In this document: piece by piece, positions 1 through 64,000 of the stretch | Layout: the number at the start of each line of letters is the position of its first letter | Numbering within the stretch: the stretch's first letter is position 1 | Notes under the pieces: generated by a model | Seen by the model: only the letters and a program-made list of their open reading frames with translations | Told to the model about the DNA's origin: nothing | Databases searched by the model: none | Translations under genes and position numbers: made by a program | Source: Alphaproteobacteria bacterium | GTDB lineage: Bacteria > Pseudomonadota > Alphaproteobacteria > UBA2966 | Reading direction: 5' to 3' | Assembly (NCBI GenBank): GCA_018650465.1 | Contig: JABIFY010000090.1 | Location: 1-64,000, forward strand | Length of the DNA: 64,000 bases

Positions 1-575
1 AAAGGGGGATGTGCTCTCCTAACGGTGTGGATAAGGCCTTGCCAAGTAATTGCTGCATATTTTGAGACTTTCTTTGGTCGGAGAATCTCAAAGTATGAAT
101 CACTTCAGGGCTTTATCCTATTAAGTCGGGTACTGTGGTTATTCCTGCAAAAAGACCAAAATTCTAGAATAGATACAAGGTCTTGATAGTCCTGTCTATC
201 ATTGGCGGATGAGGACCAGGGCAATTGCAACGGTGGTTTCGGCAACGGAATCATCGGTCTTGTTCGTTATTTCTGACAATATGTCGATTGACGGGACCGT
301 TTGATCCCGTGCCACGGCCTACTGGCTGTGCGCTTTGTGGTGAAAAACCAGGGCGCTGCACCAGACACCACGTCAATTGAACTGATCAGGAAGGTCTTTG
401 GCCATTTAACTGATGCTTTGAAACATATGAACTATTTTTTGGTAAAATGAATCATTTGTTGCAAGACTGAATTTTGCCTTGTAGGCTTGCCGCCAATTCG
501 AACCAGGGCCGATGCATCAATTGTGTGTCAATTGTGGATCACCTGGTGGGGCGCGAAGTGAGGGGGGGGGAATTT
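1..575. other. Leading intergenic region
   Basis: No convincing gene, tRNA or IS end is visible here. The segment lacks a long ORF with coding-like composition on either strand. Its right end is AT-rich and holds an imperfect palindrome (427-455) and the leader of the RpiR-type regulator that begins near 576. The window may cut off an upstream gene or its 3' region, but nothing at the left edge can be recognised. Confidence 0.5.
427..455. promoter_or_regulatory. Imperfect palindrome upstream of RpiR regulator (candidate operator)
   Basis: Two 12-base arms (427-438 and 444-455) match at 9 of 12 positions as inverted repeats around a 5-base centre. They lie about 120 bases before the regulator's probable start. 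RpiR-type proteins often bind palindromes in their own promoter, so this is a candidate autoregulatory site. The region is AT-rich and chance symmetry is possible. Confidence 0.3.
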
Positions 576-1490
576 TTGAGCGATACGTCGAGTTTGACCG
601 CCAGGCTTGAAGAAGTTTTTCCGAGCCTTAGCCCTCAGCTAAGGCTGGCGGCCCGGTATGTGCTGGACGCACCCGACGACATCGGTCTGAATTCCATGCG
701 CACGGTGGCAGCCCACGCGGGTGTTCATCCCTCAACCTTTGTTCGTCTGGCCAGGGAACTGGATTTTTCGGGCTATGCACAATTCCGCGAACCATTTCGT
801 CAACGCCTTAGAACCCACGGTGATCGCTATTCTGACCGCGCCCGGAACCTTCAGGCCCGCAAGATTAAGGGGGATGCGTCGGAAACCGGCAGTCTTTTGC
901 AGGAGGTATTACAGACCGGCGATCTGAATTTGCAGAATACGCTTTCTGCCACCTCTGCCGAAGAACTGTCCGACCTGGCGGTCCTCCTGGATTCAGCCCG
1001 GCGGATTTACATTGTCGGCATGCGCAAATGCTACCCGGTTGCCTATTATTTGCACTATGCCTTTCGGATGTTTCAAGACAATGTCGTGCTTGTAAACGGG
1101 GTTGCGGCGACGGTTGCAGATGATCTGAGAAATCTTCAGAAAGATGACGTTCTGATCGCCATCGGATTTGACGCCTATACCCGTGGCACCGTGCGGGCAA
1201 CCCGATATGCGGCCTCAGTTGGTGCCAGTGTCGTCGCGATTACCGACAGCCCCGTGTCGCCTCTGGCAGAAGGAGCCAGGCAGACCTTTGTTGTCGCCAA
1301 TGACAGTCCATCCTTTTTCAGGTCCCTGGCATCTGCAATGGCACTGGCGGAAGCTATCGTCGCCTATCTGGTCGCCGAAGGCGGTGATGCCGCTGTTGAG
1401 CATCTGACCCGAACGGAGCGCCATCTTGAGGAGTTTGGCACCTACTGGGAATCAGATGACACGGCAGTCGCTGCCGGAGGTGCTTTCTGA
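576..1490 (+). CDS. MurR/RpiR family transcriptional regulator
   Basis: A 304-residue regulator with the two-part RpiR layout: an N-terminal helix-turn-helix (about residues 15-90, with the recognition segment around AAHAGVHPSTFVRLAREL) and a C-terminal SIS sugar-phosphate-binding domain (about 125-260, beginning IYIVGMRKCYPVAYY). I chose the TTG at 576 because a run of A plus nine G (561-570) sits at ribosome-binding distance. In-frame GTG 558 and TTG 474 are alternatives but would add residues with no family character. Its TGA overlaps the ATG of the aminotransferase gene by one base, so the two are probably co-translated. It most likely controls the aminotransferase/TAXI-TRAP operon in response to a phosphorylated or amino-sugar-like ligand; the ligand is unknown. 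Confidence 0.85.
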   Translation: MSDTSSLTARLEEVFPSLSPQLRLAARYVLDAPDDIGLNSMRTVAAHAGVHPSTFVRLARELDFSGYAQFREPFRQRLRTHGDRYSDRARNLQARKIKGDASETGSLLQEVLQTGDLNLQNTLSATSAEELSDLAVLLDSARRIYIVGMRKCYPVAYYLHYAFRMFQDNVVLVNGVAATVADDLRNLQKDDVLIAIGFDAYTRGTVRATRYAASVGASVVAITDSPVSPLAEGARQTFVVANDSPSFFRSLASAMALAEAIVAYLVAEGGDAAVEHLTRTERHLEEFGTYWESDDTAVAAGGAF

Positions 1491-2866
1491 TGACACACGT
1501 TTTCCATCGTCAAACCAAAGCTGACTTACCCGTAGCGGCGCGCGGCGATGGTATCTGGATCACGGACACAAACGGCAAGAAATATCTCGATGGGTCTGGA
1601 GGGGCAGCGGTCTCTTCTCTGGGGCATTCTGATGCAGCGGTTCGACAGGCCATGATCACTCAGATGAATTCCATGCCATTTGCCCACAGCGGTTTTTTCA
1701 CCACCGATGTCATGGAAAAACTGGCGGACAAATTGACCTCAAACGCACCGGGTGACCTGAACCACGTTTACTTTTTGTCGGGTGGGTCGGAAGCTGTGGA
1801 AGCAGCTATCAAACTGGCTCGTCAGTACTTCCTGGAAGCAGGCCAGCCAAATAAACAACACTTTATTGCCCGTCGGCAAAGTTATCACGGCAATACATTG
1901 GGCGCCCTGTCGGCAGGTGGTAACCAGTTCCGCCGGGCGCCGTACGAGCCCCTGTTGATGGACGTCGATCATATATCCCCCTGTTATGCCTGGCGAGACC
2001 AGCGCGTGTCGGAAACTGAAACTGATTACGGCCTTCGTGTGGCCGACGAACTGGAGGATGCCATCCTTGCGCGCGGACCTGAAACGGTCGCGGCCTTTAT
2101 CGTCGAACCTGTTGTGGGGGCAACGCTTGGTGCTGTCACGCCTGTGCCAGGATATTTCAAACGCATTCGCGAAATCTGCGACCGCTACGGCGTGTTGTTG
2201 ATCATGGATGAAGTCATGTGCGGCATGGGGCGCACCGGCAGTATGTATGCCTGTGAACAGGAAGGCGTGGTCCCTGACATGATTGCCATCGCCAAAGGCC
2301 TGGGTGCCGGATATCAGCCCATCGGTGCATTATTGGTTTCCGACAACGTATTTCAGGCAGTGCAATCCGGGTCGGGTGCTTTCCAGCACGGCCACACCTA
2401 TATGGGGCATGCGGTTGCCTGTGCTGCGGCACTTGCTGTGCAGGAACAGATTGAGGAACGAAGTCTGCTGGCCGCAGTGGTTGATCGCGGCGACGATCTG
2501 GACCGGGCCCTGGTTGAACGGTTTGGCAATCATCGTTTTGTTGGCAATATTCGCGGACGCGGGCTGTTCCGGGCGATCGAGCTGGTGGCCGACCGGGAAA
2601 CAAAAGCGCCCTTTGATCCTGGCCTGAATATACATGCTGCAATCAAGGCCGCTGCCATGGAGCGCGGCCTGATGTGTTATCCCATGGGCGGCACAATTGA
2701 TGGCAGGCTTGGCGACCACGTTTTATTGGCACCAGCTTTCATCATCGAAAAAGTGGAAATTGAAGACCTTGCCGACCGTCTCGCTGATGCTGTTGAAGCG
2801 GTGACGGCTGATCTGTCCCCTGGGCAAGGGGTGACAGACTGGCAGGGCAGCGGGGTTGCGGCCTGA
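1490..2866 (+). CDS. Class III PLP-dependent aminotransferase
   Basis: A 458-residue fold-type I aminotransferase of the class III (omega-amino/acetylornithine-like) family, usual length for the group. Visible features are the SGGSEAVEAAIKLAR phosphate-binding segment, the LIMDEVMCGMGRTG strand with the pyridine-binding Asp, and the Schiff-base lysine K269 in IAIAKGLGAGYQPIG. The ATG shares one base with the regulator's stop. Its place before a TAXI-TRAP importer suggests it deaminates the imported amine or amino acid, or an early product, using pyruvate or a keto acid as acceptor. Subgroup specificity (taurine, beta-alanine, GABA, diaminobutyrate or other) cannot be read reliably from the sequence. 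Confidence 0.9.
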   Translation: MTHVFHRQTKADLPVAARGDGIWITDTNGKKYLDGSGGAAVSSLGHSDAAVRQAMITQMNSMPFAHSGFFTTDVMEKLADKLTSNAPGDLNHVYFLSGGSEAVEAAIKLARQYFLEAGQPNKQHFIARRQSYHGNTLGALSAGGNQFRRAPYEPLLMDVDHISPCYAWRDQRVSETETDYGLRVADELEDAILARGPETVAAFIVEPVVGATLGAVTPVPGYFKRIREICDRYGVLLIMDEVMCGMGRTGSMYACEQEGVVPDMIAIAKGLGAGYQPIGALLVSDNVFQAVQSGSGAFQHGHTYMGHAVACAAALAVQEQIEERSLLAAVVDRGDDLDRALVERFGNHRFVGNIRGRGLFRAIELVADRETKAPFDPGLNIHAAIKAAAMERGLMCYPMGGTIDGRLGDHVLLAPAFIIEKVEIEDLADRLADAVEAVTADLSPGQGVTDWQGSGVAA

Positions 2867-2911
2867 ACGGGGCCAAAGAGTAATTGAGTAAATAAAGTGA
2901 GTATTTGAACA

Positions 2912-2975
2912 GGCAGGTTTTTATGTCGCAACCTGCCCCAGCCGTTGCGAATCATGGTTTAAAACTATGATTTTT
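2912..2975 (+). terminator. Hairpins between aminotransferase and TRAP receptor genes
   Basis: Two stem-loops follow the aminotransferase gene. The first has perfect 8-bp arms (2912-2919 and 2930-2937) with no T run. The second (about 2950-2972) is AT-rich with one wobble and runs into five T (2971-2975), as an intrinsic terminator or attenuator would. Readthrough into the receptor gene at 3038 is likely, since the genes are same-strand and functionally linked. Confidence 0.4.
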
Positions 2976-3037
2976 GGCCAGGTTTGGATCGGCTGAAGGA
3001 AGCAAAGACGACACGAAACTCCCAGGGAGGGAACAAA

Positions 3038-4018
3038 ATGAAACTGGCAGGAATAAACAAGAATACTGCACTGGCTGCGGTGCTGGGACTGGGTGTAATG
3101 GCCTTGGCACCTGCAGCGCTGGCTGAAAAGTTTATTACAATTGGTACCGGTGGTCAGACAGGTGTTTATTATCAGGTGGGTGGCGCGATCTGCAAACTTG
3201 TAAACCGCGGTACAAAAAAGCACGACATCAAATGTACGCACACGACCGGTGGTTCCACGAAGAACATCAATGGCATCCGGGCCAAAAATCTCGACATGGG
3301 TGTCGCCCAGTCTGACTGGCAGTATCATGGTTATAACGGAACGGCACCCAAGCAGTTCCCGGACGGTGCCTTTAAAGCCTTACGGGCTGTTTTCTCGGTT
3401 CACCCGGAACCCTTCACAGTTGTTGCCCGCGCAGATAGCGGCATCAAAAGCTTTGATGATCTGAAAGGTAAACGCGTCAACATCGGCAATCCAGGTTCTG
3501 GCCAGCGTGGCACCATGGAAGTTGTGATGGAAAAAATGGGCTGGAAAATGTCCGACTTTGCCCTCGCTTCAGAACTGAAGTCATCCGAGCAGTCCGCTGC
3601 CTTGTGTGACAACAAAATCGACGCGATGGTTTTCACCGTGGGTCACCCGAACGGCTCCATCAAGGAAGCCACAACATCTTGTGATGCTGTAATCGTAAAT
3701 GTTGACAACGCGGTTATCCAGAAACTTGCCGCTGACAATGGCTACTACGCCATGGCGACAATTCCGGGTGGTATGTACAAGGGCACAGACGGGGATGTCA
3801 CCACCTTTGGTGTTGGTGCAACGTTTGTATCTTCAACAGCCACAGATGCGGATACGGTTTATCAAATCGTGAAAGCCGTGTTTGAAAACATCAAACGCTT
3901 CCGCAAGATGCACCCGGCATTTGCTCACCTTGATCCCAAAAAGATGATCGTGAACAACTTGTCTGCACCGCTGCATGACGGTGCAGTTCGGTACTACAAG
4001 GAAAAGGGCTGGATGTAG
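3038..4018 (+). CDS. TAXI family TRAP transporter solute-binding protein
   Basis: A 326-residue periplasmic receptor. The N-terminus (KNTALAAVLGLGVMALAPAALA) is a Sec signal peptide, cleaved probably before EKFITIGT. The mature part starts with the TAXI signature: ITIGTGGQTGVYYQVGGAICKLVN, then the THTTGGSTKNINGI segment and DLKGKRVNIGNPGSGQRGT. TAXI receptors bind small organic acids or amino acids such as glutamate and hand them to a DctQM-type membrane unit. The start at 3038 has GGGAGG directly upstream; an in-frame start 54 bases earlier would bury the signal peptide. It pairs with the fused permease that follows. Confidence 0.92.
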   Translation: MKLAGINKNTALAAVLGLGVMALAPAALAEKFITIGTGGQTGVYYQVGGAICKLVNRGTKKHDIKCTHTTGGSTKNINGIRAKNLDMGVAQSDWQYHGYNGTAPKQFPDGAFKALRAVFSVHPEPFTVVARADSGIKSFDDLKGKRVNIGNPGSGQRGTMEVVMEKMGWKMSDFALASELKSSEQSAALCDNKIDAMVFTVGHPNGSIKEATTSCDAVIVNVDNAVIQKLAADNGYYAMATIPGGMYKGTDGDVTTFGVGATFVSSTATDADTVYQIVKAVFENIKRFRKMHPAFAHLDPKKMIVNNLSAPLHDGAVRYYKEKGWM

Positions 4019-4028
4019 GTTCTTTATG

Positions 4029-4056
4029 CGGGGCGGCGTTGATGCCGCCCCGTTTT
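4029..4056 (+). terminator. Intrinsic terminator/attenuator after TAXI receptor gene
   Basis: A perfect 9-bp GC-rich stem (4029-4037 with 4044-4052) with a 6-base loop is followed by TTTT. It lies between the receptor gene and the permease gene of the same transporter. The likely role is to make receptor mRNA more abundant than permease mRNA, with partial readthrough. Confidence 0.8.
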
Positions 4057-4101
4057 CCTTGATGAATTGGACGATAATTTGAGACCGGGGGGATAAGGCT
4101 C

Positions 4102-6927
4102 ATGAGTAATACGGAACAATCAAGCGGACCGCTCAGTTCGGAAGAACTGGAGGATCTGGTTGCCTCGACCGATACTGGTGGGCGGGCACCTGACAATGCC
4201 AATATTGTCAAATTCATGGCCGCCACGGCGCTGATCTGGTCTCTGTGGCAGATATGGATTGCCTCTCCGTTGCCCTTCATGTTTCATTTCGGTGTGTTTT
4301 CCGGCAAGGAAGCCCGCCCGGTTCACTTGGCATTCTCCTTTCTTTTGGCTTTCCTGGCCTATCCGGCCTTCAAGGACTCACCGCGTAATCGCATTCCCCT
4401 GGTGGACTGGTTGCTGGCAATTGCCGGTATTTGCGTGACGATGTATCTGTTTGTTTTTGACAGTGTTTTCATCGACAATATACTGGGGACGCGTCTGTCG
4501 GATCGTCCTGGAAATCCAAATACACTTGATATTATTGTTGCTTGTGCAGGCATCGTGGTGCTGATGGAGGCAACGCGCCGGGCCTTGGGTCCGCCCTTGA
4601 TGGTGGTCGCAATTGTCTTCCTCGGTTACACATTTCTAGGGCCCTACGCGCCGGGTATCCTTGCCTGGAAAGGCGCCAGCTTTGGCGCTGTCGCAGATCA
4701 TCAGTGGTTGTCGTCGGAAGGTGTTTTCGGCATTGCCCTTGGTGTATCCACCGGCCTGGTCTTCTTGTTTGTGCTGTTTGGTGCTTTGCTCGACAAAGCA
4801 GGTGCCGGCAACTATTTCATCAAGGTCGCCTTTTCGCTGATGGGCCACATGCGTGGTGGTCCAGCCAAGGCTGCCGTGGTTGCCTCTGGCATGACCGGTC
4901 TGATTTCAGGCTCATCGATTGCCAACGTGGTGACCACCGGCACCTTTACGATCCCGATGATGAAACGGGTTGGTTTTTCAGCTGAAAAAAGTGGTGCGGT
5001 GGAAGTTGCCTCATCAGTCAATGGCCAGATTATGCCGCCGGTGATGGGCGCTGCTGCCTTTTTGATGGTCGAATATGTCGACATCAGTTATTTCGAAGTC
5101 GTCAAACATGCCTTCGTTCCGGCGATCATATCCTACATTGCCCTGGTCTATATTGTGCACCTGGAAGCCATGAAGATGAACATGCAGGGGCTACCACGGG
5201 CGATAGAACCCAAGCCGGCAAAACTGGCTTTGATGTCCTTTGGCATCACCCTTGCCGCGATCATCGCCATGGGGGGTGGGCTCTATTATTTGTCCGAAGC
5301 CTTCAACTTGCTGGAAAGCAATTTTAACAGGGTCCTCGTTATTTTCGCTCTGGCTTTTCTGCAGTTTGGCGTGCTGAAGACGATTAGCGCCAAGGCTCAG
5401 GCCGGCACGCGCGAGAAGATGATCTCAACCGGCGGCATCATTCTTTGCAATATCGTGATCGGTGCTTTTGGCACGTTCTATGTCATCAACACCGTTCGGG
5501 AAATTGCCGGTGCCCAGCTCACGCCGTGGATTGCAGCGGCGGTCATACTGGCTGTGTATGTCTGGCTGATTTCGAAGTGCGCCGCCTATCCGGATCTGGT
5601 CGTAGATGATCCCAATGCGCCCATTGTGGCCCTGCCAGAACCTGGCCCAACCGTTATGGCCGGGCTGCATTTTCTGTTGCCTGTCGGGGTGCTGATCTGG
5701 TGCCTGATGGTAGAACGCCTTTCACCGGAACTGTCTGCATTTTGGGCAGTGACCTTGATGATTTTCATTTTGCTGTCCCAGCGCACATTTTTTGCCATGT
5801 TCCGCAAGGAAGCTTTGGATGGCCGGATCAAGCAGGGATTTACAGAACTGATTGAAGGCCTGATCGCGGGCGCCCGCAACATGATTGGTATCGGCATTGC
5901 CACGGCAGCAGCCGGTGTCATTGTTGGCACTGTTTCGCAAACAGGTGTCGGGCTTGTGCTGGCTGAACTGGTTGAGTTCCTGGCCCAAGGCCAGATTTTG
6001 CTGATCCTGATCTTTACAGCCATCCTCAGTTTGATCCTCGGCATGGGGCTGCCGACAACGGCGAACTATATCGTTGTGTCGTCCTTGTTGGCGCCTGTGA
6101 TTGTCAGCCTGGGACAGCAAAACGGCCTGATCGTTCCCCTGATCGCCGTGCATTTGTTTGTCTTCTACTTCGGCATCATGGCTGATGTGACGCCGCCTGT
6201 GGGCCTTGCCTCCTTCGCGGCGGCAGCTGTTTCTGGCGGTGATCCGATCAGGACCGGTGTCGTGGCCTTTGTCTACAGTCTGCGCACAGCCTTGTTGCCG
6301 TTTTTGTTCATCTTCAACACTGAGCTTTTGTTGATTGATGTGACCATCGTCCAGGGTGTTATTGTCTTCATTGTCGCGACGGCCGCGATACTTTTGTTCA
6401 CGGCCGGGACACAAGGATATTTTCTGGCGCGATCAAAGTTATGGGAATCCGTTGTCCTGATATTGGTTGCTTTCAGCTTATTCAGACCCGGTTTCTGGAT
6501 GGATATGATTGTTGCGCCTTTTACTGAAGAAAAACCGACGACTATTTCAGACGTTGTGGGCAACGCGACACCAGGATCAGAAATCCGCCTTATTGTTCAG
6601 GGTGAAAATGATGTGGGTGACCCTATTGTCTTCACGGCCCTGATGACGGTCGGGCAAGAAGCAACTGGTGCCGACCGTCTCGAGGCTTATGGTCTGGAAC
6701 TGCTTGTTGAAGATGGTGTTGTTGCTATTGACAATGCTGCATTCGATAGCCCGGCCCAAAAAGCCGGACTGGACTTTGATCAGAAAATCCTGACAGTCAT
6801 GGCACCTGCGGAACAACCGCCCAAGCAACTCATCTTCTTTCCAGCTTTGTTGTTGCTGGGCTTTATCATTGTTATGCAGCGTCGTCGCAGGGTTATTCCT
6901 GGCGTAACTGTCACAGCGGCAACCTGA
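4102..6927 (+). CDS. TRAP transporter fused permease (4TM/12TM, DUF3394 C-terminus)
   Basis: A 941-residue inner-membrane protein joining the small DctQ-like (4 TM, about residues 30-170) and large DctM-like (12 TM, about 190-780) subunits, as is typical of TAXI-TRAP systems. DctM-type landmarks include GSSIANVVTTGTFTIPMMK, the NGQIMPPVMGAAAFLM loop and LGMGLPTTANYIVVS. The last roughly 150 residues form a DUF3394-type extension with a PDZ-like stretch (GLELLVEDGVVAIDNAAF) and a final TM segment ending in an RRRR cluster. It should use a sodium or proton gradient to import the ligand delivered by the receptor encoded just upstream. Downstream, uspA follows after 15 bases. Confidence 0.93.
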   Translation: MSNTEQSSGPLSSEELEDLVASTDTGGRAPDNANIVKFMAATALIWSLWQIWIASPLPFMFHFGVFSGKEARPVHLAFSFLLAFLAYPAFKDSPRNRIPLVDWLLAIAGICVTMYLFVFDSVFIDNILGTRLSDRPGNPNTLDIIVACAGIVVLMEATRRALGPPLMVVAIVFLGYTFLGPYAPGILAWKGASFGAVADHQWLSSEGVFGIALGVSTGLVFLFVLFGALLDKAGAGNYFIKVAFSLMGHMRGGPAKAAVVASGMTGLISGSSIANVVTTGTFTIPMMKRVGFSAEKSGAVEVASSVNGQIMPPVMGAAAFLMVEYVDISYFEVVKHAFVPAIISYIALVYIVHLEAMKMNMQGLPRAIEPKPAKLALMSFGITLAAIIAMGGGLYYLSEAFNLLESNFNRVLVIFALAFLQFGVLKTISAKAQAGTREKMISTGGIILCNIVIGAFGTFYVINTVREIAGAQLTPWIAAAVILAVYVWLISKCAAYPDLVVDDPNAPIVALPEPGPTVMAGLHFLLPVGVLIWCLMVERLSPELSAFWAVTLMIFILLSQRTFFAMFRKEALDGRIKQGFTELIEGLIAGARNMIGIGIATAAAGVIVGTVSQTGVGLVLAELVEFLAQGQILLILIFTAILSLILGMGLPTTANYIVVSSLLAPVIVSLGQQNGLIVPLIAVHLFVFYFGIMADVTPPVGLASFAAAAVSGGDPIRTGVVAFVYSLRTALLPFLFIFNTELLLIDVTIVQGVIVFIVATAAILLFTAGTQGYFLARSKLWESVVLILVAFSLFRPGFWMDMIVAPFTEEKPTTISDVVGNATPGSEIRLIVQGENDVGDPIVFTALMTVGQEATGADRLEAYGLELLVEDGVVAIDNAAFDSPAQKAGLDFDQKILTVMAPAEQPPKQLIFFPALLLLGFIIVMQRRRRVIPGVTVTAAT

Positions 6928-6942
6928 ACGGAGATCAGACAC

Positions 6943-7371
6943 ATGTACAAGCACATCCTTCTCGCCGTTGATCTGGAGCATGACAGTACCTGGCAAAAAT
7001 CTCTGCCAACTGCTGTCGAATATGCCCAGGCCTTTGGCTCGACCATCCATGTCATGGTGGTGGTTCCTGATTTTGGCATGAGTATCGTTAGTAACTTCTT
7101 TCCAAAGGACCACAAGAAACAGGCCCAGGACCTGGCCATCGAAAAGCTGCATGCCTGGACTGCCGCAAATATTCCAGAAGGCATTCCGGTTCAGCACATT
7201 GTCGGGATCGGGACACCCTATGAAGAAATTCTGCGGGTTGCCGGCGAAGTGTCGGTAGATCTTGTGGTTATGGGCTCCCATCGACCAACCATGGAAGACT
7301 ATTTATTGGGTCCCAACGCTGCACGAGTTGTCCGCCATGCAAATTGCTCGGTCCTGGTCGTTCGTGATTGA
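6943..7371 (+). CDS. Universal stress protein UspA family
   Basis: A 142-residue single-domain Usp protein, standard length. It begins YKHILLAVDLEHDS and ends with the nucleotide-binding loop region VMGSHRPTMEDYLLGPNAARVVRHANCSVLVVRD, close to the G-2x-G-9x-G-S/N consensus of ATP-binding Usps. It starts 15 bases after the TRAP permease gene, so it is the last gene of that operon. In Halomonas the UspA-type protein TeaD is encoded with the TRAP transporter TeaABC and affects its activity; a similar regulatory role is an inference here. Confidence 0.9.
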   Translation: MYKHILLAVDLEHDSTWQKSLPTAVEYAQAFGSTIHVMVVVPDFGMSIVSNFFPKDHKKQAQDLAIEKLHAWTAANIPEGIPVQHIVGIGTPYEEILRVAGEVSVDLVVMGSHRPTMEDYLLGPNAARVVRHANCSVLVVRD

Positions 7372-7512
7372 CTGTCCAGGTAAATGGCCCTGACCAGATG
7401 AGTTCGGAAGAAACAATTGCTTGAGCATGTCCTGGACATTTGCACCCGCTTTTGATCCTTGCGTGTCGCTGTTTATCACAGAAACATGTTTATTGATCAG
7501 TCGACGGCAGGC

Positions 7513-8289
7513 TCAATATCCCCCTGCGGCAGCATTATTGACAACATATTCTGCTGCGATACCCCGCACGTCCATTTCGTAATCCAGGACATCAAGCGGG
7601 GGCCGGCAATAATGCCAGGTGACGCCACCATTGGCCGCACCGCGTTCAACCAGCTCTTGCTCGAAGAATGAATGGAAGTCGTAGACACTGTAAATCTGGG
7701 CGGCTGATGTCTGGGCCCAGCCAAAACCAAGGGCTGTCATGCGGCGCTCCATTTCGGCCAAAACAAACTGTGCTTTTTCACGCATGGCGTCCGGGGTTTG
7801 TTCGCCGTAACGGACGGTTTCATCTTTATAGTTTTTGTTGCCTTCGGGTGATTCTGCGCTGCCCGCGATTACAAAGCTGTCCCCTTCATTGTCCGTATCT
7901 GGCACCGTATAGGAAAAGGCATAAAAGCCGGGTTCAGACGGTGCATTTACCTTGGGACAAACATTACTGCGGGCGATGGGATTGTCTTCTCCGATAACAA
8001 TACCCCAGTCTTCCAGCGGCTTGATATATTCGCGATTGAAGTCGTGAAACCCCTGATCATCGAATGGAGCCGGTGAGCGTAGTTCGCAGGCACAGAAGGC
8101 TGCAACCGGCCTTCCAATATTGTCGAGATGGGCCTTGATGGCCTTAAAACCGTCAGCCAGGGGCATTGGTTTGGCAAATCGAACCCGTTCGATCCGATAT
8201 CCGGGCAAGGCGGCAACGCCTGCAGAATATTGAAACAGTCCCTTGATGTATTTGTATCCGCCTTTGGGAAATTCTTTGGTTTCAGACAC
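7513..8289 (-). CDS. CnbZ-like (2-amino-5-chloromuconate deaminase family) protein
   Basis: A protein of about 258 residues resembling the CnbZ/RidA-related family: GLFQYSAGVAALPGYRIERVRF, then RPVAAFCACELRSPAPF, then NPIARSNVCPK and YAFSYTVP. Family members are linked to hydrolytic deamination of enamine/imine-type intermediates, though most are uncharacterised. I place the start at GTG 8289, which has AAGGAG at good distance. An in-frame ATG at 8322 lies four bases after the stop of a small upstream ORF and could be used by translational coupling, adding 11 residues. It is divergent from the ThDP enzyme gene and, with it, may belong to one amine or amino-acid degradation route. The family call is from memory of its conserved blocks. 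Confidence 0.7.
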   Translation of the reverse strand: MSETKEFPKGGYKYIKGLFQYSAGVAALPGYRIERVRFAKPMPLADGFKAIKAHLDNIGRPVAAFCACELRSPAPFDDQGFHDFNREYIKPLEDWGIVIGEDNPIARSNVCPKVNAPSEPGFYAFSYTVPDTDNEGDSFVIAGSAESPEGNKNYKDETVRYGEQTPDAMREKAQFVLAEMERRMTALGFGWAQTSAAQIYSVYDFHSFFEQELVERGAANGGVTWHYCRPPLDVLDYEMDVRGIAAEYVVNNAAAGGY

Positions 8290-8326
8290 TGTTTCTTCTC
8301 CTTCGCCGACGACATTCGCCATCTGT

Positions 8327-8530
8327 TTATTGTTGGATTAAATCGGAAATTACTATTTTGACATCCTGCACTTTATCCTCAACCAAGCCTGTGTCGCCTG
8401 TAATCTTTATGACCAGGTATTTCTGAAAATGCCCGATCTCTCCATCGAACTCGTGCAGGTCGCCGCTCGCGGCCAGGTCTGGCGGCCCAGGGCCTGAGCA
8501 CGGTAGCCCACAAGGTTTTGTGTCGGACAT
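8327..8530 (-). CDS. Small hypothetical protein upstream of the CnbZ-like gene
   Basis: A 67-residue ORF from ATG 8530 to TAA 8327. Its C-terminal half alternates charged and hydrophobic residues (HFQKYLVIKITGDTGLVEDK, then VQDVKIVISDLIQQ) like a beta-rich small domain. Codon third positions look like those of neighbouring genes. The stop lies four bases before the ATG 8322 of the CnbZ-like gene, as in a coupled operon. The ribosome-binding site is weak. The N-terminus carries two Cys in PCGLPCSGPGPP. I do not recognise the family. If real, the divergent promoter region to the ThDP gene is 8531-8620. Confidence 0.5.
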   Translation of the reverse strand: MSDTKPCGLPCSGPGPPDLAASGDLHEFDGEIGHFQKYLVIKITGDTGLVEDKVQDVKIVISDLIQQ

Positions 8531-8620
8531 TATTGAAGAAACCTGATCTACACTGGTTCTGCCAACGGGATTCAGCCTGTATGTTGATGCGGCATATAAT
8601 CTCAATCTGGAAACGGGTCT

Positions 8621-10240
8621 ATGACGGCAGCAAAAACTTCCTTTCTGAACTGGTTCGCCGGACGCATGGCGGTGGCGGGTCTGCGCCATGCCTTTGGCGT
8701 GCCAGGCGGCGGCACCAGTCTCGATCTTTTGCATGCCTTGCGCGAAAACGATATCCAGTCCGTTATCACCGCGCGTGAGGATGCTGCTGTTATCATGGCA
8801 GGTGTCAGTGGCCTGCTGGCCGAAGCGCCTGGCCTGGCATTTTCCACCAGGGGACCAGGACTTGCCAGTGCTGCCAATGGTCTGGCGTCGGCGGCTCTTG
8901 ATCGCTTGCCGGCCTTGTTGGTTAGTGAAGCTTTTGGCGAGGATGAACTTGAGTTCCTCTCTCATCAGGTGTTGTCACAATCTGATTTGATAAAACCATT
9001 GCTGGAAAAAGGCGAGGGCGTTGAACTGCCTGCTGACCAGGGCGCTGTTGAAGCCTGGCTTAATGGTCCAAAAAATACACCGGCAGTGATGTTCCCCACC
9101 TCGTCTCAATTCAAACACCAGGTACTTGCTGACAAACCGGAAATAAACAATCCGCATTTGCCTGACACAAATATGACTGATGCCAAAAAACTTCTGCAAC
9201 AGGCCCAACGTCCTGTATTGGTTGTCGGCCTCGAAGCTGCACGTGCCAGTACGACGTCTGCCTTGCGCACCTTTGTCGAGGCGCTTGGCGCACCGATATT
9301 GTGTACCTATATGGCAAAGGGCTGTGTGCCCGATGATGATGCCCATTTTGCCGGTGTTTTCACTGGCGGATCGATTGAACAGGCGTGCCTGAACGAAGCT
9401 GATCTGATCATCTTGATCGGCCTCGACCCCGTTGAAGTGATCAGCAAACCCTGGGCCTATACGGCACCGGTGCTGGATTTGTGTGAGCGCGTATACGACC
9501 CGCATTATCTGAAGCCAACGGCCCGGATCGTCGCACCACTCTCTGTGTCATTGTCAGCATTCGCAGATTGTCTTCAAGAAACTACCTATAAAACTACATA
9601 TTCAATTACCTGGCAAAAAAGCGAAATCACCAAACTTAAATCTGATTTTGACCAGGGTATGGAAGAGGGCGGTTCGGCTGAACTTTCGTCCGCCGCTGTC
9701 GTAAAATCCATACGTGATTGCTTTCCGGCGCGTCCACGCCTGTGCGTTGATGCCGGGGCACACATGTTTTCGGCCTGCGCCTTCTGGCCTGCGCGCGCGC
9801 CGCATGATCTGTTGATATCCAATGGTCTTGCGACCATGGGTTTTGCCGTTCCGGCCGCCATAGCAGCGGCCCTGCATGATCCGGGTCGCGGTGCCATTGC
9901 AGTTACCGGTGACGGGGGACTGATGATGTGCCTGGGCGAGTTGAAAACCGTCGCACAAACCGCTGCCAACATCACCATCATTGTCTTCAACGATGGCCGT
10001 TTGTCGCTGATCGATATCAAGCGAGAAGACCGGCAAATGCCTGATCTCGGTCTCAGTTGGACGCCGCCAGATTTCGCCGCCATTGCCAGCGGTTTTGGCT
10101 TTCAGTCCTGGAAGGTAAACTCTGCCACTGAACTGACTTCAGCTTTAACCGACGCTGCAAATGCCAAAGGTCCCCGCCTGGTTGACGTCAGAATTGATGC
10201 CAGTGGATACCGCGATCAAATGAGGGCCTTGCGCGGTTAA
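8621..10240 (+). CDS. Thiamine diphosphate-dependent enzyme (acetolactate synthase-like)
   Basis: A 539-residue ThDP enzyme of the acetolactate synthase/benzoylformate decarboxylase superfamily. The N-terminal PYR domain has the catalytic glutamate E53 (TAREDAAVIMAGVSG). A central domain (about 190-330) follows. The C-terminal PP domain has the metal and diphosphate motif starting at GDG 430-432 and ending with N457-D-G (GDGGLMMCLGE through VFNDGR). It should decarboxylate a 2-keto acid or ligate keto acids, but the substrate cannot be assigned. It is divergent from the CnbZ-like gene and ends two bases from the convergent aldo/keto reductase gene. It is shorter than true IlvB and unlinked to an ilvN, so a catabolic role is more likely than branched-chain synthesis. 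Confidence 0.85.
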   Translation: MTAAKTSFLNWFAGRMAVAGLRHAFGVPGGGTSLDLLHALRENDIQSVITAREDAAVIMAGVSGLLAEAPGLAFSTRGPGLASAANGLASAALDRLPALLVSEAFGEDELEFLSHQVLSQSDLIKPLLEKGEGVELPADQGAVEAWLNGPKNTPAVMFPTSSQFKHQVLADKPEINNPHLPDTNMTDAKKLLQQAQRPVLVVGLEAARASTTSALRTFVEALGAPILCTYMAKGCVPDDDAHFAGVFTGGSIEQACLNEADLIILIGLDPVEVISKPWAYTAPVLDLCERVYDPHYLKPTARIVAPLSVSLSAFADCLQETTYKTTYSITWQKSEITKLKSDFDQGMEEGGSAELSSAAVVKSIRDCFPARPRLCVDAGAHMFSACAFWPARAPHDLLISNGLATMGFAVPAAIAAALHDPGRGAIAVTGDGGLMMCLGELKTVAQTAANITIIVFNDGRLSLIDIKREDRQMPDLGLSWTPPDFAAIASGFGFQSWKVNSATELTSALTDAANAKGPRLVDVRIDASGYRDQMRALRG

Positions 10241-10241
10241 A

Positions 10242-11267
10242 CTATTTTGGCGTTGGGACATGGACCGCCAGAATGCCTTCTGATTTCAATTCCAGCCAGA
10301 AATCCTCAGGGATGTTGTGGGACATGGCATCAATATTTTGTTTCATCTGACCCGGCTCTATAGCACCGGGAATAACCGAGGCCACTTGTGCGTGGCCAAG
10401 CGGGAATTGCAGGGCTGCTGCCAGCAGAGGAACACCATGGTGGCCACAAACGCTTTCGATGCGCCGGACCCGGCTCAGATCGCCTGGTGTTGCGGGTGCG
10501 TAATTATAGCGTGCACCTTCGACGGCTCCCGTGGCCAGAATGCCCGAATTGAGAACACCGCCGATGATGAAGCCCATGCCTCGTTCGGCGGCGGCGGCCA
10601 TTTCCGTATCCAGCACCTCCTGGTCCATCAGCGTGTAGGCAAGTGCCACGAGAAAAAAATCCAGCTCCATCCAGTCCATGAACTGTTGCATGGTGCCTTT
10701 TTGATTGATCCCGGCACCGATGCCACCGATCAGTTTTTGATCTTTCAATTCACGCAGCGCACGGATGCCCGAGGTGAATAATTGGCTCATCCAGGCATTT
10801 ACTTTTGCGTCTGTGCCGTGATGCCAGTGGTCAAGATCATGGATCAAAATCAGATCAATATAAGGTGTGCCAAGGCGTTGAATACTGTCTTCAAAGGATC
10901 GCATAATTCCGTCATAGGAATAGTCATGGCGATGTTCAAAGGCCAGGCCACCGACCCAGGGTGAACGATCCAGGCTTGCTGAATCTTTGGGCAAGGACAG
11001 CAATCGTCCAACTTTGCTTGAGATGACAAATTGATCACGAGGCCGTTCCCGCAAGGCATGGCCCGTGCGCAATTCGCTCAAGCCCCGGCCATACCATGGC
11101 GACGTATCGTAGTATCTGACACCCGCTTGCCAAGCTTCCTTCAGTGTATCCTGAACCTGTTCTTCCGGCAGGCGACCCCACAATTCACCGATTCCGGCAC
11201 CGCCGAAGCCCAGTTGGGTAACGTGAACACCTGTTTTTCCAAGTTCTCTCGTGTCAAATGGGTTCAT
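10242..11267 (-). CDS. Aldo/keto reductase (D-threo-aldose 1-dehydrogenase-like)
   Basis: A 341-residue (alpha/beta)8 NAD(P)H-dependent oxidoreductase of the sugar-dehydrogenase branch of aldo/keto reductases. The tetrad is visible: D54 and Y59 in RYYDTSPWYGRGLSE, K85 in VISSKVG, and a histidine at 143 in LILIHDLDHWH. Relatives oxidise fucose, arabinose or other aldoses to lactones. It is divergent from the CUT2 sugar importer. The shared intergenic region has two copies of an 18-bp AT-rich motif, so enzyme and importer are probably induced together. Confidence 0.88.
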   Translation of the reverse strand: MNPFDTRELGKTGVHVTQLGFGGAGIGELWGRLPEEQVQDTLKEAWQAGVRYYDTSPWYGRGLSELRTGHALRERPRDQFVISSKVGRLLSLPKDSASLDRSPWVGGLAFEHRHDYSYDGIMRSFEDSIQRLGTPYIDLILIHDLDHWHHGTDAKVNAWMSQLFTSGIRALRELKDQKLIGGIGAGINQKGTMQQFMDWMELDFFLVALAYTLMDQEVLDTEMAAAAERGMGFIIGGVLNSGILATGAVEGARYNYAPATPGDLSRVRRIESVCGHHGVPLLAAALQFPLGHAQVASVIPGAIEPGQMKQNIDAMSHNIPEDFWLELKSEGILAVHVPTPK

Positions 11268-11563
11268 TGTTCGGGTTCCCTTATTGCGTATAGACGGAAG
11301 CTAAAATCCAGTTACACCAGCATTTCAGCCATTTTTTGCGATTTTCTCTCTTTTAAATATGAAAGAGAAAGGCAAATTTCTCAATCTATGATTTTATAAT
11401 TAAATAATATTTATTTGTTGACAAATAGTATTTAATTGCGAAATATCTATCGTGTTCTGAAAGAAATTTCAAATTTTGCGGTACAGATTGTAATTTTTGC
11501 AAAAAACAAAGGGTCATCAGGTCAGGTGGGCCGGCCCGGTCAACAACCAAAGGAGTGAGGAAA
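11268..11563. other. Divergent regulatory region between aldo/keto reductase and sugar importer
   Basis: The 296 bases are strongly AT-rich, unlike the flanking genes. The segment has a small inverted repeat (CTCTTT at 11348-11353 with AAAGAG at 11362-11367), two copies of an AT-rich 18-bp motif (11401-11418 and 11422-11439), a TTGACA hexamer at 11418 and a good AGGAG ribosome-binding site at 11551. No ORF of coding character is present. Confidence 0.7.
11398..11439. promoter_or_regulatory. Two-copy AT-rich operator and promoter of the CUT2 sugar importer
   Basis: Two copies of an AT-rich 18-bp motif lie at 11401-11418 and 11422-11439, 21 bases apart (two helical turns). The outer 9-bp arms 11398-11406 and 11429-11437 are perfect inverted repeats. 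A consensus -35 TTGACA (11418-11423) lies between and overlaps the copies; a -10 would fall near 11441-11450 (AAATAT or TATCTA). A closely matching copy is at 53487-53504. The regulator encoded at 16360 is the natural candidate to bind, but that is inference. Confidence 0.6.
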
Positions 11564-12589
11564 ATGAAGATCAGCAAGAGAACTTTTGTTAAGGGGCTTT
11601 TGGTCTCGACAATGATGGCGGCAGCAAGTGTTGCCGTGACAGCCCAGGCGGCTGATGGCAAGCGACTGGCATTTTTTGTGTCCGATTTGTCAAATGTATT
11701 TCACCAGTCTCAAGCAACCGAAGCCAAGCGTTATGCCGCTGAAAAGTATGGTGCTGAAGTTGTCGTTTTTGATGGCAAAGCCGACTCTGCCGTTATGACA
11801 CAAAACATCGATCAGGTTGCGGCTGGCGGTTCCGACGGCGCGACCCTGCATATCTGGGATGCTGAAGCTGCCAAGCCGGGCGTCAATGAAGCGCTCAAAG
11901 ACGGCATTGCCATGACATCCTTCTTCAGCCCACTTGCTGACACAGGTATCCCGACCGCACGTAGCGATGAGGCCGGTGTCTCATTCGAAATGGGCAAACA
12001 GATGGCGACCGAGTGGAAGAAAGCCCATCCTGGCAAGCCAATTGTTATGGTTCAGCTTGGCTGGCCAAACCACACTGAAGTCAATTCCGGACGTACCAAC
12101 CCGTTCGCTAAAGGCGTTCTGTCCGTCGATCCAAAAGCTGAAAACCTTGGCGCTCTGGATTCGAGCAAAGGCCAGGAAGCTGCAAAGCAGATCATTGTTG
12201 ACCTGTTGACCCAGCGCCCTGAAGTCAACCTGATCTATTCGGAAGCATCCAACCTGACAGTTGGTACGATGGCTGGTCTTTCCCAGTTGGGCCGTGGCAA
12301 GTTTAAAGACGGCCAGCCTGTGACCGAGATTGTTGCAAGTGTTGACTTTGATACAGTTGAATTCGCTGAGATCTACAACCCGAATTCAAGCCTCAAGGTT
12401 TCCATGGGTCTGCCGCCGGTTGAAACCGCTCGCGGTCGTGTCGATCTGATGATGGATGTCATCAACGGCAAGGTTGCTGCCAAAGCAGCAACAGCCAAAG
12501 AATTCTTCTACAAGGCATACACTATCTCTTATTGGTCAATGCCCAAGGGAGACGCCAAGAAGTGGCTCGCTGCCCAGTTCGGCGGTTGA
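11564..12589 (+). CDS. Sugar ABC transporter substrate-binding protein (CUT2/ribose type)
   Basis: A 341-residue periplasmic binding protein of the RbsB-like type I fold. The signal peptide spans about residues 1-27 (KRTFVKGLLVSTMMAAASVA, then AQA before ADGKRLAF). The mature start KRLAFFVSDLSNVFHQ and the core VVFDGKADSAVMTQNIDQVAAGG fit the family. The ATG at 11564 has AGGAGTGAGG eight bases upstream; a GTG three codons earlier is less likely. It is the first gene of an importer operon with the ATPase and two permeases. The ligand is probably a pentose, polyol or other small sugar; the sequence alone does not say which. Confidence 0.9.
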   Translation: MKISKRTFVKGLLVSTMMAAASVAVTAQAADGKRLAFFVSDLSNVFHQSQATEAKRYAAEKYGAEVVVFDGKADSAVMTQNIDQVAAGGSDGATLHIWDAEAAKPGVNEALKDGIAMTSFFSPLADTGIPTARSDEAGVSFEMGKQMATEWKKAHPGKPIVMVQLGWPNHTEVNSGRTNPFAKGVLSVDPKAENLGALDSSKGQEAAKQIIVDLLTQRPEVNLIYSEASNLTVGTMAGLSQLGRGKFKDGQPVTEIVASVDFDTVEFAEIYNPNSSLKVSMGLPPVETARGRVDLMMDVINGKVAAKAATAKEFFYKAYTISYWSMPKGDAKKWLAAQFGG

Positions 12590-12603
12590 TCTAGACTAAA
12601 ATA

Positions 12604-12634
12604 CCTGGCGGTCCCGTTTATTGGGATCGCCAGG
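12604..12634 (+). terminator. Hairpin after sugar-binding protein gene (attenuator/mRNA stabiliser)
   Basis: A 12-bp stem with a single G-T wobble (12604-12615 with 12623-12634) and a 7-base loop lies 14 bases after the binding-protein stop. Only a weak T-rich tail (ATATTT) follows. Such hairpins in ABC operons usually protect the binding-protein mRNA or reduce transcription into the membrane genes. Confidence 0.65.
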
Positions 12635-12801
12635 ATATTTCGACCAAACAGGATATTTAGCGAACAACATCAAGACCAGCGGCATTCGGGCCAGGACATA
12701 TTACCTCTGCCAGTCGCGCATCAATAAATTTTCAAATTTTCCGATCAGTCGTGAGCAAGCCTGAACGCTGTTGTATTCATTGCGTAAAAGGAGAGACCAG
12801 T

Positions 12802-14313
12802 TTGACAAGTCCGCAGCAATCAGTCGTTCTCTCGGTCGAGGGGTTAACCCGGGACTATCCTGGTGTCAGGGCCGTCGACGATGTTAGCTTTTCAATTCAA
12901 AACGGTCATGTTCATTGCCTCATTGGTGAAAATGGTGCCGGGAAATCGACCCTCGTCAAAATGCTGACCGGTGCCTTGGCGCCCACCAGCGGGGCAATGA
13001 TGGTGAACGGCGCGGCCTATACGCCAGATAGTCCGCATGCGGCGCGTGAATGTGGCATCGCCACACTTTTCCAGGAACTTCACGTCGTCGACGAACTTAA
13101 CGTATTGGAAAACCTGACACTTGGCATGGAGCGTAGTCGATTTGGATTTCTGATTAAATCTGATCTCGAAGATCGTGTGATTCAGACGCTGGCTGCGATT
13201 GAACCATCCATCGATCCACAGGCCAGGGTTTCATCATTAAGCGTAGCGCAGAAACAAATAATTGAAATTGCCCGTGCGGCGTCGTCAGGCGCAAATGTCA
13301 TCATCATGGATGAGCCAACTGCCGCCTTGTCCGAACGTGAGGTCGAGCGTCTCTTCGGCGTGATCCGGCGGTTACGGGAATCAGCGGTGACCGTTATTTA
13401 TATCTCGCACAAGCTGGATGAAATTCTTGAGCTTGGTGACGCTGTTACGGTTCTTCGCGATGGCAAACACATTGCGACGAAACCATTGTCAGATATTGCA
13501 GGACGGTCCGAGCTTATCGAGATGATGATTGGCCGCACCGTGTTCCAGGACTACACCCCGCGAACAACGGTTACCGATGAAACTGTGCTTGTGGCAAAGG
13601 GGCTGACAAACACTTTGCTCCGGGATGTTTCCTTTCATATCAACAAAGGTGAAATCGTTGGTTTTTATGGCCTCGTCGGCGCGGGCAAGACCGAGATCGC
13701 CCGGGCCATGTTCGGGGCTGATGAAGTCACGGGATCAATTATGTTCAAAGGCCAGGCAATTGGCCGCTCTCCCAAGGAAGCCATTGCGGCAGGCATTGCC
13801 CTGGTGCCCGAAGAGCGCCGAACCCAAGGTTTGTTCATCGACATGACGATTCGCGAGAATATTCCGGTCATGAACTTACGCCATATGTCCGATAAGGGTG
13901 TCTTTCGTTCATCTGAGGCGCGCACCGCAGCTGTCGAGTATGTGGAAAAGCTCAACATCGCGACAGACTCGATTGAAAAGCATACGGAAAAACTCTCAGG
14001 CGGCAACCAACAAAAAGTCGTGCTGGCAAAGTGCCTGTTTTCGAAAGCTGACCTGCTGTTGCTGGACGAGCCGACCCGCGGCGTGGACGTTGGGGCCAAG
14101 GCTGAAATATATGAGATCATCAAGGATCTGGCCGACGAAGGAAATTCGGTTGCTGTGTTTTCTTCTGAACTTGAAGAGGTGCTGGGGATCTGTGATCGGG
14201 TCTTTCTTTTGTTCGACGGCTCCCTTGAGGGTGAAATTCAAAATGGCAAGGACGTCGATATCGCACACATTCTGAATGTTGTGACGGGTGGCTTTGAGGG
14301 AGCTGTGCAATGA
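12802..14313 (+). CDS. Sugar ABC transporter ATP-binding protein (RbsA/XylG type)
   Basis: A 503-residue protein with two tandem ABC ATPase domains, as in RbsA/MglA/XylG. The N-terminal domain has Walker A at 42-50 (GENGAGKST), a degenerate signature (LSVAQKQIIEIARA) and Walker B VIIMDEPTAAL. The C-terminal domain has an altered Walker A (GLVGAGKTE), signature LSGGNQQKV and Walker B LLLLDEPTRGVDVG. The pattern of one canonical and one altered site is normal for CUT2 transporters. The start is TTG 12802 with AAGGAGAG upstream; an upstream in-frame GTG at 12751 would add 17 uncharacteristic residues. Its stop overlaps the first permease start (ATGA). Confidence 0.92.
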   Translation: MTSPQQSVVLSVEGLTRDYPGVRAVDDVSFSIQNGHVHCLIGENGAGKSTLVKMLTGALAPTSGAMMVNGAAYTPDSPHAARECGIATLFQELHVVDELNVLENLTLGMERSRFGFLIKSDLEDRVIQTLAAIEPSIDPQARVSSLSVAQKQIIEIARAASSGANVIIMDEPTAALSEREVERLFGVIRRLRESAVTVIYISHKLDEILELGDAVTVLRDGKHIATKPLSDIAGRSELIEMMIGRTVFQDYTPRTTVTDETVLVAKGLTNTLLRDVSFHINKGEIVGFYGLVGAGKTEIARAMFGADEVTGSIMFKGQAIGRSPKEAIAAGIALVPEERRTQGLFIDMTIRENIPVMNLRHMSDKGVFRSSEARTAAVEYVEKLNIATDSIEKHTEKLSGGNQQKVVLAKCLFSKADLLLLDEPTRGVDVGAKAEIYEIIKDLADEGNSVAVFSSELEEVLGICDRVFLLFDGSLEGEIQNGKDVDIAHILNVVTGGFEGAVQ

Positions 14314-15341
14314 GTGTCACCTCGAATAGCGGCAGGACGCTGTCTACAAACAAGGGCCACCGCCTGAGTGACGAGATGTTTATCACGGTGTTGGTGGCAA
14401 GCGTTGCGGTGTTGTTGTTCCTGATCGCTTCCGTGCTCGTACCGAACTTCTTTCAGTGGCAAAATCTGCTTAATCTGGTCACCAATAACTGGGCGGTTAT
14501 TTCCCTCGGAATTGGCGTTACGTTCCTGCTTGTATCCGGCAACTTCGACTTGTCCGTCGGCGGCATTGTCGCCTTGTCAGGCGTTCTGGCGGTTTGGTTT
14601 TCCCAATCCACAGGGGGGGCAAATGCCCTGGCCACCGGACTTGGAATGCCCTACTGGTTGGCCTTTATATGTGCCATTGGCGGCGCCATGGCCATCGGTG
14701 GCTTAAACGCCCTGTTTGTTGTTCGCTTTCGCATTCCGTCGATTATCGTCACACTTGGCACAATGATGGTGGCCCGGGGCATCGCGCAGGTTATCACCCA
14801 AGGATCGCAACGAAACACCAACTTGCCTGATGGTTTTGGCTTGCTGGGCAACCTGAACATGTTTGGTACATCGATTAAATTCCCTGTTGTTTTGATGGCC
14901 GTTCTGTTGATTGTCGCAATCTTCATCGAACGCAAGATGGTGTTTGGCCGACTGACATATTGGATTGGTGCCAATCCGGTCGCGGCCAGATTATCCGGCA
15001 TCGATAAAGACCGGCACGTCACTTACCTGTATTTATTTAGTGCGGCCGTTGCGGGCGTTGTCGGCATCCTTTTGTCATCAGAATTCAAGTCCGGCTTTTC
15101 AAACCGCGGCATGTTGATGGAATTTGACGCGCTGGTGATCGCCTTGTTAGGGGGCGTCGCCATTGCCGGTGGCTTTGGCTCGGTCGTGGGCATGTTCTTC
15201 GGCGCGATAATTCTTGCCGTGGTGACTTCGGCGGCCACAGGCATGACCCTGTCACCTGATTGGCAGTTTATCCTCAAAGCAGTCGCGGTGTTCCTCGCGA
15301 TCCTGACACAAACCTGGGCGCTCGCCCGAAGAAATCGGTGA
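14310..15341 (+). CDS. Sugar ABC transporter permease (CUT2), first
   Basis: A 343-residue polytopic inner-membrane protein of the RbsC/XylH family with about 8-10 TM segments. The start of the membrane domain (MFITVLVASVAVLLFLIASV) and the family motif VTFLLVSGNFDLSVGGIVALSG are clear, as is the later DALVIALLGGVAIAGGFGSVVG loop. The ATG overlaps the ATPase stop by four bases. The operon encodes two different permeases, consistent with a heterodimeric channel as seen in several CUT2 systems. Confidence 0.92.
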   Translation: MSVTSNSGRTLSTNKGHRLSDEMFITVLVASVAVLLFLIASVLVPNFFQWQNLLNLVTNNWAVISLGIGVTFLLVSGNFDLSVGGIVALSGVLAVWFSQSTGGANALATGLGMPYWLAFICAIGGAMAIGGLNALFVVRFRIPSIIVTLGTMMVARGIAQVITQGSQRNTNLPDGFGLLGNLNMFGTSIKFPVVLMAVLLIVAIFIERKMVFGRLTYWIGANPVAARLSGIDKDRHVTYLYLFSAAVAGVVGILLSSEFKSGFSNRGMLMEFDALVIALLGGVAIAGGFGSVVGMFFGAIILAVVTSAATGMTLSPDWQFILKAVAVFLAILTQTWALARRNR

Positions 15342-15346
15342 ATTTG

Positions 15347-16363
15347 ATGTCACAACCATCTTCCACGAGCGCTGAGCGTATCGGGCAATTCCTGCGCAAC
15401 TACTACATTTACCTGGTGCTTGTAGGGGTCGTTGTTTTGCTAAGTTTGGCCAACATCGACAGATTTGATCTCTTTGAGCGCGGCAATTTCCTGAGCGAGC
15501 GAAACATCATCAACATCCTCAGGATATCGGCACCTTTGCTGACCCTGGCAGGTGCGTTCACGCTGTTGATGGTCTCTGGTTACATCGATCTTTCAGTGGG
15601 CAGCGCCATGAGCTTAAGCGCTGTTGTTTACGCCATGCTGGCAATCAACGGTGTGCCGTTCCTGCCCGCTTTCGGGATTACGATGGTGGTCGGGGCCGGG
15701 CTTGGTGCATTCAATGGTTTCCTGGTCGTTAAACTGAAAATTACACCGGTGATCGCAACCCTGATCACGCTTAGTCTCTATAAAGGCATTGCTCTGCTTC
15801 TTGTGCAGGATGGCGTGTCGGCCATTAAATCCGGCGGTGGCCTGAAGATGCCAAGCTGGTTCAACAGCTATGGCAGAGAAGGGGTCTTGTTGGGCCTCCC
15901 CATGGCTTTCTGGATTGCTGTGGCCGTGACAATTATTCTAGTTGTCGTGCAAAAACGCGCTTTGTTGGGTAAATATGCAGCCGCTACCGGCGGCAATCCC
16001 ACGGCGGCGAAACTGTCCGGCATCAACACAACTAAAGTTGTCTTCGTGCTGTATGGTATCGTGGGTGTCACGGCGGCCCTGGCGGGTATCGCCCGTTCCA
16101 GCTTTATGTCTTTGGGCGATCCCCTGTCCGGAGACGGCATGGAACTTACGGCCATTCTTGTGGTGCTTCTTGGCGGCACGGCGTTCAGCGGCGGTGAGGG
16201 CAAGGTTCTGCGCTCGTTCATTGGTGCCTTGATCATTATGTCGCTGACCGTGGGGATGTTGACCCTCGTGCCCGCCTATTATCAGACGCTGGTCATTGGT
16301 GGCACGTTGCTCGCTGCTGCGGCCTCGAACCATCTCATCAGCCGGAAAGAGTCGGCTTCGTGA
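15347..16363 (+). CDS. Sugar ABC transporter permease (CUT2), second
   Basis: A 338-residue paralogue of the preceding permease with the same signature blocks (GAFTLLMVSGYIDLSVGSAM and ELTAILVVLLGGTAFSGGEG). The ATG at 15347 lies five bases after the first permease's stop; longer in-frame starts would run back into that gene. It probably forms the second half of the membrane channel. Its stop overlaps the GTG of the regulator gene by four bases (GTGA), tying the regulator into the operon. Confidence 0.92.
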   Translation: MSQPSSTSAERIGQFLRNYYIYLVLVGVVVLLSLANIDRFDLFERGNFLSERNIINILRISAPLLTLAGAFTLLMVSGYIDLSVGSAMSLSAVVYAMLAINGVPFLPAFGITMVVGAGLGAFNGFLVVKLKITPVIATLITLSLYKGIALLLVQDGVSAIKSGGGLKMPSWFNSYGREGVLLGLPMAFWIAVAVTIILVVVQKRALLGKYAAATGGNPTAAKLSGINTTKVVFVLYGIVGVTAALAGIARSSFMSLGDPLSGDGMELTAILVVLLGGTAFSGGEGKVLRSFIGALIIMSLTVGMLTLVPAYYQTLVIGGTLLAAAASNHLISRKESAS

Positions 16364-17319
16364 GCATAAGCAAAGCCGATTTTGAAGGTATGCGCCTTAT
16401 GGCGCGCGTCCTGACGCTTCATTATGAAGAAGGACACCTGCAATCCCGGATTGCGATGGAATTAGGCCTCTCCCCGGCCAAGGTAAACCGATTGATCAAA
16501 CAGGGCCGCGAATCCGGCATGTTAAAGATCTCCGTTGACAGCCCCTTCCAACGAGGCTTCGAGCTGGAGCAAAACCTTACCCGTCAAAGCAACCTTAAGA
16601 ACTGCCTTGTTGTTTCGGCTGAGGTCGGCAGTTCCGAGACCACGCTAAGTCAGGTTGGCAAAGGTGCGGCGAAAGTTCTGTTGGAAAATTTGAAGGACGG
16701 CGACACCATTTGTGTTTCCGGCGGCAAGGGCGTCAGCGCCGTTGTTGAAGGACTGAACCCGGATCGTGCCTACGATGTTGAAGTTGTTCCGGCAACGGGG
16801 TGCGTGCAGGACAAATTTTATACGGACGTTAATCACGTGGCGGCACAGTTGGCGGAAAAACTGGGCGGTCGCGCCTGGCAAATTCACGCCCCCCTGTTTG
16901 CCGAAACGCCTGAGCAAAAAGAGATGCTGACGGAAATGCGTGCGGTCAAGGAAATCCTTGAGCGCGCCCGCAATGCAACAATTGCCATTGTTGGTGTGGG
17001 CTCAATTCTGTCAGATGATTCCAGCTATTATGATTTGCACCCAACTGCCAAAAGCGATCAAAGTGAAATTCGCCATACCGGTGCCGTCGCGGAACTTCTG
17101 GCGCATCTGTTGGATAAAAAAGGCAATGTCTGCAATTACGAACTGAACTCGCGACTTGTGGCCTTAAGCCCTGAAGATTTTTCCAGGGTTCCTTTGACGA
17201 TGGGCGTGGCATCCGGCGAGAACAAGATCGAGCCTATCTGTTCGATGTTGCGCGGCAACCATTTAAAATCCCTGGTGGTCGACGAGCAAACCGCGATTGG
17301 TGTTCTGCAAACCCTTTGA
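16360..17319 (+). CDS. SorC/DeoR-type sugar-binding transcriptional regulator
   Basis: A 319-residue regulator of the SorC family. The N-terminal sigma-factor-like HTH (about residues 15-55: LTLHYEEGHLQSRIAMELGL, then SPAKVNRLIKQGRESG) precedes a C-terminal sugar-phosphate-binding domain with GDTICVSGGKGVSAVVEGL, an effector-site loop and IAIVGVGSILSDDSSYY. Such proteins, including EryD, DeoR and LsrR, bind phosphorylated sugars or polyols. The GTG start overlaps the permease stop (GTGA), so it is the last gene of the importer operon. It is the best candidate to bind the AT-rich motif at 11401-11439 and 53487-53504. Effector and regulon are inferred. Confidence 0.88.
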   Translation: MSISKADFEGMRLMARVLTLHYEEGHLQSRIAMELGLSPAKVNRLIKQGRESGMLKISVDSPFQRGFELEQNLTRQSNLKNCLVVSAEVGSSETTLSQVGKGAAKVLLENLKDGDTICVSGGKGVSAVVEGLNPDRAYDVEVVPATGCVQDKFYTDVNHVAAQLAEKLGGRAWQIHAPLFAETPEQKEMLTEMRAVKEILERARNATIAIVGVGSILSDDSSYYDLHPTAKSDQSEIRHTGAVAELLAHLLDKKGNVCNYELNSRLVALSPEDFSRVPLTMGVASGENKIEPICSMLRGNHLKSLVVDEQTAIGVLQTL

Positions 17320-17357
17320 CGGGGGCATCTGCATTGCGACAAATCCATCCCTACGCA

Positions 17358-17386
17358 CTCCGTCATGCCGGACCCGACCCGGCATC
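17358..17386. repeat. Dispersed palindromic intergenic repeat (copy 1, short form)
   Basis: A single palindromic unit beginning CTCCGTCATGCCGGAC and ending CCCGGCATC lies just after the regulator gene, in front of the convergent glycerate kinase. It is the short form of the element present as paired copies at 25985-26086 and 37948-38046. Such GTCATGCCGG/GTCATCCCGC palindromes are common between genes in alphaproteobacteria. Confidence 0.6.
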
Positions 17387-17459
17387 TACGCGACTGGACC
17401 GGGCAGGGCGCGACGAAATCAAATGATGTCTGAAGTATTCGAAGCAGTAGCGATTTCGT

Positions 17460-18740
17460 TTAATCATGAATCATCGTGGCGGGTTCAATCAGAATGGCGC
17501 GAAAATCATTTACATTTGTCAGGGTCGGGCCTGTCACGACCTGGCTATCGATTGCTTTGAAAAAACTATGACTGTCATTTGTTTCCAGACTGTCCTCGGC
17601 ATCCGTACCAGCGGCCAGGGCCTTGGATAATGTTGCCGGTCCAATAACAGCGCCTGCCACCTCGGCAGCACCGTCGACACCATCTGTGTCACAGGCCAGG
17701 GCGTGAATGCCTTCGGCGCCTTGCAGGGTGATCGCCGCAGACAAGAGGTATTCCGCGTTAGGACCGCCAACGCCATCACCCCGTTGCGTCACCGTGCATT
17801 CACCGCCAGACAACAGCAATACAGACTTGTCGCCTGGTTTCAGCTTTTGCTGAATATCCATGGCATGCGCTGCCTGTTGACGACCCAGATCTCGTGCTTC
17901 GCCTTCCAGGGCATCACCCAGCAGGCGAACCTCAATGCCCTGGTTGCGGGCCTCGATCGCGGCAACCGCCAGGGATTGTGAGGGGGCCGCAATGATCCTG
18001 TTTTCGACCCGGGACAGAGCTTTGGCATCAGGTGGCAAAACGCCTGTCGGCGCGGCCAGAACGGCCTGAATGCTTTGCGGGATGGCGATGCCATAATCCC
18101 GAATAATCGACAAAGCGTCTTCAGATGTACCGGGGTCGCCGACCGTTGGGCCCGAGGCAATCCCCGCCGGATCATCGCCTGGCACATCAGAGATCATCAA
18201 TGTCAGCATTTGGGCAGGCCAGGCGGCGGCAGCCAGTTGCCCGCCTTTCACTCGTGAGAGGTGTTTGCGCACAATGTTCATTTTGCCGATGGGCGCACCC
18301 GACGCCAGCAAGGCTTCGTTCAGCGCCTGTTTTTCTGCCAGGCTGATGTCGCCGGCCGGGCAGGTTAACAAGGCTGAACCCCCACCGGAAATCAGGGCAA
18401 GGACAAAATCATCCGGGCCTGCCTGCTCCAGTAGTTCCAGCATGCGGCTGGTCGCCGTTGCACCAGCTTCATCTGGTACGGGATGTGCCGCCTCGACGAT
18501 TTCAATGCCCTGACAAGGTCTTGCATAGCCGTAGCGGGTTATGACCAAACCTTCGCTGGGCCCCCATTGTTGTTCAACAATCTCGGCCATTCGCGCCGAT
18601 GCCTTGCCGGCACCAACAACCAGGACCCGGCCCGCCGGTTTTTCGGGCAAGGCAGCGGGGATCGTTTGCGCAGGATCAGCCGCCGCCACTGCCAGCTTGA
18701 ACAGGTTTCGCAGTAAGTCGTTGGGAGCTGATAAGGTCAT
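17460..18740 (-). CDS. Type-2 glycerate kinase (GckA/TtuD family, MOFRL domain)
   Basis: A 426-residue kinase with the DUF4147 N-terminal domain and MOFRL C-terminal domain of class II glycerate kinases, which make 2-phosphoglycerate from D-glycerate. Typical blocks are RVLVVGAGKASARMAEIVE, DFVLALISGGGSALL, the region between MNIVRKHLS and RVKGGQLAAAA, and LLSGGECTV with ACDTDGVDG near the end. It is the second gene of a two-gene minus-strand unit, 19 bases after the YrdC-like gene. It would feed glycerate from sugar-acid or hydroxypyruvate breakdown into glycolysis. The neighbouring hydroxyacid dehydrogenases fit this, though they are in separate transcription units. Confidence 0.9.
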   Translation of the reverse strand: MTLSAPNDLLRNLFKLAVAAADPAQTIPAALPEKPAGRVLVVGAGKASARMAEIVEQQWGPSEGLVITRYGYARPCQGIEIVEAAHPVPDEAGATATSRMLELLEQAGPDDFVLALISGGGSALLTCPAGDISLAEKQALNEALLASGAPIGKMNIVRKHLSRVKGGQLAAAAWPAQMLTLMISDVPGDDPAGIASGPTVGDPGTSEDALSIIRDYGIAIPQSIQAVLAAPTGVLPPDAKALSRVENRIIAAPSQSLAVAAIEARNQGIEVRLLGDALEGEARDLGRQQAAHAMDIQQKLKPGDKSVLLLSGGECTVTQRGDGVGGPNAEYLLSAAITLQGAEGIHALACDTDGVDGAAEVAGAVIGPATLSKALAAGTDAEDSLETNDSHSFFKAIDSQVVTGPTLTNVNDFRAILIEPATMIHD

Positions 18741-18759
18741 TGGCCAGATTTGTGTCGGA

Positions 18760-19455
18760 TTACCCCTTGGCGGCGGTGATGGCTTTCAGATCGATGTCGA
18801 AACCATCCTTGATGATGTCGCAGATCTGGTCATAAACACAGCCGACACGAATGGTTTCATAGGACACCAGATCAATGATCGAGCTGCCGAGCCCTTTGTC
18901 ATTGTGATAAGGCACCAGACCATAGTCGATAGTGATGTCAGCCACATCCCGAACCTGGGCTTCGATATCTTCAAAGACAAACTTGCTGCCGGTCAACGAG
19001 CGGTTGGCAGAGGAGCCTACAACCGCAAAATTATTTTCACGCGCCAGGCGGGCAATCTCATCATGCAGGGGACCGGCATTCATCAACAGGTCCATGGTGC
19101 CGGCTTTGGTTGAATTTTTGAAGGCAAAAGGCGGCAAGCTTTTGGCCACAGGGTTATCGGGCACAAAGGGGCCAACGATGGAAAAGGGCAGGTCATGTTC
19201 CTGGGTGATGACACGCACGATCTCGCGGGCCTGGTCTGAAACTTCGACAATCTTGTTGAAAATTTCCCAATCTCCGAAATTACCACAAGGTTTGTCGAAG
19301 GACCGCTCCTTGGCCGTGTACATGCGCTCGATAGAGTCGTCAGAATGACCGACAATGGCGTATCCGACACTCACCGGAAAAATGGCAACACCGCCGCCGC
19401 GTACAACTTCAAACACACGGGCAGCATCTTCCTTGACGGGATAATCTTCAAACAT
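18760..19455 (-). CDS. YrdC/Sua5-like domain protein (paralogue A)
   Basis: A 231-residue protein with a recognisable but divergent YrdC fold. VFEVVRGGGVAIFPVSVGYAIVG stands where YrdC has the PTE-V-GLG motif, AKERSFDKP stands for the K-x-R-x-x-x-KP ATP-site motif, and VVGSSANRSLTGSKF stands for S-T-SAN-SG. The usual WPGPxT stretch and the following Arg-rich strand are not recognisable. True Sua5/YrdC makes threonylcarbamoyl-AMP for t6A in tRNA; these changes suggest another acyl- or carbamoyl-transfer role. It precedes the glycerate kinase gene and is divergent from a paralogue at 19602, with about a third or more of the residues visibly in common. Confidence 0.72.
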   Translation of the reverse strand: MFEDYPVKEDAARVFEVVRGGGVAIFPVSVGYAIVGHSDDSIERMYTAKERSFDKPCGNFGDWEIFNKIVEVSDQAREIVRVITQEHDLPFSIVGPFVPDNPVAKSLPPFAFKNSTKAGTMDLLMNAGPLHDEIARLARENNFAVVGSSANRSLTGSKFVFEDIEAQVRDVADITIDYGLVPYHNDKGLGSSIIDLVSYETIRVGCVYDQICDIIKDGFDIDLKAITAAKG

Positions 19456-19553
19456 CTGTTTCTTCCTAGAATTTCAGGGTCGATAAAACGATACCCGCAA
19501 GAACGCCTGCGATCAATCTCTTGCAGATTTTGAACGGGCAGTGTTGGATAGCC

Positions 19554-19577
19554 CAAGATATTCACGCAAGATATTCA
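19554..19577. repeat. Tandem 11-bp direct repeat in divergent YrdC promoter
   Basis: CAAGATATTCA occurs twice (19554-19564 and 19567-19577), two bases apart, in the 146-bp region between the divergent YrdC-like genes, 25 bases before the ATG at 19602. The perfect copy and position suggest a regulator-binding site. Confidence 0.5.
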
Positions 19578-19601
19578 TATTGGCGAAAGGCTTTTTCAGG
19601 C

Positions 19602-20318
19602 ATGTCGAAACCAGATGTAGCGGGTGACGCCCAAAAGGCTTTTGACGTCATGAAAAAAGGCGGCATCGCCGTGATGCCCATGGATGTGGGCTATTCAGCC
19701 ATCGGCGGGTCCATGGCGGCCCTGAAAAAGATTTTCGATACCAAGCAACGCACGCCGTCCAAGCTGAATGCCATGCTGGGGGATATGAAGTTGCATCACG
19801 AGCTTCATGACCTGGATCAGCGCGGGCAGGAAATCGTCCAAGCCCTGGTCGAAGATTATGACCTGCCCCTGGGCGCAATTGCACCGGCCCACATGGATCA
19901 CCCGATTATCCGGAACATGGAACCAGAAGCGTTAGCGCGCAGCAGCAAGACCGGCACAATCTTGATGCTGTTGAATGCCGGGTCTTTTCACGCTGAAATA
20001 TGCAGATTGAGCCGTGAGGCGTCTTTGCCCCTGTTTGGCTCATCCGCCAATGTTTCGCTTTCTGGCACCAAGTTTGTGGTCAGCGATATTGAACCTGAAA
20101 TAATTGATATCGCCGATATCGTCATCGACCATGGCTTGAGAAAATATCACCTCTACGAAGCGTCATCGACCTTGCTTGATCTAATGACATTAGAGGTCGT
20201 GCGCTATGGCTCTTGCTTTGAGCTGATCGCCGATGTCCTGAAACGCCATTTCAGCATTGATCTGCCACCACCCCCACCGGGCCACATTCTCGACCTTGTA
20301 AAACACCGGCTGCCCTAA
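19602..20318 (+). CDS. YrdC/Sua5-like domain protein (paralogue B)
   Basis: A 238-residue paralogue of the protein encoded on the other strand at 18760-19455. Corresponding blocks are KKGGIAVMPMDVGYSAIGG, TKQRTPSKLNAMLGD, the GTILMLLNAGSFHAEICRLS segment, and LFGSSANVSLSGTKFVVSDI. The KP of the usual ATP-site motif reads SK here, so this copy is even further from canonical TsaC. It ends with a proline run (LPPPPPGH). ATG 19602 was chosen because the domain begins directly after it. It converges with the Ldh2-type gene. The pair could form a heterodimer or have diverged in substrate; function is not known. Confidence 0.7.
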   Translation: MSKPDVAGDAQKAFDVMKKGGIAVMPMDVGYSAIGGSMAALKKIFDTKQRTPSKLNAMLGDMKLHHELHDLDQRGQEIVQALVEDYDLPLGAIAPAHMDHPIIRNMEPEALARSSKTGTILMLLNAGSFHAEICRLSREASLPLFGSSANVSLSGTKFVVSDIEPEIIDIADIVIDHGLRKYHLYEASSTLLDLMTLEVVRYGSCFELIADVLKRHFSIDLPPPPPGHILDLVKHRLP

Positions 20319-20344
20319 TAATCCAATAAGATCATTCAATAAGT

Positions 20345-21412
20345 TCAGCCAATCATCCGCGAGACTTCCCCGTCCTCAATACCAACCGCCTCGGCCCAGG
20401 CCAGCAGCTGCGCCCAGGTGTTGTCGTCGATGGGCACGCCATTGGCCTCGCGGTCAGCGCGGGACTTGCGTTCCGGATCGCCCGGGAACATCACCTCATC
20501 AACACCGGTTGCTGGTGGGGAAGATTTGACCCAGTCCGCATAATTGTCGATATCGCCAAAGAAGTTTTCGGCACCACCAAAGACGTTAGGGTCGATCAGA
20601 ATGGCCAGCATGTTATTGACAACACGGGATGGAACGATGCGTTCCGGTAAAAAGGCACCACCACCGCTGAAAGATCCAGCCAGAATATCGCAGATCAGGG
20701 CCATGCCAAAACCCTTGTGCAGGCCCATGGTTTGCAAGGCCCCAATGGGTTCTTCAAACATCACTGCCGGGTCATTGGTCGGGTTGCCTTCATGATCGAC
20801 CAAGCTGTTGTCCGGCACCTCGACGCCCTTGTTATAAGCGACGCGGGCCTTGCCCATGGCGATGGTGCTGGTCGCCATATCAAACAGGAACATGGGGTGG
20901 CGGTCTGTGGCCGGGATTGCCGTGCAATAGGGATTGGTTGCAAAGCGGGCTTCGGTGCCGCCAAAAGGGGCGACAATGGAATTGGGCGACAGTACGTTGA
21001 CATAGTGCATGGAAATGAAGCCGGCCTCCGCGGCCATAGTGCCCCAGGCCCCGATGCGACCAATATGGAAGCTGTTGCGCAAGGACAGGACAGCAATATG
21101 GTTTGTTCTCGCCTTTTCAATCGCCAGTTCCATGGCTTGCCGGGCAATGACCTGGCCGAAACCCCGATTGCCATCGACTTGCAGGAAAGGCCCCTTGTCC
21201 TGGACGACCTCCAGCTTTGCGTCCGTGTGTAACTGTCCCTCCTGAATGGCTTCCAGGTACAGGGGAATGACGCCCACACCATGGCTGTCGTGGCCGCACA
21301 AGTTGGCTTCCACCAGATGCCGGGACACTTGCGCCGCAGCCTGCGGATTACCGCTGCCTTTGCTTATGATCGCTTCGACAAATTCGGTTAAGCGTTTCGC
21401 CGATATCAGCAT
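20345..21412 (-). CDS. Ldh2/MDH2 family malate/L-lactate-type dehydrogenase
   Basis: A 355-residue NAD(P)-dependent oxidoreductase of the Ldh2 (type-2 malate/L-sulfolactate/ureidoglycolate dehydrogenase) family. Characteristic stretches are the N-terminal VEANLCGHDSHGVGVIPLYLE with the catalytic His, GNRGFGQVIARQAMELAI, SPNSIVAPFGGTEARFATNP, and GLHKGFGMALICDILAGSFSGG. The enzyme reversibly oxidises a 2-hydroxyacid to a 2-keto acid. It starts three bases after the subunit-3-like gene and is the third gene of the GMC operon, so it may act on an acid produced by that oxidase. Substrate unknown. Confidence 0.9.
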   Translation of the reverse strand: MLISAKRLTEFVEAIISKGSGNPQAAAQVSRHLVEANLCGHDSHGVGVIPLYLEAIQEGQLHTDAKLEVVQDKGPFLQVDGNRGFGQVIARQAMELAIEKARTNHIAVLSLRNSFHIGRIGAWGTMAAEAGFISMHYVNVLSPNSIVAPFGGTEARFATNPYCTAIPATDRHPMFLFDMATSTIAMGKARVAYNKGVEVPDNSLVDHEGNPTNDPAVMFEEPIGALQTMGLHKGFGMALICDILAGSFSGGGAFLPERIVPSRVVNNMLAILIDPNVFGGAENFFGDIDNYADWVKSSPPATGVDEVMFPGDPERKSRADREANGVPIDDNTWAQLLAWAEAVGIEDGEVSRMIG

Positions 21413-21415
21413 CAG

Positions 21416-21850
21416 TTATTCTCCGGGGTCATGTTGTTTTCTGTAAAATACGGGTCGATCCCGGACCGGGTCCAGCAAGGACATGTCACCTTGGTCCAGG
21501 TCAAATCCTTTAGGGAAGGGGGGCCGGGTTTCCATATCAAGGGAGCGCATTACCCGGTCGTCACGGTAATAGCTTTCCACTGTCAGTTTCTCCAGCAGAG
21601 CAGTGCCTGAGGGTTGGGACTGACGAAGTGTTTGCGCGATATCGTCCCCACCTTCCGCATCCAGGACTGCCAGCATCCCGGCCAATGTTGAATGATGGGG
21701 GCTTGCGGATTTCAGGATGTCAGCAAAAATAGTCTCATCATCGGCGCCGGGCACGCCAAATTCTTCACTTGCCGGAATGATCATGCCAACCAGGATCAAC
21801 AGGCTCTGAGTTTCTTGTTCGCTGAAGGGATTGCTCATCATTTCACTCAA
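21416..21850 (-). CDS. Gluconate 2-dehydrogenase subunit 3-like small protein
   Basis: A 144-residue protein resembling gluconate 2-dehydrogenase subunit 3 (SEQETQSLLILVGMIIPASEEFGVPGADD). It ends in a region matching small subunits near PYR (MRSLDMETRPPFPKGFDL). It sits directly after the GMC oxidoreductase gene, whose stop overlaps its ATG (ATGA), the usual pairing for large and small subunits. Unlike classic subunit 3 it shows no Tat or Sec signal, so the complex may be cytoplasmic. Later in-frame ATG codons at 21841 and 21838 are possible starts. Confidence 0.7.
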   Translation of the reverse strand: MSEMMSNPFSEQETQSLLILVGMIIPASEEFGVPGADDETIFADILKSASPHHSTLAGMLAVLDAEGGDDIAQTLRQSQPSGTALLEKLTVESYYRDDRVMRSLDMETRPPFPKGFDLDQGDMSLLDPVRDRPVFYRKQHDPGE

Positions 21851-23451
21851 TCGAATAAGTTGGCGAGGCGTTGTTTCATTTGATCGGCGATATACAACGC
21901 CAATGCCTGCAGGGTGCTGGTGGGATTAACACCGGCACTGGTGACAAAAATACTGCCGTCCACAATGAACAGGTTTTTGACATCATGACTGCGGCCCCAT
22001 TCATTGACCACGGATCTCTGGGGGTCGGTGCCCATGCGGGCCGTGCCCATCAGATGCCAGCCCGCCATTTGGAGGGGGGCGGTGGTGAGGATATCCGTGG
22101 CCCCGGCAGCCCGTAAGACTTCACTGCCGCGGGCCAGGGCGTGGTCCAGCATCTTCCGGCTGTTGTCGCTTAAAGTATAATCGATTTTCGGGGCCGGGAT
22201 GCCGTGACCATCGGTCAAGCTGGCATCCAGAGTCACTGTATTATGTTCTTCCGGCAAGTCCTCACAAACGGCAAAAATGGACGTCGTGCGGTTATACATC
22301 TTGCGAAAGGCACCGTGATGATTGGCCCCCCAGGGAATACGCCCCTTGCTGAGGCCCGTCAGGGCCGTATTGACTGGCCCGCTGCCACGGGAAAGCTCGT
22401 ACGTGTAGCCCCGCACAAATCCCCGGCTCAAATCGGTTTCGTAAAATTCCTGGCTCTGGATGCCCTTGTGCGGCCCTTTGTAGCCATCCAGCTCTTCTTC
22501 GAAGATGCCTTGTATCCCGGCATAGGGGTGCAGCATCAGGTTTTTGCCGACCAGACCACTGCTATTGGCAAGGCCGTCGGGGAAAGCTTTAGACTTTGAA
22601 TTCAGCAACAGACGCGGCGTGCCGACGCCATTGCTGGCCATGATCACCACATGGGCCTTGATGATTTGTTCGGTATCGTCCTGATCGTAATAGATGGCCC
22701 CTGTGGCCATGCCGTCATCCCCGACGGTGATTTCTCGAACCCGGCAATGGGTGCGCAATTCCACCCCGGCCCGCAGGGCGTGCGGCCAATAAGAGACATC
22801 GACGCTGGCCTTTGCCCCTTGGGCACAACCGCTGATACAGGCCCCCAGATTGATGCATTTGTCGCGCCCGTCATAGGCAACGGAATTGATCGCCACATCG
22901 GCGGGCCACCAGTGCCAGCCCTGTTTGTTAAAGCCACGGGCCACGGCCTGGCCAGCTTTTCCCAAGGGCAGGGGCGGCATGTGGTCATGGCCTTTGGGTG
23001 GGTAGGCCGGATCACCGGCGAGGCCAGAGACCCCCATCATGCGGTCGTTTTGTTCGAAAAAGGGTTCCAGTGTCGCGTAATCAACGGGCCAGTCGTCAGC
23101 CACCCCATCCAGGCTTTTGACCCGGAAATCCGAGGGATGAAACCGCGGAAACTGACCGGCAAACATCACCGTACTGCCGCCAACGCCATTAAAATTCACG
23201 ATCTTGATGGGGGAGTTATCTTCAGCAATGGGATAGTCCGTCGGGCGCTTGCGCTGATTGGGACTGATGCTGAAATCACTACTGCGCCGTGCTTCCCAGT
23301 CGCGCCCGGCACTTGGAAAATCAGATGGATTGCTGGTGCCACCCTGTTCCAGACAGACGATTCTCATACGTGTGTCCGCCAGACTCCAGGCCACAGCAGC
23401 GCCGGAAGCACCGGCACCAATTATCAGGACATCAACGGGTTCTTCTGTCAT
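21847..23451 (-). CDS. GMC family FAD-dependent oxidoreductase
   Basis: A 534-residue flavoprotein. The N-terminal FAD-binding motif VLIIGAGASGAAVAWSLADT is at about residues 7-26. The middle holds the GGSTVMFAGQFPRF active-site loop and VVIMASNGVGTPRLLLNSKS. The C-terminal part has MAGWHLMGTARMGTDPQRSV, whose histidine is the usual GMC catalytic base, and a final TSAGVNPTSTLQALAL block. It most resembles the gluconate 2-dehydrogenase large-subunit branch, as the adjacent subunit-3-like gene supports. It should oxidise a sugar, sugar acid or alcohol. ATG 23451 was chosen because the FAD motif follows at once; a longer in-frame start at 23565 would add a repetitive PPFA-containing leader. Confidence 0.88.
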   Translation of the reverse strand: MTEEPVDVLIIGAGASGAAVAWSLADTRMRIVCLEQGGTSNPSDFPSAGRDWEARRSSDFSISPNQRKRPTDYPIAEDNSPIKIVNFNGVGGSTVMFAGQFPRFHPSDFRVKSLDGVADDWPVDYATLEPFFEQNDRMMGVSGLAGDPAYPPKGHDHMPPLPLGKAGQAVARGFNKQGWHWWPADVAINSVAYDGRDKCINLGACISGCAQGAKASVDVSYWPHALRAGVELRTHCRVREITVGDDGMATGAIYYDQDDTEQIIKAHVVIMASNGVGTPRLLLNSKSKAFPDGLANSSGLVGKNLMLHPYAGIQGIFEEELDGYKGPHKGIQSQEFYETDLSRGFVRGYTYELSRGSGPVNTALTGLSKGRIPWGANHHGAFRKMYNRTTSIFAVCEDLPEEHNTVTLDASLTDGHGIPAPKIDYTLSDNSRKMLDHALARGSEVLRAAGATDILTTAPLQMAGWHLMGTARMGTDPQRSVVNEWGRSHDVKNLFIVDGSIFVTSAGVNPTSTLQALALYIADQMKQRLANLFD

Positions 23452-23467
23452 GCGGGGCTCTGATTCG

Positions 23468-23504
23468 AAGGCAAAAGGTGGGGAATCCAAGGCAAAAGGC
23501 GGGG
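23468..23504. repeat. 16-bp direct repeat upstream of GMC oxidoreductase
   Basis: AAGGCAAAAGGTGGGG (23468-23483) recurs at 23489-23504 with one change, at a 21-base period, in the divergent region between the GMC gene and the GlcD-type gene. It may be a pair of regulator half-sites on one helix face. If the longer GMC start is real, it would instead encode a short peptide repeat. Confidence 0.45.
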
Positions 23505-23559
23505 CAAGACAAGGCGGGTTTGTCCTGCGGTAGCTGATGATGGCACATATTATTAAAGT

Positions 23560-23590
23560 TTGCACCGCACTGAACCGGCATTTGTTATAT
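23560..23590 (+). promoter_or_regulatory. Possible promoter of GlcD-type dehydrogenase gene
   Basis: TTGCAC (23560-23565) with TGTTAT (23583-23588) at 17-base spacing, or TTATAT at 19 bases, resembles a sigma-70 promoter about 65 bases before the TTG start. The match is moderate. Confidence 0.3.
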
Positions 23591-23653
23591 CACCAGGCTA
23601 TGTTATTTTTAGTGAAATCAGGCCCAAAAAATCAAGTACGGGGGAGACGTCGG

Positions 23654-25054
23654 TTGAACGCAGAATTGATCACATCGCTGAAAGAAGTTGTCGGCAAGGG
23701 CGGCTATCTTGACGGTGATGATGTCGGTGAAAGATATTATACTGACCCGCGCGGCGTTGGTGACAATCAACCAAGCCTGATCCTGCGTCCGGCAACGACG
23801 GAAGAATTGTCAGAAATCATGAAGCTGTGTCACGCCGCAGGCCAGGGCGTTGTGGCCCAGGGTGGCATGACCGGTTTGGTGTCGGGTGCCCGACCTGAAG
23901 ATAGCGAACTCCCCATTTCCTTTGAGCGCATGAACGGCATAGATGAGCTGGACAGCCGCACCAGCACCATGACAGTGCAATCGGGCACACCCTTACAAGC
24001 CATTCAAGAGCAGGCGGATGCGCAAGGATTTTTATTTCCCCTGGATCTGGGCGCACGTGGCTCCTGCTCTATTGGCGGTAACCTGTCGACCAATGCCGGT
24101 GGCAACCGGGTTATCCGCTATGGCATGACCCGCGATTTAGTGCTGGGTGTCGAAGCCGTGTTGGCGGACGGCACCATCATCAGCAGCCTCAACAAGATGA
24201 TCAAAAACAACACCGGCTATGACTTGAAGCAATTGTTTATCGGCAGTGAAGGCACGCTTGGCCTGATCACAAAAGTGGTGCTGCGCCTCAGCCCTAAACC
24301 ACGCAGCCAGTCCGTGGCCTTTTGTGGTGTGTCTGATTTCGATTCTGTTGTGAACTTCATGCAGCATATGAAATCAGGATTAGGCGGCAATCTCAGTGCT
24401 TTTGAAGTGATCTGGCAGTCAACTTATAATCTGATCGTCGACAAAGTGGAGACCATCAAGGCCCCGTTGTCAGGCGATTACGCTTATTATGTGCTGGTGG
24501 AAACCATGGGCGGTGACCCGGCCCGCGATCAGGACCGCTTTGAAGATATTCTGGGGGAAGCCCTGGAAGCAGGTTTGATCGAAGATGCGGTAATTTCCAA
24601 ATCCCAAGGCGAAATTGATGACCTGTGGCAGGTGCGGGATGGCATGGCGGAAGCCATGGCCACGCAGCAACCGGCGTCCGGATTTGATGTCAGTTTGCTG
24701 ATCGGCGATATGGAATATTTTTGCGCTGAAGTTGATCGAAGGCTGAAGGCGGCCTGGCCTGAGGCCAGCGTTTATGTGGGCGGGCACCTGGGGGACGGCA
24801 ATCTGCATCTGGTGGCCAAGGCTGAAAATGTCGATCCGCAACCGAAGGATGCCATCGATACAATCGTCTATGACCTGGTCGGGGAACTGGGCGGGTCGGT
24901 TTCGGCGGAACATGGTATCGGCATGGCCAAAAAGGCTTACCTTTCCAAAAGCCGAAGTCCCGCTGAACTTGCCCTGATGCACACCCTGAAACAAGCCATG
25001 GACCCCAAGGGTTTGCTGAACCGGGGTCGTGTATTTGAAATGACGCCTTCCTGA
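23654..25054 (+). CDS. FAD-linked D-2-hydroxyacid dehydrogenase (GlcD/D-2-HGDH type)
   Basis: A 466-residue flavoprotein of the GlcD / D-2-hydroxyglutarate dehydrogenase / D-lactate dehydrogenase family. The PCMH-type FAD domain (about 45-220) includes VVAQGGMTGLVSGA, LDLGARGSCSIGGNLSTNAGG and FIGSEGTLGLITKVVL. The FAD-oxidase C-terminal domain ends with the metal-binding VYVGGHLGDGNLHLV and SAEHGIGMAKK histidine motifs. It oxidises a D-2-hydroxyacid to a 2-keto acid and passes electrons to a quinone or electron-transfer flavoprotein. TTG 23654 has GGGGGAG upstream and begins at the family's normal N-terminus; an upstream in-frame ATG at 23537 would add 39 unlikely residues. A methyltransferase gene follows after 23 bases. 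Confidence 0.9.
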   Translation: MNAELITSLKEVVGKGGYLDGDDVGERYYTDPRGVGDNQPSLILRPATTEELSEIMKLCHAAGQGVVAQGGMTGLVSGARPEDSELPISFERMNGIDELDSRTSTMTVQSGTPLQAIQEQADAQGFLFPLDLGARGSCSIGGNLSTNAGGNRVIRYGMTRDLVLGVEAVLADGTIISSLNKMIKNNTGYDLKQLFIGSEGTLGLITKVVLRLSPKPRSQSVAFCGVSDFDSVVNFMQHMKSGLGGNLSAFEVIWQSTYNLIVDKVETIKAPLSGDYAYYVLVETMGGDPARDQDRFEDILGEALEAGLIEDAVISKSQGEIDDLWQVRDGMAEAMATQQPASGFDVSLLIGDMEYFCAEVDRRLKAAWPEASVYVGGHLGDGNLHLVAKAENVDPQPKDAIDTIVYDLVGELGGSVSAEHGIGMAKKAYLSKSRSPAELALMHTLKQAMDPKGLLNRGRVFEMTPS

Positions 25055-25077
25055 CCTTTTGAATAAAGACAGATGCA

Positions 25078-25920
25078 ATGAACAATCAAAGCCATACCAG
25101 CAACGTTGTAAATATCTATGATGCCCATCCGATCAATGAAGGCCAGATTCTTGAAAAGATGAAACTGGACGGCGTCGACCTTGCCGCGTTGACAGAGGAC
25201 ATCCTGCAAAATTACGACATGGACCATTACGATGGTCTGGCTGCTATCGACAAGCTGGCCCAGTCCGCCGGGATCGAGGCTGGTAGCCATGTTCTCGATG
25301 TGGCGTCGGGCATGGGCGGTCCAGCACGCTACCTCGCACATAACTATGGCTGCCAGGTGACGGGGATCGACCTGACCACCAGCCGGGTTGAAGGTGCCCA
25401 ACGTTTGACAGATATGTCCGGGCTGTCAGACAAGGTGAAATTTCAGACCGCGAATGCCCTGGAAAACCCTTATCCCGATCAAACATTTGACGTGGTCATT
25501 GGCCAGGAAGCCTGGTGCCATATTCCCGACAAGCCGCAACTGATCAAGGAATGTGTCCGGGTCACCAAAGTTGGCGGTTGTCTGGCCTTCACGGATATTC
25601 TGGAACGTGGCGGCTTAAGCCCGGAACATCGGGACGAGATCAGCCAGGGTTTGGGTTATAGCAAGCTTGGCACATTAAGCGACTACCAGGTATTTTTGGA
25701 ACAGGCCGGTTGTGTGGTCGAAGAAGTAGAGGACCTGAGCGCGCGGTGGGCTGTCATCTTGCGCGAACGTTTGGAGATGTACAAAAGCCTGCGGCCTCAA
25801 ACCATCGAAATGTTGGGCATCGAAGCGTTTGAGCGATGGGACCATGTTTATACTTTATATGTGGATCAAATCGAAAAAGGCCATCTTGGTGGGGGCCGCT
25901 TTCTGGCAAGAAGAGGTTGA
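25078..25920 (+). CDS. Class I SAM-dependent methyltransferase
   Basis: A 280-residue methyltransferase with a Rossmann fold: motif I HVLDVASGMGGPARYLAH, the acidic loop end of beta2 GIDLTTSRVEGAQRL, and motif IV FDVVIGQEAWCHIPDKPQ. It resembles the sarcosine/dimethylglycine and phosphoethanolamine/UbiE-like N- or C-methyltransferases, with a short N-terminal extension (NVVNIYDAHPINEGQILEKM). The substrate is not readable. It follows the GlcD-type gene on the same strand by 23 bases and is probably co-transcribed. No obvious methylation step is known for that oxidation. Confidence 0.82.
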   Translation: MNNQSHTSNVVNIYDAHPINEGQILEKMKLDGVDLAALTEDILQNYDMDHYDGLAAIDKLAQSAGIEAGSHVLDVASGMGGPARYLAHNYGCQVTGIDLTTSRVEGAQRLTDMSGLSDKVKFQTANALENPYPDQTFDVVIGQEAWCHIPDKPQLIKECVRVTKVGGCLAFTDILERGGLSPEHRDEISQGLGYSKLGTLSDYQVFLEQAGCVVEEVEDLSARWAVILRERLEMYKSLRPQTIEMLGIEAFERWDHVYTLYVDQIEKGHLGGGRFLARRG

Positions 25921-25984
25921 GGGTGGGGATGGGGATTATCCGCTCTTGTTTGAATTGCCGGTATAGAACTTGACGCTAAACACG

Positions 25985-26086
25985 CCGTCACCCCGCACTT
26001 GATGCGGGGTCTGCGCCTGTGTTGTAAGGCACGATGCATCCCAATTTGGCCACCGCATGGACCCCGCATCAAGTGCGGGGTGACGG
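25985..26086. repeat. Dispersed palindromic intergenic repeat (copy 2, paired)
   Basis: Two perfect 27-bp inverted arms (25985-26011 and 26060-26086), each itself nearly palindromic (CCGCACTTGATGCGG core), flank a 48-base spacer. The element lies between the ends of convergent genes (methyltransferase and iolB). It could fold into a cruciform or act as a bidirectional transcription stop. Confidence 0.8.
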
Positions 26087-26130
26087 TGTAGATGATTTCA
26101 CTGCCTGCGCTGACAATCAATCCAATCCCA

Positions 26131-26940
26131 TCAATCCTGTTTCTGCGCAATCCAGTCGTGGTCGGGGTCGTTCTTGAAATGCCATTCACGTAAAGGTCCG
26201 GCCATGACGTTCAGGTAATAAAGGTCATAACCATGTGGTGTGCCGACCGGGTGATAGCCACGCGGTACCATGACCACATCGCCGTCTTCCACGGCCATGG
26301 TTTCATCCAGGCTGCGGTCGTCGGTGTAAACCCGCTGGAAGGCAAAACCCTGGGACGGGTTCAGGCGGTGATAATAGGTTTCCTCAAGGTTGGTTTCCTC
26401 AGGGGAATTATCTGTGTCATGTTTATGCGGCGGATAGCTGGACCAGTTACCGGCCGGGGTGACGACCTCAACCACCAGCAAACTGTCGGCGGGTTGGTCG
26501 TCTGGCAGGATGTTGCAGACATGACGCACATTTGTGCCCGTGCCGCGGGTCTCGCGGCTCATGTCGTCTGGCGCTATCAGGCGCACGGCGTGGTTGCCCT
26601 TGCCGGGTGCAGAACAGACGGCAAGCGTTAATTCCGATGTGGCTGTGACGCTGAAGTGACTGCTCGAGGGCACATAAACCGCATGCGGTGCCTGGCCATC
26701 AAACAAGGATGTGCGACCGCCAACACTATTAAAGCTTTCACCCCCGGCGTTGATGTCAGCGGAACCCAAAACTGTGACCAGACAAATCTCGCGGCTGTCT
26801 GTGTCGCGGGTAATGCTCATGCCGGGCCTCATTCGCAGAAGCTCAAACCCCACATGGGGCCAACCGGCAGATTCCGGGGTGATACATTGCACGGTGCCGT
26901 TGGCGTCGGGCTGTTGTGGTTTAACGAGCAGGCTGGTCAT
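26131..26940 (-). CDS. iolB: 5-deoxy-glucuronate isomerase
   Basis: A 269-residue cupin enzyme that isomerises 5-deoxy-glucuronate to 2-deoxy-5-keto-gluconate in myo-inositol breakdown. Family blocks include LLVKPQQPDANGTVQCITPE near the start, GGRTSLFDGQAPHAVYVPSSS, the metal-site WSSYPPHKHDTDN with two His, EETNLEETYYHRLNPSQGFA, and VVMVPRGYHPVGTPHGYDLYYLNVMAGP. ATG 26940 lies four bases after the iolC stop; a longer in-frame ORF overlaps iolC and is not coding there. It is the last gene of the rpiR-iolC-iolB unit. Confidence 0.94.
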   Translation of the reverse strand: MTSLLVKPQQPDANGTVQCITPESAGWPHVGFELLRMRPGMSITRDTDSREICLVTVLGSADINAGGESFNSVGGRTSLFDGQAPHAVYVPSSSHFSVTATSELTLAVCSAPGKGNHAVRLIAPDDMSRETRGTGTNVRHVCNILPDDQPADSLLVVEVVTPAGNWSSYPPHKHDTDNSPEETNLEETYYHRLNPSQGFAFQRVYTDDRSLDETMAVEDGDVVMVPRGYHPVGTPHGYDLYYLNVMAGPLREWHFKNDPDHDWIAQKQD

Positions 26941-26944
26941 AAAT

Positions 26945-28864
26945 TTACTCCTGAGCGGCGCTTGATGTGCGCGCATCGCGCCATGTTTGCAACAATTCAC
27001 GATAGTTCCGGGCGATGCGGGCAGTGGCTTCGGCATCGGTGATGTCTTTGGCAAACCAGTCTTCGGCAGCGCTGTAAAAGAGGCTGCGACCAACGGCAAA
27101 ACCTTTGCAGACGGGATAGGCAGCAGCAAGTTCAAAGCCCGCTCGCAATTCATCCATGGGTGCGTTCAGACCCAACATCAATACACCACGGCACCAGGGA
27201 TCGCGGGCCTCGATCAGGGCGCTGATCTTTTCCCAGGTTTCCGTGGCCCTTGGCGGTGATAATTTCCACCAGTCGGGCATAATCCCGGCGTCGTAAAATT
27301 CACCCATAGCTGTCAACAAGGCTTGTTCCGGGTCCATACCGTTCTGTGGCGGAATAACTTCCAGCAACATATCATGACCGGTCGTCAGGCAAGCTTCATA
27401 CAGGTTGGACACGGTCTGGATTTGCGCATCTTTCAGGGCTTGGTCGTCGTTGGGGTGGTAAGAGACCAGACACTTGGCCACATGGCTTTCGGGCCAGTCG
27501 TGCAAAGTCGCCGCGATATTTGGTCCACCTTCAAATTGCAGTGGACGGGAGCCGGGCAATTCAACCGGACGGGCCACCCACAATGTCCCGTCACTGGCCT
27601 GGGCCAGACTGTCGAAACCGTATTTGTCATCAATGATCACACCAAAGCCCGCAGAATTATCCGAGGCATTGCGGGCACCTTCGGCAATCAGGCGTTTGAA
27701 CTGGCTGATGTCTTCCGGGGAAGCGCTGTTTTTCTCAGCGATTTCTTCAAACTGGCCGCGATGGTCAAAGGCAATGGCACATACTTCGCGCCATTGTTTT
27801 TTGCGATTGGTGGTGCGGTGGATGTGCGAAAGTTTTTTGTCGTGGCGCAGGCGAATTTCTGAACTGCCTTCTTCCAGAAAGATCTGCAATTCCTGCCAAC
27901 TGGGAATGGCCGGTGCACAGCCGTGGCGTGATACAACGATGGCGCCACAGGCATTGCCAAACCGGCAGCAGGTTTCCCAATCTTCTCCAGCGACCCAGCC
28001 GCGCAGGAAGCCGGACATGAAACCGTCACCTGCGCCTAAGGTATTAAAGACCTCGATCTTGCGACCGGTTACGGTAATGCCTTTTTCCAGGTCATCAGGA
28101 ATGACGTCCGGGAAAACAACGCAACCCATGGGTCCGCGTTTTACAACAATGGCGGCTTGCGAAAGCGCCCGGATATTTTTGACGGCTTGCAAAGTATTTG
28201 TTGAACCGCCCGCAATATGAATTTCTTCTTCCGTGCCGACGATCAGGTCACAATCGGCCAGGATTGTTTGCACGTGCGCCGTCACATCGGCGGATTCAAC
28301 AAAGCGGCTTTCGCCATCGCCATGGGATGTCAGGCCCCAGGCAACGGGACGATAATCAATGTCGAGAACGACTTTGGTGCCGGCCTTTTTGGCTGCGGCC
28401 TGGGCCTTGCGGCTGGCCTCTTCGACGCCGGGTTGCGAAAAATGTGTGCCGGTCAGAACCAGGGCTTTGGCCGAGGCGATATAAGCCGGGTCAATATGCT
28501 CCCCGCTGAGCGCCATGTCGGCGCAGTTCTCGCGATAGAATATATGAGGTGAAGTTTGCAGATCGCGAATGCCCAGAATAACCAGGGCGCTCAAGCGTTC
28601 AGGGTCAGTTGTCACGTGGCTGATATCGACGCCTTCATCGATCAAGGTCTGGCGGATGAAGCTGCCCATTTGTTCGTCGCCGACGCGGGTAATCAAGGCG
28701 CTTTTCAGACCAAGACGGGAACAGCCGACAGAAATATTCGTGGCGCAACCACCAACATATTTGGCAAAGGACTGCATATCTTCCAGCCGTCCGCCGACCT
28801 GTTCGCCATAAAGATCAACGCTGGAGCGCCCCAGGCATATCACATCGAGAGTTCGGTCTTGCAT
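26945..28864 (-). CDS. iolC: Bifunctional 5-dehydro-2-deoxygluconokinase / DUF2090 aldolase-like protein
   Basis: A 639-residue fusion. The N-terminal PfkB kinase (about 1-320) starts LDVICLGRSSVDLYGEQVGG and has the PfkB end motif NTLGAGDGFMSGFLRGW with the catalytic Asp. It phosphorylates 2-deoxy-5-keto-gluconate. The C-terminal DUF2090 domain (about 335-630, from REVCAIAFDHRGQFEEIAEK) is the TIM-barrel type usually annotated as 5-dehydro-2-deoxyphosphogluconate aldolase, the next pathway step (IolJ function). The fusion is common in proteobacteria. It lies between the RpiR regulator gene and iolB. iolD, iolE and iolG are not in this window. Confidence 0.93.
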   Translation of the reverse strand: MQDRTLDVICLGRSSVDLYGEQVGGRLEDMQSFAKYVGGCATNISVGCSRLGLKSALITRVGDEQMGSFIRQTLIDEGVDISHVTTDPERLSALVILGIRDLQTSPHIFYRENCADMALSGEHIDPAYIASAKALVLTGTHFSQPGVEEASRKAQAAAKKAGTKVVLDIDYRPVAWGLTSHGDGESRFVESADVTAHVQTILADCDLIVGTEEEIHIAGGSTNTLQAVKNIRALSQAAIVVKRGPMGCVVFPDVIPDDLEKGITVTGRKIEVFNTLGAGDGFMSGFLRGWVAGEDWETCCRFGNACGAIVVSRHGCAPAIPSWQELQIFLEEGSSEIRLRHDKKLSHIHRTTNRKKQWREVCAIAFDHRGQFEEIAEKNSASPEDISQFKRLIAEGARNASDNSAGFGVIIDDKYGFDSLAQASDGTLWVARPVELPGSRPLQFEGGPNIAATLHDWPESHVAKCLVSYHPNDDQALKDAQIQTVSNLYEACLTTGHDMLLEVIPPQNGMDPEQALLTAMGEFYDAGIMPDWWKLSPPRATETWEKISALIEARDPWCRGVLMLGLNAPMDELRAGFELAAAYPVCKGFAVGRSLFYSAAEDWFAKDITDAEATARIARNYRELLQTWRDARTSSAAQE

Positions 28865-28915
28865 CTTCAGGTCTTCCTGTATTTCCCGGAAAATATGATT
28901 CGATTCCGGGGGCGA

Positions 28916-29749
28916 CTAGGTGAGTGATTTTTCGTTAAGAGATAGCGCTTGCCCCAGTCCAACAACAAGGGTCTGGGCAAGGCAAATGGGGGCAACAAGA
29001 GTGCGGAATGTCTGGTCCGAACCGTTCTTGATTTCGAAACTGACAGAACTGCGGGCGACCAGTGGACTTAAGGGGCTGTCGGTAATGGCAATCATCTTGC
29101 AGCCGGTATCGGACACTTCCGACATCAGGTCGACAACCGCGGGGGTATAGGGGGCAAAACTTATGGCAATGACCGCGTCATCAGGATCAACACGGGCGAT
29201 CTGGTGGCGCAACATGCCCCCGGCCCCGTCGGCCAGCAGACAGCGAATCTCCAGACGTGACAGGGCATAGTGAAGATATTGGGCAACGGCATAAGAGCGC
29301 CCTTGGGCCAGCAAATGAATATCGCGGGCGTCGCGCAAAATCTCGACAGCCTGGGTCAGTTTGGCGGGCGGTGTGTTGCGGCGTAATTGATCCAGCGCCT
29401 CTATGCCAGTGCCGGAAAATTCATCAAGGATTGAGGCGATACCTTCGCGGCCTTCTGATTGCAAATTTTGAATGCGGTCGCGATAGCTTGAGGTGTCCTT
29501 CATCAGGCGGGCGCGGAACAGACGCTGTAAATCGCTGAAGCCGTCAAATTCAAAGGCTTTGGCAAAACGCACGATTGTTGACGGCTGCACATCGGCCTTC
29601 TCGGCCACATAGGTCACGGTTTCCATGGCCACCGTGTCCGGGTGTTCCAGCGCAAAACGGCCAAATTTCTGTAGCTGGCCGGGCAAGTTGTCGTATTTGC
29701 CGGTAATGGCTGTCTGCAAATCATCATAGGTCGTCGGCGCACTGGTCAT
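28916..29749 (-). CDS. MurR/RpiR family transcriptional regulator (iol-linked)
   Basis: A 277-residue regulator with the RpiR HTH (about 40-75: YVAEKADVQPSTIVRFAKAF) and SIS domain (about 130-255: DIHLLAQGRSYAVAQYLHYA and VIAISFAPYTPAVVDLMSEV). It heads the unit with iolC and iolB; RpiR-type IolR proteins control inositol genes in several alphaproteobacteria. It is divergent from a branched-chain-type ABC importer. A perfect inverted repeat lies between them (29771-29800), so it probably controls itself, iolCB and the importer. The effector may be a phosphorylated inositol breakdown product. Confidence 0.88.
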   Translation of the reverse strand: MTSAPTTYDDLQTAITGKYDNLPGQLQKFGRFALEHPDTVAMETVTYVAEKADVQPSTIVRFAKAFEFDGFSDLQRLFRARLMKDTSSYRDRIQNLQSEGREGIASILDEFSGTGIEALDQLRRNTPPAKLTQAVEILRDARDIHLLAQGRSYAVAQYLHYALSRLEIRCLLADGAGGMLRHQIARVDPDDAVIAISFAPYTPAVVDLMSEVSDTGCKMIAITDSPLSPLVARSSVSFEIKNGSDQTFRTLVAPICLAQTLVVGLGQALSLNEKSLT

Positions 29750-29770
29750 CAGATTATAGCCTCATTGCTC

Positions 29771-29800
29771 AAATTCTGTTTTTTCATATGAACAGAATTT
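29771..29800. promoter_or_regulatory. Perfect inverted repeat, candidate RpiR operator
   Basis: AAATTCTGTT (29771-29780) and its exact complement AACAGAATTT (29791-29800) flank a 10-base spacer. The site lies 22 bases upstream of the regulator's start and 8 bases before the -35 of the importer promoter. A 10/10 match is far above chance for this short region. The regulator encoded at 28916 is the obvious candidate ligand. Confidence 0.75.
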
Positions 29801-29807
29801 TCTATGC

Positions 29808-29837
29808 TTGACAAGATTGAAAATTTCTTATTATAGT
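29808..29837 (+). promoter_or_regulatory. Sigma-70 promoter of the branched-chain-type importer operon
   Basis: Consensus -35 TTGACA (29808-29813) and TATAGT (29832-29837, five of six) with an 18-base spacer, or TTATAG at 17. Transcription would start near 29845, giving a leader of about 150 bases before the ATG at 29997. Confidence 0.65.
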
Positions 29838-29996
29838 ATTTTAACGTAATTAAATATGACTATATAGCTTGATTTTGAAAGATATGGCCGCGGCGCTCAA
29901 GCCGCAGCCGCCAAAACAAAAATAATAACAAGAAGACCACAAACCAAGACAACCGAATTAAGACGATCGAAGACTTGAACATAAATGGAGGTAAAT

Positions 29997-31274
29997 ATGT
30001 TTAGCCCTAAAACGAAGCTTTCTTTTTCCAAAATCACCGCAGGCGTCGCTCTGACAGCTGTTTGCACAGTTCTTTCCGCAACAGCCGCCACAGCTGCTGG
30101 CAAGCCGATTGTTATTGGCCTGACATCTGACGCCAGTGGCCAGTACGCCAACTCAGGTGCATCTGATCGCCGTGGCATGAAAATGGCCATCGCCGAATAC
30201 AACGCCAAGGGCGGTGTCCTTGGTCGTCAGATCAAAACTGTTCATATCGATACGGAAACAACCCCGGCCACTGGCTCACGTGTTGCAGAACGCATGATCA
30301 GCCGTGAAAAAGTTGGTTTCATGATCGGCGCTGTCAGCTCCGGTGTGGCCAACGCGATTTCGCAGGTTGCCCAGAAGTATGGCGTTGTTTACCTGAACAC
30401 CAACTCAAGCTCACCCACCGAATCAGGCAAGAACTGCCATCGCGTAAAGTTTGTCTGGGATGGTAATGGCAAGAACTTTGCCCTCGCCGCCGTCAAAAAC
30501 GCTGTAACCGCTTATGGTAAAGACTGGCTGCTGGTCACCAACGATTATGTCTGGGGTCACAACACGTCTAAAGCCACGCGCGGCCTGGCCGTTGCCAATG
30601 GTGCAAAAATTGTTGACGAAATCATGGTGCCACAGGGTACACGCGATTTCTCAACTGTTCTGCTGAAAGTCCAGCAAGCCAAACCATCCGTTGTTGCCGC
30701 CGCCGTTGGTGGTGATGATCAAAAAGCCATGCGCACCCAAATCGCTCAGCTTGGCCTTGGCGACAAGTTTGCATGGATCAACAACCAGCAGGACTGGCCT
30801 GATGTCTACGGCCTGCCCAAGAAAAACCTGTTCGGTGTCTTTGGCACAACCTGGTACTACAAGCTGGACCTGCCGGGCGTAAAAGAATTTGTTGCCAAAT
30901 ATCAGGCAGCTTATCCTGACACCAAAATGAAAGTTCCAGGCAACGTCTTCTACAATGGTTACATGGCCACCAAATCCTTGCTTCAGGCCATCGAAGCCGC
31001 AGGTACAACCAACAACCACGCTGTGATCAAGCAGTTGGAAAACCTGAAAGTGTCTGCCGCAGATCGCATGCAGCACCACGACGCCTGGATGAACCCAAAA
31101 ACGCATCAGATGCAACAGACCGTCTATCTCGCAACCAGCAACCCTGCTGATAGTGCCAAAGACGATATGTTCAAGATCATGTCACAGTCAGCACCTTCTG
31201 CTGTTGCCGACATGAACGCTGAAGCAACCTGTAAGCTCGAAGCTCTGGCCGATACACCACAGCGCGAGTCCTGA
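29997..31274 (+). CDS. Branched-chain/urea-type ABC transporter substrate-binding protein
   Basis: A 425-residue type I periplasmic binding protein of the LivK/AmiC-like family. The signal peptide (FSKITAGVALTAVCTVLSAT, then AATAA) is cleaved near residue 34, before GKPIVIGLTSDASGQYANSG. The family pattern continues with RRGMKMAIAEYNAKGGVLGR, AERMISREKVGFMIGAVSSG and VGGDDQKAMRTQIAQLGL. ATG 29997 has GGAGGT at ideal distance; the in-frame ATG at 29985 overlaps that site. It heads the importer operon. Although the family is named for amino acids, many members bind other small molecules, and the neighbouring genes suggest a sugar, polyol or derived acid. Confidence 0.9.
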   Translation: MFSPKTKLSFSKITAGVALTAVCTVLSATAATAAGKPIVIGLTSDASGQYANSGASDRRGMKMAIAEYNAKGGVLGRQIKTVHIDTETTPATGSRVAERMISREKVGFMIGAVSSGVANAISQVAQKYGVVYLNTNSSSPTESGKNCHRVKFVWDGNGKNFALAAVKNAVTAYGKDWLLVTNDYVWGHNTSKATRGLAVANGAKIVDEIMVPQGTRDFSTVLLKVQQAKPSVVAAAVGGDDQKAMRTQIAQLGLGDKFAWINNQQDWPDVYGLPKKNLFGVFGTTWYYKLDLPGVKEFVAKYQAAYPDTKMKVPGNVFYNGYMATKSLLQAIEAAGTTNNHAVIKQLENLKVSAADRMQHHDAWMNPKTHQMQQTVYLATSNPADSAKDDMFKIMSQSAPSAVADMNAEATCKLEALADTPQRES

Positions 31275-31288
31275 GTCTCCCTGAACTG

Positions 31289-31323
31289 CCGCCCCCGGAC
31301 TGTTACCCGGGGGCGGGTTTTTT
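31289..31323 (+). terminator. Strong intrinsic terminator/attenuator after binding-protein gene
   Basis: A perfect 10-bp GC stem (31289-31298 with 31307-31316) with an 8-base loop is followed by six T (31318-31323). It lies between the binding-protein gene and the permease genes of the same transporter. It will end most transcripts and let a fraction continue, unless a second promoter lies in 31324-31474. Confidence 0.88.
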
Positions 31324-31474
31324 CCCGACTCTTCATTTTTCTTTCTACACATTATTCCTGCGCGCCAAAGCGCTTTAAGTTCCGCTCAAAACGCTTCCGA
31401 TTGTTTGAATGTTTTCGATCAGCTTGTTGCATGCTGATAATTTCACGCACCTAACGGACCCTGACAGCTGACCC

Positions 31475-32404
31475 ATGGATATCATCCTTAATCTTTTGCC
31501 GCATTTGCTGAACGGCCTGGCCCTGGGCCTTCTGTTCGCCCTGATCGCCCTTGGCTTCATGCTGATTGTTGGTGTGATGGAGCTGATCAACCTGGCCCAC
31601 GGCTCGCTGTTTGCGCTGGGTGCCTATGTGGCCATGACCATCATTGACCCCAATCTTTCCGGCTACGGGGCTTTTGGTGAATGGTATATGGGCCTGTCGC
31701 TTACCCTAAGATATATTATTGCCCTGGCATTTGCGCCGGTCATTGTTGCCTTTGTTGGCATGGGCCTGGAAATCTGCATGCGCCGAACCTATGGCAAAAA
31801 AGCTGAATATGGTTTGCTGTTAACCTATGGTGCCGCCCTGGTGCTGGAAGAAACCATTCGTATCACCTGGGGCTCCGCCGAACAGGTTCTGCAAATCCCC
31901 GACGCCATCAGTGGGGCCTTTATCGCTGGTGGCATGATATATTCCAACTATCGTTTTTTTGCCGCTGGATTTGGCCTCGTGCTGATCCTGGTGGTCTGGC
32001 TCTTCCTCGAAAAAACACCTTACGGTTCCATCATCAAGGCCGGTGCCCATGACAGCGAAATGGTCCGGGCACTTGGCGTGAACCTGACCCGCTTGCGCCT
32101 GTTGGTCTTTGGCCTGGGCGCGGGTCTGTCGGCCATTGCGGGCGTGGTGCTGACACCGATCTGGGGCCTGCGTCCGCATGTGGGTGTGGACGTCGTGATC
32201 CCGGCATTCTTGATCATTGTCCTGGGTGGCATTGGTAGTTTCTGGGGTGCCGTCATTGGCGGTATTCTGGTCGGTCTGACCGTTGGCATCGTCGGGGCCC
32301 TCGCCCCTGAATGGTCGCTGATGTCCATGTACATTTTGCTGATCATTGTGATTACCTTCCGCACCCGTGGTTTGCTCGGTAAAAAAAGCGCGCTGGAGAA
32401 TTGA
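31475..32404 (+). CDS. Branched-chain-type ABC transporter permease (LivH family)
   Basis: A 309-residue inner-membrane protein with the LivH-type pattern: LNGLALGLLFALIALGFMLI, VGVMELINLAHGSLFALGAY, and late LTPIWGLRPHVGVDVVIPAF plus IIVLGGIGSFWGAVIGGILV. About eight TM segments. The ribosome-binding site is weak. One base separates its stop from the second permease's ATG. It forms half of the heterodimeric channel. Confidence 0.92.
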   Translation: MDIILNLLPHLLNGLALGLLFALIALGFMLIVGVMELINLAHGSLFALGAYVAMTIIDPNLSGYGAFGEWYMGLSLTLRYIIALAFAPVIVAFVGMGLEICMRRTYGKKAEYGLLLTYGAALVLEETIRITWGSAEQVLQIPDAISGAFIAGGMIYSNYRFFAAGFGLVLILVVWLFLEKTPYGSIIKAGAHDSEMVRALGVNLTRLRLLVFGLGAGLSAIAGVVLTPIWGLRPHVGVDVVIPAFLIIVLGGIGSFWGAVIGGILVGLTVGIVGALAPEWSLMSMYILLIIVITFRTRGLLGKKSALEN

Positions 32405-32405
32405 T

Positions 32406-33395
32406 ATGAGCACCTCCTTCGCCAAAAAAACGCCCTTCATCACCCGGCCCATGATCGTTTTGTTTCTGGCCCTGGGCACATTCCCTTTGTGGGGAACAAG
32501 TGTCGGTCTTTACGATTATCTGGGTGTGGAAATTGTCATCTGGATTATCTATGCCCTGGGCTTCAACCTGCTGCTGGGCTACACCGGCCTGCCGTCCTTT
32601 GGACATGGCGCGTTCTTCGGTGTTGGTGCCTATTCATATGGCCTGTTCCAGCTGAATGTTTTTGAAAGTGTTTGGCTGGCGGTGGCGGCAGGTGTTGTCG
32701 GCGGAGCCGTTGTTGCGGGCCTCGTGGCCTGTTTCATCTCCCATCGCCGGGGCATCTATTACGCTCTGATGACCATCGCCTTCGGGCAGGTTTGCTGGTT
32801 TGTTTCCATGAAATGGCACACCGTAACCGGTGGCGAGGATGGCTTGTTGAATGTCCATCGCGGCACGCTCAATTTGCTGGTGACGGACGCCAGTCTGAAA
32901 GACAACGCCGATCTCTTTTACTTTGCCTTTGCCGTCCTGGTAGCGGTTGTCTTGATCCTCTGGCGTCTGGTGCATTCGCCCTATGGCAAGGCCCTGCAGG
33001 CCATTCGTATGAACCAGATGCGGGCAGGCTTTGTCGGCTATAATGTCTGGCTGATCAAATGGTCGGTCTTCACTTTGTCCGGCGCCATTGCCGGTTTGGC
33101 AGGCGGTTTGTTCGCCATCGCGCAAGAATCAGCCTACCCCGATGTCATGAGCTTACATGCCTCTGGCTTTGTGGTGATGATGACCTTGATCGGCGGTGGA
33201 TTTGTTAGTTTCTGGGGGCCGGTTATCGGGGCAATCGTCTTCTTCGTCGCGCGTGATTTTCTGGGCTCGATCACCGAAACCTGGCTCTTGTGGTACGGCC
33301 TGATGTTCATGGGAGTGATTATCTTCAAACCGGAAGGTATCGCCGGTGCCTTCCAGGATTTTGTTGCCAAGCGCCGGGCAAGGGTGGAGAACTGA
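32406..33395 (+). CDS. Branched-chain-type ABC transporter permease (LivM family)
   Basis: A 329-residue LivM-type permease. The key block is IIYALGFNLLLGYTGLPSFG followed by HGAFFGVGAYSYGL. Later come KALQAIRMNQMRAGFVGYNV and SLHASGFVVMMTLIGGGFVSFWGPVIGA. The ATG lies one base after the LivH-type stop; longer in-frame starts overlap that gene. Together the two proteins make the membrane channel. Confidence 0.93.
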   Translation: MSTSFAKKTPFITRPMIVLFLALGTFPLWGTSVGLYDYLGVEIVIWIIYALGFNLLLGYTGLPSFGHGAFFGVGAYSYGLFQLNVFESVWLAVAAGVVGGAVVAGLVACFISHRRGIYYALMTIAFGQVCWFVSMKWHTVTGGEDGLLNVHRGTLNLLVTDASLKDNADLFYFAFAVLVAVVLILWRLVHSPYGKALQAIRMNQMRAGFVGYNVWLIKWSVFTLSGAIAGLAGGLFAIAQESAYPDVMSLHASGFVVMMTLIGGGFVSFWGPVIGAIVFFVARDFLGSITETWLLWYGLMFMGVIIFKPEGIAGAFQDFVAKRRARVEN

Positions 33396-33396
33396 C

Positions 33397-34140
33397 ATGG
33401 CTTTGTTCGAAGCGATCCATCTGCATAAACGTTTTGGCGACCAGGTCGTGCTGGAAGATATTTCCCTGACCTTTGAAGCGGGTCAGCTTAGCGGGATTAT
33501 GGGGCCAAACGGCGCGGGGAAATCCACATGCTTCAACGTTCTCACCGGCCACTACAAACCAAACGCTGGCAAGGTGATGTTTGAAGGCAAGGATATTACC
33601 GGTCTGCCACCGCGTGTGATCGCGGGCATGGGCATCGCCCGGTCCTTCCAGCTCATGAACTTGTTTGACGAGTTTACGGTGATCGAAAACATTCTGGTCG
33701 CCCTGCCGGAATCCGTTGCGAAAAGCTTTAACATCGGCCACGACATCATGGGTAATTCATCGGCCACGGATCGTGCCGCTGACGTTCTGGCCAAAGTCGG
33801 CCTGACCGGGCGGGAGCTGGAGCTGGCGGGTAACCTGCCTTACGGCGAACGGCGCGCCCTGGAAATCGGCGTGGCCCTGGCGTCCGAGCCACGCTTGTTG
33901 TTCCTGGACGAACCAACTCAAGGGCTGGGCGCTGACGGCACAGCACGCCTTGAGGAGTTGATTGGTGAGCTGAAAAAAACCTATTCCATCGTTATCATTG
34001 AACATGACATGAAGTTCCTGTTTGGTCTGGCCGACACCATTTCGGTGATCCATTGGGGCCAGGTCATTGCACAAGGGTCACCTGATCAGCTGCGCGACAA
34101 CGAATGGGTGCGCGCCTCAAAGATCGGAGACGCCGCATGA
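33397..34140 (+). CDS. ABC transporter ATP-binding protein (LivG family)
   Basis: A 247-residue ABC ATPase with Walker A GPNGAGKST, the LivG-type signature LPYGERRALEIGVAL (a usual variant of LSGGQ in this subfamily), Walker B LLFLDEPTQGL and the switch histidine in IIEHDMKFLFGL. The ATG follows the LivM-type stop by one base. Its TGA overlaps the next ATPase start by four bases. Confidence 0.93.
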   Translation: MALFEAIHLHKRFGDQVVLEDISLTFEAGQLSGIMGPNGAGKSTCFNVLTGHYKPNAGKVMFEGKDITGLPPRVIAGMGIARSFQLMNLFDEFTVIENILVALPESVAKSFNIGHDIMGNSSATDRAADVLAKVGLTGRELELAGNLPYGERRALEIGVALASEPRLLFLDEPTQGLGADGTARLEELIGELKKTYSIVIIEHDMKFLFGLADTISVIHWGQVIAQGSPDQLRDNEWVRASKIGDAA

Positions 34141-34835
34141 TGCTCGACATTCAGAATATCGAAACCTGGTATGGTGAAACCCAAGCCTTGTTTGGTGCGT
34201 CGCTAAATATTGCAGAAGGCGAAGTGGTTGCCTTGTTGGGACCCAATGGTGCGGGCAAGACCACAACTTTACGCTCGATCCTGGGTCTCTCGCCTGCCCG
34301 CAGGGGTACAATCGCTTTTGATGGCAAGGATATTACCAGTACGGCCACGCATGTGATTGCCAATGCCGGTGTGGGTTGGGTGCCGGATGACCGGCGCATC
34401 TTTCCCACCCTGAAGGTCAAAACCAATCTGGCCCTGGGCAAGAAAAAAACCCGCTTCCGGTCCTGGTCGGAAAGTGAGATGTTTGAAATTTTTTCCGCCC
34501 TGGAATATCTCATGGACCGGGATTGTGAAAATCTTTCCGGCGGTGAGATGCAAATGGTGGCGATCAGCCGCGCATTGTTGGGCTCACCTGGCCTGGTGTT
34601 GTTTGACGAACCCTCTCAAGGCCTCGCCCCCAAGGTCGTGCAAGACGTCATGAAAACCATTACCCGCCTTAAAAACGAAGGGATTTCGGTGCTGGTCGTC
34701 GAACAAAATGCCATGAGCGCCCTGGAAGTTTGCGACCGGGTCTATGTTATGGATCATGGCCGCATCGTCCACGAAGGCGGGGCGGCACAACTTCTTGAAG
34801 ACGAAGCCCTGCGCAAGCAGTTGTTGGGGATTTAG
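34137..34835 (+). CDS. ABC transporter ATP-binding protein (LivF family)
   Basis: A 232-residue ABC ATPase with Walker A GPNGAGKTT, canonical signature NLSGGEMQMVAISRAL, Walker B LVLFDEPSQGL and switch histidine position taken by Q in VVEQNAMSAL, as is normal for LivF. It pairs with the LivG-type protein as the energising heterodimer. Another ATPase-like gene follows after two bases. Confidence 0.93.
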   Translation: MMLDIQNIETWYGETQALFGASLNIAEGEVVALLGPNGAGKTTTLRSILGLSPARRGTIAFDGKDITSTATHVIANAGVGWVPDDRRIFPTLKVKTNLALGKKKTRFRSWSESEMFEIFSALEYLMDRDCENLSGGEMQMVAISRALLGSPGLVLFDEPSQGLAPKVVQDVMKTITRLKNEGISVLVVEQNAMSALEVCDRVYVMDHGRIVHEGGAAQLLEDEALRKQLLGI

Positions 34836-34837
34836 CC

Positions 34838-35467
34838 ATGACGACACCCACGCAGGCACCCATGCTTGAAGTCAAAGGTCTGAAGAAAATCTACCAGCGC
34901 GGCTTCATCAAGCGCCAGGAAACCTTCCGCCTGGAAGCCGACTTCACCATCGACAAGCCTCAGGTTGTGGGTGTCATGGGGCCAAATGGCTCCGGCAAGA
35001 CAACCATGTTTGAACTGATCACCGGCAGCAACCAGCCCACAGCGGGCGAAGTTCTGTGTGCCGGGCAAAACATTCATAATGTGAAATACCGCCAGCGCGA
35101 CCGCCTGGCGATCCATTATCACCAATCCTATCAGGTGCGCCATTTCAGCAAAACCAAACCGTCATTTCTGATGGAAAATCCGGTCTCGGATTATCCCATG
35201 ATCCATCTGTTTGACGAGCCGCAGTTCAACACGCAAGACGGCTATATCGGCTTTATGCTGGAATTTTTCAAGAAGTTGCGGGCCGAAGGTCGCCTGGTCT
35301 TTCTGTGCGTGCATCCGAACGAGCCTTTTCACACCAAAATCATGCGCGAAGCCTGCGATCAATATATCTTTGTGCAAAAAGGTTCCGTGTCACGGGCAGG
35401 GACCTATGATGAATTGCTTGAGGTCGACGGCGTGCGGGATTATCTCGGCGCGTTGGCTGCATACTGA
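34838..35467 (+). CDS. Atypical ABC ATPase without signature motif
   Basis: A 209-residue third ATPase-like protein of the importer operon. It has Walker A G48-PNGSGKT55, a Q-loop glutamine at 96, Walker B with D126-E127 (MIHLFDEPQ) and a switch histidine H159 (FLCVHPNEP). Only about 30 residues separate Q96 from D126, where standard ABC domains have some 70-80, and no LSGGQ-like motif is present: the helical subdomain is largely missing. It could bind and hydrolyse ATP slowly or act as a regulatory partner, but cannot form a normal dimer site with its own signature. The intact reading frame and the two-base gap to livF argue against a pseudogene. Confidence 0.8.
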   Translation: MTTPTQAPMLEVKGLKKIYQRGFIKRQETFRLEADFTIDKPQVVGVMGPNGSGKTTMFELITGSNQPTAGEVLCAGQNIHNVKYRQRDRLAIHYHQSYQVRHFSKTKPSFLMENPVSDYPMIHLFDEPQFNTQDGYIGFMLEFFKKLRAEGRLVFLCVHPNEPFHTKIMREACDQYIFVQKGSVSRAGTYDELLEVDGVRDYLGALAAY

Positions 35468-35484
35468 CCAACAGGATCTAGAAT

Positions 35485-36228
35485 ATGCAAAGCCTTGAAG
35501 GGAAAATTGCTTTGGTAACCGGCGCCGCCGGGGTGCTGGGCGGCGCCGTGACACGGGGCTTTGTTGCCAAGGGCGTCAAAGTAGCCATGGTTGATTTGGA
35601 CACAGACCGGCTGGATGCTTTATCTGACGACCTGGGCGACGGCGTCATGTCTGTGCCCATGGACGTCAGCTCAGATGATGCCATCACGCAAGGCCTGGCC
35701 GATATTCAGCTGGCCTGGGGTGATCCTGATATTCTGGTCAACAATGCCGGTATTCTAACCAACAATAAATCCGCAGAAACAAGCATTGATGAATGGCGCA
35801 AGGTGATGTCGGTGAACCTGGACGGGGCCTTTTACCTGGCTCGTCGCTGCCTGCCCGCCATGAAAGAAAAAGCCTGGGGCCGGGTCATCAACATCTGTTC
35901 GTTGGCCGCCAAAACCGGTGGCCTGACGGCGGGGACCGCCTACACCACTTCCAAGGGCGGCATGTCGGCTTTAACTTTTTCTCTGGCTCGCGAAGTGGCG
36001 GGCGATGGCGTGACCGTTAATGGCATTGCGCCGGCCTATATCAAAACACCCATGGTGATGGAGCAACTGACTGAAGAGCAACGTCAGAAGCTGCTGAAAG
36101 ATATTCCTGTCGGTCGCTTTTGCGAGGCGGAAGAAGTGTCTCATGTGGTTGAATTCCTGGCCTCACCCTTATCCGGTTTCATTACTGGCGAAGTCGTCGA
36201 TATCAACGGCGGCCTGCATCTCGATTAA
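35485..36228 (+). CDS. Short-chain dehydrogenase/reductase (first)
   Basis: A 247-residue classical SDR. The cofactor motif VTGAAGVLGG is at 11-20, with acidic D38 after beta2 (MVDLDTDRLD) favouring NAD(H). NNAGILTN and the catalytic Y153-x-x-x-K157 (YTTSKGG) are present, with the serine in the ICSLAAKTGG segment. It begins 17 bases after the atypical ATPase gene, in the importer operon. It probably oxidises a hydroxyl group of the imported compound to a ketone or the reverse. A second SDR follows after eight bases. Confidence 0.9.
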   Translation: MQSLEGKIALVTGAAGVLGGAVTRGFVAKGVKVAMVDLDTDRLDALSDDLGDGVMSVPMDVSSDDAITQGLADIQLAWGDPDILVNNAGILTNNKSAETSIDEWRKVMSVNLDGAFYLARRCLPAMKEKAWGRVINICSLAAKTGGLTAGTAYTTSKGGMSALTFSLAREVAGDGVTVNGIAPAYIKTPMVMEQLTEEQRQKLLKDIPVGRFCEAEEVSHVVEFLASPLSGFITGEVVDINGGLHLD

Positions 36229-36236
36229 CAAAGGTT

Positions 36237-37058
36237 ATGCACGTGACTGATCAAATTACCCCCAAGATCGATTTCAAAACTGAACTCACCGGCTTGTTTG
36301 ATTTAACGGGCCAGGTGGCCTATGTGCCCGGCGGTTATGGCGGCATCGGGGAATGTATTGCCTGGGGCCTCGCGGTCGCAGGTGCAAAGGTTGTTGTCTC
36401 AGGCCGCAGTGCCGACAAGGCGGACAAGCTGGCAGCTGAACTACAAACCGCCGGTTATGAAGCCACAGGCCTTGCCGTTGATGTGCAATCCGTTGATCAG
36501 ATCCACGCCTCTGTTGATGCGGTTGTCGAAAAATACGGGAAAATTGATATCTTGATGAACTGCGTCGGCATCCAGCGTGAACAGCCTTTGCTGGAAGTGA
36601 CGGAAGAAGCCTATGACGAAGTTTATGAAGTTAACCTGAAGGCTTCCATGTTTCTGGCCCAAGCCGCTGGCAAACACCAGGTGGCTGCGGGCAATGGTGG
36701 CAAACAAGTGCATTTGCTGTCCGTGCGCTCGCAATTGGGTCTGCGCGGCAGGGGCTATTCAGCTTATTGCTCGACCAAGGGCGGTCAGGTGATGATGATC
36801 AAACAACACGCCATGGAACTGGCCCCGCACGGTATCACGGTAAATGGTGTGGCGCCGACTTTTGTCTTTACGGAAATGATCCGCCACGTGATGGAAAATG
36901 ACGAATTTCGCCAGGGCCTGCTGGACCGCATTCCCCTTGGTCGCATCGCCGACCCCAAGGACATCACCGGCCCCGCTTTGTTCTTTTGCGCACCTGCGTC
37001 TGGTTTTGTCACCGGTCAAACCATGTATGTCGACGGCGGCATTACCGCCAGCCAATAA
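36237..37058 (+). CDS. Short-chain dehydrogenase/reductase (second)
   Basis: A 273-residue classical SDR with an unusual cofactor motif start (YVPGGYGGIGECIAW, P in place of the common T), then VVVSGRSADK, where R at the beta2 end may favour NADP(H). NCVGIQREQPLLEV replaces the common NNAG. Catalytic Y177-x-x-x-K181 is in YCSTKGG. A 20-residue N-terminal extension (VTDQITPKIDFKTELTGLFD) precedes the fold. Same-strand position eight bases after the first SDR suggests consecutive redox steps, such as epimerisation through a keto intermediate. Substrate unknown. Confidence 0.88.
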   Translation: MHVTDQITPKIDFKTELTGLFDLTGQVAYVPGGYGGIGECIAWGLAVAGAKVVVSGRSADKADKLAAELQTAGYEATGLAVDVQSVDQIHASVDAVVEKYGKIDILMNCVGIQREQPLLEVTEEAYDEVYEVNLKASMFLAQAAGKHQVAAGNGGKQVHLLSVRSQLGLRGRGYSAYCSTKGGQVMMIKQHAMELAPHGITVNGVAPTFVFTEMIRHVMENDEFRQGLLDRIPLGRIADPKDITGPALFFCAPASGFVTGQTMYVDGGITASQ

Positions 37059-37113
37059 CTGAAATCTGCTGACCTGACGACAAAGCCGTTGTAGGATTGG
37101 CCCTGTACTGAAT

Positions 37114-37872
37114 ATGCAAACGGGGCTTGTCCTGGAAAACTATGTCACCAGATTTCTGTCCGGCTTGCGGGACCGCGGCAATATTGAAGAGATGTTCGAC
37201 CTGCTGCCGGACATCTATTTCTATATCAAGGATCGCAATTGCCGCTGGGTCATGTGCAATAACGCCTGTCTGCGACTGCTGAATTTTCGCGACCAGTCAG
37301 AAGTTTATGGCGCCACCGAAGCGGACTTTTATCCACCCAGTATTGCCGAGATGATTTACCAGGATGACCGCGACGTCATCGACAATAACCGGCGCATTAT
37401 TAACCGCACGGAATTGATCATTGCTGAAACCGGGCATCTGACCTGGGTTTCAACCAACAAACTGCCGCTGGTTGGAAATGACGGTCTGGTCGCGGGGCTG
37501 ATGGGCACCACTCGAATACTCAGTCGCTCAGACCAATTACCCGAAGACTATCAGCCCTTTCGGGCAGTCATTGATCACATTCAGGCAAATGTGGCAGATA
37601 AAATCGATGTGACGGAACTGGCGAAAATCGCCTGCCTGTCCGACAGCCATTTCAGGAAACGTTTCCGGGCACAGTTTCGCTTGTCTCCTCAGGAATTTAT
37701 TTTGCGCACCCGCCTGCAGGCCGCTTCCAAGATGTTGATTTCAACAGACAGTCCGTTGATTACAGTGGCTCTTGCTTGTGGCTTCAGTGACCAGAGCTAT
37801 TTCACTCGCCAGTTCGGCAAGTTTTTTGAACAATCGCCGAAACGCTACCGCGCGACCTGGGGGCAGAAGTAA
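37114..37872 (+). CDS. PAS domain-containing AraC family transcriptional regulator
   Basis: A 252-residue protein with an N-terminal PAS fold (about 20-135: LLPDIYFYIKDRNCRWVMCN, then EADFYPPSIAEMIYQDDR) and a C-terminal AraC double HTH (about 150-250: ANVADKIDVTELAKIACLSD and FSDQSYFTRQFGKFFEQSPK). This architecture links a small-molecule or redox sensor to DNA binding. It lies 55 bases after the second SDR gene and is a likely local activator of the cluster. The sensed ligand is not evident. Confidence 0.88.
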   Translation: MQTGLVLENYVTRFLSGLRDRGNIEEMFDLLPDIYFYIKDRNCRWVMCNNACLRLLNFRDQSEVYGATEADFYPPSIAEMIYQDDRDVIDNNRRIINRTELIIAETGHLTWVSTNKLPLVGNDGLVAGLMGTTRILSRSDQLPEDYQPFRAVIDHIQANVADKIDVTELAKIACLSDSHFRKRFRAQFRLSPQEFILRTRLQAASKMLISTDSPLITVALACGFSDQSYFTRQFGKFFEQSPKRYRATWGQK

Positions 37873-37947
37873 GGTGAAGTTTTTGTAGCTCCAAATCATG
37901 TGCCTCCAGGGACGTGTGAAAATCAGGAAAGCGATTACCAACAAACA

Positions 37948-38046
37948 CTCCGTCATCCCGCACCTGATGCGGGATCCATGCCTTTGTCTGAAGGGTTCCC
38001 TGTAAATCAGATGCGTAGACCCCGCATCAAGTGCGGGCTGACGGAG
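37948..38046. repeat. Dispersed palindromic intergenic repeat (copy 3, paired)
   Basis: Two related near-palindromic units (37948-37976, with a CCCGCACCTGATGCGGG core, and 38018-38046, with CCCGCATCAAGTGCGGG) face each other across a 41-base spacer. The arms match imperfectly. It lies between the AraC-type gene and the alpha/beta hydrolase gene and matches copies at 17358 and 25985. Confidence 0.78.
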
Positions 38047-38176
38047 AGAGTTAACTATTAGCCAGCTAAATCACCTTAATCAGCGAATAGTTATAAAACT
38101 CCCGCGACTCGCAAAAGCCACGCCTGATATTTGGCGATAGTCTTGAACTTCAAATCAGCTATTGCCGGAGGATTTT

Positions 38177-39001
38177 GTGGCCAGTTTTGAACATAAGGGA
38201 TGCGTCGTTCATTACGATGTGCAGGGCGAAGGACCAGACCTGTTGTTCATGCACGGGCTCACGGCGGATCGTCGTCAGTCAATTGACGCCCTGGACCAAT
38301 TGAGCGGATATCGACTGATCACGGTCGATATGCCGGGCCATGGCGACACGAAATTACCTGCTGAACCGGGTGCTGGAAACACCCTTGAAGATATTGTGAG
38401 TTTTGCAGCCTTTGGCGAACTTGCGGCAGCACTTCTGGATCACCTGGGCGTAAAAAAAGCCATTGCAGGTGGCATATCCATGGGATCAGGTATTGCCCTG
38501 CGCCTGGCTGCTGATCGCCCTGATCTGGTTTCAGCATTGTTGCTGGTGCGTCCGGCCTGGCTGGACCGGCCTGGGCGTCCGCATCTTGGCGTCATCGAAG
38601 ACATCGGTAACTGGATCGCCGAACTGGGCGCGGATGGTGCCGCCAAGCGATTGCTTACACACCCACTTCATGTGGCAGCATCGTCAGACAACCCTTCCTG
38701 TGCGGCCTCATTGGAGGGCGCCACGGCACGTCCCCAGGCCGTTGAGGCGGCGAAGGTGCTGCCGATCATGGTTGCGGATCAGCCTTTCGCCCGCATCGGG
38801 GAATTACAAAATCTGGCGATCCCGGCACTTGTTATCGGTAACAATGCTGACCCCCTGCATCCTGCCATGATTGCCCGCGAGATCAGCGGCGCACTGGCAA
38901 ATTCAGATTACTTTCATGCCCCACCAAAATATCTTGAACCCGATGCCCACAAGGCCGCGGTCAGTCAACGCATTGCAGAATTTCTGGAGGCTAACCGCTA
39001 A
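38177..39001 (+). CDS. Alpha/beta hydrolase
   Basis: A 274-residue serine hydrolase of the alpha/beta fold. The oxyanion HG motif is in LLFMHGLTADRR, the nucleophile elbow in AIAGGISMGSGIALRLA, and the probable acid and His in VIGNNADPLHPAM and EPDAHKAAV. GTG 38177 has GGAGG five bases upstream; TTG 38162 is possible. It precedes the TIM-barrel/Tm-1 pair by 45 bases. It may open a lactone or ester produced by the dehydrogenases; this is inference. Confidence 0.85.
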   Translation: MASFEHKGCVVHYDVQGEGPDLLFMHGLTADRRQSIDALDQLSGYRLITVDMPGHGDTKLPAEPGAGNTLEDIVSFAAFGELAAALLDHLGVKKAIAGGISMGSGIALRLAADRPDLVSALLLVRPAWLDRPGRPHLGVIEDIGNWIAELGADGAAKRLLTHPLHVAASSDNPSCAASLEGATARPQAVEAAKVLPIMVADQPFARIGELQNLAIPALVIGNNADPLHPAMIAREISGALANSDYFHAPPKYLEPDAHKAAVSQRIAEFLEANR

Positions 39002-39046
39002 TCGGCTTTCACTTCCATCCTCAATATAAATCAGGAGAAAATCATC

Positions 39047-39907
39047 ATGATTACCAAACGCATCTCAACCAAACAAATCCTCGCCAACCTGAAAGCCAAG
39101 GTCGACAACCACGAGCCCATCATGATCGCCAGTGCGGGCAGTGGCCTGGTGGCCAAATTGCTGGAGCGCTCCGGCACGGATTGCATCAATACATTTTCCG
39201 GCGCGCGTTTGCGGGCCAACGGCATGGGCACCATGTCCATGATGTGGCCGATCCTGGACAGCAACAAACAAACGATGACCTATACCCGTGAAGACATCAT
39301 GCCCGCCCTGGAAGGCAAAGCCTTTGTCTGCGCCTGCCTGAATGCGAACGATCCCCTGAAAGACATGCGCATGGTTTTGCAGGATTGTAAGGACATGGGT
39401 GTAAACTCGGTATCCAATATTGGCCCGTCCATTTCCTATGTGGACAAGGACAGTGAAATCTTTAACGTTCTGACCAGTACCGGCGTCACCTTGCAAAACG
39501 AAATTGACATGCTGAAGCTGGCCCGTGAAGAAATGGATATGGTTTCCATCGGTCTCGCCTTTACCAAAGAAGACAGCCTGGCCATCGTCGAAGGTGCCCG
39601 CCCGCATATCTTCTGCTATCACGCTGGCACGACCAAAGGTGGCCTGACAGGTTATGACAATGGCTCCACCATTGAAGAAACTGCGGCTGAATCAGAAGAC
39701 GTCTACGCCGCCGTTCGCAAGATCGACCCGAACGTGATTTTGGTCGGTCACGGGGCCGCCATGGAAACACCGGAAGATGCCCAATACATGTTGGACAACA
39801 CCTCCGGTCATGGTTTCTGGACTGGCTCATCAACCGAACGTATTCCGATCGAACGCGCCGTTACTGCCGCTGCCGATGAATTCACAGCTTTGAAGTTCTC
39901 AAAATAA
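39047..39907 (+). CDS. PEP hydrolase-family TIM-barrel protein
   Basis: A 286-residue protein of the PF09370-type TIM-barrel family (named phosphoenolpyruvate hydrolase family). It starts with RISTKQILANLKAKVDNHEP and continues MIASAGSGLVAKLLERSGTD, VCACLNANDPLKDM, NIGPSISYVDKDSEIF, then IFCYHAGTTKGGLTGYDN and LVGHGAAMETPEDAQYML, which look like phosphate- and active-site loops. Members are almost always encoded beside Tm-1-like ATP-binding proteins, as here (31 bases). In tomato the two domains are fused in the antiviral Tm-1 protein. The reaction is not established. Confidence 0.86.
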   Translation: MITKRISTKQILANLKAKVDNHEPIMIASAGSGLVAKLLERSGTDCINTFSGARLRANGMGTMSMMWPILDSNKQTMTYTREDIMPALEGKAFVCACLNANDPLKDMRMVLQDCKDMGVNSVSNIGPSISYVDKDSEIFNVLTSTGVTLQNEIDMLKLAREEMDMVSIGLAFTKEDSLAIVEGARPHIFCYHAGTTKGGLTGYDNGSTIEETAAESEDVYAAVRKIDPNVILVGHGAAMETPEDAQYMLDNTSGHGFWTGSSTERIPIERAVTAAADEFTALKFSK

Positions 39908-39938
39908 TCCCCATTCAAACTTGAACAGGAGACACGTC

Positions 39939-41168
39939 ATGTCAAAAACAATCGCCATCTTGGCGACCCTGGATACCAAGGGCGCGGAATGTACTTATCT
40001 GCGGGACGAGATCAACCGTATGGGCGGCAAGGCTATGTTGATCGACATTGGCGTTGTCGGAGATGCAGACGTGCCCGCTGATATCAGCAATGCTGATGTG
40101 GCGGCAAAGGGCGGTACGGAACTATCGATTCTCCGCGATAAACCGTCGCGGGAAACCGCATCAGAAGTCATGGTACGCGGTGCCACCGATACCATGTTGG
40201 GCCTGATCGCTGACGGTAAAGTGGACGGCATCATCAGCCTGGGCGGCACACAAGGCACCAACAATTGTTGCCAGGTCATGCAGGCCCTGCCTTACGGTTT
40301 TCCAAAAGTCATGTTGTCGACCATGGCGTCGGGCGATACCTCGGGTTATGTGGGGATCAAGGATATCACGATGATGTTCTCGGTCAGTGATATCCTCGGC
40401 TTGAACCCGTTCTTCCGGCGCATTTTGTCCAACGCCGCCGGGGCCGTTGTGGGTATGGCGGATGCTGCCATCAAGATCGAATTTGATGCCAGCAGGCCCG
40501 TTGTTGGCATCACCAATCTGGGTGTGCTGACGCAAGGCTCCATGCATGCCATCGAATTGCTGGCCGCGCGTGGCTATGAAGCCATTGTCTTTCATGCCGT
40601 GGGGGCCGGTGGCCGGGCCATGGAACAATTAATGAAAGAAGGCTTCATCACGGCTGTCTTTGATTATGCCCTGGGTGATATTACGGATGCCCTGTTTGGT
40701 GGTATTCGGGCGGCTGATGAAAATCGCCTGACCGTTGCAGGCAAGCTTGGTATTCCGCAAGTCGTGGTGCCTGGTGGTGTGGACCATATCGGCATCATGC
40801 TGGATACGCCCAATACGGTGCCAGACGAATATAAAGATCGTGCGCACAGCTTCCACAATCCGGTTATTTTTGTCCCCCGCACGACGGGTGCTGAACTGGT
40901 GCGTATGATGGAAGAAATCCGTGACCGTTTACAGGACGCCAAAACCAATACGGTTTTCATTCTGCCCACAAAAGGCCTCAGCAGCTATTCAGTTGCCGGC
41001 GGTGATCTCTATGATCTGGAAAGTGATATGGTTTTTCATCAGGCCGTTCGCGATCTGATACCCGATTTTATCCCCCTGATCGAAATTGAAGCAGGGGCAG
41101 AAGATCTGGCGTTTGTTGAACGCTGTATCGACGAGCTGGTTAATTTGATCGAAAACAACAAGGCGTAA
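39939..41168 (+). CDS. Tm-1-like ATP-binding domain protein (UPF0261)
   Basis: A 409-residue UPF0261 protein. It begins KTIAILATLDTKGAECTYLR, with later GIISLGGTQGTNNCCQVMQA, PKVMLSTMASGDTSGYVG, the MFSVSDILGLNPFFRRIL stretch and VIFHAVGAGGRAMEQL. The family shares the N-terminal ATP-binding domain of tomato Tm-1. It follows the TIM-barrel gene by 31 bases and precedes the bifunctional aldolase gene by seven, within a sugar-type catabolic cluster. This supports a metabolic role, possibly ATP-dependent processing of a small acid. The start has an AGGAG site. Confidence 0.88.
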   Translation: MSKTIAILATLDTKGAECTYLRDEINRMGGKAMLIDIGVVGDADVPADISNADVAAKGGTELSILRDKPSRETASEVMVRGATDTMLGLIADGKVDGIISLGGTQGTNNCCQVMQALPYGFPKVMLSTMASGDTSGYVGIKDITMMFSVSDILGLNPFFRRILSNAAGAVVGMADAAIKIEFDASRPVVGITNLGVLTQGSMHAIELLAARGYEAIVFHAVGAGGRAMEQLMKEGFITAVFDYALGDITDALFGGIRAADENRLTVAGKLGIPQVVVPGGVDHIGIMLDTPNTVPDEYKDRAHSFHNPVIFVPRTTGAELVRMMEEIRDRLQDAKTNTVFILPTKGLSSYSVAGGDLYDLESDMVFHQAVRDLIPDFIPLIEIEAGAEDLAFVERCIDELVNLIENNKA

Positions 41169-41175
41169 AAAGACG

Positions 41176-43131
41176 ATGCAATCCCGTTGGAATGATAAAG
41201 ACGCAGCCAAGGCCAAAACCGATCTTGATATGCGGGCCTATACCTCCCGCCTGATTGGTCAGGACACAGCCCTGGTGCTGCATGGCGGCGGCAATACTTC
41301 GGTCAAGTCGACCCACACAGACCGTTTTGGCGATGTCATGGATATCATTTGGGTCAAAGCCAGTGGCTTTGATCTGGCGGCCATGGGACCGGAAGGTTTT
41401 ACCGCCCTTGATTTACCTCGGGTATTAAAGCTGGCCGGGTTAGAGGCCCTCAGTGATCCCGACATGGTCAATGAAGTTCTCTGTGCCCGCCTCGATGCAA
41501 CAGCCGCGGCGGCTTCTATCGAAGCCATCGTGCATGCCTTGATCCCTTTTAAATATGTTGATCATTCCCACGCCGATGCCATCCTGACGATCTCCAACAC
41601 GCCAGGTGGAAACGACAAGTTCCTGGAAATTTATGGCGACCGGGTTTTGATGTTGCCTTACATCAAACCAGGGTTTGATTTGGCCATCCAGTTCAGGGAC
41701 GCCCTCGCCAAAACAGACCTTTCAAAGTACGACGCTGTGATTTCAGAAAACCACGGCGTCTTTACCTTCGATGAAGACGCACAAAAATCATATGAAAAAA
41801 TGATTGCTGTGGTCGACGAAGCCGAGGCTTGGCTGCGTCAGAAATATGGCACGGCGACCTGGGCCGAACCAGGTGCTAATGATCCTGTGGCCGTGGCTGC
41901 CACTCGCAAGGGTGTTAGTGACCTGGCAGGCGCGCCTGTTATTTCCCGCAAAGCAAAATCGATTGACCCTTTGAAGTTTGCCCGCTTTGGTGCCTTGTTG
42001 CGCAAGGGCACGCTGACACCGGAACATGTTATTCACAATAAACCCTATCCGGCTTTGTTAGGTGCAGATGCTACGGACGGCCTGGAAGCCTTTGCACAAG
42101 AATATACCGGCTATTTCCAGCGGGCAGATGACGCCAACCTGACCATGCTGGCACCCTTTCCCCATTGGGCCATTTTCGACGATGGCCGTTGTCGCAGCTA
42201 CGGTCCCAACCTTAAACGCGCCTCGATTTCTGCTGACGTGGCGGATACGACCCTGGAGGCTATGTTTTACGCCGACCAAATCGGTGACTGGCAGGGGTTG
42301 GGTGAACAGGACCTGCGCGACCTTGAATATTGGGAACTGGAACAGGCCAAACTGAAACGCCAGAAACCGGCATCTGAACTGACCGGAAAAATCGCTGTGG
42401 TCAGTGGCGCAGCGGCTGGTATTGGCCAAGCCTGTGCCCAGGTATTATTCGAAAAAGGTGCCGTGGTCATTGGTCTGGATATCGATCCCTCCATTGCACA
42501 AACCATGTCAAAGCCTGGTTTCGAAGGTGTTGTGCTCGATTTAACGGATGAAGCTGCTGTGGCGGACGCGTTGGCAAATATTGTCGATACGTACGGTGGC
42601 CTCGATATTGTGGTTTCCAACGCCGGCATCTTTCGCACGGGGGCAAAAATTGAAACCTTGGCGGACGAAGACTGGGATGCCATATTGGCCGTCAATCTCA
42701 GCTCCCACCGGAAACTGATCAAACGGGCCGTGCCCTATTTGCGTCATGGTGTTAATCCAGGGATTGTTGTGATCGGCTCGCGCAATGTCACCGCACCAGG
42801 TGCCGGGGCGGCGGCCTATTCGGTTTCCAAGGCGGGCCTGACCCAATTGATGCGGGTGGCAGCATTGGAGCTGGCCCCGGAAGGTGTAACAGTGAATGCG
42901 GTGCATCCGGATGCTGTCTTTGACACCAATTTGTGGACGCCGGAAGCCCTTGCCACCTCGGCTGCCCGTTATGGCCTAACTGTCGAGGAGTATAAAACAC
43001 GCAATCTATTGAAGGCAGAAATCAAATCGCGCGACGTGGCCATGGCTGTGGCCGCCTTTGTCGATGGCACCTTACCGGCCACAACGGGCGCCCAATTGCC
43101 TGTCGACGGCGGCAACGACCGCGTTATCTGA
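41176..43131 (+). CDS. Bifunctional class II aldolase / short-chain dehydrogenase (RhaD-like)
   Basis: A 651-residue fusion. The N-terminal class II aldolase/adducin domain (about 1-370) has LVLHGGGNTSVKS, the metal-binding VDHSHADAIL and SENHGVFTF histidines. The C-terminal SDR (about 395-651) has VVSGAAAGIGQACAQVLFEK, SNAGIFRT and YSVSKAGLTQLM with the catalytic Tyr and Lys. Such fusions cleave rhamnulose-1-phosphate-like sugars and process the lactaldehyde product, though some accept other ketose phosphates. The following FGGY kinase could supply the phosphorylated ketose. Its stop is 10 bases before that kinase. Confidence 0.92.
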   Translation: MQSRWNDKDAAKAKTDLDMRAYTSRLIGQDTALVLHGGGNTSVKSTHTDRFGDVMDIIWVKASGFDLAAMGPEGFTALDLPRVLKLAGLEALSDPDMVNEVLCARLDATAAAASIEAIVHALIPFKYVDHSHADAILTISNTPGGNDKFLEIYGDRVLMLPYIKPGFDLAIQFRDALAKTDLSKYDAVISENHGVFTFDEDAQKSYEKMIAVVDEAEAWLRQKYGTATWAEPGANDPVAVAATRKGVSDLAGAPVISRKAKSIDPLKFARFGALLRKGTLTPEHVIHNKPYPALLGADATDGLEAFAQEYTGYFQRADDANLTMLAPFPHWAIFDDGRCRSYGPNLKRASISADVADTTLEAMFYADQIGDWQGLGEQDLRDLEYWELEQAKLKRQKPASELTGKIAVVSGAAAGIGQACAQVLFEKGAVVIGLDIDPSIAQTMSKPGFEGVVLDLTDEAAVADALANIVDTYGGLDIVVSNAGIFRTGAKIETLADEDWDAILAVNLSSHRKLIKRAVPYLRHGVNPGIVVIGSRNVTAPGAGAAAYSVSKAGLTQLMRVAALELAPEGVTVNAVHPDAVFDTNLWTPEALATSAARYGLTVEEYKTRNLLKAEIKSRDVAMAVAAFVDGTLPATTGAQLPVDGGNDRVI

Positions 43132-43141
43132 GCAAGCCTTG

Positions 43142-44419
43142 ATGACTGATAGCAAAGCCTTGTATCTGGGATTGGACCTTGGCACATCAGGTGTGCGGGC
43201 GGTTTGCATTGATGGCCAGGGCCAAACAGTGGCCGAGGCCGATGGGGGCTTTGTCGATGATGACGATGCCCGTGATCCAGGTGGTTGGCAGGCGGCCATA
43301 TTTGGATTGCTGGATGATTTGGCCAGGCAAATAAAACTCGACCGGGTCGTGGGTTTATCCGTAGACGGCACATCCGGCACAGTTCTATTATGTGATGACG
43401 CTGGACAAGCCCTGTCGCCGTCAAAATTCTATGACGAGGCACCTTCCATTGAGGCGACTAATCAACTGATGGATATTATGCTGGAAGATGGCGCAACTGT
43501 GCCCCCGTCTTTGGGCCGCGTTCTGGATTTATGGTGGCAAGACAAGCCCGCAGAATTTAACATTGTTCACCAGGCTGACTGGATCGCAGGCATGTTCTGC
43601 GGCCGCTTTGATTTCAGCGATCAAAATAATGCCCTGAAAACCGGATTTGACCCGTCCACAAACAGATGGTCTTTTGACACGCGCTTTCTGCCATTTTCGG
43701 ATGCGGCCATGCCCAGGATTTTGCCACCGGCTACATCAGCTGGACGGTTAAGCAAACTTGCCAGTCAGGTCTTCGGCTTGTCACCTGATTGCCAGGTCTA
43801 TGCGGGAACCACGGATGGTACCGCCGGGTTTATTGCCGCCAGTGGCCTCGATCTTCTGGAACCTGGAACGGCTGTCACGACGCTGGGTACGACCCTCGTG
43901 ATCAAGTCGGTCTCGCCGATGCGGGTGGATGTTTCGAACTTTGGCATCTACAGCCACCGGCTTTTTGACAACTGGATTGCCGGTGGGGCCAGCAACACAG
44001 GTGGTGGGGCGCTGTTGCGCCATTTCACGGTTGAGGAAATGGTCGAGCTTTCTACACAGATTGATCCCGATGTTGAAACCGGCCTCGATTTTTATCCATT
44101 GGTCTCAAAAGGAGAGCGCTTTCCCGTCAATGATCCTGAATTGGCAGATCGCACATCACCCCGACCGGATGATCCGGCTTTGTTCCTGGCTGGCCTGCTT
44201 GAATCCATTGCCCGTATCGAAAAACGCGGTTTCGATTTAATGCAAGCTTATGGCGTGCCATATCCGACCCTGGTCAAAACCGTCGGTGGCGGCAGTCGGA
44301 ACGATGTTTGGCTAAAAATCCGGGAACGGGTGTTGGGGGCAAAAGTGATTGCTGCGGAAATGACCGAGCCCGCCTATGGTGCCGCCCTCATCGCCCTGCG
44401 AGGTGTGCGGGCACAATGA
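43142..44419 (+). CDS. FGGY-family carbohydrate kinase (short, ribulokinase-like)
   Basis: A 425-residue sugar kinase of the FGGY superfamily, shorter than the usual 480-520. It begins LYLGLDLGTSGVRAVCIDGQ, has LSVDGTSGTVLL, the VYAGTTDGTAGFIAASGLDL hinge with the likely catalytic D, and ends VKTVGGGSRNDVWLKIR. It resembles the short D-ribulose kinase subgroup seen in cyanobacteria and plants; that assignment is tentative. The ATG lies 10 bases after the aldolase/SDR gene, and its TGA overlaps the HAD gene start. It likely phosphorylates the ketose that the bifunctional aldolase then cleaves. Confidence 0.88.
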   Translation: MTDSKALYLGLDLGTSGVRAVCIDGQGQTVAEADGGFVDDDDARDPGGWQAAIFGLLDDLARQIKLDRVVGLSVDGTSGTVLLCDDAGQALSPSKFYDEAPSIEATNQLMDIMLEDGATVPPSLGRVLDLWWQDKPAEFNIVHQADWIAGMFCGRFDFSDQNNALKTGFDPSTNRWSFDTRFLPFSDAAMPRILPPATSAGRLSKLASQVFGLSPDCQVYAGTTDGTAGFIAASGLDLLEPGTAVTTLGTTLVIKSVSPMRVDVSNFGIYSHRLFDNWIAGGASNTGGGALLRHFTVEEMVELSTQIDPDVETGLDFYPLVSKGERFPVNDPELADRTSPRPDDPALFLAGLLESIARIEKRGFDLMQAYGVPYPTLVKTVGGGSRNDVWLKIRERVLGAKVIAAEMTEPAYGAALIALRGVRAQ

Positions 44420-45255
44420 CAAATATCGTCGACGGAATTTTGGCTATCGCCGATCAATATGACAGTTTTGTGTTTGATCAGTTCGGGGTCCTGCACGACG
44501 GTAAACACCTTTATCCAAATGCGATTGAAGTTTTGAAATTTCTGAAAAGCCGGCATAACAAAATTCTGGTTCTCAGCAACAGCGGCCGAAGTGCCGCGGC
44601 CAATTTTGCCCGCCTTGCGTCCTTCGGTATTGATGCGGGCCAAATTGACGCCATTTTGACATCCGGAGACACCGCAAAAGCTCACCGTTTGCCACATTAT
44701 GTCCTTGAGAAGGGCGTAAAATGCTACCCGATTTCCAGTCCAAATGAGGCCCCGGACAGCCTGATTTCGGCGGTCAAAAATCTACAAATCGTCGACAATA
44801 TCGCTGATTGTGATTTTGTCTATTTATCCGGTATGCCCGAAGGTCTGGCCGATACCTGGGCCACAGAATTGTTGCCGAACCTTGTCGCTGCGGGCGTTCC
44901 CTTACTTTGTTCCAATCCCGATTTTGTGGCACCAGGTGGTGCAACCAGCCCCGGCACCATTGCCAGGGCTTATGAAGAAGCGGGTGGCGCTGTGGAACGG
45001 GTTGGCAAGCCGTATCCACTTATTTATGAAGTTGTGAAACAGCGCCTGAAAAAGCTTGATTGCAGCAAGACCTTGTTCGTTGGGGATTCCTATCACCACG
45101 ATATTTTTGGTGCCCACACTGCAGGATTTGACAGTTTTCTTGTTCTGACCGGTGTGCACGAAGCCCTGTTTCAGAATGTCGAAATCTTGCCCGCCTTTCA
45201 GGCCCAATTGTTCCAGGATGGTATTTCGCCAACCTGGATTTCGCGCACTCTTTGA
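44416..45255 (+). CDS. HAD-IIA family phosphatase (TIGR01459-like)
   Basis: A 279-residue HAD hydrolase with the C2A cap. Nucleophile D21 is in YDSFVFDQFGVLHDG, where F23 replaces the second acid of the usual DxD, as W or F does in this subfamily. Further motifs are ILVLSNSGRSA, the cap lysine region RVGKPYPLIYEVVKQRL, and FVGDSYHHDIFGAHTAGFDS with the metal-binding Asp. Its start overlaps the kinase stop (ATGA). It may dephosphorylate a sugar phosphate or repair a damaged intermediate. The missing second acid raises the question of which residue protonates the leaving group. Confidence 0.87.
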   Translation: MTNIVDGILAIADQYDSFVFDQFGVLHDGKHLYPNAIEVLKFLKSRHNKILVLSNSGRSAAANFARLASFGIDAGQIDAILTSGDTAKAHRLPHYVLEKGVKCYPISSPNEAPDSLISAVKNLQIVDNIADCDFVYLSGMPEGLADTWATELLPNLVAAGVPLLCSNPDFVAPGGATSPGTIARAYEEAGGAVERVGKPYPLIYEVVKQRLKKLDCSKTLFVGDSYHHDIFGAHTAGFDSFLVLTGVHEALFQNVEILPAFQAQLFQDGISPTWISRTL

Positions 45256-45274
45256 TGATCAGGAAATTTCCTAA

Positions 45275-46324
45275 ATGACTGGTATTCCCAAGGATTTCAG
45301 AAATATTTCGCAAGCTGTCGGTGCGGATGCCTTGCTGATCCAGGGTGCCGGGGGCAACTCCTCGATCAAGATTGATGCGAACCTGATGTGGGTAAAGGCG
45401 TCTGGTAAATGGTTGCAACATGCAGGTGACGACGACGTTTTTGTGGCTGTTGACCAGGCCATGATCAATCAAAATATTGCTGATGGAATAACAGACCCGG
45501 TGGCAGGGGCGAGCCTGCCCGTTGGACCTGTCGGCCTGCGTCCTTCCATTGAAACAACCCTGCATTCGCTGATGCAGCACCGGGTTGTTTTCCACACCCA
45601 TTCCATCAATACCATCGTGCATGCCGTGCAGAAAAATGCAGCAGACATCCTGACGCCAAAACTGGCCGGTTTGCGATGGGGGTTCGTGCCCTATTCCCAA
45701 CCCGGCCTGCCGCTGACCCGCCTGGTTGCAGATATTCTGGCGTCCCAGCCTTGTGATGTTCTGGTGATCCAGAACCATGGTCTGGTCGTGGGTGGTGACA
45801 GTGCTGAACAAGCCCTTGCCTTGATGAATGATGTTGAGAGCCGACTGAAAACCGAAGCCGCAGCGATGAAGCAGCCAACAGTCAAAGCCTTGCTGGAAGC
45901 CAGTTCGGGCACAGAATCTGTGGTTGCAGAATCAGATATCGTGCACCAGCTGGCACTGCATCCAAGTGGCTTTGATCAGGCATGTGCCGGATCGTTGTAT
46001 CCCGACCACGTTGTTTTTCTCGGCAGCGGAATTGCTGGTGTGCAAAGCGCCGATGAGCTTGCTGCCTGGTGCCGGGTTCTGTCCGACGATCCGTTGAGAC
46101 CAAAGGCGATTGCCTTGAAAGGGGCAGGTGTTCTGCATTCCAAATCTCTGTCCGCTGGTGGCCTTGAGATGTTAAAAGCCCTGGCCGAAGTTTCTCGCCG
46201 TGCGCCCGCGTCGAGTGATATTCGCTATCTGTCCGATAAGGAAGAAAAAGAATTGGTGAACTGGGACGCGGAAAAATACCGTCAGACTTTGTCAGCCCTT
46301 AACCCGCAACAACTTATCCCATAA
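45275..46324 (+). CDS. Class II aldolase/adducin family protein
   Basis: A 349-residue class II aldolase-like enzyme. The phosphate-binding stretch LIQGAGGNSSIKI is at 22-34, the usual catalytic acid at E93 (SIETTLHSL), zinc ligands H107 and H109 (VVFHTHSINTIVHAV), and a third His is in LVIQNHGLVVGGD. An extra C-terminal part of about 130 residues (from ALHPSGFDQACAGSLYPDHV) is shared with the bifunctional aldolase type. It is the second aldolase of the cluster and starts 19 bases after the HAD gene. The first few residues may be missing compared with longer relatives. Confidence 0.87.
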   Translation: MTGIPKDFRNISQAVGADALLIQGAGGNSSIKIDANLMWVKASGKWLQHAGDDDVFVAVDQAMINQNIADGITDPVAGASLPVGPVGLRPSIETTLHSLMQHRVVFHTHSINTIVHAVQKNAADILTPKLAGLRWGFVPYSQPGLPLTRLVADILASQPCDVLVIQNHGLVVGGDSAEQALALMNDVESRLKTEAAAMKQPTVKALLEASSGTESVVAESDIVHQLALHPSGFDQACAGSLYPDHVVFLGSGIAGVQSADELAAWCRVLSDDPLRPKAIALKGAGVLHSKSLSAGGLEMLKALAEVSRRAPASSDIRYLSDKEEKELVNWDAEKYRQTLSALNPQQLIP

Positions 46325-46369
46325 GCTATTGCCAGACTTGGTTGCAGTGAAGCAGAGAGCAGGCATAGC

Positions 46370-48274
46370 GTGAAACTTGATATCGAGAAACTTCAGCAAG
46401 CAGTAGATGCGGCTGATCTACGTGTATTGTTAATGGTGATGTTTCAGATGTCAGGCGACCGGCGCTGGCTGGAGGCGCCCTATCGGCCCAAACGCGACGT
46501 CAAACTGATTGCTGATGAGGCTGCCGGTTTTCCCGATCACATTCAGGCTGAAATCAAGGCGGCGGCAGTTCAAGTGTTGTCGAAGGAAAAGCCAGAGATC
46601 GCCATCGAGGCACCCGATGATACGTTAATGATCGAAATGATGAGCATCTGCCTGAGCGAGGCTGTGCCATCCGAATATGCGCCAATGATGCGCGAGCAGA
46701 TGGGATTTTCCTCTGCTGGTCCAGATCAAGACGGCGCCGTATCCACCGACAAAAACAAACGACCTGTCGTTATTGTCGGTGCTGGTGTCAGCGGGATCGC
46801 TCTTGGATTTCGCCTGAAGAAGCTCGGAATATCTTACATTATTGTTGAGCGAAACGACGAAGTCGGTGGCACCTGGTATGAAAATGTTTATCCCGGCTGT
46901 GCTGTCGATACGCCCAATCATGCTTATTCCTTTTCCTTTGGCAGCCGTTATCCCTGGAGCCGGAATTTCTCACCCCGGGCCGAGATACAGGATTATCTAG
47001 AAAGCGTTACAGACGAGCTGGGCATCCGCCCGACGATCCGCTTTGGCACAATGCTGACGAAGGCTACGTGGGATGATGAGGCTTCTTGCTGGCAAGTAAC
47101 GCTTGAAACGCTTACGGGTGAAGAACAGCTTGAAGCCTGTGCCGTGGTTAGTGCCATTGGTCAGCTCAGCCAGGTATCCATGCCGGTGCTGGAGGGCGCG
47201 GACGATTATCAGGGCAACAAATTTCACACAGCCCGTTGGCCTGCCGGAACAGACCTGAAGGATAAGCATGTCGCGATCATTGGGACCGGCGCTTCGGCCA
47301 TGCAAATCGTACCCGAGATTGTAGATGATGTTGCTTCACTGAGTATCTATCAACGCAGCGCCCAGTGGGTGCGACCTATTCCACGCTATCAGGATGCGAT
47401 ACCTGAAGGTGCTCAGTGGCTGCTGAAAAATATTCCGCTTTATGCCAGCTGGTACCGCTTCACCATGTTGTGGCGCTATGGTGACGGCTTGCTGCCCTCA
47501 TTGCGTATTGATCCGGATTGGCCGCATCCGGAACGTTCGCTCAACAGAGCCAACGACCGCCACCGCGTGGACATGACAAACCATATGGAACGCGAACTGG
47601 ACGGTCGACCCGACTTGTTCGATAAGTGCCTGCCGACCTATCCGCCCTATGGCAAACGAATTTTACTGGACAACAGTTGGTTCAAGTCACTGCGCAAGGA
47701 CAATGTCGAACTGATCACCACGGGCATTGATCATTTTGATGAAACAGGCATTGAAACAAGCGATGGCCAGCATCGCGCGGCAGATGTCGTCATCTATTCA
47801 ACGGGCTTCAAGATAACCGAGATGGCGTCGCGCCTGAACATTTCTGGCGCTAAGGGACTGCGTCTGGAAGGTGTCTGGGCAGATGAAAACCCCACCGCTT
47901 ATCTCGGTATCACAGTGCCGGATTTCCCCAACCTGTTTTGCATGCAAGGGCCGAATACGGGCCTCGGGCACGGTGGCAGTGCCATCTTTCAGGCGGAATG
48001 CCAGGCCAACTATATTGCTGCATGCCTTGAAAAAATCGCCAAAGATGACCTGGTCGCAATTGATGTCAAACCGGAACCTTTGGCCGACTATGTGCGCAAG
48101 GTAGATGCCGAACATGAACAGATGATCTGGTCCCACCCCGGCATGTCGACCTATTACCGCAACAAGGCCGGGCGGGTCTTTTCAGTTATGCCCTGGCGGC
48201 TGGTTGATTATTGGGCCATGACCCGAACGCCGGATTTTGATGATTATGATTTGATCTCAAAGGACGCTGGATGA
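46370..48274 (+). CDS. Baeyer-Villiger-type flavin monooxygenase (HAPMO-like)
   Basis: A 634-residue FAD/NADPH monooxygenase. An N-terminal extension of about 130 residues precedes the first dinucleotide motif VVIVGAGVSGIALGFRL (about residue 135). The Baeyer-Villiger fingerprint reads YQGNKFHTARWP (about 280), and the second dinucleotide site is VAIIGTGASAMQI. Total length and extension match 4-hydroxyacetophenone monooxygenase rather than cyclohexanone monooxygenase. It converts a ketone to an ester using O2. It is 45 bases after the aldolase gene, starts with GTG, and converges with the FGGY kinase gene. Confidence 0.88.
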   Translation: MKLDIEKLQQAVDAADLRVLLMVMFQMSGDRRWLEAPYRPKRDVKLIADEAAGFPDHIQAEIKAAAVQVLSKEKPEIAIEAPDDTLMIEMMSICLSEAVPSEYAPMMREQMGFSSAGPDQDGAVSTDKNKRPVVIVGAGVSGIALGFRLKKLGISYIIVERNDEVGGTWYENVYPGCAVDTPNHAYSFSFGSRYPWSRNFSPRAEIQDYLESVTDELGIRPTIRFGTMLTKATWDDEASCWQVTLETLTGEEQLEACAVVSAIGQLSQVSMPVLEGADDYQGNKFHTARWPAGTDLKDKHVAIIGTGASAMQIVPEIVDDVASLSIYQRSAQWVRPIPRYQDAIPEGAQWLLKNIPLYASWYRFTMLWRYGDGLLPSLRIDPDWPHPERSLNRANDRHRVDMTNHMERELDGRPDLFDKCLPTYPPYGKRILLDNSWFKSLRKDNVELITTGIDHFDETGIETSDGQHRAADVVIYSTGFKITEMASRLNISGAKGLRLEGVWADENPTAYLGITVPDFPNLFCMQGPNTGLGHGGSAIFQAECQANYIAACLEKIAKDDLVAIDVKPEPLADYVRKVDAEHEQMIWSHPGMSTYYRNKAGRVFSVMPWRLVDYWAMTRTPDFDDYDLISKDAG

Positions 48275-49780
48275 TTAGTTGCTGAGCTTGTCCCAAACCG
48301 GTTCCATGACAGCGCACAGTTCGCTGAATATTTCATAGCGCTGTTGATAGGTAGTCTGATTGTCGAGGTTCGGCGTATAGCGCCGGTCAGGCTTTGACAT
48401 CACAGCAGCCCCGGCGGATAGATCAGGGAAGATAGACAAGCCAACACCAGCAGCAATGGCGGCTCCCTTCGCACCTGTTTCATCACAATCAGAAACAGTA
48501 ATTTCCACATTCAGAATATCAGCAAACATTTGTGGCCAGACCGGACTGCGAGCGGCCCCTCCGGCAAGGCTTGCGCTGTCAAAACTGACGCCCGCTTTGC
48601 GCAGTTTCTGAATATGTTGCAAATGGCCAAAGGCGACACCTTCATAGATCGCATGGATCATATGGGCGCGTGTGTGCCAACCGCCGACGCCATAAAACCC
48701 GGCCCGTGCAGAACTGTTATCACCGGACCCATATATGAAGGGATGAAAGATCGGAAGGCCCTTGTTCAGCTCAACGCTGGATACCAGGTCGTTGCAATGA
48801 GCAAATACGGCTTCTTCTTCCATCGGTGTTTCAGTTTTGCCTAAAAACTCCTGGACCATCCACGCCAGATTAGTTGCCGAGGTTGCGCTGGCTTCCACTT
48901 CAATAAAGCGACCTTTTGACATAGCGACTGCCATAAAGATCGATGGGTCTTTGACAGGGCGGTTAACGACGACCTGATTAATGCTCCAGGTGCCTGCCAC
49001 GATTGAAGCTTGATCTAGCGATGTGGAGCCTGCACCGAGGGCGCTGGCGACAATATCGAACAGACCCCCGACCATGGGTGTACCAGCGATCAAACCGGTG
49101 ATGGTCGCCGCTTCAGGTGTTATTTCACCGACAACATTCGTTGAATCATTAAGAGGCGGCAGCATGTCCCGGCAATCTTCCAGGCCATACAGAGCCAGAA
49201 GTTCGGGGTCATATTCCAGTTCGGGCAGGCGGAGCAGGCCGCAGCCACTCATGTCCGAATAGTCGCTGGCAATGTTACCGGTTAGACGAAAAGCTAAATA
49301 GTCCTTGCATAAAAAGGCGGTGCCAATGCGCTCGAAAATATCCGGGTCATGTTTTTTGATCCAGGCCAGCAAGGTTGCGGTTTGCGAGGGCCAGGGCTTT
49401 TGCAGGCAAATGTCATAGATTTTCCCGGCTCGGCCATCGGCGGTGAAATCACTGACGGTTTCGATGGCCCGGCTGTCGAGAGACTGAATGCCCAGCAAGG
49501 GTGCCTTTTGTTTGTCGAGAAGATAAAGACCATTGCCATGACCACTACAGCCGACGCCGAGAATTTGAGCGGGGTCAATGTTTGATTGCGCGATGCAGGT
49601 CTTGATGGCTTCGCTGGCTTGTTGCCAGAGATCGGGAAGGGACCGCTCTACATATCCAGGTTTTGGGTACCAGGAAACGCCAGGGCAAGCGTGGGCCGCG
49701 ATCTGTTGTCCCTCCGTATCGAACAGTACCGCCTTGGTCACTGTGTTCCCGGCATCCAGTCCCAGCAAATATGATCCCAT
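48275..49780 (-). CDS. FGGY-family carbohydrate kinase (L-xylulose kinase LyxK-like)
   Basis: A 501-residue full-length FGGY kinase. It begins YLLGLDAGNTVTKAVLFDTE, has VGCSGHGNGLYLLDKQKAP, TPMVGGLFDIVASALGAGST with the catalytic Asp region, and ends with SLAGGAARSPVWPQMFADIL. The segment order and wording resemble E. coli LyxK (L-xylulose kinase) and related polyol kinases such as EryA. It is the last gene of a minus-strand operon after the DhnA-type aldolase (27 bases) and GlpD-like genes. It likely phosphorylates a ketose or polyol. An operator shared with the CUT2 importer suggests that importer supplies the substrate. Confidence 0.9.
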   Translation of the reverse strand: MGSYLLGLDAGNTVTKAVLFDTEGQQIAAHACPGVSWYPKPGYVERSLPDLWQQASEAIKTCIAQSNIDPAQILGVGCSGHGNGLYLLDKQKAPLLGIQSLDSRAIETVSDFTADGRAGKIYDICLQKPWPSQTATLLAWIKKHDPDIFERIGTAFLCKDYLAFRLTGNIASDYSDMSGCGLLRLPELEYDPELLALYGLEDCRDMLPPLNDSTNVVGEITPEAATITGLIAGTPMVGGLFDIVASALGAGSTSLDQASIVAGTWSINQVVVNRPVKDPSIFMAVAMSKGRFIEVEASATSATNLAWMVQEFLGKTETPMEEEAVFAHCNDLVSSVELNKGLPIFHPFIYGSGDNSSARAGFYGVGGWHTRAHMIHAIYEGVAFGHLQHIQKLRKAGVSFDSASLAGGAARSPVWPQMFADILNVEITVSDCDETGAKGAAIAAGVGLSIFPDLSAGAAVMSKPDRRYTPNLDNQTTYQQRYEIFSELCAVMEPVWDKLSN

Positions 49781-49807
49781 ACTCAGTTGCCCTTGTTTTT
49801 CGGCGAT

Positions 49808-50650
49808 TCAGGACGCTTCGTACAAGGCCCAGGCGTCGTCACCTGTGGCCCCGTCGTGGATCATGGCCATCAGCGATTTGACGACACGTGACGGGCTGTC
49901 ATGTTGATAGATGTTGCGGCCATAGACCATACCCATAGCACCTTGTTCCATTAAGGCATGGGATTTTTGGAAAACGATTTTCAGGTCATCCTTGCCACCA
50001 CCGCGGACCAGTACCGGACAGCGAGCAGCCTCGATGACCTTGTGAAAATCGGCAGCTTCACTGGTCGGGTCTGCCTTGATGATGTCGGCTCCCATTTCAC
50101 GGGCCAGTCGCACCAGGGTGACGATGTCTTCTGTGTTGCCGTCCACCATATATCCACCGCGTTCGGAATTGGCCTGCATCACCAGAGGTTCGATCATCAA
50201 CGGCATATGGTATTTTTCACATTCGTTGCGGATTTTAGAAATGTTTTTTACGCATTGGCGAAAAAGATCGGGCTCGTCCGGCAGCATAAACAGATTAATC
50301 ACGACGCAGGCCGCATCCATTTGCAGGGCCGCCAGAATGGGGTCCTCGGCATTTTGCATCAGCGACCACATGACACGATGAGCCACCTTGTTATAGGGGT
50401 TGCCCATGTCGGTACGCATGACCAGGGCCGGTTTATTCTTGCCATCCATATTTTGCAGGATGTCGGACTGGCCATAATTCATCTGAATGGCATCCGGCCC
50501 GGCATCAACAAGTTGGCCGACAACCTTCTCAATATCTTCCAGTCCGTCAAGGAAAGAAGGTTCATTGCAAACACCGTGATCAATGGCAACATCCAGGCAT
50601 CTGCCTTTGCCAAACAGGCGGTTCATACGGACTTTTTTGGCGAGGTACAT
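49808..50650 (-). CDS. DhnA/LsrF-type class I aldolase
   Basis: A 280-residue TIM-barrel aldolase of the DeoC/FbaB (DhnA) group. The predicted Schiff-base lysine K192 lies in EMGADIIKADPTSEAADF; D24-H25 in LDVAIDHGVCNEPSF, the phosphate-binding VLVRGGGKDDLKIV and AMGMVYGRNIYQ are typical. It cleaves or thiolyses a phosphorylated ketose. It sits eight bases after the GlpD-like gene and 27 bases before the kinase, so dehydrogenase, aldolase and kinase form one path. Confidence 0.88.
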   Translation of the reverse strand: MYLAKKVRMNRLFGKGRCLDVAIDHGVCNEPSFLDGLEDIEKVVGQLVDAGPDAIQMNYGQSDILQNMDGKNKPALVMRTDMGNPYNKVAHRVMWSLMQNAEDPILAALQMDAACVVINLFMLPDEPDLFRQCVKNISKIRNECEKYHMPLMIEPLVMQANSERGGYMVDGNTEDIVTLVRLAREMGADIIKADPTSEAADFHKVIEAARCPVLVRGGGKDDLKIVFQKSHALMEQGAMGMVYGRNIYQHDSPSRVVKSLMAMIHDGATGDDAWALYEAS

Positions 50651-50658
50651 ATTCTATC

Positions 50659-52401
50659 CTAAGCGTTGGTGCATTGTCGTGAAGGTGTTGAAAAGGTGAC
50701 GGCGTGAAAGGATGCCAGCCGGTTGAGAAATTCGCTGCGGGCGGTTTCGATCTGCAGCGTAGACCACCCCCGCGCCTGAGCCAGAATTTGCAGAACCTCG
50801 TCGACGAGATCGGATGACAGGTTGCCGGAAATTCCCATAGCGGTCCGCCTCAGTAATATGTCTTCCAGGGTAACAACTTGTTCCTGTTCGATGATATGCA
50901 AAAGTTCGCGCTGGCTGTAGGACGGATCACTGGCAAGCAGGTGGTCTTCGCCCTGTTGCATAAACCTGATCAGGTCTTCGGTTGCCGTGCCATAACGCAT
51001 CGCCAGTGTTCGCAACCGTGTTTCACCCAAACCACTGTTGCGTGCCAGATCGTTTATCCAGCTGTCGAAAGCACCTTTGTCTTTGGCGAAGCCCTTGCCT
51101 CCACCAATGGCGACGTCGAATGTGCTGCATTGGCGTGATTTGTTCAGGGTGCCAAGAATCTGATCTGTGACCTGCGCGCCAAATGCCCGGAATGTGGTCC
51201 ATTTGCCGCCGATCATACACAGGACCGGGAATGGCCGACCTGGGGTTTCCGGCAAGGTGCGGCAGACGTGATCACGGGAAATACCACCCGTGACCGATGC
51301 GTCGCTGTGGATCAGTGGGCGCACTCCAGAAAAGGTATAGAGAATTTCTTCTTGTTTGATGGTGATGTCGGGAAATACAAAGGCAAGCGATTGCAAGATA
51401 TAATCGCGTTCATCTTCTTCACAGCGCACGTCCGTAGGGTCGTCAATCTTGATGTCCGTTGATCCCACCAGGACATTGCCGAAATAGGGAAAGAGAATAC
51501 AGATACGGCCATCCTGATTTTCGTAATAAACCATCTGTCCGCCCGTGGCCTTCAGCAGATCATCATTTCGAATGATCAGGTGTGATCCCTTGGTACCGCC
51601 GACCATCTTGCTGACCGGGTTGATGTCATCACCTTGCAGGGCATCATTGGTCAAATTGATCCAGGCCCCTGTGGCGTTGACCACGATTGTTGGTTGAACC
51701 GGCAGTTCCTCACCGGTGATCTGATCCTTCAGGGTAACCGTGCCGTCTTTAGTATTTGCAACCGAAACATAGTTGATCGCAGCAGCGCCGGTGTTTGTTT
51801 GATCAGCATCCATGATCATTTCCAAGCCCAGACGTTCCGGATAAGTCACCCAGACATCATAATATGTTGCGCTGCATTTCACCTCAGGATGAAAATCGGG
51901 CCATTGCCGGAAGGTTTCTTTTTTATTGTGAAATCGATGAATCGGTGTTTCCCGCCGGGTACGGGTGAAAAAATCGTACAGCGACAAACCCAGCTTGATG
52001 ACAAGGGCACCGCGTTTGCCAGGGCGGTCCGTCAACCGCAGAAACTGCAGCAGCCCGTTCAAAATGCCTGATGAATAATCGAAAATGGGGATCGTTGTGG
52101 CCAGGGGAAAGACGTAATGGGGTGCGTTGCGTAGCAGGGCATTGCGTTCCTCCAAAGACTCCCGAACCAGTTTGAAATCGCCTTGTTCCAGATAACGCAA
52201 CCCGCCATGGATCATCCGCGAAAGGGCGGCACTGGCCCCACTGCAAAAATCGTTGCGCTCCACCAGCAAGACATCGACGCCCTGCAACACCAGGTCGCGA
52301 TAAAGACCAATGCCGTTGATGCCACCACCAACGATCAGGACCGAAGGTTTTTTAAGTTCCTTCAAGTCCTGAAGCTGTTTTTCTCGCGTCTGGTTTGCCA
52401 C
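50659..52401 (-). CDS. Glycerol-3-phosphate dehydrogenase-like FAD enzyme (GlpD/EryB type)
   Basis: A 580-residue FAD-dependent dehydrogenase of the GlpD family. The N-terminal FAD motif VLIVGGGINGIGLYRDLVLQ is at about 20, followed by SRMIHGGLRYLEQGDFKLVR, WVTYPERLGLEMIMDA, and the C-terminal DAO_C-type helical domain. Start GTG 52401 gives a normal N-terminus; the upstream in-frame extension overlaps the aldo/keto reductase gene. Family members oxidise glycerol 3-phosphate or, in EryB, erythritol phosphate. Because the operon also encodes an aldolase and an FGGY kinase, a polyol-phosphate substrate is as plausible as glycerol 3-phosphate. Confidence 0.88.
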   Translation of the reverse strand: MANQTREKQLQDLKELKKPSVLIVGGGINGIGLYRDLVLQGVDVLLVERNDFCSGASAALSRMIHGGLRYLEQGDFKLVRESLEERNALLRNAPHYVFPLATTIPIFDYSSGILNGLLQFLRLTDRPGKRGALVIKLGLSLYDFFTRTRRETPIHRFHNKKETFRQWPDFHPEVKCSATYYDVWVTYPERLGLEMIMDADQTNTGAAAINYVSVANTKDGTVTLKDQITGEELPVQPTIVVNATGAWINLTNDALQGDDINPVSKMVGGTKGSHLIIRNDDLLKATGGQMVYYENQDGRICILFPYFGNVLVGSTDIKIDDPTDVRCEEDERDYILQSLAFVFPDITIKQEEILYTFSGVRPLIHSDASVTGGISRDHVCRTLPETPGRPFPVLCMIGGKWTTFRAFGAQVTDQILGTLNKSRQCSTFDVAIGGGKGFAKDKGAFDSWINDLARNSGLGETRLRTLAMRYGTATEDLIRFMQQGEDHLLASDPSYSQRELLHIIEQEQVVTLEDILLRRTAMGISGNLSSDLVDEVLQILAQARGWSTLQIETARSEFLNRLASFHAVTFSTPSRQCTNA

Positions 52402-52429
52402 GTTGAATGATTCCCGACAAAACGTCCTC

Positions 52430-53446
52430 TCAGGCGTCCATGTCCTTGAGATAACGATCAACAGCTGCGCCGGTTTTGGCAATCTGTTCTTCGCTCAGGC
52501 TCAAGCGACCGGCCGCCGCATTTTCAGATGCCTGGCTTGGGTTCCGGGCACCACACAGGGAATAGGTAATACCTGGTTGTGAAACTGTCCAGGCGATAAC
52601 CAATTGGGCCAGTGTTGCCTCCAGATCATCAGCGATGGGGCGAATTTCATCAAACAGGGAGGCAATTTTTTCGCGGTTTGCCATGCTGAAGCGCGGATTA
52701 CCGATACGCAGGTCGTCGCCATTGAACGTCCTGTCCGGCCCGATTTTGCCAGACAACAAGCCAAGTGCAAGAGAAGAATAACTGAGGGTCGAAACGCCAT
52801 GTTCAGCACACATGGGCAGCAAGGTTGTCTCGATATCCCGGTCCAGCATGCTGTATTTTTCCTGGATGGCGTCAACGGGTCCGGCTGCAACATAGGCAGC
52901 AAGATCATCCGGGGTGGCATTGCTGATGCCAATCGCCCGAATTTTGCCCTCCGCTTTCAACTCAAGCAAAGTGCCCATGGTTTCTGCAACAGGCGTAGTC
53001 GGGTCCTGCCAGTGCGTAATGTAGAGGTCAATGTAATCTGTACGCAGACGCTTGAGGCTTTGCTCCAGCTCATAACGAATTGAGTCTGCGCCCAGATGGC
53101 GGTGAACCGGCTTGCCGTCATTGTCGAAGAAGTGGTTGCCTTGTTGCGTATGCCAGACCAGGCCACATTTGGTTGCCAGCACAACGTCGTCCCGACGGCC
53201 TTCAATAGCTTTGCCAACAATCTCTTCCGAGCGACCCAGGCCATAGGCTGGTGCTGTATCGATCAGGGAGACGCCGTTGTCGAGGGCGGCGTTGATGGCC
53301 TTGATTGAAAGTTTTTCGTCCGTGCCGCCCCAGCGCCACCCTCCAATTGCCCACGTACCAAGACCAACGACAGATGCCTCGATATCTGAATGGCCCAGCT
53401 TACGGCTTGAGACATTGGTGTTTTCCATAACGGCCGTATCAGTCAT
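52430..53446 (-). CDS. Aldo/keto reductase (second)
   Basis: A 338-residue NADP(H)-dependent aldo/keto reductase. Tetrad residues D63 and Y68 (LIDTAPAYGLGRSEE), K93 (LATKCGL) and H145 (LYITHWQDP) are present. It belongs to the YajO/IolS-like branch. An operator-like motif lies at 53487-53504 about 40 bases before the ATG, with AAGGAAA as ribosome-binding site. It begins the operon that continues with the GlpD-like, aldolase and kinase genes. It likely interconverts a sugar or polyol with its carbonyl form. Confidence 0.9.
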   Translation of the reverse strand: MTDTAVMENTNVSSRKLGHSDIEASVVGLGTWAIGGWRWGGTDEKLSIKAINAALDNGVSLIDTAPAYGLGRSEEIVGKAIEGRRDDVVLATKCGLVWHTQQGNHFFDNDGKPVHRHLGADSIRYELEQSLKRLRTDYIDLYITHWQDPTTPVAETMGTLLELKAEGKIRAIGISNATPDDLAAYVAAGPVDAIQEKYSMLDRDIETTLLPMCAEHGVSTLSYSSLALGLLSGKIGPDRTFNGDDLRIGNPRFSMANREKIASLFDEIRPIADDLEATLAQLVIAWTVSQPGITYSLCGARNPSQASENAAAGRLSLSEEQIAKTGAAVDRYLKDMDA

Positions 53447-53486
53447 TAGATTTCCTTGTTGTATTCATCCAGAATTTTCTAGCCAA

Positions 53487-53504
53487 TAAATAGTATTTAT
53501 TTGG
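53487..53504 (-). promoter_or_regulatory. Operator-like 18-bp motif in AKR operon promoter
   Basis: An AT-rich 18-bp motif matches 11401-11418 at 16 of 18 positions and 11422-11439 at 15 of 18. A longer near-palindrome spans 53482-53505 (GCCAATAAATA, a G, then its near-complement). On the minus strand it overlaps a likely -10 (TATTTA) with TTGTTT as -35, so bound protein would block transcription of the AKR gene at 53446. Confidence 0.6.
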
Positions 53505-53554
53505 CCTGGAAACAATACCTTTTATCTCAGCGGAGTGCCCGAAAATTAGCCTTT

Positions 53555-54319
53555 TCACGTATTTCGAACACTCGGAAGCCCAATGCCGGTTGCCGCAAAG
53601 CCGCCATCTACATTCAAGGTGTGACCGTTAATGTAACTGGCCTTGTCGCTGGACAGGAAAAACACAGCTTCAGCCAGTTCTTCTTCGGTTCCATAGCGGT
53701 TCAGAGGGATCGCATCATGATAATCAGCCCTGATATCCGGCGTGTGCACTTCCTTCGCCATGGCTGTATCCACGGGCCCAGGGGATACAGCATTGACCCT
53801 GATGCCGTAATTGCCAAGTTCTGCCGCCTGTTGCTTGGTCAAATGCATCAAGGCAGCCTTGCTGGTGCCATAGGCCACCCGCAGCATTGAAGCCCGGGTG
53901 CCGGAAATGGACGTAATGTTGACGATACTGCCGCCGCCATTTGCCCTCATCGTCGGAATGCAAGCCTGACTGCAGATAAAGGGCCCGTTCAGGTTTACGG
54001 CCAATACCCTGGACCATTCCTCAAAACTTGTGTCGACAACGGGTTTAAATACAGCAATACCGGCATTATTCACCAGGGCATCAATACGGCCGAATTTGGC
54101 CAGGGACGCCTCGACGGCTGCTGCGACCTGATCGGGGTCGGAAACATCGCATTCAACGGCCAGCGTATTGTCAGCAGCACCGAGGGCATCTCTGGCTTGT
54201 ACCTGCGTTTCGCCATCAATATCCAGCATGACGACCTGCCAGCCTTCACTGAGAAATTTCTTCGCGGTCGCGAGACCAATGCCGCGTGCTGCACCGGTAA
54301 CCAAGGCGACTTTAGACAT
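53555..54319 (-). CDS. Short-chain dehydrogenase/reductase (third)
   Basis: A 254-residue classical SDR. Cofactor motif VALVTGAARGIGLATAKKFL, acidic end of beta2 VVMLDIDGET (NAD preference), NNAGIAVFKP, and catalytic VAYGTSKAALMHL with Tyr and Lys. The C-terminal YINGHTLNVDGGFAATG is typical. It has a good GGAGAG site, lies 108 bases before the AKR operon on the same strand, and is separated from the OsmC gene by a terminator hairpin. Likely a sugar or polyol dehydrogenase. Confidence 0.9.
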   Translation of the reverse strand: MSKVALVTGAARGIGLATAKKFLSEGWQVVMLDIDGETQVQARDALGAADNTLAVECDVSDPDQVAAAVEASLAKFGRIDALVNNAGIAVFKPVVDTSFEEWSRVLAVNLNGPFICSQACIPTMRANGGGSIVNITSISGTRASMLRVAYGTSKAALMHLTKQQAAELGNYGIRVNAVSPGPVDTAMAKEVHTPDIRADYHDAIPLNRYGTEEELAEAVFFLSSDKASYINGHTLNVDGGFAATGIGLPSVRNT

Positions 54320-54412
54320 AAGAACTCTCCAGGTAGGTCAATCTTAGGGAATAGCCATTTTGACCCATGAGAGACGGGGAGGGAATGCCTTTGCCGGAAT
54401 TCCACCAACAGA

Positions 54413-54444
54413 AAACGGCTGCTGTCACAAGACAGCAGCCGTTT
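54413..54444 (-). terminator. Intrinsic terminator after OsmC gene
   Basis: A perfect 14-bp stem (54413-54426 with 54431-54444) with a 4-base loop. Read on the minus strand it ends in CGTTTTC, as an intrinsic terminator should, and lies 25 bases after the OsmC stop. It separates OsmC from the SDR gene. Confidence 0.85.
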
Positions 54445-54468
54445 AAGATGGTTATTCCAAAAAGAGAA

Positions 54469-55041
54469 TTATTCCACGACAAAAGTCGGATCAAGCTGAA
54501 TAGCCTTTGAGATGTTGTGAAAATTCGGAGACGTGGCCATGACCATGTCATGAATTTCCCGGAATTTTTCTTCGCTGGCATCTCCCTTGATGGTCACAGT
54601 ATATTCAAGACTGTCATAGCCAGGCGAAACATTTGGATCGAGACCCAAAAAGCCTCGAAGATCGATATCACCCTCGGTGGTAATTTCCAGCTTGTCGATA
54701 CGAATGTCGTTCAAGGCGCACAAAGCCGTATATCCGACAATCATGCAGGCGTTTAACGCTGAAATCAGATACTCTTGCGGATTGGCAAACTGATTGCTGC
54801 CGCCCAATTCATCTGGCTCGTCGATATCGATGGTGAAATCGCGGGCGACTTTTTCACCGCCAATTGAATAGGCGGATACTTTGGACTGACTGTGTGTCTG
54901 ACCCTGCCAGGCACTGGTCACCTGCCAATGGGTTTGGCCTTTTGCAGGGTTTTCTGAAACCTGTTGCGCCAGCGCCTGTACAGCATCGACATTGATGCCG
55001 TTGACAATGTTCGGTACGTCTGCGGTTGCGACTGCGGACAT
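54469..55041 (-). CDS. OsmC family protein
   Basis: A 190-residue OsmC/Ohr-fold protein. The redox cysteine C99 is in YLISALNACMIVGYTALCAL, and the supporting E90 is in NPQEYL. The second active-site region reads TSPNFHN at 170-176, so the usual second Cys (CPV) is S171. This fits the OsmC-like subgroup with one catalytic Cys region rather than a full Ohr. It should act on organic hydroperoxides or another thiol reaction in the cytoplasm, but the loss of the second Cys makes peroxidase activity uncertain. A good AGGAG precedes the ATG. Confidence 0.87.
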   Translation of the reverse strand: MSAVATADVPNIVNGINVDAVQALAQQVSENPAKGQTHWQVTSAWQGQTHSQSKVSAYSIGGEKVARDFTIDIDEPDELGGSNQFANPQEYLISALNACMIVGYTALCALNDIRIDKLEITTEGDIDLRGFLGLDPNVSPGYDSLEYTVTIKGDASEEKFREIHDMVMATSPNFHNISKAIQLDPTFVVE

Positions 55042-55080
55042 AATCTGTCTCCTGTAATGTTAGAAGTTTGAAAGAAAGTC

Positions 55081-55106
55081 CCGGCCCCTCTGTGTCGAGG
55101 GACCGG
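55081..55106 (-). terminator. Hairpin between diiron-protein and OsmC genes
   Basis: A 10-bp stem with one wobble (55081-55090 with 55097-55106) and a 6-base loop lies just after the ferritin-like gene, read on the minus strand. The T run after it is short (GACTTTC). It may reduce transcription into the OsmC gene. Confidence 0.55.
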
Positions 55107-55112
55107 CCTTTG

Positions 55113-56045
55113 TCATTTAATGCCAGCCAGCGCTGATTGAATGCGCTTGCCCTGTTCAGCGGTAATCAGACTGCTGAGTACTTTGCCAAAGTGTGGGTGC
55201 TGGGCACCGGAAAAAATGTACTGCCAGCGGTAAGCCGCCAGTATGCCGGCTTCAACAGCGACAACTTCTTCTGCGGGCACGTTTCTGCCACAGGCCTTGG
55301 CAAAGTATTGTGTGTCTGCCGAGGCTTGGCCCTGCAAGATACCGTCAACAGCACCGACGAGTTCGATGAACTCAGTAACGCCCTTGTCGCGTTCCTCTGC
55401 TGTCACGCCTGCATCATGCCGAATGAACTCAAGCTCGTCGATAATCGCGTGCTGGCTTTCTTCTTTCCAGTGAAAGAGAAAAACATCCTTGTACAGGGGA
55501 GAAAGCGTGTCATTGGGATCAATACTTTCGCGATAATGCGACTGGGTAAATAATTCAATGTCCAGCGTCAGTGCCAGCACGGCCCAGGTTCCCTTACTTA
55601 AAACCGCCCGGGCGACATCGTTGGGATCGGGCGCAAAAGAGTATCCTTCCGGCATAACTTCATCGCACAACTGATCGATCTGGCGAAACAGTTCCTGATG
55701 CTTCAGTTCTTCCTGGCTGAAACGGACCAGGGCTTCCATGGCCACCTGGTCACCCAGGACATGATCCTGTCCGACCTCAAGCATCTTGGCATTGATAAAG
55801 CGTTCAACAAGGCCAAACACATTGGCATAGGTCCGCCCCTGGATCTGGCTGACGAACCGTTTTTCGTCAGCTGTCAGGGATGTCATCTCCTCGACTTGTG
55901 AAAGGCCGTCCGGCAAAAACCGGTGGTCCGTGTCAAACTTTCGGCCCCGAATGACATCAGCCTGGATATCCCAGTTGACGCGCTGCGACGCTGAAATGCA
56001 TCGGGCGAAACGCTCGGTGGTCTGGTCGGCTACAACAAAGTTCAT
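55113..56045 (-). CDS. Ferritin-like diiron protein, function unknown
   Basis: A 310-residue helical protein with a full six-ligand diiron pattern: E81 (GLVERF), E113-x-x-H116 (QEELKHQELF), E164 (TLDIELF) and E196-x-x-H199 (KEESQHAII). This two-fold E/ExxH arrangement marks the ferritin-like oxidase superfamily (AurF, MiaE-type and related). I do not recognise the exact subfamily. ATG 56045 has GAGGGA upstream; an in-frame start at 56189 would add 48 residues of a different character. The OsmC gene follows on the same strand after 71 bases, hinting at oxidative or peroxide chemistry. It is divergent from the hybrid histidine kinase gene. Confidence 0.75.
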   Translation of the reverse strand: MNFVVADQTTERFARCISASQRVNWDIQADVIRGRKFDTDHRFLPDGLSQVEEMTSLTADEKRFVSQIQGRTYANVFGLVERFINAKMLEVGQDHVLGDQVAMEALVRFSQEELKHQELFRQIDQLCDEVMPEGYSFAPDPNDVARAVLSKGTWAVLALTLDIELFTQSHYRESIDPNDTLSPLYKDVFLFHWKEESQHAIIDELEFIRHDAGVTAEERDKGVTEFIELVGAVDGILQGQASADTQYFAKACGRNVPAEEVVAVEAGILAAYRWQYIFSGAQHPHFGKVLSSLITAEQGKRIQSALAGIK

Positions 56046-56320
56046 AATTCCCTCGTTCTGTATTGATCGAATTGCTGGTTGATCTCCTGTCGCCCCAAAG
56101 TAGGTGTCCCCATTGGATAAAGAGAAAATAGAGAGAGCTTGTTTCAGGTGAACGTCGCTAATTCCTGAAAAGAGTTTCAATTGTTTCATTCGCGCATGGT
56201 GGCGACAATTTCGAAAAAACTGCTGTATATATAAGGAGTGGAATTTGAAAGTGACGGCTTGGAAGCTGTATTAGTCCGTGCGATGCGGAAGCAGGTGCCG
56301 GGCTGGTGGGGGATCAACGA

Positions 56321-59300
56321 ATGACGGGGACGGTCGATAACGTACCGATGGATCAGGGCATGTTGCAGGCTCTGGCAAACGCACCAGTGATTTTTTATTG
56401 CTCAGCAGTGGCAGATTATACTGACGTGGAATTCGTCAGTTCCAATGCCGCAATAATCTTGCATTGCGATCCTCGCGATTATCAAATTGATCCAGGGTGT
56501 TTATTCCAGCAGATGCATGATGAGGACCGACCAGCTTATGAAGCCGCCGTTCGGCACCTTCTTAACGATAAAACTGGATGTATTGAATACCGTCTTCGCG
56601 ATGGCAGAGGCGAGTTGATCTGGTTCAGAGACCAACTTGCCTTGATTGATGTCGAATCGGAAACTGCGACCTCGTATTCTGGTTGTCTGGTTGATATCAG
56701 TGCTGAAGTTGCCCTGCGCAGCAAAGCTGAAGATGCAGAACTGGCTTTGCAAGACATGACCCAGGACTATACCGATGCCATCGATAGTTTGGTAAGTGGT
56801 TTTTGCCTGATGTCAAAAGATGGTTTGATCATTGCTATCAACAACCCTCTCGCCGAGGTCGCCGGGCACGATTGCGCCTGGTTCATTGGTCACCCTTTTC
56901 GTCGCCTCATCGATGCGGTCATGTCGAAATTTATCCTTTTTGAAGGTGAGCCGGTCGAGCAAACCGAAGAATGGGCGGATCACATTGCAAAGACGATGGC
57001 GGCGGGCACTGGCAAATCCGTTGAAGTGAAAATGACCACAGGCGAATGGGTGTTGATCACCCTGGATGCAACTTCGCTGGGGTGGCAATCGGCGGTCAGC
57101 ACAGACATATCGTTGCAAAAACGCGTCGAAGAAGAATTGCGGGAAAGTGAAGTGCATTTTCGCACGCTGGTTGAAAACCATCCCTTGCCTGCCATATTGG
57201 TCGACTATGAAACAGGGCGGGTTGTGTACGAAAGTCCGGCAGCGTCACGCCTGTTTGGTCGTGATGAAAACAGTACCGAGGCTTTCCACGTTCAGGAATT
57301 ATATGCAAACCCTGATGACCGGCATGACTTTATCCGGGCGCTTAAGGAAACGGGTGAGCTCAGGGACTACCCCATTCATTATCGCCGTCAGGATGGTTCG
57401 ACCTACTGGATTTCCTGCAACTCAAAGCTGGTCAATATGAATGGCCGTGACATGCACATCACCAGCATCATGGACTTGTCCGAACAGTTGGAAAGAGAGG
57501 GGGCGCTCAAGAAAGCGAACGATGTTCTCGAAGATGCCATTGAGGCCTTGTCCGAGGGTTTTGCCCTGTTTGACGAGGAGTCCAAACTGATAACCTGTAA
57601 CAGTCAGTATCTGGAATTCAATACGACGGGTCGTGAAAATCTTGTACCGGGTGCCAGCTATGAAGATCTGATCAGGGCTGGTTCAGATAGCGGTGACTAT
57701 TACGCAAACGGGGAAAAGCTGGCAGCCTTTTTTGCCTTGCATTATGACGCCGACGGCAACCGTGTTCCCGTGCGAAACTTCGAATTTCGCCTGCAAAAAG
57801 ATAAACGATGGTTGCTCTATTCCTGTCTTCCCACCAGGCAAAACGGATTTGTAATAACCCTGACGGACATCACACGCAGCAAGGCCATGGAAATAGCGTT
57901 GCGTGATAGCGAAGAATCAGTCCGTCAAATTCTGGAAGCCTCACCGACACCCATCGCCGTTAGTCGGAGAGAAGACAGTGTCGTCTTGTACGAAAGTCCG
58001 AAGTCCAGGGAGCTGTTTCAACGCAGCAGTGTTGGGCCAGGTATTGTGGTGACAGATTTCTGGGTCCAGCCGTCGGAACGGGCACGTATTTGGAAGAAGC
58101 TCGAGGCCGAGGGTGAAGTCAACGATCAGGAAGTTGAATTCCTGAAAGTTGACGGGACGGCTTTCTGGGCTTCGTTCTCTGCCAAGTTGATTTCCTACCA
58201 GGACAAGCAGTTGATTGTCTCAACTGTATTTGACCAAACTGAATCCAGGGCCTTGCAGGAAGAGATGGCTCGCCAGCGAGAGGTTTTACATGTGAGCGAA
58301 AAAATGTCAGCTATGGGCGAATTGCTGGCCAGTGTATCGCATGAACTGAATAATCCCCTCTCCGTCGTTGTCGGCCAGACATTGTTGTTAGAGGAAACGG
58401 CGGATGACCCAAAAGTTGCTGCCCGGGCAGAAAAGATCGGTAAGGCGGCAGACCGTTGTGCCCGCATCGTGAAAACTTTTCTGGCGATGGCACGCCAGGA
58501 AACAGGTGAACGACAGCATGCGGATGCGAATAACATGATTGATCTGGCGCTGGAGTTAACAGGCTATTCCTTAAGAGGCGCAAACATAGAGATATCGACA
58601 AATCTGTCGACAGCCTTGCCAAAGGTGCACGTTAATCCGGATCAGATTACACAAGTGCTGACCAACCTTGTTGTGAATGCTGAACATGCCTTGCGGCAAA
58701 AAGATGATGGTCGGCGCGTGAGAATCACCAGCGGTTATAGCGACGGTAGCGACCATGTCGTCATCAAGGTCAAGGATAATGGTCCGGGTGTGCCAAATGA
58801 AATTCGGCGCCGGATATTTGAACCTTTTTTCACCACCAAGGAAGTTGGTGAAGGAACTGGTATTGGTCTGGCGCTTTGCCACAGATTGATCGAAGCCAAC
58901 GGCGGTAAAATCAAACTGTTCAGTCAGCCCGGTCGCGGTGCAAGCTTTACCATTCGCTTACCCGTAGGCCTTAACATGATCGAGGAAGTTGACAGGGCTT
59001 CAAACGCCAGACCAGACAGCCAGGTTTTATCCGTCCTGATTGTTGACGACGAGCCAGAAGTTGCCGAACTGTTCGCGGAGATATTACAGCTGGATGGTCA
59101 CAGCACCGAGATTGCGAACAACGGACATCTTGCTCTTGAGGCTCTCGAGAAATCAGAATTCCAGATCATTCTGAGTGACCTCAGGATGCCCGATTATGAT
59201 GGACCCTGGTTGTTTGAAAAATTGCAGGACCAATACCCGGACCTTGTTTCCAGGACGGCCTTTGTGACCGGAGACACATTAAGCAGTGATATCGCCATGT

Positions 59301-59389
59301 TTTTAAAAAATGCCGGGCGGCCCCACATTGAAAAGCCGATTACACCAAGAGAAGTCAGAAGTCTGGTTTCCTTGTTATTGGTGCCATGA
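56321..59389 (+). CDS. Hybrid sensor histidine kinase with five PAS domains and receiver
   Basis: A 1022-residue sensor without obvious TM segments. Five PAS-type domains cover about residues 15-130, 150-265, 275-390, 400-520 and 535-645. The HisKA domain has phospho-acceptor H674 in LASVSHELNNPLSVVVGQ. HATPase motifs follow: N box LVVNAEHAL, G1 VKDNGPGVP, F box IFEPFFTTK and G2 GTGIGLALC. The C-terminal receiver has D953 in IILSDLRMPDYDG and the K in IEKPITP. Signal input is therefore cytosolic. ATG 56321 has GGGGGA upstream; GTG 56306 would add five residues. Its partner is probably the OmpR-type regulator encoded at 60060. Confidence 0.93.
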   Translation: MTGTVDNVPMDQGMLQALANAPVIFYCSAVADYTDVEFVSSNAAIILHCDPRDYQIDPGCLFQQMHDEDRPAYEAAVRHLLNDKTGCIEYRLRDGRGELIWFRDQLALIDVESETATSYSGCLVDISAEVALRSKAEDAELALQDMTQDYTDAIDSLVSGFCLMSKDGLIIAINNPLAEVAGHDCAWFIGHPFRRLIDAVMSKFILFEGEPVEQTEEWADHIAKTMAAGTGKSVEVKMTTGEWVLITLDATSLGWQSAVSTDISLQKRVEEELRESEVHFRTLVENHPLPAILVDYETGRVVYESPAASRLFGRDENSTEAFHVQELYANPDDRHDFIRALKETGELRDYPIHYRRQDGSTYWISCNSKLVNMNGRDMHITSIMDLSEQLEREGALKKANDVLEDAIEALSEGFALFDEESKLITCNSQYLEFNTTGRENLVPGASYEDLIRAGSDSGDYYANGEKLAAFFALHYDADGNRVPVRNFEFRLQKDKRWLLYSCLPTRQNGFVITLTDITRSKAMEIALRDSEESVRQILEASPTPIAVSRREDSVVLYESPKSRELFQRSSVGPGIVVTDFWVQPSERARIWKKLEAEGEVNDQEVEFLKVDGTAFWASFSAKLISYQDKQLIVSTVFDQTESRALQEEMARQREVLHVSEKMSAMGELLASVSHELNNPLSVVVGQTLLLEETADDPKVAARAEKIGKAADRCARIVKTFLAMARQETGERQHADANNMIDLALELTGYSLRGANIEISTNLSTALPKVHVNPDQITQVLTNLVVNAEHALRQKDDGRRVRITSGYSDGSDHVVIKVKDNGPGVPNEIRRRIFEPFFTTKEVGEGTGIGLALCHRLIEANGGKIKLFSQPGRGASFTIRLPVGLNMIEEVDRASNARPDSQVLSVLIVDDEPEVAELFAEILQLDGHSTEIANNGHLALEALEKSEFQIILSDLRMPDYDGPWLFEKLQDQYPDLVSRTAFVTGDTLSSDIAMFLKNAGRPHIEKPITPREVRSLVSLLLVP

Positions 59390-59556
59390 TTGCCGCAATT
59401 CGTTCGAATCGTTGCTGAAAAGGCCAAAACTGAAACAATTGAAACAATAAAGCGCGAATTATGACGCCATCCTGAAATCGGGCCCGTCTATGTTTTAGCC
59501 GTTGCCAACGAAGGCAGCGGGGATCAGGATCAGGACCAGGGGAATGAGGACAGGTC

Positions 59557-59967
59557 ATGTTTATTTATGTGAACGGCAAGGAAACAGAAATCGGCACCAT
59601 TAGTGGTTCCGCTTATGCGCGCGAATTTGATCAGGAGCAGGTTTTTGGAACCAGCTCTTCGCTCAGAACGACCTGGGCACGGCGTCGCAATAATATTGAT
59701 GTTTACCTTGAGGCCTTTGATACTGCATCCCGGTTCATTTGGACAAAGGTCCAGGCGGCACGCGACTCCCGTCAGGCCCGCAGCGCTGTCAGATCGTTCC
59801 AACATCTGGATGATCGCACATTGAGCGACATTGGCCTGTCTCGGGCTGAAGTTGGCTTGATGACGAGCGGCCCAACGATTGAGCCAGAATCAGGTCGGGA
59901 AAATCGCGAGTCAGTGAAGCGACGCCATGTTTATCACAACAGCCTGTTTGATGGTCTCGCTTCTTGA
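59557..59967 (+). CDS. DUF1127 domain-containing protein
   Basis: A 136-residue basic protein whose C-terminal half carries the DUF1127 pattern (AVRSFQHLDDRTLSDIGLSR, then AEVGLM). Small DUF1127 proteins are frequent in alphaproteobacteria and some have been tied to RNA and phosphate or carbon metabolism. Here the domain has an N-terminal extension (about 75 residues) and an acidic tail. It lies between the hybrid kinase and the response regulator genes, suggesting a role in the same signal pathway. GGAGAGGACAGGTC-like purine-rich sequence precedes the ATG. Confidence 0.8.
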   Translation: MFIYVNGKETEIGTISGSAYAREFDQEQVFGTSSSLRTTWARRRNNIDVYLEAFDTASRFIWTKVQAARDSRQARSAVRSFQHLDDRTLSDIGLSRAEVGLMTSGPTIEPESGRENRESVKRRHVYHNSLFDGLAS

Positions 59968-60059
59968 TGTCAGAATACGGCCTTACAAACTCTAGCCAGA
60001 TTGGCTCGCAAAATTCGCAATTCAGGGCAGCGAATGCCTTGCGTACCGGAGATATAGGC

Positions 60060-60770
60060 ATGACCAGGAAAGATCATATTGTTGTCGTCGATGATGAGCA
60101 GGACCTTCGCGATACCCTGCAGGAATATCTTGAGCTCAAGGGGTTTCGCGTCACGCCGGCAACCGGGGGTGCGGGGTTGCGTGAAATCATGGCGCTTGGG
60201 GAACCTGTCGATCTGGTTATTCTGGATATCGCCATGCCCGGGGACGATGGCCTGACGCTGGCTCGTTATTTGCGGGAAACCTCGGACGTGGCCATCATTT
60301 TCCAAACCGCAGCGGGTGAAGTCATAGACCGGATCGTTGGCCTGGAAGTGGGTGCAGATGACTATCTGGCCAAACCGGTCGACATGCGAGAGCTCTATGC
60401 CAGGGTTAAATCTATCCTGCGTCGGATGCGGACAAACTCAGCGACATCAGAGAATTCCCAGGATAAACAGCAGGTGCGTTTCGGCACCTGTTTTTTCGAT
60501 GTGCATGGCCGTTGCCTGTTTGATGCCAGCGGTGAAGAAATTGCGATCACTGCGATGGAGTATGATCTGATGCGGGCCTTTGTTGAGCGCCCGAACAGAG
60601 TGCTCAGCCGTGATCAATTGATGGAACTGGCCCACAACAAGAACTGGGACCCCTTTGACCGATCAATCGATATCAGAATTGCCCGCCTGCGTCGTAAAAT
60701 TGAACGCGATCCCGGCAAGCCCCAGGCCATCAAAACTGTAAGGGGCGTCGGCTATACTTATGTGCCATGA
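60060..60770 (+). CDS. OmpR-family response regulator
   Basis: A 236-residue two-domain regulator. The receiver (about 1-120) has IVVVDDEQDLRDTLQEYL, phospho-acceptor D56 in LVILDIAMPGDDG, the switch T in IIFQTAAGEVID and K in DYLAKPVDM. The C-terminal winged helix (about 135-236) has MEYDLMRAFVERPNRVLSRD and IDIRIARLRRKIERDPGKPQ. It resembles TorR/OmpR-type regulators. ATG 60060 has GGAG upstream; longer in-frame starts add 32 residues of no family character. It is probably phosphorylated by the hybrid kinase two genes upstream. Confidence 0.92.
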   Translation: MTRKDHIVVVDDEQDLRDTLQEYLELKGFRVTPATGGAGLREIMALGEPVDLVILDIAMPGDDGLTLARYLRETSDVAIIFQTAAGEVIDRIVGLEVGADDYLAKPVDMRELYARVKSILRRMRTNSATSENSQDKQQVRFGTCFFDVHGRCLFDASGEEIAITAMEYDLMRAFVERPNRVLSRDQLMELAHNKNWDPFDRSIDIRIARLRRKIERDPGKPQAIKTVRGVGYTYVP

Positions 60771-60952
60771 TCCAGGCAATATTTGTGCTTATTCAGCCAT
60801 TACTTGGAGAAATTAAAATCAATATAAAGTATAGAGTAACGTTAACTTAGGTTAATTTATTTGTTCAGCTCATTGCTGTTTTAATTACTGGCTATGCCAA
60901 GAATAAGGTCTATATTGTCGGGTGATATTATCAGTCATAGCCGGGGGCCGCG

Positions 60953-61975
60953 ATGACACTTTCTGCAGAAGCAGATCAACCGACGCAGAATGCCGCAGTT
61001 GTCGACACCGAGCAGCGCGTTGTTCAGGATGTAGACAGGGATTCGATTCACACCCTGCCACTCAGTGTCATACCGTTCCAGGCAAAAAGCCTGGGCAGCA
61101 CGCGTATGATCAAGAACTCCAGGCTCGAAAGTGTTATTGAATTGTTTGATGGTGGGAAAAGTGGCAGTGGCCAGTTACCGGTTAGTGCCATTCGACAGGT
61201 CTACACCAACATCAGCTCGGATGACGTCAAGATGTTGACTGAGCTTTCAAAACTACATTCCTACGACGTTTACAGTTTGCGCATCCAGTTGCGCAAGCTT
61301 GGGATTAAAGTCGACGATCACGAACATCTTAAACTCTCCGCCGCCAAACAGGTTCAATTACAACGCTACATGGCAGCCTTTACTCAAAGGGTTATCATTG
61401 AGGTCTTTGGCGGCGATGACAGCGTGCGCAACTATGATGATGTGGTGGCACTTTTCCGCCATCCGGATAAAAGCCTGGCGATCGCCAAACTCAAGATGAT
61501 GTCAGAAAAACTGGGCATCGGCCTGGAGGAAGTACCGGTCTTCCTGGAAGACTTTGGCGACATATATCTTTCCATCGCCTATTTCCGTGAGTGCTGGGAG
61601 TCTGTTCAGTCGGCGTTCAGTGACTTTTGTTACTCGGTTGATGACATTATGGAAAACCGGACGCTGAAGCAGGATAGAAACTTGATGAAAACCTGCGATG
61701 CCGTCTGCGACAAATTCAGCAACATGAACACGGGCGCCTCGGACAGGTTTCATAATTTTGAAAACCAGACGGCCAAGATGTGGGATAATCTGGATTCAAA
61801 ACGTTTCAAGTGGTTCAAGAAAGTGGTTCAGGAAAATCACACGGAAATTGGCGGTGCCTTGTGCAATCTGTCGGTCAAGATGAACGCCTGGAACAAAAAG
61901 TTTCCACACCAAAATTCAGGTGGTCCCATAAAACGCGCTGAATTTATTCGTGTGACCATGCAACAAGGTCTTTGA
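60953..61975 (+). CDS. Conserved-looking hypothetical protein (340 aa)
   Basis: A 340-residue soluble protein with no signal peptide, TM segment or domain I recognise. The first 50 residues are polar and probably disordered. The rest is rich in alternating helix-like segments (residues 100-330: LRIQLRKLGIKVDDHEHLKL, YMAAFTQRVIIEVFG). The C-terminal part is basic and rich in F, K and N (DSKRFKWFKKVVQ). Codon use matches neighbours. AT-rich leader 60771-60952 may hold its promoter. It could be a partner of the two-component system upstream, but nothing in the sequence shows this. Confidence 0.65.
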   Translation: MTLSAEADQPTQNAAVVDTEQRVVQDVDRDSIHTLPLSVIPFQAKSLGSTRMIKNSRLESVIELFDGGKSGSGQLPVSAIRQVYTNISSDDVKMLTELSKLHSYDVYSLRIQLRKLGIKVDDHEHLKLSAAKQVQLQRYMAAFTQRVIIEVFGGDDSVRNYDDVVALFRHPDKSLAIAKLKMMSEKLGIGLEEVPVFLEDFGDIYLSIAYFRECWESVQSAFSDFCYSVDDIMENRTLKQDRNLMKTCDAVCDKFSNMNTGASDRFHNFENQTAKMWDNLDSKRFKWFKKVVQENHTEIGGALCNLSVKMNAWNKKFPHQNSGGPIKRAEFIRVTMQQGL

Positions 61976-62121
61976 CCACGCAGACCTTTGTGAAATTTCC
62001 CAATAACACAAGTTTGATTCAATCAACTTCTGTTGATTATGAAGTCGCACTTTGTTGGTGATAGCATCCCCGGAATGAGAATTGTCCGCAGGGGCAATCG
62101 GACCGCTGACAGGGGGAAAAG

Positions 62122-63702
62122 ATGAAATCAGGACAATATTTTGCTGCGGCCTTAGCCGTGGTTATGCTGGTGGCTGTGGGGTCCGCAAATGCCAAAACAT
62201 TTCGCTGGGCGGCACAAGGCGATGCAGCCACAATGGATCCACACGGTATTTCGGCTGGCCTGACACTTGGATTTTTGGGAAATATTTATGACGGCCTGGT
62301 TCGCCGGGCAGGCGATTTGTCTTTGGAACCTGCCTTGGCAACGCGGTGGTCTGCAACCGGGCCGACGACCTGGCGGTTCAAATTACGTGAAGGCGTCAAA
62401 TTCCATGATGGCTCGGATTTCACCTCTGACGATGTTGTCTTTTCCTGGCAGCGCGCCGCTGCAAAAAGCTCAGGTGTGCGGGCGATTATTGGTTCGATCA
62501 AGGACGTCAAAACGGCAGGAAAATATGCGGTCGATATTACGACGGGCAAGCCCGATCCACTGCTGCCTCAGTCCATCGCCAACTGGTTTATTGTCTCGCG
62601 TGCCTGGTCAGTAAAAAATGGCGCAGCTGATGCCGCCAGTCCGGCGCAAAAGAAAGAAGGCTATGCGACCAATCATACCAACGGCACTGGTCCGTTTCAC
62701 CTGATAAGTCGGGAGGCCGGTGTCAAAACGGTTTTGCAGCCATACACAGGCTGGTGGGACAAGGCTGGGCATAATGTAACTGAAGCCGTATTTCGACCGG
62801 TAAAAAGTGCGGCCACACGTGTCGCGGCTTTGCTGTCAGGTGAGTTGGATCTGATCTATCCGGTCCCTGTTCAGGATGCCGGGCGGGTCGCCGACACAGC
62901 CGGTTTCAAGATGCTCACCGGCACCGAACTTCGGACGATATTTATTGGTATGGATGTCACTCGGGACGAACTTTTGCATTCAACTGTTAAAGGCAAAAAC
63001 CCTTTCAAGGACATAAAAGTTCGCCAGGCGCTTTATCATGCGATTGATGTTGATGCGATCCGAGAAAAAGTTATGCGCGGAACCTCGACGCCTGCCGGCC
63101 TCTTGATTGGCCCCGGCATTAATGGTTTCAAACAAGCCATGAACGGGCGTCTTGCCTATGATCCGGCCAAGGCAAAATCCTTGTTGGCAGATGCGGGCTA
63201 TGGGCAAGGCTTCGGTGTGGGTATGGATTGCACCAATGACAGGTACGTAAATGATGCAGCCATTTGTACTGCTGTTGTTTCCATGTTGGCCAGGATTGGC
63301 GTCAAGGTGCAGCTGAACGCCGATTCCAAATCAAGAATATTTGCCAAATACAAAGCCCGTGATACCAGTTTGTATCTTCTTGGCTGGACAGCTGGCACCT
63401 ACGACGCTCATCACATCATGCGGTTCCTTTTATCAAAGCCAAACCCTGAGCGGAAACTGGGCAGCTGGAATTTCGGTGGTTACTGGAATGCCCGAATTGA
63501 TGTTTTGCGGGATCAGATTGCTGTGGAAGTGGACAAGGCCAAACGCCAGGCAATGATCGACGAAGTTCACACGATATTCAGGGCTGAACTTCCCTACATT
63601 CCCCTGCATCAACAAGCACTATCCTGGGGTGTTCGAAGCAATGTTGATTTGATTCAACGGGCCGACAATTTCTTCCAGTTGAGGTGGGTGACTATCAAAT
63701 AA
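62122..63702 (+). CDS. Family 5 (peptide-type) ABC transporter substrate-binding protein
   Basis: A 526-residue periplasmic binding protein of the DppA/OppA family. The signal peptide GQYFAAALAVVMLVAVGSANA is cleaved before KTFRWAAQGD. The family core is LREGVKFHDGSDFTSDDVVFSW, plus TNGTGPFHLISREAGVKTVL and VRQALYHAIDVDAIREKVMRG. It probably binds dipeptides, oligopeptides or other small amino compounds. The permease and ATPase genes are not visible downstream; the gene is followed by a terminator and a convergent SDR. Confidence 0.9.
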   Translation: MKSGQYFAAALAVVMLVAVGSANAKTFRWAAQGDAATMDPHGISAGLTLGFLGNIYDGLVRRAGDLSLEPALATRWSATGPTTWRFKLREGVKFHDGSDFTSDDVVFSWQRAAAKSSGVRAIIGSIKDVKTAGKYAVDITTGKPDPLLPQSIANWFIVSRAWSVKNGAADAASPAQKKEGYATNHTNGTGPFHLISREAGVKTVLQPYTGWWDKAGHNVTEAVFRPVKSAATRVAALLSGELDLIYPVPVQDAGRVADTAGFKMLTGTELRTIFIGMDVTRDELLHSTVKGKNPFKDIKVRQALYHAIDVDAIREKVMRGTSTPAGLLIGPGINGFKQAMNGRLAYDPAKAKSLLADAGYGQGFGVGMDCTNDRYVNDAAICTAVVSMLARIGVKVQLNADSKSRIFAKYKARDTSLYLLGWTAGTYDAHHIMRFLLSKPNPERKLGSWNFGGYWNARIDVLRDQIAVEVDKAKRQAMIDEVHTIFRAELPYIPLHQQALSWGVRSNVDLIQRADNFFQLRWVTIK

Positions 63703-63723
63703 GTGAGGATCGATTTACGGACC

Positions 63724-63752
63724 AGCCGCGGATCACATGATCCGTGGCTTTT
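63724..63752 (+). terminator. Intrinsic terminator after binding-protein gene
   Basis: A 12-bp stem (63724-63735 with 63738-63749) containing one wobble and a tiny loop, followed by TTTT (63749-63752). It lies 22 bases after the binding-protein stop and overlaps the end of the convergent SDR gene. No permease gene follows, which supports a monocistronic unit. Confidence 0.7.
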
Positions 63753-64000
63753 CTGTTATGGCCTCCACAGCAGCGGATGCCGCTTTATCGGGTGCCAGCG
63801 TCAGATCCCAGTTGCGCGCGATCAATCGCCGTCCATTGAAACCACCTGACTGATCAGAACACAGCCACAGGGCAGGCTCCCGCATGATATCAGGCGGCAA
63901 CAGGTTTCCATCTGCCCCCTTCCTGTTGGGGGTGTCTGGTAGCAAGGCTGTGTCTGAGGCCCCACCCGGTAACAGCACATTCACAGTCACGCCACTGCCT
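63733..64000 (-). CDS. Short-chain dehydrogenase/reductase, C-terminal part (truncated by window edge)
   Basis: About 88 residues of the C-terminal part of a classical SDR (from SGVTVNVLLPGGASDTAL). It continues with a PPDIMREPALWLCSDQSGGF block, NGRRLIARNWD, and an unusual roughly 20-residue tail. The N-terminal cofactor and catalytic regions are outside the window to the right. The gene ends at 63733, inside the terminator of the convergent binding-protein gene. Confidence 0.75.
   Translation of the reverse strand, partial: GSGVTVNVLLPGGASDTALLPDTPNRKGADGNLLPPDIMREPALWLCSDQSGGFNGRRLIARNWDLTLAPDKAASAAVEAITEKPRIM

Follow-up and report, generated by a model that had tools for sequence, protein, structure and literature searches.

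A third ATPase gene directly follows LivF in a LIV-type importer operon of the 64,000-nucleotide stretch of Alphaproteobacteria DNA that we analysed (the window). Its product, here called X, is a 209-residue ABC-type ATPase core that lacks the ABC signature and, by prediction, the helical subdomain. We propose, at a probability of roughly 0.48, that X is a dedicated sixth subunit of a clade of LIV-type importers, and that it binds ATP, takes its missing signature in trans from LivF or LivG and gates import. ABC importers are normally described with two nucleotide-binding domains (NBDs), and LIV-type transporters are usually taken for amino-acid carriers. X may represent a new mode of regulating nutrient uptake, and it marks a clade of LIV-type transporters that probably carry carbohydrates. 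A third ATPase that gives only the cis half-site would also be a natural test of the roles of the signature and the helical subdomain.

Genes of the transporter operon and its neighbours in the window, with the basis of each assignment or a remark
Feature	Position	Strand	Basis or remark
IolB, 5-deoxy-glucuronate isomerase	26131..27030	-	model scan; start not settled
IolC-DUF2090 (5-dehydro-2-deoxygluconokinase/aldolase), myo-inositol catabolism	26945..28864	-	model scan
RpiR-type regulator (HTH_6 + SIS)	28916..29749	-	divergent from transporter operon
Periplasmic substrate-binding protein (SBP), Peripla_BP_6	29985..31274	+	Pfam
LivH-type permease	31475..32404	+	named by order and homology among loci, no family scan
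LivM-type permease	32406..33395	+	start picked by eye from ORF; named by order and homology among loci, no family scan
LivG-type ATPase, intact	33397..34140	+	Pfam/NCBIfam, locus comparison
LivF-type ATPase, signature LSGGE intact, Q-loop VPDDRR	34140..34835	+	stop codon 2 nt before X
X, 209-aa ABC-type ATPase core without helical subdomain or signature	34838..35467	+	translation, Pfam, alignment, AlphaFold model
SDR1, short-chain dehydrogenase	35485..36228	+	cluster in at least 14 of 80 loci
SDR2, short-chain dehydrogenase	36237..37058	+	cluster in at least 48 of 80 loci

Translation of the X gene yielded a single stop, at its end. The protein carries Walker A (GPNGSGKTT, residues 48–56), Q96, the Walker B Asp and catalytic Glu (D126-E127) and H159, together with Y19, which we take to be the A-loop Tyr. 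In an alignment of the window protein with 80 homologues, K54, T55, Q96, D126, E127, H159, Y19 and D134 were invariant in all 81 sequences, and P49 and S52 of Walker A varied in a few. These results confirm the initial annotation, which had read the Walker A, Q-loop, Walker B and His residues from the window sequence. It had further described about 30 residues between Q96 and D126 and no LSGGQ, beside intact livG and livF, and this description also held. A motif script found a signature-like motif in none of the 81 X sequences and in all 79 LivF rows taken from these operons, and the neighbouring LivG and LivF retain their Walker A, Walker B and signature regions. The spacing from Q-loop to Walker B was 30 residues in X, compared with 73 in LivF and 86 in LivG. 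The script returned 30 for 75 of the 81 X sequences and picked an earlier DEP string in the other six, in which Q96 and D126 are still invariant alignment columns; spacing was measurable in 77 of 79 LivF rows and 78 of 79 LivG rows, the 79th LivG row (locus L031) being a LivF mis-assigned as LivG. An invariant block at residues 123–144 of X, where a D-loop is expected, is unlike LivF or LivG, and several invariant His and Tyr residues lie close to Q96.

Pfam places X in the ABC_tran family (PF00005; 50.4 bits versus a cutoff of 25) through a match limited to residues 34–95, which correspond to profile positions 4–64 of 137; its only other Pfam match was AAA_23, below cutoff. Among the best 25 of 143 matched NCBIfam models, X scored far below every curated cutoff. 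LptB ranked highest in this set (57.3 versus 240), the LivG model NF008449 gave 43.3 versus 362, and a LivF model was absent from it. An origin as a phage or defence protein was rejected, as only generic or weak matches appeared: PHROGs gave two generic matches to ABC transporters and a weak one to a terminase, and PADLOC a single match spanning 29 residues in the P-loop region. A plasmid-borne element was likewise rejected, since the plasmid collection contained nothing that matched at E 1e-20. X has no specific model in Pfam, NCBIfam (best 25 of 143), PHROGs or PADLOC, and a literature search on a third, extra or signature-less ATPase of such transporters returned no paper.

AlphaFold2, run on the 81-row alignment, modelled X with a pLDDT of 90.3 and a pTM of 0.87. 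Residues 90–133 of the model contain no helix of four or more residues, where a helical subdomain would lie. Confidence by block was 75 at residues 91–100, 82 at 101–110, 95 at 111–120 and 72 at 131–140, after Walker B. The best VIA matches of the model were ordinary NBDs, led by 6cvl_D (Z 19.1, r.m.s.d. 2.7, 176 aligned residues) and 4mki_A (Z 19.0, r.m.s.d. 3.0, 180 aligned); the 50 matches listed span Z 19.1 to 17.6, and no PDB chain without a helical subdomain stood out among them. The model thus confidently predicts X to be an NBD core without the helical subdomain. It resembles the NBDs of PF00005, such as LptB, LivG/LivF and UrtD/UrtE, in its RecA-like core, A-loop Tyr, Walker A, Q-loop Gln, Walker B Asp, catalytic Glu, H-loop His and predicted fold, and it differs from them in lacking the signature and helical subdomain and in the unusual invariant block after Walker B.

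We searched one genome per species with short conserved peptides of the window X protein and obtained 204 stretches, of which 143 were confirmed as relatives at E 1e-3. Because these peptides served as queries, conservation within those stretches is partly built in. We kept and read the best 80 of the 143, and all 80-locus counts exclude the other 63. These 80 homologues are 60–85% identical to the window protein over nearly its full length and contain no internal stops; the lowest pairwise identity among the 81 sequences is 54%. Such conservation in 80 loci excludes chance. The loci are labelled alpha-, beta- and gammaproteobacteria, with additional metagenome-assembled genomes that bear the labels Desulfosarcina, Deltaproteobacteria and Candidatus Binatia; Polaromonas, Variovorax and Roseibium/Labrenzia are among the carriers. 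Profile scores indicate that X is a sharply separated family: in ten genomes, nine X genes scored 307–373 bits and the next ABC ATPase 56.4, and no intermediate homologues below the family appeared at E 1e-17 or better in sets of 248 and 18 genomes. Its distribution is patchy, since no full-length match (best E 6.8e-11) turned up in 60 genomes related to that of the window, which include one of its own genus. Median pairwise dN/dS was 0.14 for X (94 pairs), 0.14 for LivG (118 pairs) and 0.16 for LivF (514 pairs), calculated over non-independent pairs of equal length with 75–98.5% identity and dS < 1.5. By these sequence comparisons, X is under purifying selection.

The window holds the full LIV set of five genes in the order SBP, LivH, LivM, LivG, LivF, followed by X. 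The initial annotation had asked whether homologues always follow livF. LivF is the next gene 5′ of X in 79 of the 80 loci, and in the 80th (L100) the contig begins at X. Measured between the stop codon of LivF and the first X codon in the alignment, the spacing falls within −7 to +24 nt in 78 of 79 loci. At more than 80% coverage, LivG was recovered from 77 of 80 loci (not from L027, where it is split in two, L031 or L100). LivM was recovered from 76 of 80 (not from L021, L031, L054 or L100). X is therefore encoded in the importer operon across species. Loci of the Burkholderiales type keep LivM-LivG-LivF-X together and encode SBP and LivH on the other strand. One real exception to full operon linkage is L031, in which LivF and X alone are recognisable. 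There, X follows a LivF without its first 30 residues, and LivG, LivM, LivH and SBP are unrecognisable in the fetched flank. Two further loci are irregular. L047 is the only one of the 79 with a long LivF–X gap (471 nt); two of the three forward frames of L047:7527-8000 are broken by several stops, and the longest open run is about 60–80 codons. At L027:6556-7989, the LivG match and the LivF match are each divided between two frames, with the pieces overlapping, a pattern that frameshifts or assembly errors would leave.

Sequence matches indicate that X shares both presence and absence with one LivF subfamily. Among 289 genomes of the class, X occurs in six and window-type LivF (E 1e-75) in five, all within those six; the remaining one has its LivF truncated where the contig stops. 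A set of 248 genomes from one family contained X in ten and LivF (E 1e-66) in 12. The ten genomes with X are the ten whose LivF is 63–69% identical, and the other two, with a LivF of 50–53%, have no X. Another family showed the same pattern, with X in five of 18 genomes and LivF in the same five. X was found in five of 398 genomes of a phylum-wide sample, the window genome included. These samples overlap, such that some genomes appear in more than one. The closest X-less relatives that we saw are two loci (L157 and L158) in which LivF is 50–53% identical to that of the window, its Q-loop carries Glu and the fetched flank holds no X.

LivF proteins from X operons differ from their X-less relatives in a motif that we take, from its sequence, to be the Q-loop. 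All 79 rows from the window and 78 loci have VPDDRR there, as do all 17 LivFs of another genome set, giving 96 of 96, although the two sets may share species. For these counts, the 'LivF' row of L100, which is an X sequence, was dropped, and L027 is absent from the set. X-less LivFs have Glu at that position in 24 of 24 cases (22 controls plus L157 and L158), including one (L134) that reads VAEGRQ and escaped the script pattern. The change fits co-adaptation with X and also descent of the clade from a common ancestor; simple shared ancestry could explain the LivF residues that are specific to the clade, among them D83.

We searched for a partner of X by modelling, covariation and distance correlation. 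The initial annotation had suggested modelling X with LivF or LivG. In a tandem LivF–X chain from L023, with the intergenic stop read as Gly, the domains were each well modelled (pLDDT 88.7), and their relative placement was not confident (pTM 0.56); VIA matches of this model fell essentially on the LivF domain. With a short forced linker, no ATP and no positive control, the model counts as a weak negative. Mutual information with APC gave top z scores for X of 9.3 with LivF, 9.7 with LivG and 9.4 with LivM, and the maxima of five shuffles were 9.7–10.2, 7.2–10.6 and 8.0–10.2, respectively. The X–LivF score lay under all five shuffles, and those for LivG and LivM beat only three of five, at an effective sequence number (Neff) of about 30–35. 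The LivG set used here held one mis-assigned row, the LivF of L031, which was kept as LivG in both the X-less control and the covariation sets; L027 is missing from those sets. Across 54 loci, distance matrices of X correlated with those of every other subunit at 0.59–0.76, with partial correlations of 0.35 for LivH, 0.28 for LivF, 0.26 for LivM, 0.14 for LivG and −0.09 for SBP. These correlations were not decisive for naming a partner. The initial annotation had proposed a distinct regulatory or accessory ATPase: the accessory part is borne out by the position after LivF, co-occurrence, separate family and purifying selection, and the regulatory part is not, as no partner was established.

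How might such a protein act? X can be viewed as a putative half-cassette that keeps all the cis elements for ATP binding and hydrolysis and lacks the LSGGQ signature and, by prediction, the helical subdomain, the elements by which an NBD serves its partner and the permease. It would bind ATP and use its nucleotide face to dock on one of the transporter's own NBDs that bears a signature, most likely LivF and possibly LivG, which would supply the signature in trans. As such a pairing would be unable to drive transport alone, it would gate the LivG–LivF cycle, or reset it, according to nucleotide or substrate state. A bolder version is possible, if on balance doubtful, in which the ABC importers of these operons form a class of their own, each with three ATPase subunits: X and the signature of LivF or LivG would form an alternative composite ATP site that works as an on/off switch, and the LivF Q-loop Asp would be co-adapted to it. 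If this version is true, a regulatory principle for ABC transporters would have been made from an NBD fragment.

The main rival to this proposed gating subunit is a switch that acts by itself, comparable to OLD-type ABC ATPases, which work although their signature is degenerate. X would form its own ATP-dependent homodimer or a monomeric switch on a non-NBD target, perhaps the permeases, or else the RpiR regulator or an operon enzyme. We regard this as rather unlikely, somewhat less so than the readings below. The ATPase domain of OLD nucleases is ABC-type like X, and excerpts of one study describe a class 1 OLD of Thermus scotoductus that hydrolyses ATP despite the degenerate signature of its class (PMC7049728). 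That precedent, the divergence of the 123–144 block from LivF and LivG, the lack of a predicted LivF contact and the top partial distance correlation with the permease LivH all suit such a switch; the strict position after LivF and the special LivF subfamily point instead to the transporter ATPases. For the RpiR regulator as target, clustering placed an RpiR gene in 56 of 80 loci and tblastn in 65 of 80, with some flanks cut, and X is not always near one. The likeness to OLD proteins also has bounds, as these carry a dimerisation insert and a Toprim nuclease domain according to the same excerpts (PMC7049728), whereas X consists of an ATPase core alone and is encoded in a transporter operon, and Pfam gave no match to a Toprim nuclease domain in its 209 residues. 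Excerpts on MlaFB (PMC7367683) offer a different parallel, an extra cytoplasmic subunit that accompanies the ATPase of an ABC transporter; MlaB, however, is a STAS protein, and X is itself an ATPase core.

The complete cis catalytic set of X and its place in the operon are what one would see if it replaced LivG or LivF as an energising subunit in part of the transporter population. The helical subdomain of an NBD takes part in permease docking, and the X model is without one; LivG and LivF are moreover intact in the same operons, with the LivF signature kept throughout, which makes replacement improbable. A phosphotransferase or kinase acting on the imported compound or on nucleotides is a slightly poorer prospect still. 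Adenylate-kinase activity is reported, in the parts of the sources available, for the ABC exporter MsbA and for CFTR (PMC5192220, PMC4447984), and the invariant His and Tyr residues near Q96 and the SIS domain of the RpiR regulator could be read in the same direction. Against this, every canonical ABC cis residue tested is kept in X, and the window already has a kinase in IolC. We consider it highly improbable that X is a duplicated ATPase in decay. Two parts that an ordinary NBD has are indeed missing, but length and residues are constant in 81 sequences, internal stops are absent and dN/dS is low, which rules out a recent truncation or pseudogene; this outcome and a scattered genomic context, either of which would have spoken against the initial annotation, were looked for in the 80 loci and neither was found. 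Duplication of the adjacent LivF or LivG is not favoured, as other ABC ATPases encoded in the genome match the X profile no less well: the window LivG reaches 41.5 bits with it, and several elsewhere in that genome score higher, up to 48.3.

The neighbouring genes suggest what the importer with its proposed gating subunit may carry. In complete gene content and order, the operon matches a LIV/HAAT-type importer; it departs from that type in having X as a regular sixth gene, in the Glu-to-Asp change of the LivF Q-loop and in its carbohydrate-catabolism neighbours. Excerpts of one source (PMC9007349) describe nine bacteria in which IolC-DUF2090 fusions were important when the cells grew on myo-inositol. 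The fetched flanks of the 80 loci, some of which end at contig ends, hold IolC-like genes in 27 cases, aldonate-pathway genes (arabinonate dehydratase-like, aldehyde dehydrogenase and HpaI-type aldolase) in 30, both in one and neither in 24. The family scans covered part of the neighbours, and neighbour counts from gene clusters, such as those of SDR1 and SDR2, are lower bounds, because some gene calls in high-GC loci are shadow ORFs. A beta-hydroxyacid dehydrogenase is a neighbour in 29 of 80 loci, with 2-hydroxy-3-oxopropionate reductase as its best model, below cutoff; since the 3-hydroxyisobutyrate dehydrogenase that acts in valine breakdown belongs to the same family, this neighbour does not decide the substrate. 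Judged from the neighbours as a whole, the X-linked clade probably serves cyclitols and other carbohydrates. Since they point to these compounds over amino acids, the liv gene names may mislead on substrate.

Between positions 26000 and 44000 of the window, no Rfam element reached its gathering score. Downstream of the two short-chain dehydrogenases, positions 37114-43131 hold an uncharacterised catabolic unit with a PAS-AraC regulator, a hydrolase-like ORF, PEP_hydrolase (PF09370), UPF0261 and a bifunctional aldolase/short-chain dehydrogenase. Positions 12751-16363 presumably encode a second, sugar-type importer; by eye, it comprises a double ATPase like RbsA and a pair of permeases, and a putative SorC-like regulator comes next. 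At 18760-20318, two divergent look-alike ORFs resemble, by eye, YrdC/Sua5-type proteins.
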